NCBI RefSeq assembly: GCF_004570975.1
Contig: NZ_SPPC01000001.1
Span: 248,001 to 312,000, forward strand
Source of the DNA: Barnesiella sp. WM24
GTDB lineage: Bacteria; Bacteroidota; Bacteroidia; Bacteroidales; Muribaculaceae
Direction of reading: 5' to 3'
Length of the DNA stretch: 64,000 bases
Below are positions 1 to 64,000 of this stretch, in pieces; position 1 is the first letter of the stretch; the number at the start of each line of letters is the position of its first letter. A program made the translations under genes and the position numbers. The notes under the pieces are model-generated. The model saw nothing but the letters and a program-made list of their open reading frames with translations, was not told the origin of the DNA and made no database searches.

Positions 1-1
1 C

Positions 2-1678
2 TGGCATCTCCGCGGTTTTTTCAGCGGATTCACCGGCTCGGCGGGCACATTGGTGGTCGGCAAAGAGGAAGCATGCCTGTGGACCGACTCCCGCTACTTC
101 CTCCAGGCAGCGCAGCAGCTTGAAGGGACCGGCATAAAATTAATGAAGGAAGGCATCCCCGGCACTCCGGAAATATCGGAATATATCATCAAAAGCCTGC
201 CTGCCGGGGCGACCGTAGGCATTGACGGGATGCAATTCTCGATAAACGCCGAGAACAGCCTCCGCAAGGAGCTGAATGCCCATGACATAGAACTCGACAC
301 AACATTCCGTCCGGCAGACGCCATCTGGACCGACCGCCCGGCTCTCCCGGCAAATAAGGCTTTTATCCATGAACTTAAATACTCAGGAGAAGCCACTGCC
401 GACAAAATCTCAAAAATCCTTAACGCCATCAACCAAAAAGGAGCTGATTCAATACTTGTGTCGGCTCTTGACGAACTCGCATGGACTCTTAACCTGCGTG
501 GAAGCGACGTAAAATACAATCCTGTCGTCACGGCTTTTCTATATCTTGGCAAAGAAAACTCCACATTGTTCATTGACGAAATCAAGCTCGACGACAAGAC
601 AAACGCATATCTTACCGCCAACGGAATCTCCACCGCTCCATATGACGGCGTGGCTACATTCTTGAGCCGGCTGCCTGAGACAGAAAAGGTTCTCGTTGAC
701 CCGGCATCTACATCAAGCGCAATGGCAAGCCCGCTCGGCAACCGCATGGTGACAGAGAAATCGCCTATCCCTCTGATGAAAGGCGTTAAAAACGAAGTGC
801 AGATTGCCGGGATTCACGCGGCAATGAAGCGCGACGGAGTAGCTCTCGTCAGAGCGATGATGGACATCGAGCAGATGCTTTCAGAAGGAAAAACCTTGAC
901 AGAGATGGAGGTGGGAAGAATCCTCACACGCCGACGCAGCGAACAGCCGCTCTATTTTGACGACAGCTTCGGCACAATCGCCGGTTATCGCGGTCACGGG
1001 GCTATCGTCCACTACGAGGCTACGCCTGAAAGCGATTCCACGATAGAACCCGACGGACTCCTGCTCATAGACTCGGGAGCGCAGTATCTTGACGGCACCA
1101 CCGACATTACGCGCACGATAGCGCTCGGATCGCCCACAGAAGATGAGCGCCACGACTTCACCCTTGTGATGAAAGGTCACATAGCCCTTGGCTCCGCAAT
1201 ATTCCCCGAAGGAACGCGCGGATCGCAGCTCGACGCGCTCGCCCGCCACTTCCTGTGGAACGAAGGCAAAAGCTATCTTCACGGGACAGGTCATGGAGTA
1301 GGACACTTCCTTAACGTACACGAAGGTCCTCAGAACATTCGCCTTAACGAGAATCCTGCCACCCTTGTGCCGGGAATGCTCACGTCCAACGAACCGGGAC
1401 TTTATATCACTGACAAATATGGTATCCGTTGTGAAAACCTCATCTTGACCGTCCCCGCGTTTACCACAGAGTTTGGCAACTTCTACAAATTCGAGACCGT
1501 CACCTTGTTCCCGTTTGACATCAAGCTCTTTGACGTAAACATCATGACGGAAGAGGAGATATGCTGGCTCAACGCTTACCACAAGCGAGTTTATGACACT
1601 CTTTCTCCCGAGCTAAACAAGCAGGAATGTGAGTGGCTTGAAAAAAAGACTATTCCTTTAACTAAAGACATTCAGTAA
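2..1678 (+). CDS. Xaa-Pro aminopeptidase, M24B family (5' end outside window)
   Basis: The reading frame is open from base 2, so the N-terminus lies upstream of the window; 558 residues are visible. It starts within the N-terminal creatinase-like domain (FSGFTGSAGT, then LWTDSRYF) and ends with a complete pita-bread peptidase domain. The five metal ligands of aminopeptidase P are present: Asp in LLIDSGAQY (about base 1070), Asp in TTDITRT, His in GTGHGVGHF, Glu in TSNEPGLY and Glu in RCENL. The family removes the N-terminal residue before proline, normally in the cytoplasm using two Mn/Zn ions. The length fits the roughly 590-residue two-N-domain form common in Bacteroidetes. Its stop overlaps the next start by one base (TAATG), so the two genes are probably translationally coupled. 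Confidence 0.93.
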   Translation, partial: WHLRGFFSGFTGSAGTLVVGKEEACLWTDSRYFLQAAQQLEGTGIKLMKEGIPGTPEISEYIIKSLPAGATVGIDGMQFSINAENSLRKELNAHDIELDTTFRPADAIWTDRPALPANKAFIHELKYSGEATADKISKILNAINQKGADSILVSALDELAWTLNLRGSDVKYNPVVTAFLYLGKENSTLFIDEIKLDDKTNAYLTANGISTAPYDGVATFLSRLPETEKVLVDPASTSSAMASPLGNRMVTEKSPIPLMKGVKNEVQIAGIHAAMKRDGVALVRAMMDIEQMLSEGKTLTEMEVGRILTRRRSEQPLYFDDSFGTIAGYRGHGAIVHYEATPESDSTIEPDGLLLIDSGAQYLDGTTDITRTIALGSPTEDERHDFTLVMKGHIALGSAIFPEGTRGSQLDALARHFLWNEGKSYLHGTGHGVGHFLNVHEGPQNIRLNENPATLVPGMLTSNEPGLYITDKYGIRCENLILTVPAFTTEFGNFYKFETVTLFPFDIKLFDVNIMTEEEICWLNAYHKRVYDTLSPELNKQECEWLEKKTIPLTKDIQ

Positions 1679-2238
1679 TGGCACTAATAAAATCAGTCAG
1701 AGGATATACTCCTGAAATAGGCAAAAACTGCTTCCTCGCCGACAATTGCACAATAATAGGCGACGTAGTGATGGGCGACGATTGCAGCATCTGGTTCAAC
1801 ACCGTACTGCGTGGCGACGTAAACTCGATAAAAATCGGCAATCGTGTCAATATCCAGGACGGCTCGGTGCTTCACACACTTTACCAGAAGTCGACTATCG
1901 AGATCGGTGATGACGTGTCAATCGGACATAACGTCACCATCCACGGCGCCAAAATCCATGATTTCGCGCTCATCGGCATGGGAGCCGTCGTAATGGACGA
2001 TGCAGTCGTAGGCGAAGGCGCGCTTGTCGCAGCCGGAAGCGTAGTGCTCTCCCGCACCCAGATAGGACCCAACGAGCTATGGGGCGGTGCGCCGGCAAAA
2101 TTCATCAAGATGGTAGACCCGGAACAGAGCAAGGAAATGAACCGAAAGATCGCCAAGAACTATCTTATGTATTCAACATGGTATGATGCCGAAGCCGACA
2201 ACGACGCAGGCGTCGCCGCTGAAGAAGGCAGACAGTAA
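1678..2238 (+). CDS. Gamma-carbonic-anhydrase-like hexapeptide-repeat protein
   Basis: A 186-residue left-handed beta-helix protein. Repeated hexapeptides (IGDVVMGDDCSIWFNTVLRGD, in part) run through residues 10-150. The RGD motif, IQDGSVLH, and the histidines in IGHNVTIHGAKIHD match the gamma-class carbonic anhydrase/YrdA/PaaY family, in which three histidines from adjacent subunits bind a metal. Whether it is catalytically active cannot be read from sequence. It starts on the last base of the aminopeptidase stop codon and is followed by a strong terminator, so it closes that operon. An acyltransferase relative is the alternative. Confidence 0.88.
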   Translation: MALIKSVRGYTPEIGKNCFLADNCTIIGDVVMGDDCSIWFNTVLRGDVNSIKIGNRVNIQDGSVLHTLYQKSTIEIGDDVSIGHNVTIHGAKIHDFALIGMGAVVMDDAVVGEGALVAAGSVVLSRTQIGPNELWGGAPAKFIKMVDPEQSKEMNRKIAKNYLMYSTWYDAEADNDAGVAAEEGRQ

Positions 2239-2260
2239 GACATCAGCGACCGTAAACATG

Positions 2261-2297
2261 AAGCGGGGCTCACCTTTGAAGGTGAGCCCCGCTTTAA
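2261..2297. terminator. Rho-independent terminator, probably bidirectional
   Basis: A perfect 16-bp stem (2261-2276 with 2279-2294) around a 2-base centre lies between two convergent genes and is followed on the plus strand by TTTAATAATTTC. It ends the carbonic-anhydrase-like gene and may also serve the minus-strand gene ending at 2314. Confidence 0.85.
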
Positions 2298-2313
2298 TAA
2301 TTTCATTCAGTCA

Positions 2314-2712
2314 TCAAGCGGCTGATAGCTGATTGTGAACCCTATTAACGGCATTCTGGAGATAGAGCGACTTGCAGAAAACCACAAGATACATAATGCC
2401 TAAAGTCAACGGACCAAACAAGAAAATGGTAAGCAGATAAGTTGACGCCTGAAGACCACCTATCTCACCATTCTTATAAAGATAGCGGTTACACCGGTTA
2501 ATCCACTTGTAAGTCCATATGATACCATAGATTCCCAAGGTGATGATATTAAGCAAAAGATAGGTCACAAGTCCGGAAGTAGACTCGCCGTCATCCTTGC
2601 AGGCAATGTTAGTCTCCTTGGCAAAAGAGTGGATCAAATACCAGTTGTAAAGTCCGAATGTTACAAGGTTCAGAAAAAATGTCTTCCAAAATCCTCTATT
2701 AGTACATAGCAT
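2314..2712 (-). CDS. DUF4234-like small membrane protein
   Basis: 132 residues with three or four hydrophobic segments (about residues 8-28, 48-68, 88-115). Two copies of a pattern resembling LxxLITLGIYGIxWxYK are seen (FGLYNWYLI and LGIYGIIWTYKWINR), typical of DUF4234-type proteins of unknown function. It stands alone between a terminator and trpS and has its own promoter box at 2770-2777. No enzymatic residues are recognisable. Confidence 0.7.
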   Translation of the reverse strand: MLCTNRGFWKTFFLNLVTFGLYNWYLIHSFAKETNIACKDDGESTSGLVTYLLLNIITLGIYGIIWTYKWINRCNRYLYKNGEIGGLQASTYLLTIFLFGPLTLGIMYLVVFCKSLYLQNAVNRVHNQLSAA

Positions 2713-2769
2713 AATGATTGGATAATGCCTCTCCTTTAAGGCAGTGGTTAAAATGATAATAGATTTTCA

Positions 2770-2777
2770 CAAATATA
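2770..2777 (-). promoter_or_regulatory. -7 box TATATTTG for the DUF4234-like gene
   Basis: Minus-strand TATATTTG matches the Bacteroidetes consensus TAnnTTTG and lies 57 bases upstream of the start codon at 2712. Confidence 0.55.
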
Positions 2778-2832
2778 ACCATTCATTATACAATCTATGA
2801 CATCCCAGGAAGATTTTGCAGCATAATTAACA

Positions 2833-3924
2833 CTATTTAACCGAACTGTATTTTTCTGAATGTTGCTTTATAAGCTCAGCATCGTCAAAATAGTTTATCT
2901 TCATCGCCTCACGGACCTCATGAAGCGTCTTAGCGGCAACCTCGCGAGCTTCCTCCGAACCCTTTTTCAGTATCTCATATACCGCAGGAATATCCTGCTC
3001 CCATTGCTTGCGGCGCTCACGGATGGGCACAAGCTCTTCGTCAAGCACGTTGATAAGGAACTTTTTAACAGTACCGTCGCCAAGACCTCCACGCGTATAA
3101 TGATCCTTCAGCTCCTGAAGATTCTTATAATCGGGCAGATACTTGGCAAAATGCCCGTCGTTACAGAACGCGTCAAGATAGATAAACGGGCAGTTGCCCT
3201 CAAGATGACCCGGATCGGAGATATTCAGATGAAGCGGGTCGGTGTACATGCCCTTTACCTTCTTAGCCATCTCCTTTGCGGTATCGCTAAGATAGATGCA
3301 ATTACCAAGAGATTTGCTCATCTTTGCCTTGCCGTCAGTGCCTGGCAGACGCAGGCAAGCTGCATTTTCAGGCAACAGGATTTCAGGCTCTACAAGAGTA
3401 TCGCCATATATGTTGTTAAATCTGTTGACGATTTCTCTCGTAAGCTCAATCATCGGCGCCTGATCCTCACCGACAGGAACGGTAGTAGCCTTGAAAGCCG
3501 TTATGTCGGAAGCCTGGCTTACAGGATAACAGAAAAAACCGACAGGAATACTCTGCTCGAAATTGCGCATCTTTATCTCTGTCTTCACAGTCGGATTACG
3601 CTGCACCCTCGAGACTGTCACAAGATTCATATAATAGAAAGCAAGCTCCGTAAGCTCGGGGACCATCGACTGAATGAAGATAGTGGTTTTTGACGGGTCT
3701 ATACCCACCGACAGATAATCAAGCGCAACCTCGATTATGTTCTGACGCACCTTCTCCGGATTATCGGCATTATCGGTAAGCGCCTGCGCATCGGCTATCA
3801 TGACAAATATCTTGTCAAATTCGCCCGAGTTCTGCAACTCAACTCGACGTTTAAGCGAGCCTACATAGTGGCCTAAATGAAGTTTACCGGTAGGACGGTC
3901 GCCTGTCAATATGATTTTTTCCAT
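2833..3924 (-). CDS. trpS: Tryptophanyl-tRNA synthetase
   Basis: Class I aminoacyl-tRNA synthetase of 363 residues. The HIGH-type signature is HLGH at residues 16-19 within [17 protein letters not shown], and KMSKS is at residues 201-205. TrpRS specificity is supported by [20 protein letters not shown] and the overall architecture. It charges tRNA-Trp in the cytoplasm. The length is slightly above the roughly 330 residues of E. coli TrpS, as is usual in Bacteroidetes. Monocistronic: promoter box at 3949-3956, and the next gene downstream has its own promoter. Confidence 0.97.
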
Positions 3925-3948
3925 AATTCAATATTTTATTTCTTGCCT

Positions 3949-3956
3949 CAAAGTTA
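3949..3956 (-). promoter_or_regulatory. -7 box TAACTTTG for trpS
   Basis: Minus-strand TAACTTTG fits TAnnTTTG and lies 24 bases upstream of the trpS ATG. Confidence 0.6.
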
Positions 3957-3986
3957 CACATTTTTCTATATATACGGCTTAAAAAT

Positions 3987-4018
3987 AAGCCGGCAACCGG
4001 AAATTTCCGGCTGCCGAG
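3987..4018 (-). terminator. Terminator of the suhB-like gene
   Basis: Inverted repeat CGGCAACCGGAAA/TTTCCGGCTGCCG (3991-4003 with 4004-4016, one mismatch), followed on the minus strand by CTTATTTTTA. It lies between the suhB-like stop codon and the trpS promoter. Confidence 0.7.
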
Positions 4019-4044
4019 CAAAATAGTTTTAATCCTATCGTGTC

Positions 4045-4833
4045 TTAAAGCTTTCCGGTAGAAAGCATCGGGAGAAGGATGTCATGTATTGCCGGAGTCG
4101 CGGCAAGCACCGAAATATTACGGTCAGCCCGGAAGTGAGTATAGCTTCCGCCTGCTTCTTCAAGGATAAGCAGCCCGGCGCTTGCATCCCACTCGTGCAG
4201 ATTAAGCTCCCAGTAACCGTCAAGGAATCCGGCGGCAACGTAACACAGGTCGATTGCCGCAGAGCCAAGGCGCCTGAGCCCGCGCACACGCGGCATAATA
4301 CGCGCCACGTTGTCAAGGTTATTGTCGGGATTGGAATCCTTATCGACAGGAAATCCTGTAGCGACGACACTTTGGTCAAGCGATAACTTTCCAGAAACCC
4401 TTACTCGCTCTCCGTTAAGCCATGCCCCTTCGCCTCTCACAGCATGAAAAAGCTCATTCATATAAGGAGCAAACACTACCCCTACCACAGTCTCTCCATT
4501 ATGTTCAATGCCGATAGACACGGAAAACAATGGCAGACCCTGGCTAAAATTGGTGGTCCCGTCAAGAGGATCAATCACCCACCGGTAGTCGCTTTCATGT
4601 AACTCCTCGCCCGACTCCTCCGAGAGAATCGAGTGACCGGGATAAGCGCTCCGTATATGGTCGATAAGCAGTTTTTCAGCAGCCTTATCGGCGGCAGTCA
4701 CAACATCGCTGTCATTCAGCTTCGACTTTATGTCAAGCTCCGAGCCGCGGAAGTAGCGCATATGCACCGCCCCCGCCTCACGCGCCCAAGACATCGCGTC
4801 GAGCAATAAGGAAGAGTAATTCATATAGGTCAA
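4045..4833 (-). CDS. suhB: Inositol-monophosphatase family phosphatase
   Basis: 262 residues with the metal-dependent sugar phosphatase signatures: EES at residues 72-74, DPLDGTTNF at 88-96, and WDASAGLLILEEAGG near 215-229. These supply the acidic ligands for Mg ions in the IMPase/FBPase/CysQ superfamily. SuhB-like inositol-1-phosphatase is the most likely member; CysQ (3'-phosphoadenosine phosphatase) is the alternative and motif inspection cannot fully separate them. It lies 47 bases downstream of the Lrp-family gene and has no clear promoter of its own, so the two are probably co-transcribed. Confidence 0.82.
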   Translation of the reverse strand: MTYMNYSSLLLDAMSWAREAGAVHMRYFRGSELDIKSKLNDSDVVTAADKAAEKLLIDHIRSAYPGHSILSEESGEELHESDYRWVIDPLDGTTNFSQGLPLFSVSIGIEHNGETVVGVVFAPYMNELFHAVRGEGAWLNGERVRVSGKLSLDQSVVATGFPVDKDSNPDNNLDNVARIMPRVRGLRRLGSAAIDLCYVAAGFLDGYWELNLHEWDASAGLLILEEAGGSYTHFRADRNISVLAATPAIHDILLPMLSTGKL

Positions 4834-4880
4834 TTAATTAAAGCAGTCTCTATATAAAATATCTCTTACAGCCAATTTGT

Positions 4881-5351
4881 TTAATCCTGCTTCTCTTCAA
4901 TTGGGAGCTGACGCTTGAACACTTCCTTAAACGAGATGAGCGATTCAGTGCGGGCAAGGCCGAGACCCTGAAGCTGCTCGTGGATGATGTGAAGCAAGTG
5001 GTCATTATTGCGGGCATACAGCTTTATGAACATGTCATACTGACCTGTCGTAAAGTGAACCTCCACCACTTCGGGGATAGCGCGCAGACGCTCCACTACT
5101 TCATCAAATTTACTCGGGTCCTTGAGGAAAAATCCGATATAGGCGCAAGTGTCATAACCTACCGAAGCAGGATTGATAAGACACTCAGAGCCACGGAGCA
5201 CACCCATTGCCATAAGTTTTTGTATACGCTGATGGATTGCCGCCCCTGACACATTACACTCACGCGCTATTTCAAGAAACGGTTTTCGTCCATTGGTGGA
5301 CAATGTCTTTAAAATTTTGTAGTCTAAAGAATCTAATTGAGCCTTAGCCAT
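4881..5351 (-). CDS. Lrp/AsnC-family transcriptional regulator
   Basis: 156 residues: an N-terminal winged helix-turn-helix (LDYKILKTLSTNGRKPFLEI then VSGAAIHQRIQKLMAMGV) and a C-terminal RAM ligand-binding domain (FFLKDPSKFDEVVERLRAIP, VHFTTGQYDMFIKLY). Members bind amino acids or related metabolites and form dimers to octamers. Transcribed divergently from the acetyltransferase at 5494, with an AT-rich 142-bp shared regulatory region, so it may regulate itself and that neighbour. The ligand is not predictable. Confidence 0.92.
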   Translation of the reverse strand: MAKAQLDSLDYKILKTLSTNGRKPFLEIARECNVSGAAIHQRIQKLMAMGVLRGSECLINPASVGYDTCAYIGFFLKDPSKFDEVVERLRAIPEVVEVHFTTGQYDMFIKLYARNNDHLLHIIHEQLQGLGLARTESLISFKEVFKRQLPIEEKQD

Positions 5352-5410
5352 AAACTAATATTTTAAGGTTGTTGTTTATACTTTATTAAACTTTTAATCA
5401 ATCACGATAG

Positions 5411-5418
5411 CAAATTTA
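5411..5418 (-). promoter_or_regulatory. -7 box TAAATTTG for the Lrp-family gene
   Basis: Minus-strand TAAATTTG lies 59 bases upstream of the Lrp start. Confidence 0.55.
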
Positions 5419-5481
5419 CACAATAAAATTATTTTTTTTGAGTTTTTTCGGTTAAATTTATATTGTAATTTAATTTTAATT

Positions 5482-5489
5482 TAACTTTG
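5482..5489 (+). promoter_or_regulatory. -7 box TAACTTTG adjoining the acetyltransferase start
   Basis: TAACTTTG ends only four bases before the ATG at 5494. With the usual 5-7 base spacing, transcription would begin at or just after the start codon, suggesting a leaderless mRNA or a misplaced start. Confidence 0.5.
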
Positions 5490-5493
5490 TGAA

Positions 5494-6024
5494 ATGAACG
5501 TCACGCTTGGCCACATACAGCTAACCACTCTGAACCTCAACAAGTTCAAGGAGATATACGAGGATTCATTCCCCGTTGACGAACGCCGTCCGTGGGATGA
5601 ACTTAAAAAACTGATTTCCACCGGCAACGGTTTCTTCAAGGCATTTTCTATCCTTGCCGACTCGCAATTTGTCGGTTTTATAACCGTCTGGGAGTTTCAT
5701 GAAGCCATCTATATCGAGCATTTTGCTACCGACAAAGCATTTCGCGGCTCCGGAATAGGGTCGAAGGCACTAAACAAACTCACGTCTTCAGCCACCCGCC
5801 CGGTAGTGCTTGAGGTAGAGACAGCCGACACCGGCGACCTGGCGCGGCGCAGAATCGAATTTTACCGCCGACACGGCTTCCGCGACAGGCAAGACTTCCA
5901 CTACATCCAGCCCCCCTACTCTCCGGGACTGGCATCGCTGCCGATGACATTGATGATTCATGGCGACCTTGACCCTGAGACAGCGCGCCGGCTCCTATAT
6001 CGCCATGTGTACAATGCGGAGTAG
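5494..6024 (+). CDS. GNAT-family N-acetyltransferase
   Basis: 176 residues with a GNAT fold: FPVDERRPWDEL near residue 26, strand 4 (IYIEHFATDKAFRGSGIGSK, residues about 72-92) containing the acetyl-CoA pyrophosphate-binding RGSGIGS motif, and a late ARRRIEFYRRHGF helix. It would transfer an acetyl group from acetyl-CoA to an amine; the substrate cannot be told. The initiator ATG is the only methionine near the N-terminus. Divergent from the Lrp-type regulator. Confidence 0.88.
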   Translation: MNVTLGHIQLTTLNLNKFKEIYEDSFPVDERRPWDELKKLISTGNGFFKAFSILADSQFVGFITVWEFHEAIYIEHFATDKAFRGSGIGSKALNKLTSSATRPVVLEVETADTGDLARRRIEFYRRHGFRDRQDFHYIQPPYSPGLASLPMTLMIHGDLDPETARRLLYRHVYNAE

Positions 6025-6036
6025 ACGTTTTTTTAC

Positions 6037-6044
6037 TAATTTTG
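6037..6044 (+). promoter_or_regulatory. -7 box TAATTTTG for the metal ABC genes
   Basis: TAATTTTG fits TAnnTTTG and lies 25 bases upstream of the ATG at 6070. No Zur-type palindrome is obvious around it. Confidence 0.6.
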
Positions 6045-6069
6045 CATAACGCCAATATTCAATACACCT

Positions 6070-6942
6070 ATGAAGAGAATAATCACCCGATATCTACCAA
6101 TAGCGTTGCTTTTACTTGGAGCGGTATTGCCGGCTTGCAACCGTAATCTTGACAATAAGCCTACCATAACTGTAAGCATCCAGCCTCAGAAATATTTTCT
6201 TGAAAAAATAGCCGGCGACAAGTGGGAAGTCAAGTGCCTGCTCTCCAACGGAGCCAACCCTGAATCCTACGACCCAGCAATGACCCATCTGCTTAATCTT
6301 GAATCAAGCAAGGCTTATTTCCGCATGGGAAACATCCCCTTTGAGAGCGCCATTATCAACAAGGTACACAACAATAACCCCGCCCTGAAAATCTATAACA
6401 ACTCCGAAGGCATCGAACTTATAACAGGCACTCACAGCCACGGCGACATCAAGCATGCCGACGCCCCCGACCCCCACACATGGACTTCGGTCAAAAATGC
6501 AAGAATCATAGCGACAAACATGTATAACGCGATGAGCGATCTTGACCCCAAGCATAAAGACACTTACTCGCGCAATTACCTCAAGGTGCTTGAGTCGCTC
6601 GACTCGCTTGATTCGAGCATTGACTCGCTGCTTGCGCCTAAGCGTGGTGAGTCATTTGTCGTGTGGCATCCCTCGCTAAGCTATTTCGCACGTGACTACG
6701 GGCTTCATCAGATTTCGCTGAGCCCGGAAGGGAAAGAAGCCTCAGTCAACATGCTGCAGGAAGCTGTCGATTCAGCTCGCACTTCAGGCGCCCGCGTCGT
6801 TTTCTATCAGAAAGAGATTGACTCCCGCCAAGCCGAGACAGCCAACCGGCAGATAGGAGCGACAATGGTAAACATAAATCCGCTAAGTTATAACTGGGAC
6901 AAAGAAATATACAATATCGCAAATGCAATCGCAGAACACTGA
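6070..6942 (+). CDS. Zinc/manganese ABC transporter substrate-binding lipoprotein (ZnuA-like)
   Basis: 290 residues. Lipoprotein signal with lipobox LPAC (Cys23), then a cluster A-I metal-binding fold. A His-rich loop (THSHGDIKH, about residues 121-129), DPHTW (His136) and WHPSLSYFARDYGL (His200) provide metal ligands typical of ZnuA. The first family ligand, usually His in a GxxPHxYEP motif, is replaced: here it reads GANPESYDP, leaving Glu at that position. Zinc is the likeliest ion, manganese possible. It overlaps the ATPase gene by 20 bases, so the two are one operon, but no permease gene follows. Confidence 0.87.
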   Translation: MKRIITRYLPIALLLLGAVLPACNRNLDNKPTITVSIQPQKYFLEKIAGDKWEVKCLLSNGANPESYDPAMTHLLNLESSKAYFRMGNIPFESAIINKVHNNNPALKIYNNSEGIELITGTHSHGDIKHADAPDPHTWTSVKNARIIATNMYNAMSDLDPKHKDTYSRNYLKVLESLDSLDSSIDSLLAPKRGESFVVWHPSLSYFARDYGLHQISLSPEGKEASVNMLQEAVDSARTSGARVVFYQKEIDSRQAETANRQIGATMVNINPLSYNWDKEIYNIANAIAEH

Positions 6943-7618
6943 AACACTCATTTCGCTACGCGGCGTGACCATGCAATTTGACCGCAAGGTCACTCTAAAC
7001 GACATAAACCTTGACATATGCCGGGGCGACTTCATAGCCATAACCGGCCCCAACGGCGGAGGGAAAACCACCCTCCTGCGCATAATCCTGCGACTGCTCG
7101 ACCCGTCCAAAGGGTCAGTGACATATCTTGGAGACAAGGGCAGCGGAAAACGCCTGCGCATAGGCTACCTGCCTCAAAAGAATCTTATCGACAGCAGCTT
7201 TCCGGTGACTGTAAAAGAAGTCACCGCCTTCGGACTGATGAACACCCCCGACATCACAAAAGAAGAACGGATGCGCCGCATAGACGACACGATAAGACTG
7301 ATGGGGCTCTCCGACCATGCCGACAATGCGATAAGCGAGCTTTCAGGCGGACAGTTGCAACGGGCGCTGATCGGAAGGGCTATAATCTCGCGTCCCGAAG
7401 TCCTGGTAATGGACGAGCCCCTGAGCTATCTTGACAAGGATTACGAGCATAAGCTATACCATATAATCGAAGAGCTCGCGCCCACAACAACCATCATCCT
7501 CGTGTCTCACGAAATGTCGGCTATAGCAGGCATGGCAAACCGCCACCTGATTATCAACCACAGCCTGCAGGAGTGTCACGCCTCGCGTCATTACGCCCAC
7601 GATGCGTGTGACTGTTGA
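6923..7618 (+). CDS. Metal ABC transporter ATP-binding protein (ZnuC-like)
   Basis: 231 residues with Walker A GPNGGGKTT (42-50), Q-loop in GYLPQKN, ABC signature LSGGQLQR, Walker B VLVMDEP and the switch His in LVSHE. Closest in pattern to ZnuC/MntB-type ATPases, matching the binding protein with which it overlaps. The C-terminal tail is His/Cys-rich (ECHASRHYAHDACDC), which might sense or hold metal; that is inference. The gene ends 12 bases from the convergent EamA gene, so the membrane permease (ZnuB) must be encoded elsewhere. Confidence 0.88.
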   Translation: MQSQNTETLISLRGVTMQFDRKVTLNDINLDICRGDFIAITGPNGGGKTTLLRIILRLLDPSKGSVTYLGDKGSGKRLRIGYLPQKNLIDSSFPVTVKEVTAFGLMNTPDITKEERMRRIDDTIRLMGLSDHADNAISELSGGQLQRALIGRAIISRPEVLVMDEPLSYLDKDYEHKLYHIIEELAPTTTIILVSHEMSAIAGMANRHLIINHSLQECHASRHYAHDACDC

Positions 7619-7630
7619 CAACACCGTTTT

Positions 7631-8506
7631 CTACCTGCTGCCGAGCACCAAAAAGAGCAGACCCAGAAGAAGCACCGACAGGTCGATGAGTTTGAGCTTT
7701 ATATTCTTCTCGTGAAGCGCAAACACTCCGTAGATAAACGACACAATCACGCTGCCGCGGCGTATCATCGAAACAACGGCAATCATGGAGCCATCAATCG
7801 ATAGCGAGTAAAAATATGCTATATCGGCAATCGTAAGAAATACGGAGATAAACGGTATCGCCCAGCTCCAGCGGAAGCGCGTCTTGCCCGGCGTCATCCT
7901 GATGACAAGCAACAGCGTGACCCCCATGATGATAAGCTGATAAAAGGAGTACCAAGCCTGCACCTGAAGTGGCTCGTAAAGTTTCAGAAGCCACTTGTCA
8001 TACAAAGCGCTGACAGCCCCCATAAACGTAGCCCCTATGCTGAACCACAGCCACTTGCTGTGTTTGAATGAAAATCCCTCCCTGCTTCCCAGGCGGCTTA
8101 TAAAGAACAATGACCAGAAACCGAGTAGTATACCTACCCACTGAAGCCAGTTAAGCGTCTCGCCAAAGATCAGCAATGCACCGACAAGCACAATCACCGG
8201 TCGAGCCGCGTTGATAGGTCCGGCGATAGTAAGCGGCAGATGCTTCAGTCCGAAATAACCAAGCAGCCATGACGACAGCACGATGAATGACTTGATCAAT
8301 ATATGGACATGACCTGTAACACCGCCGCCGAGTATCAACCCGTCGCCGGCAATACCGATGACAAGCACGGGCGACATGAGCAACGCGCTGAAAAGCGTAT
8401 TATAAAACAGCACTACCGGCACATTATTGCCGTCAACAGAGATTTTCTTAAATATGTCGTAGGCGCCAAGACATAGAGCCGACACGACAGCAAGCAATAT
8501 CCACAT
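7631..8506 (-). CDS. EamA/DMT-family transporter
   Basis: 291 residues with ten predicted transmembrane segments arranged as two EamA repeats (about residues 1-135 and 150-285). PINAARPVIVLVGALLIFGE is typical of the first repeat's end. Such proteins export small metabolites or amino acids; substrate unknown. Last gene of a minus-strand run, 38 bases after the antiporter gene. Confidence 0.83.
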   Translation of the reverse strand: MWILLAVVSALCLGAYDIFKKISVDGNNVPVVLFYNTLFSALLMSPVLVIGIAGDGLILGGGVTGHVHILIKSFIVLSSWLLGYFGLKHLPLTIAGPINAARPVIVLVGALLIFGETLNWLQWVGILLGFWSLFFISRLGSREGFSFKHSKWLWFSIGATFMGAVSALYDKWLLKLYEPLQVQAWYSFYQLIIMGVTLLLVIRMTPGKTRFRWSWAIPFISVFLTIADIAYFYSLSIDGSMIAVVSMIRRGSVIVSFIYGVFALHEKNIKLKLIDLSVLLLGLLFLVLGSR

Positions 8507-8544
8507 CTTCCTGTATTTTACATTAACTTACCTCAACCGCTGTA

Positions 8545-10836
8545 TTATTTAAGAGCGTCAAGAAGCTTCTGGTTTCCTACAAGCCAGAGCACATCGTCGG
8601 CCTTAAACACCGTATTACCTGTCGGGTGGTCATAAGTGCCGTCAGGATGCTGTATAGCCACAAGCAGCGCCTTGTACTTGTCACGTATCTGTGCCGACGC
8701 CGACGTCTTCCCTACGATAGGCGACTTGTCGGTAAGCTGTATGTTGGTAAGTTTTATATCACTTATGCTGACCGTGGGAGCCTCTTCTTCATTGGACTGC
8801 TCCAGTATCGGCAGCAACTGTTCAATCTGGCTGTCAGTACCAATCACGCCAAGCACATCGCCGGGAAATATGCGCTCGTTTCCGTTAGGCACCGGGATAT
8901 AGGAGGCTCCACGCTGTATGCTGGCGACATTGACCCCGTAACGCTTGCGCATGTCGGAGTCTACAAGCCGCTCGCCGACAAACGGACATCCGTAGCCCAC
9001 CTCGATAAAAGCAAGATGCAGGTCGCTCACAAGATTATTGTTTTTGCCGCTACGGCGCAGCTCGCGTTCATTAAGATTGTTGAAAAAGCGCGACTCAATG
9101 TGACGCATCTGCTTCTTAAATCGTCCCGACCATGTACCGATAAGCACCATGAATATGAGGAAGCCGACAATCCAGCCCACACGCATCGAGTGGACGGCAC
9201 TCAGCATGTAGATTATAAAGCCGAGGGAAAGCAGAAGGCGGAATATCGTCATCACAATGAGCGGCACGTCAAAATGAGCGTTTGCCGAGATAAGCCGCTG
9301 GCGTTCCGTATGCTTCGAGGCGGGCATGGCAAGTGCCAGCAGAAACGGAGCCATCAGCACAAGAGCCACGACACTGCATAAGAAGCGGCCCCAGCCGGGC
9401 ATAATCCCGACAAGCCACGGAAGCAGGAATTTTAGACACACGAGGATAATCGCGATTATCACTGTCGAATAGAGCAATATGCGCCACAGATAGCGCTTCA
9501 ACACCGAGTGCCAGAGTGTGCGCGTCTCGCTTTCCGACGCAGCCTTGTCGCTATAGCGGTCGATAAGGAAGTGGAGCCGCTTGGGCAACACCTTCTCGAC
9601 AAGCTTGTAGGCGGGGTCGGCAATGCGTATGAAGTATGGGGTGGTAAACGTGGTTATCACCGATACCGCCACGACTATAGGATAGATATTGGGGTCGAGC
9701 ACCCCGAGCGACATACCGAGCGAGGCGATGATAAACGCAAACTCACCTATCTGGGTAAGCGAGAATCCCGACTCCATCGCTATGCGCAGCGACTGCCCCG
9801 TGATGAGCATGCCGAATGTGCCAAACGTTATCATGCCCACAATCACGACACATGACAGGATAAGAATCGGCGACGCGTATTCAACGATTATATGTGGGTC
9901 CACCATCATGCCGACAGAGATGAAAAACACGGCTCCAAACAGGTCCTTAACCGGTGTCACTATCTGCTCGATACGCTCCGCATAACTGATGCCCGCTATT
10001 ATCGAGCCCATGACAAACGCGCCGAGGGCAAGCGAAAATCCGCAGTAGACCGAGAATACAGCCATCCCGAAGCAAAGTCCGAGAGAGATGATGAGCAGGG
10101 TCTCGTTGTTAAGATAACGGCGTATGGCATTGAGAAGCGTAGGCAGCATGTAGACCCCGACAAGAAACCAGATGACAAGGAAAAACACAAGCTTGCTTAT
10201 GCTGAAAAGCATCTCCGTCCCTTCGACACTCTTGTTGATTGCAACCGATGAAAGAATCACCATCATCAACACGGCAAAGAGGTCCTCGACGATAAGCACG
10301 GCAAATACAAGTGACGCAAACTTTTTCTGCCTTAGATTCAGGTCAGTGAACGCCTTTATGATAATTGTGGTCGACGACATTGACAACATCCCTCCGAGAA
10401 AAAGGCTGTTCATATTGGAGAAATGCAGGAAATGCCCGATCGCAAACCCCGACGCCATCATGCCCATGACGATTATGAGCGCCGTGACAACTGCGGAGCC
10501 GCCTACATTAAGGAGCTTCTTGAAGCTGAACTCAAGACCCAGCGAAAAGAGCAGCACCACGATACCGAGCTGCGCCCAAAACTCGATGTTGCTCTCGGTC
10601 GTGACCGACGGGAGATACTCGAAATGCGGGCTTGCAAGAAATCCCGCCACGATATAACCGAGCACGACAGGCTGTTTAAGCCACTTGAAAAGCACCGTGA
10701 CAATAGCCCCGAGTATCAGTATAAACGCGAGATCCGACACAAGATTCTCCACCTGAACGTCAGAAATAGTCTCTGAAGCGGCTGCGGTGTCGCCGCCTGC
10801 CGCCGATATTAATGCAAGTATAAGTGATAGCGTCAT
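8545..10836 (-). CDS. CPA2 cation:proton antiporter with two RCK_C domains
   Basis: 763 residues. An N-terminal extension precedes a Na+/H+ exchanger domain of about twelve membrane segments (residues 35-410; FSLGLEFSFKKL and SIIAGISYAERIEQIVTPVKD are typical of KefB/CPA2). A second hydrophobic region (about 455-575) and two C-terminal RCK_C/TrkA_C modules (IFPGDVLGVIGTDSQIEQL and VFKADDVLWLVGNQKLLDAL) follow. It likely exchanges K+ or Na+ for protons at the inner membrane, gated by a small ligand. No KTN/NAD-binding Rossmann motif is seen, unlike KefB/KefC. Lies in an operon between MgtC-like and EamA genes. Confidence 0.88.
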   Translation of the reverse strand: MTLSLILALISAAGGDTAAASETISDVQVENLVSDLAFILILGAIVTVLFKWLKQPVVLGYIVAGFLASPHFEYLPSVTTESNIEFWAQLGIVVLLFSLGLEFSFKKLLNVGGSAVVTALIIVMGMMASGFAIGHFLHFSNMNSLFLGGMLSMSSTTIIIKAFTDLNLRQKKFASLVFAVLIVEDLFAVLMMVILSSVAINKSVEGTEMLFSISKLVFFLVIWFLVGVYMLPTLLNAIRRYLNNETLLIISLGLCFGMAVFSVYCGFSLALGAFVMGSIIAGISYAERIEQIVTPVKDLFGAVFFISVGMMVDPHIIVEYASPILILSCVVIVGMITFGTFGMLITGQSLRIAMESGFSLTQIGEFAFIIASLGMSLGVLDPNIYPIVVAVSVITTFTTPYFIRIADPAYKLVEKVLPKRLHFLIDRYSDKAASESETRTLWHSVLKRYLWRILLYSTVIIAIILVCLKFLLPWLVGIMPGWGRFLCSVVALVLMAPFLLALAMPASKHTERQRLISANAHFDVPLIVMTIFRLLLSLGFIIYMLSAVHSMRVGWIVGFLIFMVLIGTWSGRFKKQMRHIESRFFNNLNERELRRSGKNNNLVSDLHLAFIEVGYGCPFVGERLVDSDMRKRYGVNVASIQRGASYIPVPNGNERIFPGDVLGVIGTDSQIEQLLPILEQSNEEEAPTVSISDIKLTNIQLTDKSPIVGKTSASAQIRDKYKALLVAIQHPDGTYDHPTGNTVFKADDVLWLVGNQKLLDALK

Positions 10837-10882
10837 TTCGTCGCCTGATATATATTTTTATAGATTACCGTTCTTTTTCAGT

Positions 10883-11608
10883 TTAGATGCTCACCTGATT
10901 GCCGAGCGATATGGCGAGTGTAGGCTTCACCTGCCTAAGGTCGGCGAAAAGGTCAAGATAGTTGGTCCGCTCCCTCACCAGTACCACAAGATTCAGCCGC
11001 GTCACGCCCGCCTCGTAATCATACTCCACATAGACATTGCTGAGATGCACGTGATGACGGCTCAACACTTCGCGATACCCGTCGATATTTTCTGTTATAG
11101 CCGACAGCTTGAGGCGGATTATGCGCGACTCCACCCCGGCGCTTATACGGTGTTCCCACCGCTCGACAAACACAAGTATCACAAGTATCAGCGCCGTAGC
11201 CACTATCGAAAGGAAATACATCCCCACACCGACAGCCATACCTATAGCCGCCACCATCCATATGCCGGCGGCTGTGGTGAGTCCGCGCACAGATCCTTTC
11301 ATCTGGATTATGGCTCCCGCACCGAGAAAACCGATACCGGTCACTACCTGTGCCGCTATACGTCCCGGGTCGCCGTTTTTCAGCCCGAGATATTCCTGAG
11401 GCACATAGATTGAAAGCAGCATGGCAAGCGTGGCTCCCATTGAAATCAGGGCAAATGTGCGCACACCGGCTATCTGCCCCTTGCGCTTGCGTTCAAACCC
11501 CACGCAACATCCGAGCACAAGGCTGAGCACCAGCTTGAACACCGATGAAACATTGTTGACCTCAATCGCGTTGATGTCGTCAAGCAATATGCCCCACACG
11601 TCAGTCAT
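10883..11608 (-). CDS. MgtC/SapB-family membrane protein
   Basis: 241 residues. The conserved MgtC core is present: GFERKRKGQIAGVRTFALI, RIAAQVVTGIGFLGAGAI and GLTTAAGIWMVAAIGMAVG, forming four or five membrane segments (residues 22-150). The C-terminal soluble part (about 165-241) is ACT-like, as in longer MgtC proteins. The family is linked to Mg2+ limitation and inhibition of ATP synthase in pathogens; the role here is unknown. Only six bases separate it from the preceding coiled-coil gene. Confidence 0.88.
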   Translation of the reverse strand: MTDVWGILLDDINAIEVNNVSSVFKLVLSLVLGCCVGFERKRKGQIAGVRTFALISMGATLAMLLSIYVPQEYLGLKNGDPGRIAAQVVTGIGFLGAGAIIQMKGSVRGLTTAAGIWMVAAIGMAVGVGMYFLSIVATALILVILVFVERWEHRISAGVESRIIRLKLSAITENIDGYREVLSRHHVHLSNVYVEYDYEAGVTRLNLVVLVRERTNYLDLFADLRQVKPTLAISLGNQVSI

Positions 11609-11614
11609 CGTGAT

Positions 11615-12535
11615 TTACTTTCGCAGGGTGAAACGTCGTGACGCAAGACGGTAATTGTCGGCAAATAGCTCTACAGTGTAGTCGCCGGGAGTGAGAGTGG
11701 TGTTGACATCCCAGTAGATATGGATGCCGGGGATTTCCTCGCCGGAATATTCGATAGTCTTGCGCGCCGTACACTGCACCGTGCCGCCCTCAAACGAGAA
11801 GGCGCCACCGGCTCCGAGCAGCGAGCCCTCCGGATTAGTGATGCGCAGATATATTGTCTTTTCTCCGACGGGTGTCGAATTATTCTGTGGAATGGTAAAC
11901 GACACCTGAAGCTGCTTTGCCTTGGTGACATTTTTTTCAACCTTGCCGTTTTTCTTCAATGCCACCAGGCTCACACCGGTCACATTAAGCTTTTCGGCAA
12001 GCGTCATGCGCTCCGACAGCTCCTCGTTACGGCGTGTCGCGGTTGCCACTCGATTGGAAAGCTGCTGATTCTGCTGACGCACCTCGGCTACCTCGGCGCG
12101 CAAGCCTTCATTTTCCTTGCCGAGAGAGTCGATCTGAGTCACGTAATGGCGGAGTATGTTTTTCAGCGTGCCTATCTCATCCTGCAACTGCTTGATGCGT
12201 TGTGCGCTCTTTTTCTTCTCTGAGTTAAGTTCCTGAAGCAATTTCTCTACCTTGCTCTTTGCCGCCGCATACTTTGACACAAGCGAGTCGTTGACAAGAA
12301 GCTGCGACTGGTTTTCATATTGAGCATACTCTGTGTTCAACGCCTGATACTCATTGGCGAGTTGAAGCTGCTCGTTGGTAAGCTGAAGCTGCTCGTTGGC
12401 GAGTGTCGCCTCGCTGACCTTCTTGCTCATTGTCGTTGTGGTCAGGATTATAGCCACGACTGCTGCAGCAAGCAGTATGCCAAGGATTATAACTACCTTA
12501 AACAGTGAATTGGATTTCTTTTCGTTTTCTTCCAT
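11615..12535 (-). CDS. Membrane-anchored coiled-coil protein of unknown function
   Basis: 306 residues. A single N-terminal transmembrane helix (residues about 11-31) is followed by a long coiled coil (about 33-185, rich in Gln/Glu with the near-repeat LTNEQLQLANE) and a C-terminal beta-sandwich-like domain (residues 205-306) with VSFTIPQNNSTPVGEKTIYL and TLTPGDYTVELFADN. No catalytic motif is recognisable. The architecture resembles Bacteroidetes envelope proteins spanning the periplasm. It is first in the operon with MgtC-like, antiporter and EamA genes, and has its own promoter box. Confidence 0.75.
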   Translation of the reverse strand: MEENEKKSNSLFKVVIILGILLAAAVVAIILTTTTMSKKVSEATLANEQLQLTNEQLQLANEYQALNTEYAQYENQSQLLVNDSLVSKYAAAKSKVEKLLQELNSEKKKSAQRIKQLQDEIGTLKNILRHYVTQIDSLGKENEGLRAEVAEVRQQNQQLSNRVATATRRNEELSERMTLAEKLNVTGVSLVALKKNGKVEKNVTKAKQLQVSFTIPQNNSTPVGEKTIYLRITNPEGSLLGAGGAFSFEGGTVQCTARKTIEYSGEEIPGIHIYWDVNTTLTPGDYTVELFADNYRLASRRFTLRK

Positions 12536-12554
12536 AAATCGCGCAATTTTTCCG

Positions 12555-12562
12555 CAAATTTA
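12555..12562 (-). promoter_or_regulatory. -7 box TAAATTTG for the MgtC/antiporter operon
   Basis: Minus-strand TAAATTTG, 19 bases upstream of the start codon at 12535. Confidence 0.5.
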
Positions 12563-12711
12563 CAAATTTCCTGCGAAACCGACAGTATCATGCCAGCCGA
12601 AAGTTATCGCCGCCCACACATCATGCCCCGACATCATGCCCGACGAGCCGACAGCAGATACGGGCGCGGGTCGCGTCACAGCGTCACGCCCGCCGATGAC
12701 CGCCTCGCGCG

Positions 12712-13077
12712 TCACATATTTTGCGTTGCCGAGCGAAACACACTGACCGCATCAGCGACAGCCCCGGCTACAATCAGCACAAGAGGCAAAACAAATTGCG
12801 TGTCACCGTAATATACATAGACCAGCACCGCCGAAGCCAGGATAAGGCTGTCGACAATGTAGCCGAGATTAAATTTAATAGCGACAAGACGTCTCGTCAA
12901 CATTAATCCTGCAAAAACCACCATAACCCTGACAGCCAAGGCTATCCACAGTGCGGGTTCTCCCCAGTCAATCGGGTCGGGAGCAAGAGGCAGCTGTAAT
13001 GCACCCACAGGCATCGATATTACCCCAAACAGTAACATGGTGTAAGCAAAAGCCCTTATAAATGTGTCTCGTGCCAT
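12712..13077 (-). CDS. Small four-helix membrane protein, paralogue array member 1
   Basis: 121 residues from ATG 13077, 13 bases after the preceding stop; an in-frame ATG at 13113 would overlap the upstream gene by 23 bases. About four hydrophobic helices. The second half, FNLGYIVDSLILA then YYGD and a late VADA, aligns with the downstream-facing halves of the proteins at 13091-13480 and 13632-13991 (shared GYxxD, then Gly-Asp, then Asp four residues from the end of the last helix). Function unknown. It shares a transcript with 13091-13480. Confidence 0.65.
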   Translation of the reverse strand: MARDTFIRAFAYTMLLFGVISMPVGALQLPLAPDPIDWGEPALWIALAVRVMVVFAGLMLTRRLVAIKFNLGYIVDSLILASAVLVYVYYGDTQFVLPLVLIVAGAVADAVSVFRSATQNM

Positions 13078-13090
13078 AGGGAACGGGGGC

Positions 13091-13480
13091 TTAGTTGTTT
13101 GAGATACAGGCACGCTTATTTCCGGTAGCGATTACATCCATCGCTACACCAAGAACAACGCCCACAGGAGCTATCACATGAATAAAATCACCGAAATACA
13201 TTGCAAACAGCACACATGCCGCAAGTATAGCGCCATCGATTTTATAGCCGAGAGTAAACCCGGCGTTGTAGGCACGTGTAAATACTTCAATTCCGATATA
13301 GAGCATCAATATCTGAACCAATGCGCCTACCACACCATGGAAATCATGTGGCAAGACATCGGAAAATGTTTCAGCAAACGAAAACAAAGTAACGCCACAC
13401 ACTGCAGCCATACTCATGACCCCGACAGCAAAAGCCGCTCCGGTTATTATGCCAAGATAATTAACTTTTTTCTTTTCCAT
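13091..13480 (-). CDS. Small four-helix membrane protein, paralogue array member 2
   Basis: 129 residues beginning MEKKKVNYLGIITGAAFA, four predicted membrane helices, and the shared signature FTLGYKIDGAILA...YFGD...VAMDV. The first 23 codons are nearly identical in DNA to the broken copy at 14829-14897. It is preceded by a 131-base leader that recurs in front of the 65-residue gene at 14109. Unknown function; the family could be a toxin/immunity or envelope-stress set, but nothing in the sequence decides this. Confidence 0.7.
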   Translation of the reverse strand: MEKKKVNYLGIITGAAFAVGVMSMAAVCGVTLFSFAETFSDVLPHDFHGVVGALVQILMLYIGIEVFTRAYNAGFTLGYKIDGAILAACVLFAMYFGDFIHVIAPVGVVLGVAMDVIATGNKRACISNN

Positions 13481-13611
13481 TGTCTATAATAAGTGTCAGT
13501 TTAAAAATCTACATAAATATTTCCTCGCAAGCGGGTTAATCCCTTTCCCTTTTGAGCCACCCGCAGTTGCTATTTTTTATCTAAAGACAAATTTAACTAA
13601 TTATTTGTAAT
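13481..13611 (-). promoter_or_regulatory. Repeated promoter/5' leader, copy 1
   Basis: About 130 bases almost identical to 14307-14438, same orientation, each ending at a start codon. On the minus strand it holds a -7 box TAAATTTG (13588-13595) and then a leader with GCGGGT pairing to ACCCGC around a purine-rich AAGGGAAAGGG loop. The leader is about 95 bases if transcription starts near 13580. Conservation of the whole leader, not only the promoter, points to an RNA-level or DNA-binding control element. A shorter third copy covers 13992-14027. Confidence 0.6.
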
Positions 13612-13631
13612 CTTCCAAAGTAAATACTCTC

Positions 13632-13991
13632 TTATTTATTTAATCTGGAATAATATGTGCGGAGTAAATCGACAATAAGACCTGTCAGAATAGCAATAGC
13701 CGCCCAAAAGTCCCATTTATCAAGGTTAACCCCGAATATTACTGTAACTACCGCCAACATCCAGCATATATCTACCAGATAGCCAAATGTTTGCCCCGCC
13801 GAAACCATCTGCTTCCAAAACGCGACTATTCCCAATACAAGGAAAATAAACGAGATGTTTACCACCTTGTCATATCCGTAGGCAATAGGCACATTATAAT
13901 TTATGAAAACTAAAAATACCCCGGTCATTAGCATAAAAAGCTCAATCCACCCGGCTATTGCACCAAGACAATTAATTTTTTTCTTTTCCAT
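13632..13991 (-). CDS. Small four-helix membrane protein, paralogue array member 3
   Basis: 119 residues starting MEKKKINCLGAIAGW, with four hydrophobic segments and the QTFGYLVDICWMLA...VDLL counterpart of the paralogue signature. The N-terminal codons contain an A7 run; the broken relative at 14767-14897 has A6 at the same place. The 36 bases just upstream (13992-14027) resemble the start-proximal end of the repeated leader. Function unknown. Confidence 0.68.
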   Translation of the reverse strand: MEKKKINCLGAIAGWIELFMLMTGVFLVFINYNVPIAYGYDKVVNISFIFLVLGIVAFWKQMVSAGQTFGYLVDICWMLAVVTVIFGVNLDKWDFWAAIAILTGLIVDLLRTYYSRLNK

Positions 13992-14108
13992 TGACTATAA
14001 TATTGTTAGTTTAAAAATCCACATAAACCTATCCGATAAGGAATTTAATGAATGTCTTGTCAACAGCATACAAGCTATTATATTCACAAATCGTATCATA
14101 ACGCCATA

Positions 14109-14306
14109 TCACTGCGACGAGATTCTATTTAGCAGCAAATTGCCGCCAAATGCAAGACTGAATATCGCACCTGCCTGAATCACAATGTCATGAACACGGC
14201 TGCCGAACATACCGGTGAGGCTGTCAATCCACACTACGAGATAAATCGCAATCAAAGCCCATGCCCACGCATAAATATTTCCACTATTTGACTTCCCTTT
14301 TTTCAT
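14109..14306 (-). CDS. Short membrane protein, possible truncated array member
   Basis: 65 residues, two hydrophobic helices (about 12-30 and 42-60), beginning MKKGKSNSGNIYAW. It directly follows the second copy of the repeated leader, so it is likely expressed with the same control as 13091-13480 although the protein itself is only weakly similar. It may be a shortened paralogue or a distinct small protein. Confidence 0.55.
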   Translation of the reverse strand: MKKGKSNSGNIYAWAWALIAIYLVVWIDSLTGMFGSRVHDIVIQAGAIFSLAFGGNLLLNRISSQ

Positions 14307-14438
14307 TGTCTATAATAAGTGTCAGTTTAAAAATCTACATGAATATTTCCTCGCAAGCGGGTTAATCCCTTTCCCTTTTCGGGCCACCCGCAGTTACTAT
14401 TTTTTATCTAAAGGCAAATTTAGCTAATTAATTTATAA
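14307..14438 (-). promoter_or_regulatory. Repeated promoter/5' leader, copy 2
   Basis: Direct repeat of 13481-13611 with a few substitutions and one inserted base; the -7 box TAAATTTG (14415-14422) and the GCGGGT/ACCCGC pairing are both kept. Recombination between the two copies would delete 826 bp including members 3 and 4. Confidence 0.6.
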
Positions 14439-14585
14439 TTTACAACCGCATTTAGACTTTATTTCTTAATTCTGCTTTTCTGCTTTTCCACTTCACGCCA
14501 GTTAAAGAAGCGGGAGAGAAGGTGTCACCAAAGGCTCAATTATTAATATTTTAGTGGCACTTCCCTCCCATATCACTTATTAGTC

Positions 14586-14756
14586 CTATTTCTTAATTTT
14601 TCGTAGATTTACAGCATATAAGCCTATAAAGCATACAAAAGCAGCAATCTGTAGTAATAATGCTTCTATTGTGACAATTTTCAGAACGTAAAATACGACG
14701 TCTAATACGAGAATTAATGATAACACCACCAACAATATATTACCTATATATTTCAT
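14586..14756 (-). CDS. 56-residue hydrophobic protein
   Basis: A short open frame, ATG at 14756 and TAG at 14586: starts MKYIGNILLVVLSLIL, two membrane helices, ends in a basic tail LRKIKK. The positive ends, uniform hydrophobic cores and position in a cluster of small membrane proteins suggest a real gene. Unknown function; could also be a chance open frame in AT-rich DNA. Confidence 0.5.
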   Translation of the reverse strand: MKYIGNILLVVLSLILVLDVVFYVLKIVTIEALLLQIAAFVCFIGLYAVNLRKIKK

Positions 14757-14766
14757 ACTATTAATA

Positions 14767-14897
14767 TTATGAACAAGAAGTAACTATTCTCGCTAAAGAA
14801 ATACTATACGATGCCAACCACCATGCCATACCCATGACCACGGCAGCAAAAGCCGCTCCGGTTATTATGCCAAGACAATTAATTTTTTCTTTTCCAT
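14767..14897 (-). pseudogene. Broken start of a paralogue array member
   Basis: Minus-strand reading begins MEKKK but shifts frame after an A6 run and stops at once. Restoring one A gives NCLGIITGAAFAAVVMGMAW..., near-identical to the N-terminus at 13480 (roughly nine in ten bases over 14829-14897), and then a stop after 43 residues. It lacks the GYxxD half, so it is both frameshifted and truncated. Confidence 0.6.
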
Positions 14898-14945
14898 TGA
14901 CTATGAAATAGTTTAATTAATACGATATTACATCCATTGAAGTTG

Positions 14946-15617
14946 TCATTTAAGCCATCTCGTCACAGTAAAAAGAGGAGTGCCGTCTGATAAAAACGGC
15001 AACACTTGAAATAAGATTAAATCAAGCAAAATTACTCCAATCCAGAATAACATAAATAAGCCCATGTTGTATCCATCATATTTAGCAAATACCTTGGGAC
15101 TAATCAACAGCATCCATATAAACGCAACCATCATCAAGGCATAGTAACACCGGGTAATGATTGTCCCGTCAATATGTACGGGCACCAGATGAACTACCGC
15201 CCAAAAAACAATCAGCAACAGGACATATACGGAATAAATCTTTATTGTAGAAGAATCGCCTTTTCTAAGCCACCATATCGGAGCAAGCATACCGATTAAG
15301 GACATCAGCAAAATAAAAAACGGATTACAATAAAGCCCTTTATACTTCATCATATAGGCAATCGCAACTATACACACAGGAATCCACCCATACCGGTTCA
15401 GGCAATAAAGAATTCTGTTTTTTGACCCGACAGCTCCATAAGAATGCATCAGAAACGACACAACGCAAATCAATGTGGTAAAAAGCATCAGCAGTAGCCA
15501 TGCAAAAGAATCCGCACACTCACTTATGCCTATAACTCCGGTTGCGAGACCCAGGTAATAGTTTCCCGCACGTTCCCACCCGAATGGGCTTCTTCTTTTT
15601 TCAGTCAACCCCGCCAT
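14946..15617 (-). CDS. Hypothetical multi-pass membrane protein
   Basis: 223 residues with six or seven hydrophobic segments spread over the whole length (first near residues 37-57, last near 195-212) and few charged residues. It lacks the GYxxD signature, and I do not recognise a family. It lies within the small-membrane-protein island, upstream of the array on the minus strand; the AT-rich flanks are noticeably unlike the housekeeping genes around the island. Confidence 0.6.
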   Translation of the reverse strand: MAGLTEKRRSPFGWERAGNYYLGLATGVIGISECADSFAWLLLMLFTTLICVVSFLMHSYGAVGSKNRILYCLNRYGWIPVCIVAIAYMMKYKGLYCNPFFILLMSLIGMLAPIWWLRKGDSSTIKIYSVYVLLLIVFWAVVHLVPVHIDGTIITRCYYALMMVAFIWMLLISPKVFAKYDGYNMGLFMLFWIGVILLDLILFQVLPFLSDGTPLFTVTRWLK

Positions 15618-15684
15618 TGCTTAAACGATTTTATTGTCGATATCTTAAAATTTACTATAAAATATCAGAATTAACAAATATAAT

Positions 15685-16503
15685 TCAATTATTTGTAATT
15701 TCCAAAATTACCGGACTTTTAAACACTTCCGATTCAAAAATCTCTGCCATCTCAAATTTTTGAATATCTAATCCTTCTCTTCCTTCAGTTACTGAGACTT
15801 TATAAGCGTCATCAGAAAGCATACAGTACGCAAATTCTGCAATCGTATATGCCAGCATGACATAGTTAGCTTTTCCTACGATCTTTGATAACAGCTTGAA
15901 TAATTTACCTTTAGGAATAGTTAAAAGTTGAGCGATTTTTATTCCTTGACCCTTAGCCATCGTTGTCCATATGGCAATAGCATCGTTAATTCCAAAAGCC
16001 TCCCATAGACAATCCTTAGCTTTTCCCGTAGAAATCTTCATTCCGGCATCATCTGTAAGTAACACATAATCATCACTTGCCGTCAAAACTATTATCATCA
16101 TGTGAGCAAGCTCTTCATCTTTAATATTATACAAGATTTGCAACTCTTCAGAAGAAAGTACAAATCCGCTATTAGGGTCATTTGCTGCTATTAACAAATC
16201 TGACCGTAATTTTTTACCGCAATCCGTAAGAGGCTGAAGTACAGCAGCAATCTCCTGCTCTTTTTGAATAGTTACTTCTTGTTGGTCCAAAGCTGTTCCA
16301 CGCGATAATTCTTCATCAAGATTTGAAGAAATTGATATTAAAGAATCAACTATGACCATAGCCGAATTAACACCTATCACTTCTGTAGATACTTTAGCAT
16401 TAGGGTCATAAGTCAATAGCATTGTTTCTTTTTGGCACGCAACATTTGCTACACATAAAATTACAATTAATGGCAATACCATTAAAAATTTACCCTTTTT
16501 CAT
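15685..16503 (-). CDS. Hypothetical lipoprotein
   Basis: 272 residues. Lipoprotein signal ending VANVAC (Cys23) then QKETMLLTYDP. The mature part is mostly helical, with one hydrophobic stretch (about residues 220-240, NYVMLAYTIAEFAYCML). No family recognised. It lies 43 bases after the DUF3244-like gene and probably shares its transcript. Confidence 0.65.
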   Translation of the reverse strand: MKKGKFLMVLPLIVILCVANVACQKETMLLTYDPNAKVSTEVIGVNSAMVIVDSLISISSNLDEELSRGTALDQQEVTIQKEQEIAAVLQPLTDCGKKLRSDLLIAANDPNSGFVLSSEELQILYNIKDEELAHMMIIVLTASDDYVLLTDDAGMKISTGKAKDCLWEAFGINDAIAIWTTMAKGQGIKIAQLLTIPKGKLFKLLSKIVGKANYVMLAYTIAEFAYCMLSDDAYKVSVTEGREGLDIQKFEMAEIFESEVFKSPVILEITNN

Positions 16504-16546
16504 TGTTTAAAAATTTAGTTGATTAAAAATATGATATATTTTATCG

Positions 16547-16924
16547 TTAGTAATGAGTATAAATTTTAAAGTTGTCATTTAGATAGAATGAGCCGTCGAT
16601 GACATTGCCTTCTGTATCGTAGAATACGATTTCATAATCGCCTTCTTCATATTGTTTGAGGTCAAGCCTGACGCTCTGATAGTTTTTAACACTGATCGAC
16701 TGCTGATAAACTATGCCATCCACTCCGGAAACAATCACAGTGCAATCAATACTCTTTTTAAAATCAATACGCAGCGACCTATTTGACTGGTCAAAGTCAA
16801 CATGGATCGGGACTTCAATAGCACTACTCTTTGATTGATTTTCTATCATTAGTTTTACTCTTTCAGCATAAACATGAGACAATCCCGAAAGCAGAATACA
16901 TAGTGTAACTATTTTCTTTTTCAT
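16547..16924 (-). CDS. DUF3244-like small secreted protein
   Basis: 125 residues: Sec signal (residues 1-20, SHVYA/ER) followed by a single beta-sandwich of the DUF3244 type (LRIDFKKSIDCTVIVSGVDG, VYQQSISV, EGDYEIVFYDTEGNVIDGSF). The family is widespread in Bacteroides, typically near large regulators; its function is unknown. Divergent from the TPR/LuxR-type regulator at 17155, and a TAATTTTG box lies 26 bases upstream. Confidence 0.72.
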   Translation of the reverse strand: MKKKIVTLCILLSGLSHVYAERVKLMIENQSKSSAIEVPIHVDFDQSNRSLRIDFKKSIDCTVIVSGVDGIVYQQSISVKNYQSVRLDLKQYEEGDYEIVFYDTEGNVIDGSFYLNDNFKIYTHY

Positions 16925-16949
16925 AATTATTTGTTTTGAATTGATATCG

Positions 16950-16957
16950 CAAAATTA
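16950..16957 (-). promoter_or_regulatory. -7 box TAATTTTG for the DUF3244-like gene
   Basis: Minus-strand TAATTTTG, 26 bases from the start at 16924. Confidence 0.55.
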
Positions 16958-17060
16958 GATAGTTCCAATGTAAAAATCAGAAAAACGACAGTGACATCGG
17001 GTGTACAAAGCAGCAAAAACTCAGAGTGTAAAATCGTTGTATAACAATTCATTACGCCAA

Positions 17061-17094
17061 CAATAATTCAATTATTGGTGTACATTTGGTGTAC
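17061..17094 (+). promoter_or_regulatory. Promoter and candidate operator of the TPR/LuxR regulator
   Basis: CAATAAT-TCA-ATTATTG (17061-17077) is a perfect inverted repeat. It is followed by GGTGTAC at 17078-17084 and 17088-17094, straddling the -7 box TACATTTG (17081-17088). A third GGTGTAC occurs near 17000, on the DUF3244 side. The layout suggests binding of a dimeric regulator, perhaps the divergent regulator itself. Confidence 0.5.
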
Positions 17095-17154
17095 GTGATA
17101 AAAAATCCACCTGAAAATTCGTATCTTTACAGCAATAATCTCGTCAATTACGAT

Positions 17155-18873
17155 ATGAAAACCCAACCAATTTGTCTAATTACCGCCATGTTGATATGTA
17201 CCCTTAGCGGATGTATCAAAAACACAGATTACAGACTATGGAGCCAGATTGCCATAGCAGACAGTCATATGTTCATACAACCCGACAGTTCTCTAAAAAT
17301 AATATCTAAGATAGAAGGAATAGAAAAAAGTGATGATGCCACTAAAGCATATTATCACTTGATATCTACGCAAGCAAAATCGCGAAACCATATCCTTGAA
17401 GCAGGAGACTCATCGATATTGCAATCAGTAAATTATTATTCGCATAATAAAAATGACATATGCAAACTAGCATGGTCGCTCGTGTATGCTTCTGAAGTAA
17501 ACAAACAGGCAGGCAACGATTCACTCTCATTAAAATATATTCGCAAAGCAGCGAATATTGCAGAAGAGAACAAATTAATAGATGAAAGACTGAAGGTCTA
17601 CATATATAATTTTTGGGGCGACCTACTCTTTGGGAAAAGACCTTATAGTGATGCAATAGAGAAATTTCTTATTGCAGAAAAATATGCTAGAAACATGAAT
17701 GATACATCAAGAGTCATTACTGCACTAATGAATATCGGGGAAATGTATATATGGTCTGAGCATCATGAAACTGGAAGGAATTATATGGAACGCGCTGCAA
17801 ATCTTATAAATGTCTATCCTACAGAACAGAGATTACTTCCAAGACTCTATGAACGAATTAGTACATCATATCAGATGGAAGAAAATAAAGAGGAAGCGTT
17901 GAAATGGATAAGCAAGGCAACAGATTCAGCCAAGGGACAAAAATCAACATCTCTTTGTAATTTATTACTTTCCAAGGCAGAAATTTTGACTGAATTAGGA
18001 CGGCTCGACTCAGTTGACTATTACCTGAATGCAGCCGAACGCGGTAATGATACTCAAAGCTACGCCGCCCAGGCTATTTTTAAACTTGCACGAGCAAAAT
18101 ATGAAGCGCAACGCGGGGATTATAAGGCGGCATACAAAACCCACAGGAAATACTCTGAATTTCTCGACTCTATGTATAAGGAAAATGAGCAGAACAGAGT
18201 GGCTGAGTTTCAGCGACGTTATGACTATCAGGATGTCGCTATCGCTCTCGACCGGATAAAAATCGAGTCGCAGGCAAAAAATATAAAGTGGCTGTCAATA
18301 ACCGTGGCGCTGCTCGCGTTGCTGCTCGCAGCACTCAGCTACGCCTATATCCAGCGTCAGCGAAGGATAAAGGTCGAGATAGCGCGCGACAAGAGCATAA
18401 ACAGCGCGGTGACAGGCATTGAGGAGCAGATGAGGCAGGATCTTCTTCGCCGCGACCGTCACATAGAAAGCCTCCGCAACCGCGTCATCATGATGGACAA
18501 TACACTCGACAAGATAAGGGCGCTGCGCGACGCAAGCCCGAGGGAACGTGTCACCGAGTCGGCAAGGTTCACGATGACCGATGCAGAGATGGAACACATG
18601 CTTGCCACAGTCAACATATGCCACGAAGGATTTGTCGACGGGCTGCGCGAAGAGTACCCCACCCTCGCCGACAAGGACGTAGAGATATGCGCCATGATTA
18701 AGCTCGGGCTGCAGAGCCGTGACATCGCGCTCCTGATGGGGATGAGCGACAATACCCTGAAGACTCGCAAAAAGCGACTGAAAAAGGAAAAATTCAGCGA
18801 GGAAACCTCCGACATGCAGTTTGACGAATGGATTCAGTCTAAAAATTACGGTCGCGAGCCTGATGATTATTGA
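17155..18873 (+). CDS. Membrane-anchored TPR regulator with LuxR-like C-terminal helix-turn-helix
   Basis: 572 residues from ATG 17155. This start gives a lipoprotein-type signal (LICTLSGC); an upstream TTG at 17086 overlaps the promoter box and is rejected. Order of parts: signal, TPR-like helical repeats (about 40-370, with paired helices such as ALKWISKATDSAKG), one transmembrane helix (about 378-400, WLSITVALLALLLAALSYAY), coiled coil, then a C-terminal DNA-binding domain (REEYPTLADKDVEICAMIKL then SRDIALLMGMSDNTLKTRKK). This is the Bacteroidetes type of one-piece sensor/transcription factor: the periplasmic TPR part would sense and the cytoplasmic part bind DNA. Likely target: the divergent DUF3244/lipoprotein genes. 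Confidence 0.78.
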   Translation: MKTQPICLITAMLICTLSGCIKNTDYRLWSQIAIADSHMFIQPDSSLKIISKIEGIEKSDDATKAYYHLISTQAKSRNHILEAGDSSILQSVNYYSHNKNDICKLAWSLVYASEVNKQAGNDSLSLKYIRKAANIAEENKLIDERLKVYIYNFWGDLLFGKRPYSDAIEKFLIAEKYARNMNDTSRVITALMNIGEMYIWSEHHETGRNYMERAANLINVYPTEQRLLPRLYERISTSYQMEENKEEALKWISKATDSAKGQKSTSLCNLLLSKAEILTELGRLDSVDYYLNAAERGNDTQSYAAQAIFKLARAKYEAQRGDYKAAYKTHRKYSEFLDSMYKENEQNRVAEFQRRYDYQDVAIALDRIKIESQAKNIKWLSITVALLALLLAALSYAYIQRQRRIKVEIARDKSINSAVTGIEEQMRQDLLRRDRHIESLRNRVIMMDNTLDKIRALRDASPRERVTESARFTMTDAEMEHMLATVNICHEGFVDGLREEYPTLADKDVEICAMIKLGLQSRDIALLMGMSDNTLKTRKKRLKKEKFSEETSDMQFDEWIQSKNYGREPDDY

Positions 18874-18990
18874 GAGCCGGAGTTTTCAGTAAGGGCGACG
18901 TGATAATCTGAAATCACGCAACCACACAACTCTTGCATATCCGGAACTTTTTTACGAATATTGCATTTATATAATCAAAAGCGACCTACC

Positions 18991-20478
18991 ATGTATGACA
19001 AAGAGAATGGGCTTTACGTAGCCCACGGGGCAAACGGCGCCATCAGTATAAACGGCAGAATGGCAAACCGCCACGGACTTATAGCCGGCGCGACCGGCAC
19101 AGGCAAGACAGTCACACTTCAGGTGCTTGCCGAGACATTCAGCGGAGCCGGTGTGCCATGTTTCATAGCCGACATCAAGGGCGACCTGTCGGGCATAAGC
19201 CGCAAGGGCGAGATGACCGGGTTTATCGAAAAACGCTGCAAGGAATTTTCCATGGAGTCACCCGCATTTGAAGGGTGTCCGGTAAGATTCTACGACGTGT
19301 TTGGCGAGCAGGGACACCCTATGAGGGCTACAATATCACGCATGGGCGCAGAACTGCTTGCCCGCCTACTCGACCTGAACGCCACGCAGACGGGTGTGCT
19401 CAACATAGTGTTTCGCATAGCCGCCGACCGCAATCTCACCCTGATAGACATGAAAGACCTCCGCGCCATGCTTGACTATGTGGCTAAAAACAGCGGAGAG
19501 TTTACCACGGCCTACGGCAATGTGAGCCCGCAGTCAATCGGCGCCATTCAGCGCGCACTTCTCGCTCTTGAAAACCAGGGAGCGACATCATTTTTTGGCG
19601 AGCCGGAATTTGACATCCGCGACCTGCTTGCCACTGAAGGCGGAAGAGGCGTAATGAGCGTGCTTGAAGCCGACAGGCTCATACTTCAGCCAAAACTCTA
19701 TTCAACCTTCCTTATGTGGCTTCTGAATGAGCTGTACACGACCTTGCCTGAAGTGGGCGACATGGAACTGCCCAAACTCGTGTTTTTCTTCGACGAGGCA
19801 CATCTGCTCTTTGACGACGCCCCCAAAGCGCTCCTTGACAGCATCGAGAGGGTCGTAAGGCTGATAAGGAGCAAGGGTGTCGGCATTTATTTCGTGACTC
19901 AGAATCCTCTGGATGTGCCCGAGACTATACTCGGACAGCTCGGCAACCGTGTGCAACACGCTTTGCGCGCCTTCACTCCGCGCGACCAGAAGGCGGTAAA
20001 AGCCGCTGCCGAGACTTTTCGCGCCAATCCGGCATTTGACACCCGCGATGCCATACAGGAGCTCGCCACCGGTGAGGCTCTTGTGTCGTTTCTTGACGAA
20101 AACGGCACCCCCTCGATAGTCGAGCGCGCCAAAATACTGTTTCCGCTGAGCCACATAGGCGCAATAACAGGGGAAGAGCACGACGAGATAATCAGGAAAT
20201 CGGCTCTCTATGGCAAGTATGACACTGCTGTAGACCGCGAAAGCGCCTTTGAGCTCCTGCTCGCCGAGAGTGAAAAGAAAGCGGCGGCAGAAGCGGCTCA
20301 AAAAGAAGCTAACACAAAACCGGCACCCAAAGCGACTGCAGAGCCGAAGAAGAAATCGTCGAAGGGCGGATTCTGGAGCGCAGTCACAAAGATTGCCGTA
20401 CCGATATTGACAACAATGGGCCGCACCCTTGGCAGAGAGATGGTTAAAAACATCACCGGCTCTAAGAAACGCCGATAG
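18991..20478 (+). CDS. HerA-like ATPase, DUF853 family
   Basis: 495 residues from ATG 18991, which precedes the conserved [17 protein letters not shown]; an upstream TTG at 18961 is less likely. Walker A GATGTGKT (about residue 33-40), Walker [16 protein letters not shown], and an arginine/sensor region [16 protein letters not shown] mark the FtsK/HerA superfamily as in E. coli YjgR. The C-terminus is Ala/Lys-rich and then basic (IGSKKRR-like end). These ATPases are thought to act on DNA or as hexameric pumps; no partner nuclease (NurA) or anti-phage gene is adjacent, so a housekeeping role is likelier than defence. Confidence 0.85.
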
Positions 20479-20525
20479 CAATTTGCCATTCAGATAGAAT
20501 AAACCCAAACTTTATTCTATAAAAA

Positions 20526-20557
20526 TTTGCACATACGCGACATTTTACTTAATTTTG
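20526..20557 (+). promoter_or_regulatory. Full Bacteroidetes promoter: TTTG, 20 bases, TAATTTTG
   Basis: TTTG at 20526-20529 (the -33 element) and TAATTTTG at 20550-20557 (the -7 element), spaced by exactly 20 bases, with no credible coding region before the terminator at 20668-20704. Confidence 0.7.
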
Positions 20558-20562
20558 CCGCA

Positions 20563-20706
20563 TCATAATTGCAACAACAAGATGAGAGTCCACGGCAAAA
20601 TACTGCTATTGAAAGTGACACGACCGATGTCACACAGGATTTCAGCCCCCTCATCCCTAAATAACAACGAGACCGTAGCCCCCTACGGTCTCGCTTCTTT
20701 TTATAC
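20563..20706 (+). ncRNA. Candidate small RNA or attenuator leader of about 140 bases
   Basis: Begins just after the full promoter and ends in a strong intrinsic terminator. Contains an internal hairpin GTGACA/TGTCAC (20615-20620 with 20628-20633). Two readings fit: a free-standing small RNA, or a leader whose terminator controls the isochorismatase-like gene 60 bases further on. A frame runs through it but lacks a gene-like start and crosses the terminator. I do not recognise 6S, SRP RNA or tmRNA motifs. Confidence 0.5.
20668..20704 (+). terminator. Rho-independent terminator
   Basis: Eleven-base perfect stem CGAGACCGTAG/CTACGGTCTCG (20668-20678 with 20683-20693), CCCC loop, followed by CTTCTTTTTAT. 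Confidence 0.85.
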
Positions 20707-20764
20707 AAAATCAGATACATCACAAGCTTGTTACTTATATTTCTTTAATCAAAAAATCAACATT

Positions 20765-21430
20765 ATGAAAAGGTTATTTTTATTGCTATTGCTTGTTTCT
20801 ACTATTATTAATTCTGTATCGGCTCAGAGCCGATATGTCACCGACAAGGTTGAAAAGCACGATGTCGCCGTGCTTATCATAGACATGCAGAATGACTTTG
20901 TAAAACCGGGGGCAATCCTCTGTGTGGACGGTGCGATGCCCACAGTTCCCGCAATCAAGAATCTCGTAGCACATGCCCGCGCCAATGACTGGAAGGTGAT
21001 ACATGTGATTCGCGCTCATGACCCTTACGGAATCAATGTAGACGCACCGCGCATACCTCTTTTCACCGACGGAAAGCCCGGTTACTGTGTGCCCGGGACA
21101 GAGGGTGGCGAAATAATTGAAGAACTCACCCCCGAGGATGGTGACCTGATAATCACAAAGACCCGCAACAGCGGCTTTTTCCAGACCAATCTCGACATGG
21201 TGCTTCGCCGCATGGGAGTAAAAACGGTGATTCTCGCCGGCACACAATATCCCAACTGTGTAAGAGGCACAGCAGCCGACGCCATGAGCTACGACTATGA
21301 GACAGTAGTCTGTACCGACGCATGCTCGGCAAAGACCCCACAGGTTGCAGAAGCAAACATCTTTGACATGAAAAACATGGGCATAAAGTGCATCAGCCTT
21401 GATGAGGTAAAGGCTGACTACACAAAGTAA
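20765..21430 (+). CDS. Exported isochorismatase-family cysteine hydrolase (nicotinamidase-like)
   Basis: 221 residues from ATG 20765, which begins a Sec signal peptide (MKRLFLLLLL...SVSAQS). The isochorismatase-fold triad is visible: Asp in LIIDMQNDF, Lys in IITKTRNSGF and Cys in YPNCVRGTAADAMSY. It most resembles nicotinamidase-type amidases, but the signal peptide places it in the periplasm, unlike the cytoplasmic PncA. Ten bases separate it from the porin gene, so uptake and hydrolysis of one substrate may be linked; the substrate is unknown. Confidence 0.82.
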   Translation: MKRLFLLLLLVSTIINSVSAQSRYVTDKVEKHDVAVLIIDMQNDFVKPGAILCVDGAMPTVPAIKNLVAHARANDWKVIHVIRAHDPYGINVDAPRIPLFTDGKPGYCVPGTEGGEIIEELTPEDGDLIITKTRNSGFFQTNLDMVLRRMGVKTVILAGTQYPNCVRGTAADAMSYDYETVVCTDACSAKTPQVAEANIFDMKNMGIKCISLDEVKADYTK

Positions 21431-21440
21431 CAATCAGGTC

Positions 21441-22565
21441 ATGAAAAGAGTAATCGCTTTGCTTTGCAGCATCGCTGCAATGACATCATACGTGTATCCG
21501 CATGAGCCGAACCCGGTCGACAGTTGCGCCATGTCCACGATAAAAAAGTGGGACAGAATAATAAGCAAGCTGCCACGCCTATCGGGATACATGCAGACAG
21601 GATGGAACTATAACAGCCTCGGCTCAGGCACATCCACTTTTCAGATTAAAAGGCTCCGCCTTTTACTTGACGGCACAATTAACGACCGCGCATCGTTCAG
21701 GCTTCAAGTCGAGGCTTTAAGCGGGCTTCCGGCTCATCACAACGGGCAGAAATCAATACAGGTCATCGATGCTTATGCTACTTATAAGGTCTGCGATGCG
21801 CTAAGCGTCAGAGTCGGACAGTTTAACTCACCTCTATGCTATGAGAATTATAATCTGTCGCCCGCAACGATGGAGACTATAGACTTCTCGTCGCTCAGTT
21901 CTCGCGTCGTGTTCAGAAATGCCATAGGCTATGACTATTCCGACTTCGGACGCGACCTGGGTATCATGGTTATGGGCGACCTGTTTCCTACAGACAAAGG
22001 CTATACAAGGCTCTCATACAATGTTTCGCTAACCAACGGACATTTGCCATCCATCGATGACAACAACAAGTCAAAAGAAGTGCAGGGAGTGATTTTTTAC
22101 CGACCGGGGAGATTTCTCAATATAAAAGCCGGATACAATTTCGGCGAATTTACCGGCGAGAAAAATCCTGAGGGACATAAATATCAGCCGATGCACCGCG
22201 GTGTAGCAGGCATATGGTATGACAATCCCACAGGCATTGACCTGCGGGGAGAATATGGAATCTGTAATGCCCGCCATAACGGCAGGGATATTGTAAAGGA
22301 AAACACATTCTATATACTCGCCGCCTGGCATCTCGGAAAATTTCTGCCGGTAATCAGATATGATTATTGCCGCGACAGCGTAGAGAAAGCAACGCTTGCA
22401 GGCAACTTTGACAAATATCTTGTCGGCTTAAACTATGTGTTGTGCAAAAATATAAAACTAAGAACCAATTATACACTTACCGCCTATAGTAACTCGTCGA
22501 GAGCCTCAAACGGCGGACATAGGACTTCAAATCAAGTGCAGATAATGGGGGAATTCAGTTTTTAA
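21441..22565 (+). CDS. OprO/OprP-like outer-membrane porin
   Basis: 374 residues: signal peptide (about 1-20), then beta-barrel pattern. SGYMQTGWNYN and FQIKRLRLLLDGTINDRASFRLQVE are the typical start of phosphate-selective-porin-like proteins, with VRVGQFNSPLCYEN after it, and it ends in Phe (GEFSF), as outer-membrane barrels do. The family forms trimeric channels, often anion-selective. In operon with the periplasmic hydrolase upstream. Confidence 0.8.
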   Translation: MKRVIALLCSIAAMTSYVYPHEPNPVDSCAMSTIKKWDRIISKLPRLSGYMQTGWNYNSLGSGTSTFQIKRLRLLLDGTINDRASFRLQVEALSGLPAHHNGQKSIQVIDAYATYKVCDALSVRVGQFNSPLCYENYNLSPATMETIDFSSLSSRVVFRNAIGYDYSDFGRDLGIMVMGDLFPTDKGYTRLSYNVSLTNGHLPSIDDNNKSKEVQGVIFYRPGRFLNIKAGYNFGEFTGEKNPEGHKYQPMHRGVAGIWYDNPTGIDLRGEYGICNARHNGRDIVKENTFYILAAWHLGKFLPVIRYDYCRDSVEKATLAGNFDKYLVGLNYVLCKNIKLRTNYTLTAYSNSSRASNGGHRTSNQVQIMGEFSF

Positions 22566-22619
22566 CAATCAGCCAATAAGACAATCAGAATTGGAGTGCT
22601 TGAATGCTTGTTGAAAAGT

Positions 22620-22655
22620 GAGAGCCGCAGCGGAGTAAACTCCACTGCGGCTCTC
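22620..22655. terminator. Bidirectional terminator between porin and tsf
   Basis: Sixteen-base stem with one mismatch (22620-22635 with 22640-22655), TAAA loop, between convergent genes. The minus strand continues into ACTTTTCAAC. Confidence 0.8.
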
Positions 22656-22686
22656 TTATAAAGATTTGTTATGACTATGCTATTGA

Positions 22687-23679
22687 TTAGTCCTGGTTAA
22701 GGTTCACGCGCTTGAACTCAACAGCTACAAGACCCTTCTGAACCTTCTCAAGATACTGACCTACAGTAAGCTCGCCATCCTGAACGAATGCCTGCTCCAT
22801 AAGGCAAGAGTCCTTGAAGAACTTGTTAAGACGACCCTGGGCGATGTTTTTGATCATCTGCTCGGGAAGATTAGCAGCCTTAGCCTCTGCTGTCTCCTTA
22901 GCGATAACGCGAGCCTTTTCTGCTTCCTCTTCAGTAAGCCATCCCTTAGCGATGTTAGACTCGATGTGAGCCTCGCTGTCAACAAGGTTGGGGTTGATGC
23001 CGGCTTTCTTGAGAGCTGCCTCGACAGCCTTCTTCACCTGCTCTTCCTTGGTCTTTTCAACAGCCACGTTATACTCGGTATCCTTTACTGACTGGGGAAC
23101 GCTGTCAGCGTCAACAGCCACAGGATTCATTGAAGCTACCTGCATGGCAACCTCACGGCCCACCTTCTCGTCAACGCCTTCAAGGTTGAAGCCTACAACA
23201 GCGGCAAGCTTCTTGTTGAAGTGGTTGTAAGCGGCGGTAGAGGGAGCTGCAACCACCTCGTAAGAGCTGATTTCAGTCTTCTCACCGGTCTTACCGCTCT
23301 CCTCTACGACAAGAGCCTCGATAGTCTGACCATCGATGGTCAGAGCCTTGAGGTCGTCAAGAGTCTTAGCCTCAGCAGCCACGGCTGCGTCAAGGATTTT
23401 CTGGGTAAGAGCGACAAAACCTGCGTTCTGAGCCACGAAGTCGGTCTCGCAGTTAAGAGCCACGATAGCCGCAAACTTGCCGGTGCTCTTAGAAAGCACA
23501 CAGCCTTCAGCAGCCTGACGGTCTTCACGCTTTGCAGCTACCGCCTGACCTTTCTTACGGAGAATCTCAACGGCTGCCTCGATGTCGCCGTCAGTCTCTG
23601 CAAGAGCTTTCTTGCAGTCCATCAAGCCGGCGCTGGTAAGAGCGCGGAGCTTGGTGATATCTGCCATAGTTACTGCCAT
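22687..23679 (-). CDS. tsf: Elongation factor Ts
   Basis: 330 residues. N-terminal UBA domain (TMADITKLRALTSAGLMDCK, then DIEAAVEILRKKG) and the TDFVAQN motif of the EF-Tu-binding dimerisation domains. It recycles EF-Tu-GDP. Length is somewhat over E. coli's 283, as in other Bacteroidetes. Follows rpsB by 41 bases, the normal rpsB-tsf order, and is closed by the 22620-22655 terminator. Confidence 0.97.
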   Translation of the reverse strand: MAVTMADITKLRALTSAGLMDCKKALAETDGDIEAAVEILRKKGQAVAAKREDRQAAEGCVLSKSTGKFAAIVALNCETDFVAQNAGFVALTQKILDAAVAAEAKTLDDLKALTIDGQTIEALVVEESGKTGEKTEISSYEVVAAPSTAAYNHFNKKLAAVVGFNLEGVDEKVGREVAMQVASMNPVAVDADSVPQSVKDTEYNVAVEKTKEEQVKKAVEAALKKAGINPNLVDSEAHIESNIAKGWLTEEEAEKARVIAKETAEAKAANLPEQMIKNIAQGRLNKFFKDSCLMEQAFVQDGELTVGQYLEKVQKGLVAVEFKRVNLNQD

Positions 23680-23720
23680 ATTGTAATACAGTTTAATTCG
23701 GTTAATAAATAGATTTTAAA

Positions 23721-24557
23721 TTAAGCCTCTGCTGCGGGAGCCTCTTCAGCTGCGGGAGCTTCCTCAACAGTTGCGGGAGCTTCTTCGCTGCGACGGTTCA
23801 CGCGACGGCGACCGCCCTTTGCGGGAGCCTCATCGTCACCTTCGGCTGCGGGAGCGTCGGCCTTTTCAGCCTTGCGCTCTTCAAGACCTTCTGCCATAGC
23901 CTTGACAACAGTGTCGAGGATAAGCTCGATAGACTTTGATGCGTCATCGTTGGCAGGGATCACGAAGTCAACGTTGGTGGGGTCAGAGTTGGTGTCGACC
24001 ATAGCGAACACGGGTATACCGAGACGGTTAGCCTCAGCAACCGCGATGCGCTCCTTCAATACGTCAACCACGAAAAGAGCTGAAGGAAGACGGTTAAGGT
24101 CGGCGATAGAACCGAGAGTCTTCTCAAGCTTTGCGCGCTGACGAGAAATCTGAAGCTTCTCGCGCTTTGACAAGTTGTCAAAAGTACCGTCCTTTGTCAT
24201 CTTGTCGATAGTAGCCATCTTCTTCACAGCCTTGCGGATAGTGGGGAAGTTGGTGAGCATACCACCGGGCCAGCGCTCGATAACATAAGGCATGTTAACC
24301 GAAGCAGCCTTGTCGGCGATAACTTGTTTGGCCTGTTTCTTAGTGGCAACGAAGAGCACCTTCTTGCCTGATTTTGCGATGCTCTTGAGAGCGGCAGCGG
24401 CTTCATCAACCTTAGCTGCGGTCTTGTAGAGATCTATGATGTGGATACCATTGCGCTCCATGAAGATGTAAGGAGCCATTGCAGGATTCCATTTTCTTTT
24501 AAGGTGACCGAAATGGCAACCTGCTTCCAAAAGTTGGTCAAATGTAAGTGTTGACAT
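23721..24557 (-). CDS. rpsB: 30S ribosomal protein S2
   Basis: 278 residues. Core residues 1-225 show the S2 signatures LLEAGCHFGHLKRKWNP, YIFMERNGIHIIDL and VIPANDDASKSIELI. A C-terminal tail (about 228-278) is low complexity, rich in Ala, Glu and Pro with repeats of EEAPA and a basic GGRRRVNRR patch; such acidic tails are common in Bacteroidetes S2. Assembles into the small subunit near S1. Preceded by a structured 129-base spacer. Confidence 0.97.
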   Translation of the reverse strand: MSTLTFDQLLEAGCHFGHLKRKWNPAMAPYIFMERNGIHIIDLYKTAAKVDEAAAALKSIAKSGKKVLFVATKKQAKQVIADKAASVNMPYVIERWPGGMLTNFPTIRKAVKKMATIDKMTKDGTFDNLSKREKLQISRQRAKLEKTLGSIADLNRLPSALFVVDVLKERIAVAEANRLGIPVFAMVDTNSDPTNVDFVIPANDDASKSIELILDTVVKAMAEGLEERKAEKADAPAAEGDDEAPAKGGRRRVNRRSEEAPATVEEAPAAEEAPAAEA

Positions 24558-24686
24558 TGTTTGTTAAAGTTGTTTACGTTCTTTTTCAATTTACAATTCC
24601 GAGGTAGGGAACGTGTCCATCTCCGGAATTTAGATACTAAACACAATGTATCGGTCAGGCTCTCGCGGAGAGAAGCCCGAAAGATA
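24558..24686 (-). promoter_or_regulatory. rpsI-rpsB spacer with candidate structured leader
   Basis: Two inverted repeats are visible: GGCTCTC-GCG-GAGAGAAGCC-like (about 24657-24677) and AATTCCGAGGTA with ATCTCCGGAATT (about 24592-24632). Neither is followed by a T run, so an rpsB leader with autoregulatory folding is more likely than a terminator. Folding is by eye only. Confidence 0.4.
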
Positions 24687-25073
24687 TTAACGCTTTGAGA
24701 ACTGGAAACGCTTGCGAGCCTTGGGCTGACCGGGTTTCTTACGTTCAACGACACGCGGGTCGCGGGTCATGAAGCCTTCTACGCGGAGAGCGTGCTTGTC
24801 TTCGGGGTTGATCTTTACAAGAGCGCGGGCAATTGCAAGGCGAAGAGCCTCAGCCTGTCCCTTGTAACCACCTCCGTCAAGATTGACATTGATGTCATAC
24901 TTACCGTCTGCCTCAAGGGTGGTAAGCGGCTGCTTAACGATATACTGGAGGATGGAAGAGGGGAAATAAACTTCCAAGGGGCGCTTGTTGATAGTGATTG
25001 CGCCATTTCCTTCACTTACGATCACGCGAGCGATGGCGGCCTTACGACGGCCTATTGCATTTACCTTTTCCAT
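24687..25073 (-). CDS. rpsI: 30S ribosomal protein S9
   Basis: 128 residues with VNAIGRRKAAIARVIV at the start, GGGYKGQAEALRLAIARAL in the middle and the basic C-terminus KKPGQPKARKRFQFSKR that reaches the P-site tRNA. Standard length. Starts five bases after rplM ends, the conserved rplM-rpsI pair. Confidence 0.98.
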   Translation of the reverse strand: MEKVNAIGRRKAAIARVIVSEGNGAITINKRPLEVYFPSSILQYIVKQPLTTLEADGKYDINVNLDGGGYKGQAEALRLAIARALVKINPEDKHALRVEGFMTRDPRVVERKKPGQPKARKRFQFSKR

Positions 25074-25078
25074 ACTTC

Positions 25079-25558
25079 TTATTTAATAGTGTTGATGTCG
25101 ATTACTTTAGGATTCTGAGCTGCGTGGGGATGCTCGGGACCATTGTAAACATGCACGTTCTCAATGATCTTGCGACCGAGACGGTTCTTGGGAAGCATAC
25201 CCTTCAATACCTTTGTAAACAAGGGGTTGAAACCGGGCTTGATGTGCTTGTTGAATGACTTCTGCTGAAGAAGCTCGGGAGTAGAGACGCGCTGTCCGCC
25301 GGGATAACCGGTGTAAGAAAGATATTCGCGGTCAGTCCACTTGTTGCCGGTAAGGCGCACCTTGTCGGCGTTGATGATGATAACATTGTCGCCACACTCT
25401 ACAAAGGGTGAATAAGTGGGCTTGTTCTTGCCTCTAAGGATTAGGGCAACTGCTGAGCAAAGACGACCGAGAACCTGGTCGGTAGCATCGATGACTACCC
25501 ACTCACGGTGGCACTGCTGCTCGTTGGGAGTAATGGTTTTGTAGCTTAAAGTATCCAC
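25079..25558 (-). CDS. rplM: 50S ribosomal protein L13
   Basis: 159 residues from a GTG start; no in-frame ATG precedes it, and the N-terminus MDTLSYKTIT matches Bacteroidetes L13. Signatures: VIDATDQVLGRL, CGDNVIIINADKVRLTGNKW, YTGYPGGQR and KGMLPKNRLGRK. Assembles early into the large subunit. First gene of rplM-rpsI. Confidence 0.97.
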   Translation of the reverse strand: MDTLSYKTITPNEQQCHREWVVIDATDQVLGRLCSAVALILRGKNKPTYSPFVECGDNVIIINADKVRLTGNKWTDREYLSYTGYPGGQRVSTPELLQQKSFNKHIKPGFNPLFTKVLKGMLPKNRLGRKIIENVHVYNGPEHPHAAQNPKVIDINTIK

Positions 25559-25676
25559 GTTAAATGTTTAATTAATAGTTTAATAATTGACTGACGCGCT
25601 TGAGCTTTGTTCGGCCAAAAACGTAGCCCGACGTCTGTCATTTCATTAATTTGGACATAATCGGTGCGCAAAGGTA
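25559..25676 (-). promoter_or_regulatory. rplM promoter and leader
   Basis: -7 box TACCTTTG on the minus strand (25669-25676) followed by a leader of about 100 bases. TCGGGC and GGCCGA (about 25607-25630) can pair. L13 genes in several bacteria have autoregulatory leaders; whether this is one needs covariance evidence. Confidence 0.5.
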
Positions 25677-25745
25677 CGACTTTTTTTATTGATTGCCAAA
25701 TAATTTCACATTTTTCATTTTACTGATTCATTGGGCAATAAAAAA

Positions 25746-25818
25746 AGCCATGCCGGAGGCAAATCCGCCCATATTAAATCACAAAAGGGATTAATGGCAG
25801 GATTTGCGCCGGATAGCT
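25746..25818 (-). terminator. Terminator ending the PUL transcript
   Basis: Long imperfect stem (25746-25766 with 25800-25818), followed on the minus strand by GGCTTTTTTTATTG. It lies downstream of manA and before the rplM promoter, isolating the PUL from the ribosomal genes. Confidence 0.75.
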
Positions 25819-25851
25819 TTTAAGCCTTACGTCGTGTGTCAGTCCATCTTG

Positions 25852-26814
25852 TCAGGCGGTGGCAGTAAGGAGGGTTGCCGAGCCGGTCGCGATTATAGAG
25901 GGCGCGGTTGACGCAGCCACAAGTATAGTCTCGCCACGGCGCATGGGAGTGGTGACATCACCGGTAATGACAGAGCATTCACCGTCAAGACACATAATCA
26001 CCACAAATGAATCGGGCTCCGTAGTGACACGTATCTCTCCGTCGACCATGACACGGCGCACATCGAAATGGTCACACTTTACAAGCTCAGTCTCGCCTTT
26101 GGAATTCTTGTCATAGCTTCCCTTATACTCGGGATAAACAGTGTAATCAATCGCGTCCTTGGCAAGCTCAGTGTGCAATTCACGTGTATTGCCATTGGCA
26201 TCACGACGGTCAAAATCATACACCCTGTAAGTGATGTCGCTTGTCTCCTGAATCTCCGCGAGCAGATTGCCCGCCCCTATTGCATGGATGCGTCCGGCCG
26301 GAAGGAAAAATATGTCGCCGGGGGCTGAATCATGAGCCGCCACGACATCCATTATCTTCTTTTCTTCAACAAGGCGGGTGTAATCATCGGGAGTGATCTT
26401 TTCAGAGAGACCGGCATAAATACGCGCACCGGGCTCGGTATCGACGATATACCACATTTCGGTTTTGCCAAGACTCTGATGGCGCTTGCACGCAAGAGCG
26501 TCATCGGGATGCACCTGCACTGAAAGATCCTTCTTGGCGTCGATGAGCTTGACAAGCAGGGGGAATGTGTCGCCATACTTTTCAATCACATGGCTTCCCA
26601 TAAGCGCTGCGCCATATTTTTTCACCAGTTCCGGCAATGTAAGTCCTTTGTCGGGACCTTCACTCACCACTGATTCATGACCCGGGACACCCGAAATCTC
26701 CCAACTTTCGCCGATGTTGTCACAATCTGACTCGATGCCCTTGAACGGGGCTATCTTGTTGCCGCCCCAAAGCACAGGCTTCAGGTAAGGCACAAATTTA
26801 AACGGAGCAATCAT
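25852..26814 (-). CDS. manA: Mannose-6-phosphate isomerase, class I
   Basis: 320 residues of the short type I PMI. LKPVLWGGNKI at the start, zinc-site motifs QVHPDD, KTEMWYI and GRIHAIGAGN, then a C-terminal cupin half. Interconverts mannose-6-P and fructose-6-P in the cytoplasm. As last gene of the mannan PUL it delivers mannose from the phosphorylase pathway into glycolysis; the needed phosphomannomutase or mannokinase is not in this window. Confidence 0.93.
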   Translation of the reverse strand: MIAPFKFVPYLKPVLWGGNKIAPFKGIESDCDNIGESWEISGVPGHESVVSEGPDKGLTLPELVKKYGAALMGSHVIEKYGDTFPLLVKLIDAKKDLSVQVHPDDALACKRHQSLGKTEMWYIVDTEPGARIYAGLSEKITPDDYTRLVEEKKIMDVVAAHDSAPGDIFFLPAGRIHAIGAGNLLAEIQETSDITYRVYDFDRRDANGNTRELHTELAKDAIDYTVYPEYKGSYDKNSKGETELVKCDHFDVRRVMVDGEIRVTTEPDSFVVIMCLDGECSVITGDVTTPMRRGETILVAASTAPSIIATGSATLLTATA

Positions 26815-26851
26815 AGTAACTCTAAAAATTCTTTTTTACCTATAAAAACAA

Positions 26852-28036
26852 TTATTCCGACAAGACGCGCACGACCTCGGTGCACATGCGGCTGTTATGG
26901 TAGGGGCACTTCCAGAAACCTGCCTTGTCGTCATCACGGTTAAGGTCACCCACGGCACGACGGCTCCAATGCCACTCGCCTCCTTCGCGGTCAACGATAT
27001 TGTCACGGATATATTTCCAAGAATTTATAGCCTTGTCAAGAGCACCGACAACACCGTGGAACTTATGGAGATAGACGAGACCTATCACATCCTCAGCCTG
27101 GACCCACCAGTGGCGGTCATCGTCAAGACGCCCGTCGCCGTGCAGTTCATAGACCATTGACGCGTCGTCACATCGTCCTTCAAGCGCCGCCTCGGCTATG
27201 CGCCTTGTATGGACAATAGCCTTTTCAAGCAACGCCTCGTCGCCGAGTTCCTGAGCGGTCTCCAGCAGCAGCCACGACGCCTCGATATCGTGTCCGTAAG
27301 ACACATTGCGGTCATGGCGGTGCCACTCCTCGTCAAAGAACAGTCCGAGGTGACCCGTCGCCTTATCTTCCATCACGTCAAGGAAAAGGTCGAGCAGATG
27401 CACGATAGCCTCGCGCAATCTCGGCTCTTTCCATACGCGATACAGGTTAGTATACGGCTCGATAATGTGGAGATGGGTGTTCATAGTCTTAGCCATGTTC
27501 TCATCCTTGTCGCTGAGACGCATGTCGTCTATTCTCCCCCACTCACGCGTACACGCCTCAAGATAGCCGCCGTTGACACGGTCGCGGCTATGAGCCTCGA
27601 TTGACTCAAACAGTTCTATAGCACAGTCAAGCGACTCCTTGTCGCCTGTGGCACGCACATACTCGCTCAGTCCATATATGACAAAGCCGATAGCGTAAAA
27701 CTGCTTCTTGGTGTCAAGCGGCGAGCCGTCAGCGTTAAGCGACCAATAGACGCCGCCATATTCATGGTCGACAAAATGCCGGATGATATAATCTTTGGCG
27801 CGTGTCGCCATTTCAAGATATTCCGGTTTTCCGGTAGCCCGGTAAGCCGACGCAAAGCTCCAGAGCAGGCGCCCGTTAAGGATCGCGCCTTTCGGTGCGT
27901 CTTCATCAAGGCGGTCAAAGCCGTCGCAGCGGCCATAAAAGCCACCGCGAGGGTCAACCATCTTGTCTATCCAGTAGGGAAGTATGTTTCCCGTAAGATT
28001 TTCAAGCAATTCCGAGCAGAATTCTTTTTCTGTCAT
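26852..28036 (-). CDS. Cellobiose/mannobiose 2-epimerase (AGE superfamily)
   Basis: 394 residues, an (alpha/alpha)6 barrel of the N-acylglucosamine 2-epimerase superfamily. Catalytic histidines occur in NTHLHIIEPY (His188, His190), SYGHDIEASW (His249) and CPYHNSRMC (His380), the pattern of cellobiose 2-epimerases. In Bacteroides mannan loci the homologue converts beta-1,4-mannobiose to mannosyl-glucose for the GH130 phosphorylase two genes upstream; the same enzyme type also epimerises cellobiose. Cytoplasmic, no signal. Confidence 0.9.
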   Translation of the reverse strand: MTEKEFCSELLENLTGNILPYWIDKMVDPRGGFYGRCDGFDRLDEDAPKGAILNGRLLWSFASAYRATGKPEYLEMATRAKDYIIRHFVDHEYGGVYWSLNADGSPLDTKKQFYAIGFVIYGLSEYVRATGDKESLDCAIELFESIEAHSRDRVNGGYLEACTREWGRIDDMRLSDKDENMAKTMNTHLHIIEPYTNLYRVWKEPRLREAIVHLLDLFLDVMEDKATGHLGLFFDEEWHRHDRNVSYGHDIEASWLLLETAQELGDEALLEKAIVHTRRIAEAALEGRCDDASMVYELHGDGRLDDDRHWWVQAEDVIGLVYLHKFHGVVGALDKAINSWKYIRDNIVDREGGEWHWSRRAVGDLNRDDDKAGFWKCPYHNSRMCTEVVRVLSE

Positions 28037-28063
28037 CGTAGTAATCGGTAATTAATTAATAAA

Positions 28064-29503
28064 TCAGACCGGCTCCACATTAGAGTCACCGGGATCGGCA
28101 ACAGGCTGCTTACGCTGCTTCTTCAGTTCAGCGACAATCTCTTCCATACGGCGGGTGTTAAGCGGATAAAGCCACACGATAATCATGGATATGAGCGCCA
28201 CGCCGGCAGGGATAAATGTCATCAGCATCCAGAGACATGTGATGGCGCTGTCGGGCTGTGCTATATCAAGTGACTGCGCTCCCTCGGGACGCTCCACATA
28301 GCCGAAGCCGTGAAGCAGCCACATGACCGCAGCACCACCGATTGCACCGCCAAACTTCTGAGCCATCGACGCCGAAGAGAAGATGAGACCGGTAGAGGCG
28401 GAGCGATATTTGAGTTCCGAATAATCGCTCACATCGGCATACATCGACCAGACGAGCGGCGACATTATACCGGTAAGCACCGAAATCACAATCTGAAGCA
28501 ACAACATCATGACAAGACCGGCATTGCTTTCGGGCGAGCAGAGGAAGAAAATCACGCTCATGACAATCAGCGACAGGTCCACGAGAATGAATGTCGCTTT
28601 CTTGCCAATCTTCTTTGTGATACCTACGGCGAGAGCGACACCTACCATATTTGCCACTTCACCCACTCCGAGGAACAATCCTGAATAGAAGAGCATCGAG
28701 ATGGCAAAGATGACAATATGCTGTTCGCCGCCGATGATGTCGGCAAAGAAGAATGCTACCGTCGCGCCACGCACAGTGTTGAAAAGGTTGAAGCAGAGTG
28801 ACGCACCATTGAGCAGCCACCACGGCTTGTTAGTGACAAGCGCCTTGAGGTCCTTGCCGAGCGACGCCGTACACTCGGTGGTGAGCTGTTCGCGGGTGAG
28901 CTTGAAGCAGAGGAGGAAGAGGATGAAGCAGCATGCTGCAATCACGATCATGGCAAACTGCCAGCTTGACTGGAGCGACATCCCGAATGTGTTACGGAAA
29001 AGAGTACACAAGGGATCCCACGCAAAAAGCGAGATAAATGAACCGCCATAGGCGAAGAACATACGGAATGACGAGAACACCGTCTTTTCCTGCGAGTCTT
29101 CGGTCATCACGCCGAGCATCGCTCCGTAAGGCACATTAATACCCGTATAGACGGTCATCATCATAATGTAGGTTACGTAAGCCCACACAAGTTTCGCGGC
29201 ATAGCCCCAGTCAGGAGTGGTAAAAAGCAGGATACCGCATATCGAGAACGGAGCAGCCACCCACAACAGATAAGGACGATACTTGCCCCAACGGGTCTTG
29301 GTGCGGTCGGCGACGGCACCCATCATGGGGTCGCTTACGGCATCCCATATACGGGTTACCAGAAGCAGCAGACCGGTATCTATCAGTGACAGTCCGAACA
29401 CATTGGCGTAGAAAAAGGGCAGATAGTAACTGAACACTTTCCAGAACATCGACGACGCCATGTCGCCGAAGCCATATCCTATCTTTTCACTAAGTGAAGC
29501 CAT
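28064..29503 (-). CDS. GPH-family sugar:cation symporter (probable mannobiose importer)
   Basis: 479 residues, twelve membrane helices. The GPH/MelB signature is clear: KIGYGFGDMASSMFWKVFSY at the N-terminus, TRIWDAVSDPMMGAVADRTKTRWGKYRPYLLW, and the mid-protein motif for the second half. It lies between the epimerase and GH130, the same position as the mannobiose transporter of the B. fragilis locus, so inner-membrane uptake of mannobiose or related disaccharides is inferred. Confidence 0.88.
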   Translation of the reverse strand: MASLSEKIGYGFGDMASSMFWKVFSYYLPFFYANVFGLSLIDTGLLLLVTRIWDAVSDPMMGAVADRTKTRWGKYRPYLLWVAAPFSICGILLFTTPDWGYAAKLVWAYVTYIMMMTVYTGINVPYGAMLGVMTEDSQEKTVFSSFRMFFAYGGSFISLFAWDPLCTLFRNTFGMSLQSSWQFAMIVIAACCFILFLLCFKLTREQLTTECTASLGKDLKALVTNKPWWLLNGASLCFNLFNTVRGATVAFFFADIIGGEQHIVIFAISMLFYSGLFLGVGEVANMVGVALAVGITKKIGKKATFILVDLSLIVMSVIFFLCSPESNAGLVMMLLLQIVISVLTGIMSPLVWSMYADVSDYSELKYRSASTGLIFSSASMAQKFGGAIGGAAVMWLLHGFGYVERPEGAQSLDIAQPDSAITCLWMLMTFIPAGVALISMIIVWLYPLNTRRMEEIVAELKKQRKQPVADPGDSNVEPV

Positions 29504-29537
29504 AATCGAGATTTATGATATTAGAGGTTAAATAAGA

Positions 29538-30713
29538 CTACTTTTTATTCAGGATGGCAAGATTGCTGTCGATAAGACGATTTAGGGTCTTGACCGACTC
29601 GCCGGTCGAAAGACCGTCCTGCGGTGTGTTCATGCAATAGTCGACAAGACGGTCGATAGTAGAGGTGGCTACATGCATGCGGGTATCGCTTGATGCATAA
29701 TATATAAACACCTTTCCGTCTTCATCGGCAATCCAGCCATTGGTGAAAAGCACGTTCATCACGTCGCCTATGTACTCTTCTCCCACGGGAGCCATGAAAT
29801 ATCCGCCGGGGGTGTAGATCGGACGCCAGGGCTCGTCAAGCGCGGTCATGTACAGGTAAAGCACATAACGTAGACCTGAAGCACAGCCTCTAACACCGTG
29901 GGCAAGGTGAAGCCAGCCTTTGGATGTCTTGATGGGGTGAGGGCCCTCGCCGTTTTTCACTTCCTTGATGGTGTGGTAATGGCGGCAGTCAACTATCAGT
30001 TCATCCTTGATTTCAGCATGGGTGATGTCATCTACAAGCGCCCAGCCTATGCCGCCGCCGCTTCCGGCATCGATGAAGCCATCCTGCGGACGGGTGTAAA
30101 GAGCATATTTTCCGTCGACAAACTCAGGATGAAGCACCACGTTACGCTGCTGGCTGCGGCTCTTGAGATCGGGCAGACGCTCCCAGTTTACAAGGTCCTT
30201 GGTGCGGGCGATACCACAGGTGGCGGTAGCAGCCGACAGATTTCCGGGCTGAGAGTCGTCGTGACGCTCCACGCAGAAGAGTCCGTAGATCCAGCCGTCC
30301 TCATGACGGGTGAGTCGCATGTCATAGATATTCACGCCGGGCACCTCATCCTCAGGCATGGTGATCGGATGATCCCAGAAGCGGAAATTGTCTACTCCGT
30401 TGGGGCTCTCGGCTACTGCGAAAAATGACTTGCGGTCGCTCCCTTCCACACGCACCACGAGCACATATTTGTCGCCCCACTTGATGGCGCCCGAGTTGAG
30501 AGTGGCGTTGACGCCTATGCGCTCCTCAAAGTAGGGATTGGTAGTCTCGTTGAAGTCATAGCGCCAGAAAGGAGGTGCCATTTCAGCCGTCACCACCGGA
30601 TTTTTATATCGTTCATAGACGCCGTTGCCTTCGATTGGCTCGTTTTTACGGGTAACAAGTTCCTCATAACGATTGAGGACAAGATTCTTGCGATGTTCAA
30701 AGATGTTATTCAT
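29538..30713 (-). CDS. GH130 4-O-beta-D-mannosyl-D-glucose phosphorylase
   Basis: 391 residues, five-bladed propeller of GH130 subfamily 1. The catalytic acid is Asp131 in [14 protein letters not shown], at the same number as in the B. fragilis mannosylglucose phosphorylase as I recall it. Phosphate-binding Arg/His residues occur in [14 protein letters not shown] and [11 protein letters not shown]. It cleaves mannosyl-glucose with phosphate to mannose-1-phosphate plus glucose, saving ATP. Cytoplasmic, no signal. Works with the epimerase, symporter and ManA of the same transcript. Confidence 0.93.
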
Positions 30714-30788
30714 CAGATAGGATTGTATTCTTTAATGGTAAACTAATTAGGATATCTTTTGATTAAATCGTGGTAGAAAACCGTGGCG

Positions 30789-31889
30789 TCAATCCACAAA
30801 GATTGCGCCCGAAGTCTCGTGAAACTTCTTAAAGTCATCTTCAGAGGGATGCCCGGGATAAGGCACATAGAAGTGATTGGGCTTTTCGCTTTCGATAGCG
30901 TTGCGCCACACACACACATAAGCGATAGGCAGTCCCTTGATCGCCGGTTCAAGCACGCGGGTGTACCAGTCGGTCACGCCGAGTCCTTCAAGACCGGTCT
31001 CTGTCAACGCGGCGACCTTGCCACGCTTCTGCGCTTCCTCTACGACAAACGGCATCTGAGCCTTTATGCGGTTGACATAGGTGTCAACACCCGCCTCTCC
31101 GTCAAAATGATAGATGTCGGTGCCGAGAATGTCGACATATTCATCACCGGGGTAAGTGGAGAAATACTCTTCCGGAGTCAGATCCTTGTCGGGAGAATAT
31201 GCCCACACCACATTGTTGATGCCGCGGGCGTCAAAGCCGGCACGTGTCATCTTCCAGAGATTGATATACTCTTCGGGAGTGCCGTGATCCCTACCCCACC
31301 AGAACCACGAGCCTGAATTTTCATGCCAGGGGCGGAATATCACGGGGATAGGATTGCCCTCACTGTCTTTCAGCGAAGCCACAAATGCGGCGGCGCGGTC
31401 AATCCACACCTTCATCGTGTCGCTCACGCCGGTGCCCTCTTGAAGGCTGTGAAGCGGGGTGCCTGTAACATCCCACGAATTGCCTCCTGAAACCGGATTG
31501 AGCGGATGCCAGCTTATGGCGTTGATGCCGCCACGCTCATGCTGCTTTGCAATCTCGGCGGCGATGAAGCTAAACGGCACTCCGTCAAGATTCCGTGCAG
31601 AGTCGACCTCGATCATGCCGAGATCCCAGCTCATCAATCCGGGATACTGACCTGTCACAGCCTTTACGTCGGAACCTCCGTCGACATATCTCCACGTATG
31701 CCCGTAAGCCGTGTCGTCATGATGGCCGAAATAGTAGTGACCGCTTCTTGCCACAGAGTCGAGGCGTGAAATCATCGCCTCGCGCGGTGTCGCCACGCTT
31801 TCGGCGGCAGCCTCAGTCTTGTTGCCCTTGGAGCTGCTGCACGAACTTACCGCGAGCGCTGCCATGAGCGCAAATAATCCATATTTCAT
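30789..31889 (-). CDS. GH26 beta-mannanase lipoprotein, probably periplasmic
   Basis: 366 residues. Lipobox AVSSC (Cys17) followed by SSSKGNK without acidic residues, so no surface-export signal. GH26 catalytic domain: acid/base Glu190 in FRPWHENSGSWFWWG and nucleophile Glu297 in ALTETG; YYFGHHDDTAYG and GQYPGLMSWDLG are typical. Close in pattern to BoMan26A/BfMan26A, which release mannobiose from the non-reducing end; this fits the mannobiose importer and epimerase downstream. Confidence 0.9.
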   Translation of the reverse strand: MKYGLFALMAALAVSSCSSSKGNKTEAAAESVATPREAMISRLDSVARSGHYYFGHHDDTAYGHTWRYVDGGSDVKAVTGQYPGLMSWDLGMIEVDSARNLDGVPFSFIAAEIAKQHERGGINAISWHPLNPVSGGNSWDVTGTPLHSLQEGTGVSDTMKVWIDRAAAFVASLKDSEGNPIPVIFRPWHENSGSWFWWGRDHGTPEEYINLWKMTRAGFDARGINNVVWAYSPDKDLTPEEYFSTYPGDEYVDILGTDIYHFDGEAGVDTYVNRIKAQMPFVVEEAQKRGKVAALTETGLEGLGVTDWYTRVLEPAIKGLPIAYVCVWRNAIESEKPNHFYVPYPGHPSEDDFKKFHETSGAIFVD

Positions 31890-31916
31890 TACAAGGTGAA
31901 TTTTTTTAGTAATAAA

Positions 31917-34355
31917 TTAACCGAGAGTGACCTCGACTGTGTTTACACTTCCCTCCGGCTTATGGGCCACAAGATTGCCGTCGACCTCTTCGCCGTTGAC
32001 CACAAGACGCTTAACGCCGCGGTTCACTCCGTCAGGATTGTCAATCTTGATTTTGTATTCAGCGCCACGGAATTTACGGGTTATCTCATAATGTTTCCAG
32101 TCCTTGGGCACACAGGGGTCTATGAGCAGTCCGTCGTAATCGGGCTTGATGCCAAGGATAAACTGGGTTATGGCATACCAGTTCCACGCGGCAGTACCGG
32201 TGAGCCAGGAGTTTTTCGCCTCTCCGGGACGGTAGGCGTCCTTGCCGGCGGTCATCTGGCAATACACGTAAGGCTCTACCTTATGCAGGTCGCTTTTCTC
32301 TTCGAGATAAGCGGGACATATCTTGCGATAATACTCCCATGCCTCGTCGCCGCGCCCGAGCACAGTCTCGCCTATAATCACCCAGGGATTGTTGTGGGCG
32401 AATATGCCGGCGTTTTCCTTGTAGCCCGCGGGATAGGTCGAGATTTCGCCATATTCCATCACATACTCGGTAAATGCGGGATTGTTAAGCACGATGCCAT
32501 GCTCGCAGTCAAGATATTTCTTAACCGAGTCAAGCGACTTCTCTACAAGCCCCGATTCAAGACCGATTCCTGCCATCGTACACCAGCCCTGGCTTTCGAT
32601 AAATATCTTGCCCTCCTTGTTTTCGTGGCTGCCGACCTTATTGCCGTAGAAGTCATAGGCACGAAGGAACCATTCGCCGTCCCAGCCATGCCTCTTGACA
32701 GCCTCTACCATCTCGTCGACATGCTTCTGCGCGCGGTCAGCCTCGTCGTCAAGACCGAGCTTGCGGCACAGCTTCACATACTCCTCTCCATAGATTACAA
32801 ACTGACCGGCTATCATCAGCGACTCAGCCTTTGAGCCCTCAGTCTTGTTTTCAGTGGTCTGGAACGACTCGTTGGGATCCATCGAGAAGCAGTTAAGGTT
32901 AAGGCAGTCGTTCCAGTCGGCGCGCCCGATGAGCGGCAGCCCGTGGGGACCGAGGTTGTTGACAACATGGTCAAACGACACCTTCAGGTGATCCATCAGG
33001 CTCACTTCAGAGCCTTTTACATTGTCAAAGGGCACCGGCTCGTCAAGTATCGACATGTCACCGGTCTCCTTGATATAGGCGATTGTGCCGAATATCAGCC
33101 ACATCGGGTCATCGTTGAATCCGCCGCCTATGTCATTGTTGCCTCGCTTTGTAAGCGGCTGATACTGGTGATAGCAGCCGCCGTCAGGGAATTGGGTCGA
33201 CGCGATGTCGATGATGCGCTCGCGGGCACGCTCCGGAATCTGATGCACAAACCCTACGAGGTCCTGATTGGAGTCACGGAATCCCATGCCCCTGCCGATG
33301 CCGCTTTCAAAGAATGACGCGGAGCGAGAGAAGCAGAAGGTGATCATGCACTGATACTGGTTCCAGATGTTGACCATGCGGTCAAGACGCTCGTCGCCGC
33401 TGTCAAGCGTAAAGCGACGCAGCAGGTTGTCCCAGTAGGCGCGCAGCTCGCCGAAAGCCTTGTCGACCTTTTCGGCGCTGTCGAAGCGGGCTATCATCTC
33501 GCGTGCCTTGGTCTTGTTGACCACACCCTTTGACTCCCACTTCTCATCCTGCTCATTCTCGACATATCCGAGCATGAACACGAGGTCGCGCGACTCACCC
33601 GGCTGAAGGGTGATTTCCATATAATGTGACGCTATAGGCGACCATCCGTGAGCCTCCGAGTTGCGGGGCTTGCCTTCGGTCACCACCTGAGGCTCGTCAA
33701 AGCCATTGTAAAGACCGAGAAATGACTCGCGGTCAGTGTCAAAGCCGTCGACAGGCGCGTTGACATGATAAAACGCGTAATGATTACGACGCTCTTTGTA
33801 TTCTGTCTTGTGATATATTGTTGAGCCGTCAATTTCCACCTCTCCGGTAGAGAAATTGCGCTGGAAGTTTTCCATATCGGTAGCCGCATTCCACAGACAC
33901 CACTCTATAAACGAGAACAGCTTGAAGCTCTTGGGCTTGTCGGTGGTGTTGGTCAGCGAGAGTTTTGCTATTTCAGCATGGGTGTCGAGCGGAACAAAAA
34001 ACAACAGTTCCGCGCGCAGTCCGTTTTTCTCGCCTTTTATGCGTGTATAGTTCATGCCGTGGCGACATTCGTAGCTGTCAAGGGCGGTTTTGGTAGGTTT
34101 CCATCCGGGATTCCACACTGTGTCACCATCCTTGATGTAAAAGTAGCGTCCGCCGGCATCCATCGGGACGCCATTGTAACGGTAGCGTGTCAGACGGCGG
34201 AACTTGGCATCCTTATAGAAGGAGTAGCCGCCGGCAGTATTGGATATAAGAGAAAAGAAGTCTTTATTGCCGAGATAGTTGATCCAGGGCCAGGGAGTGC
34301 GCGGATTGTCGATGACATATTCACGTGCCTCGTCGTCAAAGTGTCCGTATTTCAT
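31917..34355 (-). CDS. GH94 cellobiose phosphorylase-like enzyme
   Basis: 812 residues, the full length of cellobiose phosphorylases. N-terminal beta-sandwich ([35 protein letters not shown]), (alpha/alpha)6 barrel with [11 protein letters not shown] (358-368), and catalytic Asp483 in [12 protein letters not shown]. It would cleave cellobiose with phosphate to glucose-1-phosphate and glucose in the cytoplasm; activity on glucosyl-mannose is possible. First gene of its own transcript, with promoter box 34409-34416 and the terminator at 34459-34498 behind it. Its presence in a mannan locus points to glucomannan as substrate. Confidence 0.9.
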
Positions 34356-34408
34356 ACCTATTGGGAAAAATTTGGATTGGAAAGTTTATTAATGAATTTT
34401 GGATACGG

Positions 34409-34416
34409 CAAAAATA
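34409..34416 (-). promoter_or_regulatory. -7 box TATTTTTG for the phosphorylase operon
   Basis: Minus-strand TATTTTTG fits TAnnTTTG, 53 bases upstream of the GH94 start and just downstream of the terminator of the preceding unit. TTTTATA occurs twice about 25 bases apart immediately upstream. Confidence 0.5.
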
Positions 34417-34458
34417 GTAAATTATTTTATAAGCAACTCTTAAAAAGTGTTTTATAAA

Positions 34459-34498
34459 ATTCAGGTCCCGGGCGTTACTCCGGAGCCGGGACCTGAAT
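34459..34498 (-). terminator. Terminator after the SusCD-GH26 operon
   Basis: Perfect 13-bp stem (34459-34471 with 34486-34498), 14-base loop, T-rich on both strands (ATTTTATAAAAC on the minus side). Splits the PUL into an outer-surface unit and a phosphorylase unit. Confidence 0.85.
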
Positions 34499-34519
34499 AA
34501 AATAATATACCAAACTTAA

Positions 34520-36361
34520 TTATTTCACGTTGAAATCACCTTGGTTGAGTACATTGGGCGACTCCATCACTTGCTTCCAGACGGTAGCGTCGTGGTAAGT
34601 ATGGAACCCCATCTCGCCATCCTTCATGTCATACCACTGCATGAAGTAACCCCAGAGTGCATTGTATTTCTTAGCCACATCAGGCATAAGAAGGTTGCCA
34701 CACTCGGCGAGCACCACCATCTTCTTGAACTTGGCGGTATTGTTTACAAGGTCAAACTGACGGGTCTGGTTGGTAGCCTCGGGATCAAACTCAAGTGTCG
34801 GGTCAAGACCATAGAGGTTTTCGCCCTGCAGATAAAGGTCGGCGCCTATGATGTCGACAAGGTCGTCACCGGGATAAGCCTCGCGACACTTCTCGACTGA
34901 GGCAAGATTGCCGCCGTCAGTTGTCTGCACGTTCCATACCCATATAAGGTTGTTGATGCCATACTCGTTTTCAAGCTTGTTGCGGAGATACTTCCAAAGA
35001 CCCTTGGTAGCCTGTACGCTGTCGTTACCCCACCAGAACCATGCGCCGTTAGAGTAATCGCCGGCTGCCTCGTGAAGCGGACGCCACAGCACCGGAATGT
35101 TGGCTTCCTGGATGCGCTTCAGATAACCTGCAAGCTTCTTGATGTCCTTGTTGATAATCTCGTTTTCCCAAGTTCCGTCGATGACAGCCTGTGTCGGGCT
35201 GAAAGAGCGGTTAGCGTCAAAGCCGAGACGGGGGTCACCGTCGGTAATATAAACGCCGGTCACGGTGTAGCCCTGACCTGACACAACAAAACCGTTGGTC
35301 TTGATGTCGTCTACAATCGAGCGGTTGGTGATAAGCGAGTAGTTGTCACGGATGTCAAAATACTCGGTGCCGTTCTCATATCCGGTAGTTCCGGCGGGGC
35401 CGAGTGCCGGCCATCCGCTTGAAAGACTCTTCAATGAGCCCTGCGCACGCGATGTGTCGATGTCCTTGACCTTTACAAGGATACACTGTCCTGACGCAAG
35501 GTCGTCAAATACATTAATTTCAGAGGTGTTGCCCTCTTCATCGGTCACGGTCTTCTTCATGTCGGGGGTAAGCTGCAGAGCGTCCCAGTTGTCAATGACC
35601 ATGTTTCCTTCCCATATGGTAGAAAGTATGTTCTGCTTTTCAGTGGGAACATTCCAGTGCCACTGGATTTCGGGAATCGAACCGTTGTTCCATGCGGTCT
35701 GCACGGGAGTTATGTCGCCGTAGTCAATCCAGTTGGCGGGCGAAGCGTAAAGATGACCATAGTCAAATCCGAGCACTGCCGGAGTGTGACCCGACTGTGA
35801 CGAGATGAAGTCAACATACTTTGTGCCCCATGCCTCGTCGCTCATGCAGCCCGAGAGCTGAGTCTTGCCGTAATTGTCAAGAAGATACTGGAACACCTTC
35901 TTAGCCTCGGGAGTGGCGTTGGGATTAGTGAGGTTCTTGTCAAGCCATTCGGGGTTGATGCCCGCGTTGGTGTTGAACTTCACTGTCTTGGCAGCACACT
36001 TTGACTCGGGACGATCCTTGATGAATACGGCTCCCTCAGGTATCTCGAGGGTATATTCGGTAAAGTCGGTCATCGCCGGGAGCGTAAGGATAAGCTCCAT
36101 GCCGTTTTCAGGATTTACAGCAAGAGTGACAAGCTGACCGTTGAGAGTCACGTTGACACCTTCGGCTATACCTATAAGATTATTATAGGCGATAGTCATT
36201 GTCGGAGTGAACGCCGCCCTTACCGACTCGCCCTCGGCGATAGTCTGAGTGCGGACGATCATGTCCATGCCATCAAGCATCTCGTAGGTGTCATCGTCAT
36301 CACATGCGACCATCGAAACACCAAGCAAAGCTGCCGGCAATATATATTTAAATCTTTTCAT
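34520..36361 (-). CDS. Surface GH26 endo-mannanase with an inserted lectin-like module
   Basis: 613 residues. Lipobox SMVAC (Cys20) followed at once by DDDD, the acidic surface-export type. Residues 25-130 form a beta-sandwich domain; the GH26 domain starts near 155 (FQYLLDNYGKTQLSGCMSDE). The acid/base is Glu431 in WRPLHEAAGDYSNGAWFWWG and the nucleophile Glu553 in VVLAECGN. Between the first barrel strands and the acid/base, residues about 247-375 do not belong to GH26: they match the two C-terminal modules of the neighbouring glycan-binding lipoprotein (36386-38758). It is last in the SusC-SusD operon and probably makes the first cut in surface-bound mannan. Confidence 0.88.
   Translation of the reverse strand: MKRFKYILPAALLGVSMVACDDDDTYEMLDGMDMIVRTQTIAEGESVRAAFTPTMTIAYNNLIGIAEGVNVTLNGQLVTLAVNPENGMELILTLPAMTDFTEYTLEIPEGAVFIKDRPESKCAAKTVKFNTNAGINPEWLDKNLTNPNATPEAKKVFQYLLDNYGKTQLSGCMSDEAWGTKYVDFISSQSGHTPAVLGFDYGHLYASPANWIDYGDITPVQTAWNNGSIPEIQWHWNVPTEKQNILSTIWEGNMVIDNWDALQLTPDMKKTVTDEEGNTSEINVFDDLASGQCILVKVKDIDTSRAQGSLKSLSSGWPALGPAGTTGYENGTEYFDIRDNYSLITNRSIVDDIKTNGFVVSGQGYTVTGVYITDGDPRLGFDANRSFSPTQAVIDGTWENEIINKDIKKLAGYLKRIQEANIPVLWRPLHEAAGDYSNGAWFWWGNDSVQATKGLWKYLRNKLENEYGINNLIWVWNVQTTDGGNLASVEKCREAYPGDDLVDIIGADLYLQGENLYGLDPTLEFDPEATNQTRQFDLVNNTAKFKKMVVLAECGNLLMPDVAKKYNALWGYFMQWYDMKDGEMGFHTYHDATVWKQVMESPNVLNQGDFNVK
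35237..35623 (-). other. Lectin-like module inserted in GH26
   Basis: Codes for residues 247-375. Shared with residues 670-790 of the 36386-38758 protein: WEGNMVIDNWDALQ against YEGSAVVDGWGALQ; SLSSGWPALGPAG against IGQGSNWAGLAG; and DDIKTNGFVVSGQGYTVTGV against DQMVNNNGFILQGNGIEITK. Confidence 0.72.
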
Positions 36362-36385
36362 CGTGATGTTGTTATTCAGTTATTA

Positions 36386-38758
36386 TTACTCGATAGTAAG
36401 CTTGGTTATTTCTATACCGTTACCCTGAAGGATAAAGCCGTTGTTATTAACCATCTGATCAATATCCTCCTGAGTCAGCTGATATGCTACGACTCCATTG
36501 GGAGCGGGACAATCGAAGTAACCTTCTTCATTGGTATCGGGAGAAGCGATTGTTCCTGCAAGACCAGCCCAGTTAGAACCCTGACCTATCTTAATCTTTC
36601 CGGTGTCGCCGGTAAGAGTGTTGTAATATATACGGAATGTCTGTCCAGCCTTCCAGGTGCTTATCAGATTAGCGATAATGCCATCATTCCAGGCAAACTC
36701 CTGTAAAGCGCCCCATCCATCAACTACGGCAGATCCTTCATAGAATGCTGTCTCAAGTGAGTTCTCATACCAGAGGGTAAGCTTGTTAAGGATATAGTTG
36801 GCACCTGTCATCACAAGACCACCTTCATTAATAAGAGCTTCCTTCATCGCTGCTGTTATGGTGATTTCGGCAACTCCGTCAGGGAATTCAGTGAACAGGT
36901 CGATATTTCCTTCATTATAACCCATGTCAGCGTCGGGAAGAGAAGCCCAGCTTCCGTTGCCAAATCGCATCTGAGCATAATCGGCTCCTTCTGCAAATGT
37001 GAAGTAAGCCTTGAGCTTCCAGCCTACTTCAACTGTAGACCAGTCAAATTTACCCCATGAGAGGTCATCCATACCGTTCCAACTTGCTGAGAAGAGACCC
37101 TGCCAGATTACATTTTCAACCTCGGTAGCAGGGATTACGTCAAATTCACCTTCAAATGACTCTTCGCCTGACATGAGGGCAAACTTGGTTGCCTTACCTG
37201 CAGTCATCGGAAGATTGATATACAGGTATTCACCGTTAAGTATATACTGAACTTCCACTCCGTTGACCTTGACAGCGGTAAGTTTGTCGGCATTGGCAAC
37301 CTTGACTTTCATGATGTTGCCAGCCTTTACTTCCTCATCTTCAGCGGGCCACTCGGTTACATAAGCGATAGTCGGGAGGTCGACTGTAAGCTCGCCTGCC
37401 TCAACGGTCTCGCCACTCTTGAGGATAAACTTGACCATACCTGTCTGAGCAGTGAAGGGCACCTTTATCTTCAGTTCGGCAGCGGTTGCATCCTTAGCCT
37501 CTACAGAAGCCTCGCCCTCAAACACCACAGTAGCTATAAGATCAAGATTCTTACCTGTGATGGTAAGTTCTGCTCCGCCGGGCACGGGAGAGGGAGCGAA
37601 TACAACATTCTCGGGATGAGCTATTACTATAGGCAGAATGACAGTCTCGCCGCTCTTGAGATTGAGAGTGAGGTCGCCTGACCACGCAGTCGCGGGTACA
37701 GTCACCTTGACTTCAGTAGCGCTCACTAATTCGGGTTCAACGGCGTCGGTCATTCCGGGGAAGATCATAGACGCAACCATGTCCATGTTCACGCCCTTTA
37801 TAATCAGCTCCTCGCCAGCACGAAGACCGTCACCACAGTTGTGAGTCATGTCGGTAGGCACAACCATGCCGATATTTGCTACGGCAACTTTCACGCCTGA
37901 ACCGGGAACGACACATACAGCACCGTTGGAAGCGTTGTCGGGAAGATTGAAAGTAATCTTGCCATCTTCGGTAAGAGTAAACTCGACTTCATCCTCGTTG
38001 GGCATAACAACCTTGCGCACGAGGTCAAGGTCAGTACCGGTGATAGTAATCAGGTCGCCGGGCTTTGCATCGGTGATGTCGATAGCCTTCTCTACAGCGG
38101 GAAGTATCACTTCAAGCTCTACTTCCGACCATATAAGGTTGGGGATTTCGGCGATAGCGTCAGAGATACCGACCGGACCGGTCACCGCATTGTCGGGAAC
38201 GATTACCTTGATGACATTGCGGGTGTGCTCGATGAACTTGCCCTCGTCGGCCTTATATACATTGGCGCTGTCAAGACCTTCTACAAACGAGAAGCACACC
38301 TCTTTCATCAGGTTAAGATATTCACCGTTGATGACAAGTTCCTGACCCGGCTTAACGCGGGCGGGGCTGAAGGTGTTTTCCTCGGCGAAGCTGATCGGCT
38401 CAAGGAAAGTAAGGTCGGTAAGAGTGGTAATCTTGCCGTTGGCATGGTTGAGGACCACCTTTCCGGGGAGGGCGGTCTGGGGGACAGTCACGCGAATCTC
38501 GCTGCCCGACACCACCGTAATATTGGTGATGTCGTCGCAGCCGGGAATGGTTACTGAGTTAATCTGGTCGAGACCGCTACCGATGAAACGGAGTTCACCG
38601 CCACGCGCCACGGGGCACGGACCGAACACCTCAAGCGAGATGCCGCCACGGTTCTGGTTGGTGTCGAAGTCGTCATCATTACAAGCGGTAAACGACAGCG
38701 AGGTCACCAACATGAGGCACATCATTAGGAGTGCCGTATATTTGCTGTATTTTTTCAT
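36386..38758 (-). CDS. Surface glycan-binding lipoprotein with IPT/TIG repeats and two lectin-like modules
   Basis: 790 residues from ATG 38758, which gives a lipoprotein signal (MKKYSKYTALL...LSFTAC, Cys26) and acidic NDDDFD for surface export. An upstream ATG at 38788 overlaps the previous gene by eight bases and adds ten residues before the signal, so it is less likely. Five or six IPT/TIG Ig-like repeats (about 35-450), each with a pattern like ARPGDxLxIxGxxLDLV, form a stalk. Two homologous C-terminal modules (about 547-669 and 670-790) carry exposed Trp residues and probably bind glycan. Role: SGBP holding mannan near SusCD. Confidence 0.82.
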   Translation of the reverse strand: MKKYSKYTALLMMCLMLVTSLSFTACNDDDFDTNQNRGGISLEVFGPCPVARGGELRFIGSGLDQINSVTIPGCDDITNITVVSGSEIRVTVPQTALPGKVVLNHANGKITTLTDLTFLEPISFAEENTFSPARVKPGQELVINGEYLNLMKEVCFSFVEGLDSANVYKADEGKFIEHTRNVIKVIVPDNAVTGPVGISDAIAEIPNLIWSEVELEVILPAVEKAIDITDAKPGDLITITGTDLDLVRKVVMPNEDEVEFTLTEDGKITFNLPDNASNGAVCVVPGSGVKVAVANIGMVVPTDMTHNCGDGLRAGEELIIKGVNMDMVASMIFPGMTDAVEPELVSATEVKVTVPATAWSGDLTLNLKSGETVILPIVIAHPENVVFAPSPVPGGAELTITGKNLDLIATVVFEGEASVEAKDATAAELKIKVPFTAQTGMVKFILKSGETVEAGELTVDLPTIAYVTEWPAEDEEVKAGNIMKVKVANADKLTAVKVNGVEVQYILNGEYLYINLPMTAGKATKFALMSGEESFEGEFDVIPATEVENVIWQGLFSASWNGMDDLSWGKFDWSTVEVGWKLKAYFTFAEGADYAQMRFGNGSWASLPDADMGYNEGNIDLFTEFPDGVAEITITAAMKEALINEGGLVMTGANYILNKLTLWYENSLETAFYEGSAVVDGWGALQEFAWNDGIIANLISTWKAGQTFRIYYNTLTGDTGKIKIGQGSNWAGLAGTIASPDTNEEGYFDCPAPNGVVAYQLTQEDIDQMVNNNGFILQGNGIEITKLTIE

Positions 38759-38780
38759 TGCTGATACTCGATTTTGATGG

Positions 38781-40151
38781 TTATTCATTGATTACCGCAC
38801 GGATGTTGTCAATCTTGATGATAGGCTGACACTCTGCACCGTTGACACCGCCGCTCACGACAAACATGGTAAGGCTCGCGAAGTCTTCCGGCTTGGATGG
38901 AGTCTTGCCGGCGCCGGTACCCTTTGCGGTATAGCGGAACTGAGAGAAGGGAAGAGTCACGGTAATCCACTTGCCATCGGTGTGGTATTCGCCCTTGTCG
39001 GCAGTCTGCCACGGACGATAGAGATAACGGCCCCAGTCGGTCCAGTCACCCTCGCGATCCTTGAAGTCATCGCTTACCTCACCGTTGAACGCCCAAGCCT
39101 GAGCACCGGGAAGAGCTACGCTTATTCCGTCAATAGGATTGCTTGACAGAGAGAGCTGAGTAAGTCCCTGGAAGCATACCTGCATGGCACCTGCAGCCCA
39201 TACATTGGAAGAAGGGATGCACATCTCGAATTTAAGCGCCATCTTCTCGGGCTTGGAGAAGTCAGCCACATTATAAAGAGCCGCGCCCTGTCCGCTGGTT
39301 ATGTTCTGGGGATCATCCCATGAACCAGCCCAATACTCGAACGAGAACTTTGTGTCGGCCCATCCGCCGTCTTCCGACATGATAGCGTCGCCGTCGCCAA
39401 GCTGCAAGTAGTTGCCGCTAAATGAATAGTCATCGGCCACAATAGCCTGAGCGTGCCATCCCTGCTGCTCAAGACCGCCGTCAAAGCTGAAGAGCATGCC
39501 ACGGGTGTCAAGATAGTGGAACTTGGACTCACCCTTACCGTAGCGGGTAGTAACCTCAAGCTCGCCTTCCTCTGTAGCCCCGTCAGGGATTACGAATGTA
39601 ACGGCGGTCTGCTCGATGCTCTTGATCTCGGTCACGGGTATGTCACCGGGGAAGGTTATGGTAAGAGGCTTGTTGGGGTCATCCACGAAGTAGTTACCGT
39701 TGAGAGTAACCTCGTCGCCGGGCTTAGCATACTCGAATGAGAGCGAGAGCAGCGACGGACCGGGCACAAGCACGCGGAAATCAAATTCAGTGGTGACGCC
39801 ATCCTTGTTGATCATATAAATCTTGTTGGTCTCCACTTCGGGAATGCCGCGCGGAATATTTACAAGGAGTGTATGGTCAGTGATGTAGCTTGTGTTGAGC
39901 ACAGCCTTCTGGTCGTTGAAGTACATCTCGCGGATAGAGGTGAGGTTGTCGCCGACAAGACATATCAGATTGTCGACATAAGCCTCGGTCACCAGCGAGT
40001 CGGCACCGGCAGTCATGCGCACATAGCGCACGGAAGGAGTACCGTCGGTAAGCTCAAACTTGTCGGGTTCGTCCTCGCAGGATACCATTGAGACACCCAT
40101 TGCTGCGGCAAACACCGGAAGAAGCCATTTTGTATATTTGAATTTATTCAT
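38781..40151 (-). CDS. Surface glycan-binding lipoprotein (SGBP-A type)
   Basis: 456 residues. Lipobox SMVSC (Cys25) with EDEPDKF, a surface-export signal. Two IPT/TIG domains (about 35-115 and 120-210) precede a beta-sandwich domain (about 215-456) containing WADTKFSFEYWAGSWDDP, a cluster of aromatic residues suited to sugar binding, and ending IIKIDNIRAVINE. Such proteins follow susD in most glycan PULs. The gene lies 24 bases after susD. Confidence 0.82.
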   Translation of the reverse strand: MNKFKYTKWLLPVFAAAMGVSMVSCEDEPDKFELTDGTPSVRYVRMTAGADSLVTEAYVDNLICLVGDNLTSIREMYFNDQKAVLNTSYITDHTLLVNIPRGIPEVETNKIYMINKDGVTTEFDFRVLVPGPSLLSLSFEYAKPGDEVTLNGNYFVDDPNKPLTITFPGDIPVTEIKSIEQTAVTFVIPDGATEEGELEVTTRYGKGESKFHYLDTRGMLFSFDGGLEQQGWHAQAIVADDYSFSGNYLQLGDGDAIMSEDGGWADTKFSFEYWAGSWDDPQNITSGQGAALYNVADFSKPEKMALKFEMCIPSSNVWAAGAMQVCFQGLTQLSLSSNPIDGISVALPGAQAWAFNGEVSDDFKDREGDWTDWGRYLYRPWQTADKGEYHTDGKWITVTLPFSQFRYTAKGTGAGKTPSKPEDFASLTMFVVSGGVNGAECQPIIKIDNIRAVINE

Positions 40152-40175
40152 TGTACAGTCTGTGAATTTTAGCTA

Positions 40176-41936
40176 TTAGTAAGAATATTCCGTGCGGACA
40201 TCGCAAGAGATGGGATCCTTGAGAAGGTTGGGGTTGTAGACAACGTCCTCCGAGGGGAAAGGAAGAGTGAAGCTCTCCTTGGTCACGTTGGGCGCAGCTG
40301 TCTTGGTGTCATAACCTGCCTCGCCGGTATCATCTTTCTTGGCGGCTTCAGCGATATCCCACTTGCCGCTGTCGTAGTAATACTTGTAAAGGCTGTTTAC
40401 GTTCCAGAAAGAGTTACGACGCTGTCCTTTAAGCTCGTTGATGGCACGCTGAGGATCGTAGTAAGAGAGACGCACATAGTCATACCAGCGGTCGCCCTCG
40501 CCTGCAAGCTCGAGACGACGCTCTTTCCAGACATCTTCCCAGGTTACTACAGAGGGCTTGTCCCAGTAAGTAGGGATAGCGCGGTTGCGCACCTTATAGT
40601 AAGCGTCGATAGCTGAAGCGTCGGAAGTAGAGCCTGTGCCGCCCATCATAGCCTCGGTATAGATGAGATATACATCGGCAAGACGGAGGATGTGGGTAGC
40701 AAGAGCGCTGTACATGTTACCCGAAGCCACACCGGTAGCCTGAACGTGGTCGTAGTTGTTGCCATAGAGATGCTTCACGTTGTAAGCACCTGTAGGCGAC
40801 TGCCACTCGCCGGGACCTCCCTTGCCATACTCGCCGTCGTAGCAGAACTGGAGCACGTTGAAGCCGGTGAATCCGTCTTTATCTTTCTTGTCCTGCCAGA
40901 AGTATTCATACTTGTCGCCGGGGAGCATCATGGTAGCCTTGCGGCGGGTGTCGATGTCGGTGCGCGAAGAGGGATCTTCAAGCACGTCGATGCCGAAAGC
41001 GTCCTGAAGGTCGACAGAAGGGCCGCCGTAACCGCCCCAGCAGTCACCCCACTCGTCAAAACCTACCGGAGCAAGGTCGCTCTGGAGAGTGTTCTGCTGA
41101 GTCCAGGGGTCACGTCCTGCCTGCCAGCGCCACGCGATGAGTGACTCCTCGTTAGTGTTGTTGGCGAGACGGAAGATGTCAGAATAGTTGCTGAGCAGAT
41201 TTCTGCCTGAGTTATCGATTACATCCTTTGCATAGGCTGCCGACTTCTTGAGGTCGTCAGCGTTGAGTGAGCCTGAGAGTCCTGCGCGGGTAAGGTAAAC
41301 CTTGGCGAGCAGACCTTCGGCACAGTAGTAGTCGATGCGGCCGGGGGCTGAAGCAGTCTTGGGAAGAAGCTCCATAGCCTTTTCGAGAGTCATCACGATA
41401 TACTCGTATACATCCTCACGCTTTACCTTGAACTTGGAGTTGTAGGCTCCGTTAAGTTCGTCGGAGATATTGTGGATGATGGGCACATCGCCGAAGCTGC
41501 GCACGAGATAGAAGTAGGCAAGAGCCTTGAAGGTGAGAGCCTCGCCCATGCAAGCCTCGCGAGCTTCCTTTGACGCCGGTGACGCCTGAAGGTTGTTGTA
41601 GACTGTAGAGCAGTGAGCAATCACGGCCCAGAGAGAGTAAGACATGTTCACAAGGTCAGTATCGGTACCGTTGACGGTAAATGTCAGATAGGGAGACGAA
41701 CCCCAGTACATGTTGCCCGAAAGCACCTCACCTACCTTGATGAATCCGCGCTGGAAATCATACCAGGGCGAGTTGTAAAGGTAGTTGACACCCTGATAGC
41801 ACTGCTCGTCGGTCTGGTAGAAGTTGCCGGCGTTGTAGTTGTCTTCCGCAGGACGGTCAAGGAAGTCGTTGCATGACGACGCGCCTAAACCGAGAGCGGC
41901 AACTACGGCTAAATATTTGATATTTTTGATTTTCAT
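40176..41936 (-). CDS. SusD-like nutrient-binding lipoprotein
   Basis: 586 residues. Lipobox LGASSC (Cys22), CNDFLDRPAEDNYNAGNFYQ start typical of SusD, TPR-like helices, and the C-terminal SusD/RagB domain (ADVYLIYTEAMM, YYKVRNRAIP, WEDVWKERRLELAGEGDRWYD, in parts). It lids the SusC channel and binds oligosaccharide at the surface. Directly follows susC by 25 bases. Confidence 0.95.
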   Translation of the reverse strand: MKIKNIKYLAVVAALGLGASSCNDFLDRPAEDNYNAGNFYQTDEQCYQGVNYLYNSPWYDFQRGFIKVGEVLSGNMYWGSSPYLTFTVNGTDTDLVNMSYSLWAVIAHCSTVYNNLQASPASKEAREACMGEALTFKALAYFYLVRSFGDVPIIHNISDELNGAYNSKFKVKREDVYEYIVMTLEKAMELLPKTASAPGRIDYYCAEGLLAKVYLTRAGLSGSLNADDLKKSAAYAKDVIDNSGRNLLSNYSDIFRLANNTNEESLIAWRWQAGRDPWTQQNTLQSDLAPVGFDEWGDCWGGYGGPSVDLQDAFGIDVLEDPSSRTDIDTRRKATMMLPGDKYEYFWQDKKDKDGFTGFNVLQFCYDGEYGKGGPGEWQSPTGAYNVKHLYGNNYDHVQATGVASGNMYSALATHILRLADVYLIYTEAMMGGTGSTSDASAIDAYYKVRNRAIPTYWDKPSVVTWEDVWKERRLELAGEGDRWYDYVRLSYYDPQRAINELKGQRRNSFWNVNSLYKYYYDSGKWDIAEAAKKDDTGEAGYDTKTAAPNVTKESFTLPFPSEDVVYNPNLLKDPISCDVRTEYSY

Positions 41937-41961
41937 AAGTTGAATTCTGTTTTTAATAATA

Positions 41962-44900
41962 TTAGAACGAAATGTTTAGACCAAATGAATAGGTGGTCGG
42001 TGACGGATAGCGTCCGAAGTCAAGACCATATACAAGACCTGATGAATCCTGGGTTGATGCACCGATTTCAGGATCATAACCTTTATATTTGGTAAACGTG
42101 TATAAGTTCTGAATATTGCAGTAAACACGCAGATTTTCAAGATGGAGACGCTTCAGAAGTGACTTCTTGAAGGTGTAGCCGAGAGTGATGTTCTTTATAC
42201 GCAGGTATGAGCCATCCTCGATGTAACGGTCGCTGATGCGGTCGTTATCGTTCGGGTCGTTAAGACGTGCGGCGGGAACCTTTGTCTGCCAGTTCTTTAC
42301 GCGGATATTGGTGATATCGTCATACCAGTTCTGACCTGCGGGATAAACCTTGTTGGGGTCGATTGGCACGAGCTGCGCGCGGTCGCTGACCGAATTGAGC
42401 TGGTTGGTCCAGGTCGACTTCATGCCGGTAAGGTTGATTGCGAGGTAGTTCATCACGTCGTTGCCGTAAGAACCGTTAAGGAAGATCGAGAGGTCAATGT
42501 TCTTGTAACGGAAAGTGTTGGTCCATCCGAAAGTGAACTTGGGCATCGGCGAGCCGATGACAGTGCGGTCGTTGGCGTCGATTTTGCCGTCGCCGTTGAC
42601 ATCCTTGTATTTGAGGTCACCGACCCACACGGTGTTGCTCTTGTTGAACACGCCGTCGGAGGGGAAATGGTCGGGTGTCGGTGAGTTCATGATGTCGTCA
42701 TAGTCGCGGTATACGCCTTCCACTACATAACCGTAGAAGTTATAGAGCGGCTGACCGATTTCTGACACTGACACAACGTCGCTCCACTGACCGTAGCCTA
42801 CGAGCTGAGCGTTTTCGGTGCCGGAAAGGGCTTTGAGCTTATTGCGGTTGAAAGAGATCTGGAAGCTTGACTCCCACTCAAATTCTCCTACGAAAGGACG
42901 TCCGGTAACCTCGATTTCGATACCCTTGTTCTCGATTTCACCGAAGTTGCCCTTAGGAGCGGCAAGAGCTGAAGAGCCGTTACCCTGTGTACCCATGTAA
43001 GAGGGCAGCTGCATTGCCATAAGCATGTCCTTTGAAGTCTTGAGGTAAGCGTCGACAACGAAGTTCAAGCGGTTGTTGAACATGTTGATGTCGATACCGG
43101 CGTTCCACTGTTCCTGAGTCTCCCACTTGATACCGGGGTTGGCGATGTTGGCGGGACGGTAACCTGCACCGAGAGCTGAGGGCATACGGCTCATAGCCAC
43201 ACCCCATGCGTAACCGCCGATGTTGGCGTTACCGGTCTGACCCCATCCGAGACGGAGCTTACCGTTGTCAATCACGTTGCGCACAGGCTCGAAGAATTTC
43301 TCATTGGAGAAGCGCCATGCACCTGCCACTGAGTGGAAACCTGCCCAACGGTTCTCGGGACCGAAGTTTGAGCTACCGTCGTAACGGTAAGTATAGGTCA
43401 AGAGATAACGGTCATCCCAGTTAAGGGTCTCACGGGTGAAGAACGAAGCCATTGCAGAGCTGCCGAATCCGGCGCTGATGTTGTAAGAGTTCTTGTTACC
43501 GAGAGCGGGGTTGTGAACCTCGTCGGAGGGAAGACCTGAAGCGAAGATATTTGTGAAGTCGTAGCGTGACTCCCAACATTCCTGACCGACCATTGCGGTG
43601 TAGTGGAATTTATCCCATGCAGTGCCGTTGTAAGACACATAGTTTTTCAACTGCCAGAACCAGCTGGAGTTTTTCTGTATAGAGCTTTCGTTGCTGCTGC
43701 GCACCCAAGAGCCGAGGTCAACCATCGGTTTGTAGCGGTCAGCCTTGGAAGCGCTGACATCGTAGCCGAATTCGGCATGCCATACAAGATTCTTGATCGG
43801 AGTCACATCGAAGAAGATGTTACCGGTAAGTTTCTTACGGCGGAGCAGAATGTCATCTAGCATAGCAAGCGCGATGGGGTTGGGGTTGGTGTAACCCTCA
43901 CGTACTACAGAAGAGAAGTTGCCGTCGATATCATAGATAGGTATATCGGGGAGTGTCGTGAGCGAGTAGTTGATGATACCCTGCTCGCCGTCGGCAAGCT
44001 TGAGGCTTTCATCAGTGTCGGTATAGGTGGCGCTGAGACCGAGCTTCAACCATGACTTGAGCTGCGCGTCAAGGTTGGCGCGTACAGAGAAACGGCTGAA
44101 ATCAGAACCGATAAGCGTACCTTCCTGGTTCATATAAGAACCTGACACATAATACTGCACTTTGTCAGTACCGCCCTGAGCCGATACCTGGTGCTGATTC
44201 TGGAGAGCTGTGCGGAACACCGCATCCTGCCAGTTGGTACCGACACCGAGTACAGAGGGGTCGCGATACCAGTCATTTGCTGTCTGGTAACCGTTTGCCA
44301 CAAACTCATTGTAATATTCAGCATATTCGCGGAGGTTCATCATGTCAAGGCGCTTGTTCTGGTGGTTGACAGCAAACATACCGTCGTAGGTGAACTTAGC
44401 CTCGCCTGACTTACCGCGCTTGGTGGTAATGAGGACGACACCGTTGGAGCCCTGCGCACCGTAGATTGCGGTAGCCGAGGCATCCTTTAGAATCTCCATT
44501 GACACGATGTCGGAGGGGTTGATGGTTGAAAGAGGCGACACGGTCGACACTTTACCGTTACCGAGGGCGTCACCAAGACCGAAGTCGGCACCTGAGTTAC
44601 CGCCACCCTGGACGATCACACCGTCGATCACATAAAGCGGCTCGGCGTTGGCGTTGATGGTTGACTGACCGCGCACGCGGATAGAAGATGAAGAGCCGGG
44701 GGCACCTGAGGTTGCCATTGCCTGCACACCTGTGGCACGTCCCTGAAGAGACTGGTCGAGGTTGGTGATGATTGATCCCTTGAGGTCATCCTCACTCATT
44801 GACACAGAAGCACCTGCAAGGTCACTCTTCTTCATGACACCATAGCCGACTACCACAACCTCGTCGAGCGAAACGCCCGATTCTTTCAAGGTAATAGTAA

Positions 44901-45183
44901 GGTCGGTACGGCCGGCGAGCTTGACCTCCTGGGTCTCCATGCCTACATACGACACTACGAGCACTGCGTTAGGAGACGCGACTTTGATAGCAAAATTACC
45001 ATCGAAGTCAGTCGCCGTACCTACGGAAGTCCCCTTTTCCATGATGGTTGCACCGATTGCCGGCTCACCCGATGGCTCGAGGACGACACCCTTTACGGAT
45101 GTCTGGGCGAACACTCCGATTGACACCGATATAAATAGCGCCAATAGAAGGGCTCTAATGTTCAAGACTGTTCTTGTCATCAT
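41962..45183 (-). CDS. SusC-like TonB-dependent transporter
   Basis: 1073 residues from ATG 45183; a TTG two codons earlier is possible but unnecessary. Signal peptide to SIGVFAQ, CarboxypepD_reg-like domain (about 25-110, VKGVVLEPSGEPAIGATIM), plug domain starting LDEVVVVGYGVMKKSDLAGA with the SusC-typical AIYGAQGSNGVVLITTKRG, then a 22-strand barrel ending in Phe (YSFGLNISF). Imports mannan oligosaccharides with TonB energy, paired with SusD. Confidence 0.96.
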   Translation of the reverse strand: MMTRTVLNIRALLLALFISVSIGVFAQTSVKGVVLEPSGEPAIGATIMEKGTSVGTATDFDGNFAIKVASPNAVLVVSYVGMETQEVKLAGRTDLTITLKESGVSLDEVVVVGYGVMKKSDLAGASVSMSEDDLKGSIITNLDQSLQGRATGVQAMATSGAPGSSSSIRVRGQSTINANAEPLYVIDGVIVQGGGNSGADFGLGDALGNGKVSTVSPLSTINPSDIVSMEILKDASATAIYGAQGSNGVVLITTKRGKSGEAKFTYDGMFAVNHQNKRLDMMNLREYAEYYNEFVANGYQTANDWYRDPSVLGVGTNWQDAVFRTALQNQHQVSAQGGTDKVQYYVSGSYMNQEGTLIGSDFSRFSVRANLDAQLKSWLKLGLSATYTDTDESLKLADGEQGIINYSLTTLPDIPIYDIDGNFSSVVREGYTNPNPIALAMLDDILLRRKKLTGNIFFDVTPIKNLVWHAEFGYDVSASKADRYKPMVDLGSWVRSSNESSIQKNSSWFWQLKNYVSYNGTAWDKFHYTAMVGQECWESRYDFTNIFASGLPSDEVHNPALGNKNSYNISAGFGSSAMASFFTRETLNWDDRYLLTYTYRYDGSSNFGPENRWAGFHSVAGAWRFSNEKFFEPVRNVIDNGKLRLGWGQTGNANIGGYAWGVAMSRMPSALGAGYRPANIANPGIKWETQEQWNAGIDINMFNNRLNFVVDAYLKTSKDMLMAMQLPSYMGTQGNGSSALAAPKGNFGEIENKGIEIEVTGRPFVGEFEWESSFQISFNRNKLKALSGTENAQLVGYGQWSDVVSVSEIGQPLYNFYGYVVEGVYRDYDDIMNSPTPDHFPSDGVFNKSNTVWVGDLKYKDVNGDGKIDANDRTVIGSPMPKFTFGWTNTFRYKNIDLSIFLNGSYGNDVMNYLAINLTGMKSTWTNQLNSVSDRAQLVPIDPNKVYPAGQNWYDDITNIRVKNWQTKVPAARLNDPNDNDRISDRYIEDGSYLRIKNITLGYTFKKSLLKRLHLENLRVYCNIQNLYTFTKYKGYDPEIGASTQDSSGLVYGLDFGRYPSPTTYSFGLNISF

Positions 45184-45269
45184 GAGCAATTTTTAAGGTA
45201 AGGTTAATGTATTTAGGTTAGAATAGTTGGTTTATAATTACTGCACTGTCGGGCATAATACACCCTATG

Positions 45270-45316
45270 CAAAATTAGGCATATGGACAGAGATATAATA
45301 ATACAATTTTATCTCT
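45270..45316 (-). promoter_or_regulatory. susC promoter and candidate operator
   Basis: -7 box TAATTTTG on the minus strand (45270-45277). Just upstream is an inverted repeat AGAGATA-N14-TATCTCT (45289-45295 with 45310-45316) in the -20 to -45 region. Transcription would give an 80-base leader before the susC ATG. The AraC regulator at 50566 is the natural candidate to bind. Confidence 0.5.
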
Positions 45317-45344
45317 ATATTGCACTTTGTTGACTTATATGTTG

Positions 45345-46613
45345 TCAACGGCGGTTTCGTTCAAAAAATTCTCTTATTCGCGGATTCCAGTCGTCATAAT
45401 CGACTGTGTGACCAAGGTCACGATAGATAATAAACTCCTTTGGTGAACTGATTAGATTGTAACTTGAAAAATTAGTGTGGGGCGGACATACCGGATCCTG
45501 CAAGCCGACACCCATCAACACCGGACACTTAATGCGCCGTGCCATGTTCTTCATATCGAAGTAGCTGAGCGTCTTATACATTTCTTCATCGCTTATGCCG
45601 GCTTCGGCGGCAGCCTTCTTTACAGGCTCGGCAGGCCAGTGGACGATGTTGAAATAGTCGGGATAGTCAGAGAGGAAGGGTATGTAAGGGGCAATCGCCG
45701 CAACGCGATGGTCGAGCGCAGCCGACACAAGGGTGAAAGCCCCTCCCTGACTGCCGCCCTCGGCAAAAATATTGTTGCGGTCGGTCTGCGGCAGTTGATA
45801 AATAAAGTCAATTGCACGCACGACATCCATAAAGGCTCCACGGTAATAATAGGTGTCGGGAGAGGCTATTCCATAAGCCACCCAGTCGCCATACTTATTG
45901 TATTTTTTACCATAACCCTGACCTCTTGAAAACGGGATAAAATGAATCCAGTCGGGAGCATCGTCGGCACCTACACACCAGGGGTCGACGCCATATCCGT
46001 TATAAATAATGTGGACAGGATACTTACCCTCCTTGACAGGAATGGCGATATATCCGCTGATAGTGTCGCCGCCGAGCGAGCGCATTGTCGCAAGATACAC
46101 CTTGCGCTTCTCGCCGCTCAGCGAGTCGACTTCCTGAAGATTATAGCGCGGATCGACCCGGGCAAGCTCGTCAAGTGCCTCAGACCAGAAACGGTCAAAA
46201 TCGGGCTGCGAGTCAGGCAACGACACTATATTTTCAGGCTCATAGCCGAAATTCATGTCAAGAATAGACTTGTCACCGTCATTCACTGAAAGGCGGTAAA
46301 AGCCGGGAGCTTTGACACAGGGGTCAACCTTGAAGCATGCCGTGTCGCCGGCAGCAACGGTCACGGAGCGTGTCTCCTCCATGACAGGCTCATAATTGTC
46401 GGTGGTGACGACAATGCGGAGGTCGGCGTTACACGCCGCTCCGGTGGAATCGCTCACGGCAACCGTAAGCGAAGGGACCTGAGGCGCGAGCCACCACCAT
46501 TGGCTGTCGGCAACCGCCGACGCTTTCAGGTGACGCTCTGCCGCCGAAACTGAAAAGGTTATGAAAAGCAGTGAGATTGCACCGGCAATCATCTTGGTTT
46601 TATGAAAGGTCAC
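45345..46613 (-). CDS. CE7-type acetyl esterase, exported
   Basis: 422 residues from a GTG start; this start puts His/Lys before the hydrophobic signal (residues 1-25, SVSAAE). An N-terminal beta-sandwich (about 28-125) precedes an alpha/beta-hydrolase of the acetyl-xylan esterase type. Nucleophile Ser288 in AEGGSQGGAF, Asp in GVGLQDPVCPP and His in DLGHTVDYDDW form the triad. It would remove acetyl groups from mannan or its oligosaccharides in the periplasm. Ends the GH5/esterase transcript; 13 bases after GH5_7. Confidence 0.86.
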   Translation of the reverse strand: MTFHKTKMIAGAISLLFITFSVSAAERHLKASAVADSQWWWLAPQVPSLTVAVSDSTGAACNADLRIVVTTDNYEPVMEETRSVTVAAGDTACFKVDPCVKAPGFYRLSVNDGDKSILDMNFGYEPENIVSLPDSQPDFDRFWSEALDELARVDPRYNLQEVDSLSGEKRKVYLATMRSLGGDTISGYIAIPVKEGKYPVHIIYNGYGVDPWCVGADDAPDWIHFIPFSRGQGYGKKYNKYGDWVAYGIASPDTYYYRGAFMDVVRAIDFIYQLPQTDRNNIFAEGGSQGGAFTLVSAALDHRVAAIAPYIPFLSDYPDYFNIVHWPAEPVKKAAAEAGISDEEMYKTLSYFDMKNMARRIKCPVLMGVGLQDPVCPPHTNFSSYNLISSPKEFIIYRDLGHTVDYDDWNPRIREFFERNRR

Positions 46614-46626
46614 TGTTGTATGGTAT

Positions 46627-47928
46627 TTATTTGGTGCTTATATTACGTGCAATTCGCGAAATTATTGCTAAAGTTTTGTTATCTTTTGCAAAAACAGAGT
46701 TAAGACCTTGCTCTTCCTGCGCCGGGTCACATGTGTATTCATCACCAGCGACCCACACTACATGGTCGGGCTCTGCATATCCGCCCCATCCCCAGAAGTT
46801 GCAGCCGTCAATCAGGTCGCCGCGCTCCACGAGCGAGAACACATACTCATAAAACTTGTCCCTGCCCTCCGTGGGTGAGCCGGAAGCAAATGACATGGAG
46901 TCGCGCGGATAGCCAAACTCCTCAAGCACAAGAGGCTTGCGCGCACGCTTCATCATCTCGGAGTGGGGAGTTATATACTCCACCGCCTTGATGCAGGCAC
47001 TGTCGACGCCTGAAATAAGGGTCTCCTTGCCTACCCAGCTCCAATTATAGGGCCAGAGATGGATGATGCCGTAGTCAATCTCGGGATAATTGTGAATCTC
47101 TTCCCAAAGCTCGATGTCCTGCTCGCAGCCATGCTTTCCTTCGCTGCCGGTCGACACGAGATGGTTAGGGTCAATCTCCTTGATTATCTTTGCCGTGGTG
47201 CGTATCCAGTCGGCGAAGGCGCGTTTCTGCACGCTGTCGTCGGCAAATGCCCGTGGCTCGTTTGCCACCTGCCATGCCATTATCGCGGGGCTCTCCACAT
47301 AAGGCTTCCCGGTAACACTGTTGACCCGCGACACTATATTGCGCACATGGTCATAAGAAAGCTGCTTTGCCGAGTCACAGGTAACAAACTGCCTCACATA
47401 GTCCATATAGGCGGGCCAGCCGTCAACACTCGGAATCGGGGCCTTGCCCTTACCCGCCCACTGCAGATAAGCAGAATATCCGCCGCTCCATTCCCAGGCG
47501 TTGTTAAGGTAAAGCACAGCCTTCATGTCGCGGCGCTCAAGCTCAGCCATGAGGTAATCGAGCCCTGCAAGAAGAGTGTCATTATAGACTCCGGGCGCGG
47601 TCTGCAGGACAGGGCTTATATGAGAGGCGAGACCCTCGTCACCGTCGCCGCCGACAAGGATGCGCAGATTGTTCACTCCGTTTTCCTGAAGCAAGTCAAG
47701 TTCACGGCTCAGGCGGGCGCGGTCGCCTCCCCTGCCCTCCGATGCAAGTATGGGGCCATACCAGAAATTAGTCCCGACAAACCGATAGACACTGTCGCCG
47801 ATATAAAACTTGCCGTCGCGGACGGTAACGAAATCACCGTCACGTGCAGCGCCGCTCTTCTTTGACGAAGAGCAGGCTATAGCAGTCACAGCCACACAAA
47901 GGGCTGCTATCCATAATATTTTTTTCAT
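46627..47928 (-). CDS. GH5 subfamily 7-like endo-beta-mannanase lipoprotein
   Basis: 433 residues. Lipobox TAIAC (Cys19) then SSSKKSG, so probably periplasmic. GH5 TIM barrel: NFWYGPILAS near residue 54, acid/base Glu224 in AWQVANEPRAF, and nucleophile Glu337 in LVLEEFGYPRD. FVGTNFWYG and WSGGYSAYLQWA are typical of GH5_7 mannanases. It cleaves internal beta-1,4-mannosyl bonds. In one transcript with another GH5 and two esterases. Confidence 0.87.
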   Translation of the reverse strand: MKKILWIAALCVAVTAIACSSSKKSGAARDGDFVTVRDGKFYIGDSVYRFVGTNFWYGPILASEGRGGDRARLSRELDLLQENGVNNLRILVGGDGDEGLASHISPVLQTAPGVYNDTLLAGLDYLMAELERRDMKAVLYLNNAWEWSGGYSAYLQWAGKGKAPIPSVDGWPAYMDYVRQFVTCDSAKQLSYDHVRNIVSRVNSVTGKPYVESPAIMAWQVANEPRAFADDSVQKRAFADWIRTTAKIIKEIDPNHLVSTGSEGKHGCEQDIELWEEIHNYPEIDYGIIHLWPYNWSWVGKETLISGVDSACIKAVEYITPHSEMMKRARKPLVLEEFGYPRDSMSFASGSPTEGRDKFYEYVFSLVERGDLIDGCNFWGWGGYAEPDHVVWVAGDEYTCDPAQEEQGLNSVFAKDNKTLAIISRIARNISTK

Positions 47929-47957
47929 TTTTCAAGTATTGTTTAGATTCGCAAAGA

Positions 47958-49409
47958 TTATTTCTCCCAATTATCAGTGCGGAACGGGGCAAGCGGAAGC
48001 TCACGCATGCCATAGATGTTTCCGGGAGCCCAGTTTTTAAAGCAATAGCGCACAGCGGCAATCTTGTCGACCTTGTCACTTGTCACCTCCACATTACAGC
48101 GGTCAGTGTACACCTGCTTTGCCTGAGCGGGATGGAACACCCCGTCTTCACCTGCCACCTCGAAGCCCTCCATGTCGCGTTCAGGCGAGAAGCCGTCGTC
48201 GGCATGACGGAAGTGCAGGATAGCCTTGTTGCCGTCGACCTCCATCGACTCAAATTCAGGCGAATCGCAGGCAATGCCTTTCACGCCATAGTCACGTACA
48301 GCCGCCATATAGGCAAGACGCTCGCCTATTTCGCGCTTTTTTGACGGATGAATCTGAAATGAGGTGCCGGGTGTCACGAGGTCTACCGTAGCGACAATGC
48401 CGCTGTTTGGCACAATCTCGACAGCCTTGCGCTGAGCCTCGCGGAGCAAAGCGCCCCATGTGCCCTGCTCGTCACCATAATAATGAGGAGGCACCTCGAC
48501 ACAGTAGACAGGTATCTCACCCTGACCCCACTTGTCGCGCCAATGCTCTATCATGGTAGCGAAACGCGAAGGGTAATCGGCATGCTTGCCGACATTGCTC
48601 TCTCCCTGGTTCCACAGGAATCCGCGAACGGTATAGCCCATAAGCGGATGAAGCATACCGTTGTACATAATCATAGGGAGCATATATTCCTGATAGTCGG
48701 GACGGCTCTCATCTTTTTCAGCCTCATAATCCACGTCGGGATAGCGGTCAAGGATTTCCTTGGGAAGCCAGCCCTCCACGCGGCTTCCGCCCCAGCTGCA
48801 ATTTATTATCCCGACAGGGACGTCTATTATATTATTAAGTTCGCGCGCGAAGAAATAGCCCAGGGCGCTGAAGTCAGGAGCATTTTCGGGGACACACTCC
48901 ACCCATTCGCCCTTCACGCTGTCAAGAGGCACCTCCGACCGGTTTTTCGGAACCGTCGCGAAGCGTATCGCATGTTTGTATTTGCCCGACTCTGCAATCG
49001 CCTTGTTAGCGCCCTCGATCGGCGCGCCCCAGAATCCGCGGAGAGGCATCTCCATATTGGACTGTCCGGAGGCAAACCACACCTCGCCGACAAGCACATT
49101 GTCAAGCGTGCGGGTCTCGCCGTCGCCCGTGATAGTGACTGTCTGTATATCATATGAAGCAGCGGGAGTCGTCACTTTTACATCCCAGCGACCGTCTTTT
49201 GCGGCTTTTGCCGTATATTCCTTTCCGTTCCAACCGGTGACAACCTTTACCGGCGACCCGGGCTTTGCCCATCCCCACAGAGCCGCCTCACTGTTTTGCT
49301 GAAGCATCATGTTACGGTTAACGATGTCAGGAAGAGTCAGCGCGTCGGCACCACAGGCAAACCCGGCAACGGCGATGCCCATTACCAGGTTACGAAGATT
49401 GATTTTCAT
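47958..49409 (-). CDS. SASA-family carbohydrate acetylesterase (sialate O-acetylesterase-like)
   Basis: 483 residues. Signal peptide (about 1-23, CGADA/LT). SGNH/SASA esterase: FASGQSNMEMPL with nucleophile Ser117, NCSWGGSRVEGWLP, WNQGESNVG, and a late FQIHPSKKREIGERLA supplying the catalytic His. Although the family name comes from sialate esterases, PUL members act on acetylated plant glycans; with CE7 alongside, it probably deacetylates mannan at a different position. Confidence 0.88.
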   Translation of the reverse strand: MKINLRNLVMGIAVAGFACGADALTLPDIVNRNMMLQQNSEAALWGWAKPGSPVKVVTGWNGKEYTAKAAKDGRWDVKVTTPAASYDIQTVTITGDGETRTLDNVLVGEVWFASGQSNMEMPLRGFWGAPIEGANKAIAESGKYKHAIRFATVPKNRSEVPLDSVKGEWVECVPENAPDFSALGYFFARELNNIIDVPVGIINCSWGGSRVEGWLPKEILDRYPDVDYEAEKDESRPDYQEYMLPMIMYNGMLHPLMGYTVRGFLWNQGESNVGKHADYPSRFATMIEHWRDKWGQGEIPVYCVEVPPHYYGDEQGTWGALLREAQRKAVEIVPNSGIVATVDLVTPGTSFQIHPSKKREIGERLAYMAAVRDYGVKGIACDSPEFESMEVDGNKAILHFRHADDGFSPERDMEGFEVAGEDGVFHPAQAKQVYTDRCNVEVTSDKVDKIAAVRYCFKNWAPGNIYGMRELPLAPFRTDNWEK

Positions 49410-49427
49410 GATTTGATACTTGATTGT

Positions 49428-50429
49428 TTAACGGTTACGGTTAATATAGTATTTCACAAGCACCGCCCACGGCTTGAGGTCGTCGTCGGTCCATTCCTCG
49501 CCTTGCGAAGACGCCGACGGGCGGAGCATCGAGCAGGTTTCATCCTTGTCGCTTACCGACCAGCAAATCCAGCTTATTCCGTTAGCGTCGGCAAGTTCCA
49601 TCCACTTTTCCCAGGAAGCGGGGTCAATCACTCCGTCGCCTGTGTGAACCATCGACGCACATTCAGCCATGAACAACGGAAGCCCCTTGTCAATGGCATA
49701 TTGAGCCTGCTGACGCAGATAGTCGGTATGGGTGGCGGCATAATAGTGGAGCGAATAGACTACATTTTTATCTGACGTAATAGGGTCGTCGGCAGCCTCA
49801 TGCACATTCTGGTCCCAGCGGGGAGTCGGCACTATAACAATTGCCTCAGGCGCATTCTTGCGTATGATCGGCAACAGTTCCTCGGCATAGCTCTTTGTCT
49901 CCTGCCAGGTGACTTCAAGAGGCTCGTTCCAGATTTCATACATCACATTGGGCAGATTGCCATATTTCTCGCTGACCGTGGCAAAAAACTCTTTGGCGAG
50001 CGGAAGATTGTTTTCATGGCTATGGAAGTCGATAAGCACGTATATGCCGTTTTCCACCGCTCCCTGCACGATGCTGTCGACAAGAGCATAGCCCATTTCA
50101 GGCTTCTTGTCAAAGGTGTTTTCATCCAGGTCAAGGCCGATAGACGCACGCACAATGTCAGCGCCCCAGTCCTTGGCGATTTCTGTCACCGAACTGCGGT
50201 TGTAGAAGCGCGGCCACATGTTGTGCCATCCGAAGCTCACACCGCGCAGCTGTATCGAGTCACCGTTACTGTCGACTATACGCGAGCCGTTGACTTTCAG
50301 CTGTCCGTGACGCTCTACAAGAGTAAGTTTTTCATTTTCGGCGGCAGAGTCCGATGCCTCCGCCTTAACACCACACGCCGTCATCCCGAGAAGTGATGAG
50401 AATAAAATTACGATTGGCAATAATTTCAT
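49428..50429 (-). CDS. GH5 endo-beta-1,4-glucanase/mannanase lipoprotein
   Basis: 333 residues. Lipobox GMTAC (Cys19). GH5 barrel with LRGVSFGWHNMWPRFYN, acid/base Glu169 in MYEIWNEPLEV and nucleophile Glu256 in LFMAECAS. The pattern is nearest to subfamily 2 endoglucanases (cellulase family), not the GH5_7 mannanase next door, suggesting cleavage of the glucosyl bonds in glucomannan. First gene of the GH5-SASA-GH5_7-CE7 transcript, with a TATATTTG box upstream. Confidence 0.85.
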   Translation of the reverse strand: MKLLPIVILFSSLLGMTACGVKAEASDSAAENEKLTLVERHGQLKVNGSRIVDSNGDSIQLRGVSFGWHNMWPRFYNRSSVTEIAKDWGADIVRASIGLDLDENTFDKKPEMGYALVDSIVQGAVENGIYVLIDFHSHENNLPLAKEFFATVSEKYGNLPNVMYEIWNEPLEVTWQETKSYAEELLPIIRKNAPEAIVIVPTPRWDQNVHEAADDPITSDKNVVYSLHYYAATHTDYLRQQAQYAIDKGLPLFMAECASMVHTGDGVIDPASWEKWMELADANGISWICWSVSDKDETCSMLRPSASSQGEEWTDDDLKPWAVLVKYYINRNR

Positions 50430-50480
50430 GGAATTGAGTAAATATGTTTAATTGGTTGATTAATAATAATTCCTATGTCA

Positions 50481-50488
50481 CAAATATA
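50481..50488 (-). promoter_or_regulatory. -7 box TATATTTG for the GH5/esterase operon
   Basis: Minus-strand TATATTTG, 51 bases upstream of the GH5 start at 50429 and downstream of the AraC stop. Confidence 0.55.
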
Positions 50489-50565
50489 GTAATTATATCC
50501 GGCCGAGCAATCAAAGTCGCCGCAGAGTGTCACAATAAGATAAATTAATACTATTTTACCTTACC

Positions 50566-51441
50566 CTACACTATGATTTTGTTCTTGCGGTAATTCTCTC
50601 TGAACACCTTGGGCGAGCAGCCCTTTTTACGCTTGAATATGCGGTTGAAATTGGACACATTGTTAAACCCGCACTCATAGCATATCTCCACAATCGACAT
50701 CGTGCTGTCGGCAAGCAGCCGCGACGCATATCCAAGCCGGAGGTCGATGATATAATCCGAGATGGTCCTGCCTGTGCGTAACTTGAAAAAGCGGCTGAAC
50801 GCGGTCGGGGTCATGCTTATCAAGTCGGCAAGAGCCTGAAGGCGTATCTCTTTGTTGTAATTCTTGTTGATATACTCTTCGACCTTGCGCACACGCCGGC
50901 TGTCGGACACGGTCGACACATTGGCAAACGAAGAGCTTGAAAGCATGTGGAAATTTTCCTCAAGCGAAAGCTCATACAAGATTTCAAGCAGCTTCAACAC
51001 CCTGTAAAACCCCGACTGAAGGCGGGTTATCTCCATAAGCTTTGAATAGAGCCTCATGATTGCCGGCACCCCGAATGCAATCCCGTTGCGGCTGCGGTCG
51101 AGCATCACCTCGAGGCTCTTCATCTGATTTTTGGCAAGAAGCGAGTCGCCGAGCAAGTCAGATGAAAACTGGATGGTCACCTCATGTATATCCTTGCGGC
51201 AGCACTCATGCTGCTCCCAGGCATGTTCAAGACCGCCGCCCACAATCGCAAGGTCATAATTGCCCAGCTCCTCGATGCTGTCGCCAACGATACGGCGGGC
51301 ACCCTCACAGTTTTCCACAAAGTTAAGTTCAAACTCTGCATGCCTGTGTAGCGGGTAATCAAAACTCTCCTTGTAACGATCGACAAGGTAAAAGCAATCC
51401 TTTGACGAAAGCGGCGTGATTTCCGTGATGACCTTATTCAT
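50566..51441 (-). CDS. AraC-family transcriptional regulator of the PUL
   Basis: 291 residues. N-terminal cupin-like sensing domain (YPLHRHAEFELNFVEN near residue 30), and a C-terminal pair of HTH motifs (residues about 185-285: YINKNYNKEIRLQALADLIS, SIVEICYECGFNNVSNFNRI with FKRKKGCSPKVFREN). Probably activates the mannan genes on sensing a sugar. It faces the same direction, upstream of all PUL genes, with its own promoter box. Most large Bacteroides PULs use HTCS or sigma/anti-sigma control; AraC control is less usual but known. Confidence 0.9.
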   Translation of the reverse strand: MNKVITEITPLSSKDCFYLVDRYKESFDYPLHRHAEFELNFVENCEGARRIVGDSIEELGNYDLAIVGGGLEHAWEQHECCRKDIHEVTIQFSSDLLGDSLLAKNQMKSLEVMLDRSRNGIAFGVPAIMRLYSKLMEITRLQSGFYRVLKLLEILYELSLEENFHMLSSSSFANVSTVSDSRRVRKVEEYINKNYNKEIRLQALADLISMTPTAFSRFFKLRTGRTISDYIIDLRLGYASRLLADSTMSIVEICYECGFNNVSNFNRIFKRKKGCSPKVFRENYRKNKIIV

Positions 51442-51463
51442 GATTTAAGATTATGGATAATTG

Positions 51464-51471
51464 CAAAGTTA
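51464..51471 (-). promoter_or_regulatory. -7 box TAACTTTG for the AraC gene
   Basis: Minus-strand TAACTTTG, 22 bases upstream of the start at 51441. Confidence 0.55.
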
Positions 51472-51594
51472 CAACAATTTCAATTAGTTGCAAATTTTGT
51501 GCTGCTAAAATCAGCACATTCCGACATAAAAAATTGCACATTATACCATAATCCGGAATAATTTACATTAAAAATAATGCATCGCAACGTCAAA

Positions 51595-51702
51595 GTCGCC
51601 CACCTCCGTTAATTTATCACAAATCAAAGACGCTATTTTGTAATTTAACACAATATCACAACAAAACAATTTATATTTGCAAAACCACGTAACAGCTATA
51701 TG
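51595..51702 (+). repeat. Promoter/start-codon repeat, copy A (orphaned)
   Basis: 108 bases matching 52932-53039 without gaps and with only about five substitutions. It includes the -7 box TATATTTG (51672-51679) and ends in the start codon ATG (51700-51702). In copy B this ATG opens the MG2/plug gene; here it opens only 21 codons antisense to the end of the SUKH gene. Confidence 0.9.
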
Positions 51703-51708
51703 GGTTCC

Positions 51709-52638
51709 TTACATGAATCCATCTTTTTTAAGCCCCCGTATAAAGCTCTCGAAATTTTCTGCTAAAAGAGTTATTTTGAAATCTGATTCCTGATCTACAT
51801 GCACAACTTTAGGCTCCCCTAATGGACCACATTCTCGATAATCCAAAAAGACCATATCATGCCCGGCACTTGGGCAACTACAAATGGCAACTCCAATAGC
51901 AGGATAGCCCCATTCGTCAATCATAAACCGGCTGCCAATCTCCCCACATACTGAGTACGGTTTATTTCTGTCTATACCGAATATACCGGTAATTACCTTT
52001 GTGCGATTGTTTCCTACAGGCAAACATGTTTTAGCCGGAATCCCGCCATTCTGTTGTTTAATCAACTCGATATAGGAAGCAGGCAGTTTATAGCCTAATT
52101 CTCGTTCGACACCGGCTATTAATTCATCATTAGGCGGATTGCCGACATATTGGCTTCTTGCATATTGACTGTCTTTCCAAAAGTTTGTGAAATCAAAGTC
52201 TTCAAATATTTGTGTCTTATTAAAATTTTCTTTTTGTGGCTCATAATGTCCTTTAGCGTTCCGCTTGTCAAGATCGTTGGAATCGCTTGTCACTGCGATT
52301 AAATTTCTTATGGCTAAACGCATGTCTTCAAAATAGGAAGAAATTTCACCCTTTATATCGTGATAATTTTCAATTAGATACAAGTCGCCAGGATCTAAAT
52401 GGCAATAAAACAGTTGCATTATGTATGAAAAGCTATCGACAATTCCACATAATATAGTTTCATAATACTTAGTTTTACCATTTTCAAGATAATAATGTGT
52501 CAAACTCTTTATACACAGCAGAAATTCCCTGAATTTTATCTTGTCAAAGAAAGCACATTCATGTAATTGAAACATGAATGTAGTAGCTTTAATAGCTTCA
52601 ATTTCCTCTGTACAATATTTCTCAAGTTTATTCATCAT
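51709..52638 (-). CDS. SUKH (SMI1/KNR4)-domain protein, possible immunity protein
   Basis: 309 residues, no signal peptide. The C-terminal SUKH domain (about 170-300) shows VERELGYKLPASYIELIKQQ NGG (in two parts), the GIFGIDRN segment and IGVAICSCPSAGHDMVFLDY, the core pattern of SMI1/KNR4 immunity proteins. Residues 1-160 are a helical domain I do not recognise. SUKH proteins commonly neutralise nuclease or deaminase toxins of rival bacteria. It stands alone, with no toxin in the window. Its location replaces a copy of the downstream gene, so it was probably acquired. AT-rich relative to the PUL. Confidence 0.78.
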   Translation of the reverse strand: MMNKLEKYCTEEIEAIKATTFMFQLHECAFFDKIKFREFLLCIKSLTHYYLENGKTKYYETILCGIVDSFSYIMQLFYCHLDPGDLYLIENYHDIKGEISSYFEDMRLAIRNLIAVTSDSNDLDKRNAKGHYEPQKENFNKTQIFEDFDFTNFWKDSQYARSQYVGNPPNDELIAGVERELGYKLPASYIELIKQQNGGIPAKTCLPVGNNRTKVITGIFGIDRNKPYSVCGEIGSRFMIDEWGYPAIGVAICSCPSAGHDMVFLDYRECGPLGEPKVVHVDQESDFKITLLAENFESFIRGLKKDGFM

Positions 52639-52841
52639 ATTGTGATAATGTTTGGCTATTATTCTAATGGCTTAAAATAGTATTCTTTAAATACTCCATT
52701 TTTGCTTCTGGCATAAGTTGTGGCACATGGAGCGCGAAGTAACGGAATTGTCACCTAAATAAGTACGCGGCAGGTTTATCAGTGGTTCCTTGCAAAGTTA
52801 CAAAACATCTACAACCATAGCAAATATTCCGGCTTCCACAA
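52639..52841. other. Spacer at the right edge of the SUKH insertion
   Basis: No gene seen. Holds a minus-strand -7 box TAACTTTG at 52793-52800 that could serve the SUKH gene with a 150-base leader. GGTTCCTT at 52784-52791 repeats GGTTCCTT at 51703-51710, so the insertion is bordered by an 8-bp direct repeat that may be a target duplication or chance. Confidence 0.4.
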
Positions 52842-52932
52842 CGAAGATTGAAATCGGGGATGACGGCAAATCGGAAATTGAATTTTACACTACCGATGCA
52901 CAGTCAACCACTTATGACATCGTGATAGAGGG
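52842..52932 (+). pseudogene. 3' remnant of a duplicated MG2/plug-domain gene
   Basis: 91 bases identical to 55640-55730 except for one base; codes KIEIGDDGKSEIEFY... as near the end of the intact-position gene. It breaks off at IEG and is joined directly to promoter copy B (52932 onward). Confidence 0.85.
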
Positions 52933-53039
52933 TCGCCCACCTCTGTTAATTTATCACAAATCAAAGACACTATTTTGCAATTTAACACAATAACACAACA
53001 AAACAATTTATATTTGCAAAACCACGTAACAGTTATATG
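52932..53039 (+). repeat. Promoter/start-codon repeat, copy B (active position)
   Basis: Partner of 51595-51702. -7 box TATATTTG at 53009-53016, ATG of the gene at 53037. The left edge abuts the duplicated 3' end, giving the junction expected of a tandem duplication. Confidence 0.9.
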
Positions 53040-55049
53040 ATGACAACATCTCTTCTCAACGACAAAACAGGACAACGAATCTTAAAATATCTCAAACAAT
53101 TGCCTCTGGTTATAATTGTCGTGTTTTCACAAATAGCGGTCACAGCCTCAGCTGTGACCGCCGATACCATTTTCAGACGTATTGATCATCAACGTGAAAT
53201 CTTCCCTCAAGAAAAGGCATATCTGATGACCGACCGTGACAACTATCTCGGAGGAGACACAATATGGTTCAGGGCATTTATAATGGATGCTTCAACCCAT
53301 ATAGAGGTGAATGCGAGCAGATATGTCTATGTAGAGCTAATCAATCCTATGGGCATAACAGAGCAAAGGATAATGGCAAGAAATAACAATGGCACATATT
53401 CGGGCTACATAAAGCTTCCGGCAGATATATCAGACGGCAAATACGACCTTATAGCATATACCCGATTCATGCAGAGCCAATCACCGGACTTTTTTCCACG
53501 GAAGAAAGTAACTTTACTAAACATCAGGTCAATAAAAGATGAAATAGTCCATCGTTGGGATAGCCGAAACAGGCGTCTGTCATTATCATATTTAGACAAA
53601 ACGACAGGTAAACCTCGCCAATACAACGAGATGAATTTACGCTCCGACGGAGGCAAGGAGTTTTCATCATCAGGCAGCCCCGATGCAATCAACATAAAAA
53701 TCAAGCCGGAAGATCTTATAAACGGATGGATTCAAGTGAGATATGACGACTATCAAAAATTCATCCATCTCGACAATATGCATGAAACAGAAGAATATGA
53801 CCTTACGTTTTTCCCTGAGGGCGGCTACATAATAGACGGAGTTCCATGTCGCATAGCATTCAAAAGCATATCGGCTGACGGTATGTCACGCGATGCGGAA
53901 GGCAATATCGTTGATGAATCAGGCACAGAAGTAGCACAGTACAAATCGCAACACGCCGGCATGGGGTCATTAGTATTGACCCTCGATAAAGACAAGAAAT
54001 ATTACGCTATCGACAACGGCGGAAAAAAGGTGGAGCTTCCCCCTGCTACAAAACGGGCATCAGTGCTTCAAGTTCATAACCGCTTTGCTGACACGCTGAA
54101 AATCACGGTCGCAGGAGAGCGCACTAATGGCATGTCTCTTTTAATGCAACAGAGAGGAATACCGCTTACTTACACCCGGCTTGACGACATCGACACAATA
54201 AAGTTTGCCCGCGCTTCTTGTCCTCCGGGCATAATCCAGCTGACCCTCTTTGATGACAGCATGCACAAACTAAGCGAACGCCTAATATTCATAGCAGACC
54301 ACAATAATCATCAACCGGAAATTGTCCCCAACCGTATATCCTACAAAAACCGTGAACATGTAAAAATCTGCGGCATATTTGACAGCATAAGACCACCCAA
54401 AGGAAACTATGCCGTCAGCGTAACGGACCGTAATTCAACATTACATGATTCAAATGCCAACATAGTATATCACACATTACTGCAAAGTGACCTGAAGGGA
54501 CATATTGAAGATGTCGGATATTATTTTTCAAGCACTGTAGAGGCGGTAGAAGCGCTTGATGATCTATTGCTGACCCAAGGGTGGAAACGATACGACATCC
54601 CGGAGACAATCAAAGGGCACTATTCCAAGCCAAAAACACAAATCGAGACAGACATGGCTATAACGGGATATGTTCACAGCCTTTGGAAAAACAAAGCTGT
54701 CTCTGACGCGACTGTGAGCCTCATGTCACCAAATACCGGCTATGTCGCAATGACGGAGACAGATAATGATGGACGGTTTATTTTTGACGGATTTGAGCTG
54801 CCCGAAAATTCCCGTTTTCTAATTCAAGCCATAAACCATGACGGCAAAACAGAGCGAAATATAATTGTAGACCCGTCAGACTATCCTCACTTGCAATATA
54901 GGCAAGATTTTTCTTACGAAATTTGCAACAAAGTTTCCCCCATAGAGAAAATGCGCATTGAAAGCAATCCTGAGCTCAGTAGCATATTGTTATCAGAAGT
55001 GGTTGTGACCGGTCAAAAAAAAGCCCGAGTCAGGAACCACATGGTATGA
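53037..55049 (+). CDS. MG2/carboxypeptidase-like/plug-domain protein, N-terminal part before a frameshift
   Basis: 670 residues. Signal-type hydrophobic segment (about 20-42). An MG2-like macroglobulin domain (EKAYLMTDRDNYLGGDTIWF, near residue 60), further beta domains, a CarboxypepD_reg-like domain (about 535-620, AITGYVHSLWKNKAVSDATV) and the opening of a TonB-plug motif, LLSEVVVTGQKK. Then the frame ends in RVRNHMV and a stop. The natural continuation is in the +1 frame from base 55021. Removing one A from the A8 run at 55015-55022 would restore a 915-residue protein. Full-length relatives occur widely in Bacteroidetes envelopes; their role is unclear, perhaps assembly or transport with TonB. 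Confidence 0.78.
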   Translation: MMTTSLLNDKTGQRILKYLKQLPLVIIVVFSQIAVTASAVTADTIFRRIDHQREIFPQEKAYLMTDRDNYLGGDTIWFRAFIMDASTHIEVNASRYVYVELINPMGITEQRIMARNNNGTYSGYIKLPADISDGKYDLIAYTRFMQSQSPDFFPRKKVTLLNIRSIKDEIVHRWDSRNRRLSLSYLDKTTGKPRQYNEMNLRSDGGKEFSSSGSPDAINIKIKPEDLINGWIQVRYDDYQKFIHLDNMHETEEYDLTFFPEGGYIIDGVPCRIAFKSISADGMSRDAEGNIVDESGTEVAQYKSQHAGMGSLVLTLDKDKKYYAIDNGGKKVELPPATKRASVLQVHNRFADTLKITVAGERTNGMSLLMQQRGIPLTYTRLDDIDTIKFARASCPPGIIQLTLFDDSMHKLSERLIFIADHNNHQPEIVPNRISYKNREHVKICGIFDSIRPPKGNYAVSVTDRNSTLHDSNANIVYHTLLQSDLKGHIEDVGYYFSSTVEAVEALDDLLLTQGWKRYDIPETIKGHYSKPKTQIETDMAITGYVHSLWKNKAVSDATVSLMSPNTGYVAMTETDNDGRFIFDGFELPENSRFLIQAINHDGKTERNIIVDPSDYPHLQYRQDFSYEICNKVSPIEKMRIESNPELSSILLSEVVVTGQKKARVRNHMV

Positions 55050-55785
55050 CCTCATAACCGAGTCACGGCAATATGATACTGAAGACAAGGACTACACATA
55101 TATTTCGACCATAGAAGAAGCGCTCCGCAAAATCCACGGCATACAAGTAAGGAATGACGGTTCTATAATGTTTCGCGGAAAAACGGTAGCCGTCTATGTT
55201 GACGACATATATATAGATTTAGGTCATGTGTCTACAGGACCTCTCCCGCTATTCGAGGGAAAACCACCGACAAAGGGCAAAAAAATTTTCCGGAAGGGAA
55301 ATAAATCCACTCACTGGGTTATGGGTGACGGATTAGGAGTTTTGGGGTCGAACGACAATCAATTAAGGGCAATCGAAGATATATGTCCCTACAGTACCAT
55401 CAAGAAGATAACATTTCTTATCCCCGGCGAGGCTGTCGCTTTAGGTTTCAAAGCCGCTAACGGCGCCTTGATGATTCAAACAAAAAAAGATGCCGGGAAG
55501 CTACACGACACATGGGACAACGGTATCCGCGAAGCCCATGTCCCGGGATATCAAAAACCGGCAGAATTCTACTCCCCACGATATACACCTGACAGCCACA
55601 TCGATGGAAGCGATCTCAGAGCCGCAATATACTGGAATCCGAAGATTGAAATCGGGAATGACGGCAAATCGGAAATTGAATTTTACACTACCGATGCACA
55701 GTCAACCACTTATGACATCGTGATAGAGGGCATCACCGATACAGGAACACCTTTTTCTTCTCGCTCGACTCTCTCTATCGAATAA
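55021..55785 (+). pseudogene. Displaced 3' part of the MG2/plug gene
   Basis: Open frame from 55021: KPESGTTWYDLITESRQYD, then IEEALRKIHGIQVRNDGSIM and YVDDIYID, a plug-domain-like sequence that continues the upstream protein without gap. An internal ATG at 55168 could start a 205-residue fragment but cuts into the plug domain, so independent translation is unlikely. No barrel follows, as in full-length relatives. Confidence 0.78.
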
Positions 55786-55867
55786 TCAGGCTACATTTAA
55801 CCTCATGGCAACATTTCAAGCGGAAGAGTGTTAACATTATACAATTCACAGTTAAAAACATAATGTC

Positions 55868-56440
55868 ATGAGCGGAAAAAACAGTTTTTGGAGCTACCTG
55901 TTCGTATTAGTCGCAGGAATCGTGTTAATTTGTTTTCACACCCGGGTCAATATCCTTGCGTGGCTGATAATGTTTGTAGGCGCTATGTTTGCATTGCCCG
56001 GACTTATCGGAGTCATCACCGGCATAAGCCGCAGCAGCCGCAACAAGGGCGTCAACGCCTCGTCGATGATCTCTTCAATCGGCTCGCTTATCATCGGAGT
56101 AATCATGATCATATGGCCGGAACCGTTTGCGGGAGTGTTTGTCTACGTACTCGCCGCAGTGCTTCTCATTGTCGGTTTCTGCCAGATATGGGTGCTCGCG
56201 GTAGACTATAAGCCCTATTCGATGCCGCTGTGGCTTTATGTGCTTCCGGCGCTCATCTTCATCACCGGCATAGTCATGATATGCTCTCCCCTGCGCGAGA
56301 TAGAGTCGGCGTTCACCCTTATGGCAGGCATAGCGATGGTTGCCGCCGCGGCAAACGGACTGTTTATCTACCTCGCCGCCTACAACTCGGCACGACCGGT
56401 CAAGGAAGAGATAAAAGACACAGAAAAAATCGAGGGCTAA
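55868..56440 (+). CDS. HdeD/DUF308-like membrane protein
   Basis: 190 residues, six membrane helices in three hairpins (for example IVLICFHTRVNILAWLIMFVGAMF, in part; SLIIGVIMIIWPEPFAGVFV) with a polar Glu/Lys-rich C-terminal tail. The pattern of short repeats with W/P and I/G is that of HdeD (DUF308), an acid-stress membrane protein of unknown mechanism. It follows the broken gene by 82 bases. Confidence 0.78.
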   Translation: MSGKNSFWSYLFVLVAGIVLICFHTRVNILAWLIMFVGAMFALPGLIGVITGISRSSRNKGVNASSMISSIGSLIIGVIMIIWPEPFAGVFVYVLAAVLLIVGFCQIWVLAVDYKPYSMPLWLYVLPALIFITGIVMICSPLREIESAFTLMAGIAMVAAAANGLFIYLAAYNSARPVKEEIKDTEKIEG

Positions 56441-56451
56441 GCCCGTCTACG

Positions 56452-57090
56452 TCACCTGTCGAGATTGAAGCGACGGGTGACGTAGTCACATATCATCCCG
56501 GCGACTTCCTCGGCAGGAAGCGACGACGAGTCTATTGTCATGTGATAGGTCTTTGCATCGCCCCAAGTCTTGTCGGAGTAGAAGTTATAATAACCTGCTC
56601 GCAACTTATTGGTCTTTTCGGCAAGCGACCTTGCCTGCTCGGGCGTGGTCTTGTCGCCTCGGCGCATGATGCGCTTCACACACTCCTCAATCGGCGCATG
56701 TATAAATATGTTGGCACATCGCGGATGGTCACGCAGCACATAGTCGGCGCTGCGCCCTACTATGACACATGAATGTTTTTCAGCCACCGAATGGATAAAA
56801 TCGCTCTGCGCACGGTAAAGAGTGTCATCACTGATTGACGAGGATCCGGCATATAATGTATAAGGATTATACCCCATCGTAAAAGAAAACAGCCCGCTGA
56901 AAAATCTCGGCATCTTCTCGTCAGACTTCTCAAAAAACTCAGGGCTTACACCTGCATTTTTTGCAGCCTCACAAAGTAGCTCCTTGTCATAATAAGCTAT
57001 GCCGAGCTTCTCTGCTACAAGCTTCCCAATCTCCCTGCCGCCGCTTCCAAACTGGCGACCTATCGTGATTACATAATTCTTTTTATCCAT
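56452..57090 (-). CDS. Cytidylate-kinase-like protein
   Basis: 212 residues. P-loop GRQFGSGGREIGKLVAEKLG (residues 12-31) and an Arg-rich lid (IMRRGDKTTPEQARSLAEKT) as in the cytidylate-kinase-2 family. These small kinases differ from the housekeeping Cmk, and their substrate is often unproven. Divergent from the 57172 gene with paired promoter boxes. Its last codons overlap an inverted repeat (56447-56461 with 56471-56485) that may act as a terminator for the convergent HdeD gene. Confidence 0.84.
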   Translation of the reverse strand: MDKKNYVITIGRQFGSGGREIGKLVAEKLGIAYYDKELLCEAAKNAGVSPEFFEKSDEKMPRFFSGLFSFTMGYNPYTLYAGSSSISDDTLYRAQSDFIHSVAEKHSCVIVGRSADYVLRDHPRCANIFIHAPIEECVKRIMRRGDKTTPEQARSLAEKTNKLRAGYYNFYSDKTWGDAKTYHMTIDSSSLPAEEVAGMICDYVTRRFNLDR

Positions 57091-57110
57091 AATATCGGGT
57101 TTAAGTCATA

Positions 57111-57118
57111 CAAATATA
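57111..57118 (-). promoter_or_regulatory. -7 box TATATTTG for the cytidylate-kinase-like gene
   Basis: Minus-strand TATATTTG, 20 bases upstream of the start at 57090; 21 bases from the divergent box at 57140. Confidence 0.6.
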
Positions 57119-57139
57119 AGTGTTTTTACCGAAATTTAT

Positions 57140-57147
57140 TATCTTTG
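57140..57147 (+). promoter_or_regulatory. -7 box TATCTTTG for the 57172 operon
   Basis: TATCTTTG with transcription start expected about 57153, 24 bases before ATG 57172. It rules out the TTG at 57145 as start codon. Confidence 0.65.
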
Positions 57148-57171
57148 CGCAATAACTTTACAATTAGTATC

Positions 57172-57543
57172 ATGAACGAGGATATTAAAAAGGAACTTGG
57201 CAAAGACCCCGACGGGCTTTTAACCTACGAGTATATCGCCAATCATATTGATTCAATCGACCCTGTCATTGACGACCTTGTCGACAATATGATAACCGTT
57301 GACCTGTCCGGTCAGTTCACAGTCAGCGCAGCCCGCTATCTTCACGCCATAGACAGCGGCAAATATGCCGGCGCCATATCAAGGCTCATCGCAGCTGCAA
57401 TAGAAAAAGACCGCGAACACAGATATATCGGTGACCTCCTGTCGCTCTGGGGCGACGACTATGCCGACAACGTGGCGGCTTTAAGCGCCTCCGACGACAA
57501 TTTCCGACGCATATACAAGCGCCTGTATCCTACCGGAATGTGA
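57172..57543 (+). CDS. Conserved hypothetical protein
   Basis: 123 residues from ATG 57172, acidic, helical, no signal or membrane segment (MNEDIKKELGKDPDGLLTYE ... RRIYKRLYPTGM). The motif TVSAARYLHAIDSGKYAGAI may form a helix-turn-helix-like pair, but I recognise no family. Closely followed by the cyclophilin gene. Confidence 0.7.
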   Translation: MNEDIKKELGKDPDGLLTYEYIANHIDSIDPVIDDLVDNMITVDLSGQFTVSAARYLHAIDSGKYAGAISRLIAAAIEKDREHRYIGDLLSLWGDDYADNVAALSASDDNFRRIYKRLYPTGM

Positions 57544-57557
57544 ACCCTGTAATAATT

Positions 57558-58436
57558 ATGTTAAGACTACGAACTATCGGACTGTTGGCTGCGTTAAGCC
57601 TCTGGAGCACGTCATGTTCACAGACGCGCCAATCATCAATAGAAACTAACAACCTAAACACAACGGAAAACATGACTCAGACTGACAAAAATGACATCAT
57701 TGTCAACATCTCCACAACCATGGGCGACATAAAGGTGCTCCTTTACGGCGACACCCCGAAACACCGCGACAACTTCATAAAGCTTGTCAATGACGGATTT
57801 TATGACGGTACACTATTTCACCGCGTCATCAATGAGTTCATGATACAGGCGGGCGACCCCGAGTCAAAAGGAGCTCCGGCCGTGAAGCGTCTCGGCACCG
57901 GCGGCCCAGGCTACAACATCGAGGCGGAGATTGTATATCCTGAACATTTCCACAAGCGTGGCGCTCTTGCAGCCGCACGCCAAGGCGACAATGTCAACCC
58001 GGAGCGCAAATCATCAGGATCACAGTTCTACATCGTAACCGGAAAGGCTTATTCCGAGCAACAGCTCATGCAGATGGAGAAGCAGATGCAGATGATGAAA
58101 CAGCAGGAAATCTTCAACCGTCTCGCCTCGGAAAGGCGCGACACCATAATGCAGCTCCGCCGCAACAACGACCACGCCGGCATACAGAAACTTCAGGAAG
58201 AGCTTATAGCTCTCACCGAGACAGAAGCCTCAAAAAATCCGGTAAAATTTACCGACGAGCAGAAAAAAGCCTATACCACTGTCGGCGGCACTCCGCATCT
58301 TGACAACCAGTACACTGTGTTTGGCGAAGTGCTTGACGGACTTGACGTTGTGGAAAGAATCGAAAAGGTCACCACTTTGCCCGGCGACCGTCCTAAAGAC
58401 GACGTAAAGATATTAAACATCACAATCGAGAAATGA
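57558..58436 (+). CDS. Peptidyl-prolyl isomerase lipoprotein, cyclophilin type
   Basis: 292 residues from ATG 57558, giving a lipoprotein signal (LSLWSTSC). An upstream GTG at 57540 is possible. Cyclophilin core: TTMGDIKVLLYGD, GTLFHRVINEFMIQAGDP, and VFGEVLDGLDVVERI. A Met/Gln-rich helical insert (about 165-235) interrupts the domain between the SGSQFYIV strand and the last part, as in other Bacteroidetes cyclophilins. Periplasmic folding catalyst. Its stop overlaps the next start (ATGA). Confidence 0.88.
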   Translation: MLRLRTIGLLAALSLWSTSCSQTRQSSIETNNLNTTENMTQTDKNDIIVNISTTMGDIKVLLYGDTPKHRDNFIKLVNDGFYDGTLFHRVINEFMIQAGDPESKGAPAVKRLGTGGPGYNIEAEIVYPEHFHKRGALAAARQGDNVNPERKSSGSQFYIVTGKAYSEQQLMQMEKQMQMMKQQEIFNRLASERRDTIMQLRRNNDHAGIQKLQEELIALTETEASKNPVKFTDEQKKAYTTVGGTPHLDNQYTVFGEVLDGLDVVERIEKVTTLPGDRPKDDVKILNITIEK

Positions 58437-59665
58437 TCGAGATAAACCGCTTCACGCTTCCCAACGGGTTGCGCATAGTGCATAATCAGGATAGTGCCAC
58501 TGCAATGGTGGCACTAAACATATTATATAATGTAGGCAGCCGTGACGAGAATCCGGAATCGACAGGAATGGCCCACCTCTTCGAGCACCTGATGTTTGGA
58601 GGGTCACGGAATATCCCTGAATTTGACAAGGCTCTTGAAGAAGCCGGAGGCACCAACAACGCCTGGACCAACTGCGACTTCACCAACTTCTACGACATCG
58701 TGCCAGCCCACAACGTAGAGACCGCATTCTGGCTTGAAAGCGACCGCATGAACGAACTGGCATTCAGCGAGCGTTCACTGGAGGTGCAACGCCATGTCGT
58801 GTGTGAGGAGTTCAAGCAGGTATGCCTCAACCAGCCTTACGGCGACCTGTTTCACCACCTGTACGCGCTTGCCTACAAAGTCCACCCCTACCGCTTTCCC
58901 GTCATCGGCAAAGAGCTGTCTCACATAGAGCAGGTCACCATTGATGACGTAAAAGCATTTTTCTATCGCCACTATGCCCCAAACAACGCGGTGCTCGCCG
59001 TAACCGGCAACATTACATTTGAAGAGACATGCCGCCTCGCAGAAAAATGGTTTGGCGGCATCCCGTCACGCGACATCCCCCCTCACACATATGCCCGGGA
59101 GCCTCTCCAGCAAAGTCCGCGACGCGACACAATGACAGGAAGAGTGCCGCAGACGGTAATCTACAAGGCATACCACATGCCCGGATACGCCGATGTGTCA
59201 TATCCGGCATGTGACGTGATAACCGACCTGTTGTCGGCGGGACAGTCATCGAGATTTTACAGAAACCTGCTTATGGGGACCGACATGTTCACACGCGTCG
59301 ACGCGTCAATCACCGGCACGGAAGACCCCGGACTAATGCTGCTGAGCGCCCACCTCCGCGAAGGGACCGACCCCGAGAAAGCAGAAGAAGCCCTGACCCG
59401 TGAGGCTCTATCCCTGATTTCAGAACCGCCTGCCGACTACGAGCTACAGCGGGCGTTAAACCGGTTTGAGTCCAACCATACATTTGGCTGCATGAACTAT
59501 GTAAACCTCGCCTCGGTAATAGCCCAGGGCGAAATGCGCGGACAAGACATCAACAACATCGTGCCGAGACAGCGCACCGTGACACCTGAAATAATACATG
59601 ACACGGCTGCAACCATCCTTGTTCCGGAGAACTCGTCCACCCTCTTATACACCCCTGTAAATTGA
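58433..59665 (+). CDS. M16-family zinc peptidase
   Basis: 410 residues. Zinc motif HLFEHLMFGG (His-x-x-Glu-His form, residue about 45-54) and the downstream Glu in the helix after it (about residue 125, RHVVCEEFKQ). Two M16 halves, so a half-size protein as in processing-peptidase/PqqL types that act as dimers. No signal peptide, so cytoplasmic, though a periplasmic partner lies upstream. Four-base overlap with the cyclophilin gene. Confidence 0.88.
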   Translation: MIEINRFTLPNGLRIVHNQDSATAMVALNILYNVGSRDENPESTGMAHLFEHLMFGGSRNIPEFDKALEEAGGTNNAWTNCDFTNFYDIVPAHNVETAFWLESDRMNELAFSERSLEVQRHVVCEEFKQVCLNQPYGDLFHHLYALAYKVHPYRFPVIGKELSHIEQVTIDDVKAFFYRHYAPNNAVLAVTGNITFEETCRLAEKWFGGIPSRDIPPHTYAREPLQQSPRRDTMTGRVPQTVIYKAYHMPGYADVSYPACDVITDLLSAGQSSRFYRNLLMGTDMFTRVDASITGTEDPGLMLLSAHLREGTDPEKAEEALTREALSLISEPPADYELQRALNRFESNHTFGCMNYVNLASVIAQGEMRGQDINNIVPRQRTVTPEIIHDTAATILVPENSSTLLYTPVN

Positions 59666-59715
59666 CATTTTTAATTTTTTTCACCATAAATGTCATCAAT
59701 TTTCAAAATTATACC

Positions 59716-59723
59716 TATATTTG
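59716..59723 (+). promoter_or_regulatory. -7 box TATATTTG for the DUF349 gene
   Basis: TATATTTG, 68 bases upstream of ATG 59792. Confidence 0.55.
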
Positions 59724-59791
59724 AAACCTGATAATATTACGGCGGCAGCTTCCATTGCCGCAAGAAAGTTATAAAACAATACAATACGACT

Positions 59792-61633
59792 ATGGAATTG
59801 CGTGAACAATCCCAGCCGGCAGAAAACGCCGCCGCGGATTTAACCTTGAACGAAGAAGCCATGATGGCTCCTGAAACAATTGAAGAGAATGTAGAAGTTG
59901 AGACAGCCGGTGAAGCGACTCCCGACCATTGCCGAGCCATGACTAAGGACGACATAATCGCGACGCTGGAAGCTATCAGCGAAAAAGACGGTGCCGACAT
60001 TTCTCGTGAGGAAGTGTCATCACTACGTCAGCATTTCCACGCAATCCGAAAAAGCGAGCTCGCGGCAGAAAAGCAGGCGTTTGTCGACAATGGTAATGAC
60101 GAAGCAGCGTTTACCCCCGCTCCCGACCCGCTGGAAGAGCGTTTCCATCAGCTCACCGAAACCATAAAGGAGAAAAAGGCTCTCTATGTAGCGGCTGTCG
60201 AAGCTGAACGCAAGGCCAACCTTGACAAAAAGCTCGCCATAATAGACGAACTCGGAAAAATGGCGGAAGACACTGACAATGTCAACAAGCTTTTCCCCCG
60301 TTTCCGCGAATTGACCCAGGAGTTCAAGACAGTAGGAGAAGTGCCCCCGACCGACACGACCGACCTTTACAGGAATTATTCCGCCGCAGTAGAGCGCTTC
60401 TACGACCAGTTGAAAATCAACAAGGACCTGCGCGACTATGACTTCAAGAAAAATCTGGAGCAAAAGCAACTGCTTATTGCAGAGGCCGAAAAGCTCGCAG
60501 CCGAAGAGGATGTAATCACAGCTTTCCGCCGCCTTCAGGAATTACACGACAAGTGGCGCGAGATAGGCCCCGTGGCCAAAGAGATACGCGAAGAAATCTG
60601 GAACAAGTTCAAAGACGCCTCGGCGACAGTCAACAAGCGTTACCAGACATTCTTTGAAGAGCGCAAGGCTCGCGAACGCGAAAATGAAGAAAAGAAGACG
60701 GCTATCTGCGAGCGCGTGGAAGCTCTTGACTTTGACAACGTCAAGAGCTACGCTGCATGGGATCAGCTGACCAAGGAGATACTTGCCGCCCAGGAAGACT
60801 GGAAGAAACTCGGTTTCGCATCAAAAAAAGTCAACAATTCGCTTTTCGCCCGTTTCCGCGAGACATGTGACACATTCTTCGCCAAAAAGGCGGAATACTT
60901 CAAGACTATGCGCGACACCCACGCCGCCAACCTTGAAAAGAAGACATCACTCTGCGAGCGTGCTGAAGAACTTAAAGAAAGCACTGACTGGAAAAAGACA
61001 GCCGACAAGCTTGTAGAGCTACAAAAAGAGTGGAAGACCATCGGCCCCGTTGAGAAAAAACACAGTGACGCTGTGTGGCAACGTTTCCAGACAGCGTGTG
61101 ACTATTTCTTTGACCGCAGGAAAAAAGCCACTTCCGGCGCTCGCAAGGCAGAACAGTCCAACCTCCGTCAGAAACAAGAGATTATAAACGAGCTTAAAGC
61201 CATCTCCGACGAGACATCCCGCGACGAGGCGATAAAGACCGTAAAGGAGCTAATGGCAAAATGGCAGCAGATAGGTCATGTCCCGTTTAAAGACAAAGAC
61301 AAGGTATATGACGCATACCGCGCGGCTGTCAATGACCTGTACAATCGTTTTGACATGAAAGAGTCAAAGGCGGCAATGGCAAACTTCGCCGACACCATCA
61401 ATGAAATCTCCGGCGACGAGAATAAATTGTATCGCGAACGCGAACGCCTTGTGCGCGTATTTGAGCAAAAACGCAACGAATTGAAGACTTACGAAAATAA
61501 TCTGGGCTTTTTCAGCGTTAAGTCTAAAAGCGGAAACTCGCTTCTGAAAGACATGGAGCGAAAGATGCAGCGCATAAAAGACGACATCGCGACTCTTGAA
61601 GAAAAAATCAAGATGATTGACAGCAAGCTATAA
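59792..61633 (+). CDS. DUF349-repeat protein
   Basis: 613 residues, almost all charged helices. Four or five DUF349 repeats (each about 70 residues with W-x-x-IG-PV at the core: WREIGPVAKEIREEIWNKF, WKTIGPVEKKHSDAVWQRF, WQQIGHVPFKDKDKVYDAY). N-terminal 100 residues acidic and low complexity. Function unknown; widespread in Bacteroidetes. Monocistronic: own promoter and a strong terminator after it. Confidence 0.86.
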   Translation: MELREQSQPAENAAADLTLNEEAMMAPETIEENVEVETAGEATPDHCRAMTKDDIIATLEAISEKDGADISREEVSSLRQHFHAIRKSELAAEKQAFVDNGNDEAAFTPAPDPLEERFHQLTETIKEKKALYVAAVEAERKANLDKKLAIIDELGKMAEDTDNVNKLFPRFRELTQEFKTVGEVPPTDTTDLYRNYSAAVERFYDQLKINKDLRDYDFKKNLEQKQLLIAEAEKLAAEEDVITAFRRLQELHDKWREIGPVAKEIREEIWNKFKDASATVNKRYQTFFEERKARERENEEKKTAICERVEALDFDNVKSYAAWDQLTKEILAAQEDWKKLGFASKKVNNSLFARFRETCDTFFAKKAEYFKTMRDTHAANLEKKTSLCERAEELKESTDWKKTADKLVELQKEWKTIGPVEKKHSDAVWQRFQTACDYFFDRRKKATSGARKAEQSNLRQKQEIINELKAISDETSRDEAIKTVKELMAKWQQIGHVPFKDKDKVYDAYRAAVNDLYNRFDMKESKAAMANFADTINEISGDENKLYRERERLVRVFEQKRNELKTYENNLGFFSVKSKSGNSLLKDMERKMQRIKDDIATLEEKIKMIDSKL

Positions 61634-61655
61634 CTGTCGGTCAACGACATAGCAT

Positions 61656-61696
61656 AAAAGAGCGCCTCCGCGATGGACAGGAGTGCGCTCTTTTAA
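61656..61696 (+). terminator. Rho-independent terminator after DUF349 gene
   Basis: AAAAGAGCGC-CTCC pairs with GGAG-GCGCTCTTTT (one bulge), ending in TTTTAATTAA. Confidence 0.8.
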
Positions 61697-61736
61697 TTAA
61701 GAAAAGACCAATCATGTAATTACGATATACGGCAAA

Positions 61737-63119
61737 GTGTTTAGGAAAGGAAAATATGGCAAATATCTACACATCATCGAAAGCCTGCTTGGCTTTGCGG
61801 TGGTGAACCTTGCGTTTCTGATTGCCACACTCTCCGACAAGGAAGTGCTCGGTTTCAGATGGAAGGTGACTCTCCTTATCGTGAATGTATGCTATCTACC
61901 GGTAGTCTACTATCGGGCACGCTATCCCCAGGGAAGAGCCTTGCATCTTGACATAATCGCAAAAAATGCAATCGCGGCAGTCGGCATACACGCACTGTTC
62001 TTCTTTTCCATACTGACATTTCTCGACTCATGGGTCGATAACATGTCGTTTTATCTATGGTTTTACGGCATTCTGGTCATTCTGCTTCCGCTCGGATGGA
62101 CAATGACGCGCCTGTCACTGAAATATTTCCGCCGCAACGGCATAAACTCGGCAAACGCCGTAATTATCGGCACCGGGGAAAGTGCCATAAGACTCCGTGA
62201 CGCCATGCTTGCCGACCCCGGCTACGGCTACCGCTTTCTCGGATTTTTTGACAGCAAGCCAGCAAGACCTGATGCTGTCGACGGATATCGCGGCACTATC
62301 GACGACCTTGAACGCTTCATGAATCTTGAACCGGTCAATGAAGTCTACTACACGCTTTCAGGAGAAGACCACGAGACCTTACGCCGATGTGTAGGATATG
62401 CCGACAATCATGTCGCGCAGTTCTACTATGTCCCGCAGCTCAATCAGTATGTCAGCCGTGTCAGCGAGCTTTCCAACATAGGGAAAGTGCCCATACTTAA
62501 CATCAGGGAAAATCCGCTGAAACGCATCTCCAACCGTTACATGAAGAGAGCCTTTGATGTAATCTTTTCATCAACGTTTCTTATACTGTCACCGATACTG
62601 TTTATCCCGATTGCCATAGCCATAAAGCTCAGTTCGCCCGGACCGATACTCTTCAAGCAGAAACGCACAGGCTACCTCGGCAAGGACTTCAACTGTTACA
62701 AATTCCGCACCATGCGGCTAAACGAGGCAAGCGACACGCAACAGGCTGTGAGAGAAGACCCGCGCGTCACCCGTGTAGGCAATTTTCTGCGACGCACGAG
62801 CCTTGACGAGCTGCCTCAATTCATAAATGTGTGGCTCGGCGACATGTCGGTCGTGGGTCCGCGTCCTCACATGCTCAAGCACACCGCCGACTACAGTAAG
62901 CTGATTGACAAATACATGTTACGACATCTCATCAAGCCGGGCATAACCGGATGGGCCCAGATAAATGGCTTCAGAGGTCAGACCGAAGAACTGTGGCAGA
63001 TGGAGAAGCGTGTCGAACACGATGTGTGGTATATCGAAAACTGGAATTTTTTCCTCGACATAAAGATAATAATACTTACTGTCATTGACGTATTCCGCGG
63101 TGATGACAACGCTTTCTGA
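61737..63119 (+). CDS. Undecaprenyl-phosphate glucose phosphotransferase (WcaJ-type)
   Basis: 460 residues from a GTG start. Four N-terminal membrane helices (about 12-120), a Rossmann-like domain (VIIGTGESAIRLRDAML, about 143), a fifth helix (about 275-300) and the C-terminal bacterial sugar transferase (KRAFDVIFSS, YKFRTMR, TSLDELPQFINVWLGDMSVV GPRPH in parts, ITGWAQINGFRG). Transfers a sugar-1-phosphate to undecaprenyl phosphate, starting surface polysaccharide assembly. No other glycan genes follow; RecQ is next. Confidence 0.9.
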   Translation: MFRKGKYGKYLHIIESLLGFAVVNLAFLIATLSDKEVLGFRWKVTLLIVNVCYLPVVYYRARYPQGRALHLDIIAKNAIAAVGIHALFFFSILTFLDSWVDNMSFYLWFYGILVILLPLGWTMTRLSLKYFRRNGINSANAVIIGTGESAIRLRDAMLADPGYGYRFLGFFDSKPARPDAVDGYRGTIDDLERFMNLEPVNEVYYTLSGEDHETLRRCVGYADNHVAQFYYVPQLNQYVSRVSELSNIGKVPILNIRENPLKRISNRYMKRAFDVIFSSTFLILSPILFIPIAIAIKLSSPGPILFKQKRTGYLGKDFNCYKFRTMRLNEASDTQQAVREDPRVTRVGNFLRRTSLDELPQFINVWLGDMSVVGPRPHMLKHTADYSKLIDKYMLRHLIKPGITGWAQINGFRGQTEELWQMEKRVEHDVWYIENWNFFLDIKIIILTVIDVFRGDDNAF

Positions 63120-64000
63120 CAACGGCATGCCCCAAAACGACATAACCAAACAGGCACGCGCTCTGCTCAACCGTTTCTACGGTTACCGCGACTTCCGTCC
63201 CGGACAACTTGACATCATCAAGTCAATAATGTCGGGACGAGACACGCTTGTACTTATGCCGACAGGCGGCGGCAAGTCAATATGCTATCAGATTCCGGCA
63301 ATGCTTGGTGAAGGATGCACGATAGTGATATCCCCGCTCATCTCCCTGATGAAAGACCAGGTAAGCGGACTGAATGCCAACGGCATTCCGGCTGCGGCGA
63401 TAAACAGCGGAAACTCCGAAATAGACAACCGGAATGTGCTTCGCGAAGCCATGCGCGGAAAGATAAAACTGCTCTACATGTCGCCCGAGCGTCTGATGGT
63501 GGAAATGGAGCATGTGGATTTCCGTGGCTGGGTCGACCTTTTTGCCATTGACGAGGCACACTGCATCTCTCAGTGGGGGCACGATTTCCGTCCGGAATAT
63601 TCCGCACTCGGGCTTATAAAGAAACGCATGGGAAATGTCCCGGTAATGGCGCTTACCGCGACCGCCGACAAGCTTACACGCGATGACATAGCAAAGCAGC
63701 TGTCGCTCTGCGACCCGTTTGTCTACATCTCGTCGTTTGACCGCCCCAATCTGTCGCTGCGTGTAATCCCCGCTCCACCCAAAAGCAAGAAAGTCGCCTA
63801 CATATCACGCCTGATCGACCGGTATCCCGACGACTCAGGAATCGTCTACACCCTTAGCCGCAAGGGCGCCGAGGCTATTAACGCGGAGCTTACGCTTAAA
63901 GGCTATAAAAGCACCGTGTACCACGCCGGACTTTCAGCCTCGGAGCGTGACCGCGCCCAGGAGATGTTTATCAACGGGGAGGTACAGGCCGTATGCGCCA
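63103..64000 (+). CDS. recQ: RecQ-family ATP-dependent DNA helicase (3' end outside window)
   Basis: About 299 residues visible, no stop before the window end. Start either ATG 63103 (overlapping the transferase gene by 17 bases) or ATG 63127; both lie just before FYGYRDFRPGQLDI. SF2 helicase motifs: MPTGGGKS (Walker A), SPLISLMKDQV, DEAHCISQWGHDFRPEY (the RecQ form of motif II), ALTATA and SFDRPNLSL. Unwinds DNA during recombination repair. HRDC and zinc parts lie beyond the edge. Confidence 0.93.
   Translation, partial: MTTLSDNGMPQNDITKQARALLNRFYGYRDFRPGQLDIIKSIMSGRDTLVLMPTGGGKSICYQIPAMLGEGCTIVISPLISLMKDQVSGLNANGIPAAAINSGNSEIDNRNVLREAMRGKIKLLYMSPERLMVEMEHVDFRGWVDLFAIDEAHCISQWGHDFRPEYSALGLIKKRMGNVPVMALTATADKLTRDDIAKQLSLCDPFVYISSFDRPNLSLRVIPAPPKSKKVAYISRLIDRYPDDSGIVYTLSRKGAEAINAELTLKGYKSTVYHAGLSASERDRAQEMFINGEVQAVCA

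Follow-up and report, generated by a model that had tools for sequence, protein, structure and literature searches.

A GH26 endo-beta-mannanase with a CBM112-type module in its catalytic domain, encoded in a Bacteroidales mannan utilization locus

The 64,000-nucleotide stretch of Barnesiella sp. WM24 DNA analysed here (the window) contains a mannan utilization locus (Table 1). Reading from position 25852, genes for a PMI, an epimerase, a GPH symporter, a GH130, a second GH26 and a GH94 are followed by that of the GH26 enzyme described below, and then by two surface glycan-binding proteins (SGBPs), SusD, SusC, a CE7 (AXE1), a GH5, a SASA esterase, another GH5 and an AraC regulator, which ends at 51441. 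SusC and SusD were presumptively named from sequence and general knowledge. The second SGBP of the locus (38781-40151, minus strand) contains the xyloglucan-binding SGBP-B family domain PF18329 (E 8.7e-40), and a protein with an SMI1/KNR4 (SUKH) domain is encoded just past the AraC regulator (51709-52638, minus strand). The gene order recurs broadly, in 17 wide loci of other same-family genomes (8 with the insert described below and 9 without it), chosen from 52 genomes with a GH26 match. GH94 is absent from some of these 17 loci, and no 800-residue SGBP was found in three of them (L088-L090). Past the epimerase, these three have a frame of 484-485 residues made up of three modules of the kind described below (L088:15461-16912, plus strand; L089:15346-16800, plus strand; L090:369-1820, minus strand).

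Table 1. Features of the window and of related loci (coordinates without a locus label are window positions)
Feature	Coordinates	Strand	Residues	Basis
Mannan utilization locus	25852..51441	-		Pfam/sequence; synteny in relatives
GH26 endo-beta-mannanase with inserted CBM112-type module	34520..36361	-	613 aa	
N-terminal all-beta (Ig-like) domain	35966..36256	-	~36-132	AlphaFold2 model
GH26 catalytic domain, part 1	35636..35950	-	~138-242	end just past HWNVP
CBM112-type insert	35243..35635	-	~243-373	W259, W317, Q263, Q307, S309, K311, Y334, Q363
GH26 catalytic domain, part 2	34523..35242	-	374-613	alignment
Surface glycan-binding protein; TIG/Ig repeats, then two C-terminal modules	36386..38788	-	800 aa	TIG PF01833, profiles
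SGBP C-terminal module 1, CBM112 sister	36773..37138	-	551-672	profile, tree
SGBP C-terminal module 2, CBM112 sister	36389..36772	-	673-800	profile, tree
GH26 with two tandem CBM112-type modules	L123:8976-11129	-		
GH26 with two tandem CBM112-type modules	L153:8950-11103	-		
GH26 with two tandem CBM112-type modules	L151:8435-10429	-		

The product of the 613-residue frame matches the GH26 family of Pfam (PF02156) with an E value of 3.8e-45. In a 24-row GH26 alignment E431 and E553 are invariant; from this alignment and the GH26 motifs, we take E431 to be the acid/base and E553 the nucleophile. The two features that define a GH26 member, the catalytic domain and its two catalytic glutamates, are thus both present. 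The enzyme is predicted to be a surface lipoprotein, from Cys20 followed by four aspartates in a signal recognised by eye; acidic residues directly after the lipoprotein cysteine go with a surface location. In the AlphaFold2 model the N-terminal domain consists of strands only, ten-residue blocks of it having pLDDT values of 74-95.

When four solved GH26 relatives were compared with the window enzyme residue by residue, the match broke off at residues 242-247 and restarted at 382-385. A preliminary description of this DNA had placed an extra segment between the early GH26 strands and the acid/base motif, and such a segment is indeed found, with limits here at about residues 243-373. A survey of 297 same-family genomes (cut-off E 1e-20; in many of them only four candidates were scored) gave 52 with a GH26 match. 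In nine of the 52 the match ran end to end through the insert, in one (G195, L012) the GH26 ends with the contig at the insert's edge, and among the matches listed for the other 42 genomes none crosses residues 249-373. Within the window's own genus the enzyme occurs in 2 of 14 genomes, both times with the insert, and in the genus of G006 it occurs in 9 of 27 (seven with the insert, one without it, and the one cut by the contig end). The loop from HW to the next motif measures 34-43 residues in eight insert-less relatives and 143-166 in nine insert-bearing ones; L087, likewise without insert, was left out of these figures because the pattern cut it wrongly, at 60. These end-to-end matches, genus surveys and loop lengths make an assembly artefact or a frameshift very unlikely as the source of the insert. 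In one insert-less GH26 (L085:8776-10203, plus strand) the loop is eight residues longer than in its sister L084 (43 versus 35), which might be the scar of a lost insert.

Modelled alone with AlphaFold2, the insert forms a compact beta-sandwich of strands and one helix at a pLDDT of 85.0, a result that the SGBP-module rows in the alignment bias in favour of a common fold. In the full-length model the insert has low confidence, with pLDDT mostly below 50. A profile of the insert matches SGBP modules, and the solved domain that matches it best is an SGBP-B domain crystallised with glycan (PDB 6e57, 6e9b). Pfam has no family for the insert or the SGBP modules, yielding weak, scattered matches, and NCBIfam returned no module family for the window GH26; passages of PMC12016534 and PMC8612152 yielded nothing on the 6e57/6e9b domain. 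The profile and structure matches bear out the earlier proposal that a glycan-binding-type module, homologous to SGBP modules, lies inside the GH26 catalytic domain. Two of the checks suggested with that proposal also agreed with it, structure prediction giving a CBM-like beta-sandwich and not ordinary GH26 elements, and a profile search with the module alone finding the SGBP modules. An enlarged native GH26 loop with no independent module would fit the position of the insert in a barrel loop and the poorly resolved full-length model at that point, yet the matches to SGBP modules and to the solved SGBP-B domain, the compact fold of the isolated insert and the loop lengths with and without it leave this idea with virtually no probability; homology to modules of other proteins refutes it.

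To which family the module belongs can be judged from Los et al. 2026 (Cell Mol Life Sci, PMC13357471), the only paper that our literature search on CBM112 found, in which CBM112 was founded and beta-mannan binding measured. According to the text of that paper, the catalytic domain of GH26s from B. cellulosilyticus and B. uniformis is interrupted by an intercalated CBM, and 61 of the 82 CBM112 members are GH26s of this intercalated type; the other hosts are SGBPs, CE7 and GH5, and genera with an inserted CBM112 include Bacteroides, Prevotella and Duncaniella. The preliminary description, which knew of no described GH26 case, is therefore superseded on this point: the architecture was already in print for other gut bacteria. 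The same text states family-wide conservation for the two binding tryptophans only; Y310, Q293, S295, K297 and Q262 are cleft residues implicated by mutation or model and not stated to be universal, and H339 is auxiliary, H339A retaining almost half of the polysaccharide affinity. Crystallisation of a CBM112-ligand complex is reported there to have failed.

By alignment, W257, Q262, Q293, S295, K297, W301 and Y310 of BcWH2 correspond to W259, Q263, Q307, S309, K311, W317 and Y334 of the window enzyme, and Q363 stands at the position of H339, so that seven of the eight named cleft residues are present. In a census of 17 insert modules, which left out L140 and L144-L150, histidine occupies the H339 position in 11, and both tryptophans, Q293, S295, K297 and Y310 were each found in all 17. 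Jointly, Q293, S295, K297 and Y310 occur in 17 of 17 inserts, in four of five CBM112-like SGBP modules (selected for how they scored with the insert profile) and in none of 50 other SGBP modules, in which the two tryptophans are kept in 47 and 50 cases. The window module is more widely spaced than BcWH2 from W1 to W2 (58 versus 44) and from W2 to Y (17 versus 9), and its Q263 lies one residue closer to W1 than the BcWH2 equivalent. All eight residue spacings of the relative L078 are identical to those of BcWH2; in L121 (554 residues) W257, Q262, Q293, S295, K297, W301, Y310 and E411 all have an offset of -4 from BcWH2, with H339 one residue off, and none of the retrieved proteins matched the BcWH2 numbering at zero offset. 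The beta-sandwich fold of CBM112 is there by prediction with SGBP rows in the alignment, as is its usual setting: inside a GH26, with an N-terminal beta domain and a lipoprotein signal (by eye), in a mannan locus. With its full Q/S/K/Y signature the insert can be assigned to the CBM112 type, and the modules of the neighbouring SGBP to a sister group; the evidence for membership consists of residue positions, the predicted fold and the context, the founding members being compared via their published numbering.

Sequence comparison indicates that the modules of the neighbouring SGBP share the platform of CBM112 and have other specificity residues, as a sister group whose deep tree support is weak. 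From the set Q293/S295/K297/Y310, module 1 has Q293 only and module 2 has Y310 only, and each keeps both tryptophans. Module 1 scored 119.7 bits with the A2 profile and 12.0 bits with the A1 profile, and module 2 scored 118.2 and 12.6 bits, respectively, both modules having been included in building A2. In a 98-row module tree the window insert and the window SGBP modules fall on opposite sides (few columns; support of the deepest split 63), and insert-SGBP similarity is 58.1 for same-locus pairs (26 pairs) and 58.1 for different-locus pairs (310 pairs; permutation p 0.29; 14 inserts, 24 SGBP modules). The notion that one locus uses the same module twice accordingly holds at the superfamily level only; below that level the differing signature, the tree positions and the equal similarities speak against it. 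If the insert had begun as a local duplicate of the C-terminal module of the adjacent SGBP, this would agree with the adjoining genes, with the motif EGxxVxDxWxALQ common to the insert and the second SGBP module, and with the rank of 2 among 24 that this second module takes against the insert. Same-locus similarity is no higher than different-locus similarity, however, and together with the tree positions and the differing specificity residues this makes such an origin highly improbable; the same-locus versus different-locus test lends it no support.

Across the order, 16 of 393 sampled genomes had module matches (E 0.001), six of these with a GH26 insert, and across the phylum such matches were found in 2 of 395, namely the window's own genome and another from the same order. 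At E 1e-10, the family of G315 had matches in 6 of 101 genomes and the family of G505 in 6 of 15. A pattern suggested in the text of PMC13357471 is that a CBM112-type SGBP module excludes a GH26 insert; among the four loci that bear on it, L121 has such a module plus an insert, and L037, L125 and L126 have CBM112-type SGBP modules and a GH26 without insert. Two further arrangements were seen. Elsewhere in the window's own genome, a 911-residue protein (L127:7818-10553, minus strand; G000:C38) beside mutS carries two distant module relatives and a CBM_4_9 domain, in a 19.5-kb stretch with no SusC/D-like match, and in L128:7911-9536 (minus strand) a module of this kind is N-terminal to the GH26 and not inserted, comparable to a Prevotella case in PMC13357471.

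The histories of catalytic core and module were compared using a core tree from which the insert columns were excluded (54 rows, then 52 without the long-branch L128 and L129; LG+G4 without mixture, bootstrap not fully settled); an alignment that combined module rows with full GH26 rows put the modules in the wrong place and was set aside, as was alignment A3. The 13 insert-bearing enzymes on the core tree require four state changes, a count that cannot separate gain from loss. A single clade of insert-bearing GH26s was rejected (AU p 4e-67, 52-row tree), as was a single core clade of the nine insert-bearing enzymes of the window's family (p 0.011). L078 and L080 are 70% identical in the core and 35% in the module, the drop being sharpest at the insert, whereas L077/L124 (core 38%, module 53%) and L081/L123 (core 37%, module 54%) have the higher identity in the module; over all 78 pairs the two identities correlate at 0.44. 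As one module-tree clade, the five modules belonging to a core clade with good support were rejected (AU p 4.35e-05, a generous p, the clade having been chosen after the identities were seen) and the nine own-family inserts narrowly rejected (p 0.047), and all inserts as one clade versus five SGBP modules were not (p 0.144). Three genomes have a tandem double insert within one GH26: G505 and G1170 (718-residue frames) and G1082 (665 residues, another family). The two modules of G1082 are 47% identical, the second sharing 53% identity with an SGBP module from L121, and in G1170 a double insert is also present on a second contig, in a 520-residue frame.

The explanation towards which we lean is that Bacteroidales GH26 mannanases have, in the loop past HWNVP, a natural module slot, which CBM112 modules would enter and leave, and in which they would replace each other and double up, independently of the catalytic domain. 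These modules would also share ancestry with those at SGBP ends, and on this view mannan recognition would be re-tuned by exchange and not by point mutation alone. Independent insertion, recombinational exchange and old presence with losses are possible in some mix. An alternative is that the GH26s with an insert form an old lineage in which it was retained, the other GH26s having lost it, with no exchange between hosts. The state-change count, the unrejected single insert clade and the core-module correlation are all compatible with this; nevertheless, modules more alike than cores in distant hosts (L077/L124), modules far less alike than cores in close hosts (L078/L080) and the rejection obtained for the selected core clade render it rather unlikely.

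Taken together, we consider it very probable that the window encodes a surface GH26 endo-beta-mannanase whose CBM112-type module, in the barrel loop right past HWNVP, would grip mannan at a cell-surface complex, the loop likely being a module slot in evolution. The insert, its homology, its predicted fold, its signature residues and its locus are established by the present analysis. By analogy with the proteins of Los et al. (PMC13357471), the module would bind mannan in a similar orientation and bring no direct catalytic benefit. W259 and W317 would stack mannose rings, and Tyr334, Gln307, Ser309 and Lys311 would select mannose, the expected ligand being a sparsely decorated beta-1,4-mannan of four or more mannoses. 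The module would hold the polymer at the surface complex, beside the active site and not as its extension, while the barrel (E431/E553) would cut the mannan and SusC/D would import the products; over evolution, the loop may gain a module, lose it, take up a different CBM112 variant in its place, or hold two modules at once. In BcWH2_GH26, deletion of the CBM caused no significant kinetic change (PMC13357471), and the benefit of the module to the cell therefore stays a proposal. That deletion result, the glutamine in place of H339, the branch of the window module (the longest among inserts in the module tree used for the clade tests) and the crystallisation of the closest solved domain with mixed-linkage glucan would also suit a module that has lost mannan binding, or whose ligand is a different glycan or a partner protein, and that acts as a spacer positioning the enzyme in the surface complex. 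With seven of eight cleft residues kept, including both essential tryptophans and Tyr310, in a mannan locus, we regard this as improbable.

The present results add one more Bacteroidales locus to those with an internal CBM112 and link the family to a solved glycan-bound relative (6e57/6e9b), which could guide specificity modelling; "6E57" does not appear in the main text of PMC13357471. Relative to that text, the non-monophyly of insert bearers, the core-module discordance and the tandem inserts may be new: words starting with horizontal, recombination or tandem are absent from it, and no other paper on module exchange in GH26 was recognised in the literature search, judged by titles and abstract starts. 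Should the loop indeed be a module slot, it would be a naturally tested site at which a barrel enzyme could be fitted with binding modules. Natural pairs with 70% identical cores and 35% identical modules could then be used to study the role of an internal CBM, which PMC13357471 leaves open.

Among known systems, BoMan26B (PDB 6hf2/6hf4) has the GH26 core in common with the window enzyme (307 residues aligned, 2.1 A) but lacks the insert. The C-terminal domain of the B. ovatus mixed-linkage glucan SGBP-B (6e57, 6e9b), crystallised with a mixed-linkage heptasaccharide according to the entry title, is terminal in a binding protein, unlike the window insert, and is without the CBM112 Q/S/K/Y signature that the insert has. 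GH10 xylanases and SusG, named in PMC13357471, likewise have a CBM within the catalytic domain, with other enzyme and CBM families. The closest likeness described in that paper is to BcWH2_GH26 and the GH26 BACUNI_00373: as in the window, a beta-sandwich of about 115 residues is intercalated in the GH26 catalytic domain, an N-terminal beta domain, a lipoprotein signal and a mannan locus with SGBPs are present, and the binding tryptophans, Tyr310 and the cleft Q/S/K are at positions matching those of the window module. The window enzyme differs from BcWH2 in its longer W1-W2 and W2-Y stretches and in Gln for His339, and the window SGBP differs from both systems in carrying two sister-family modules.
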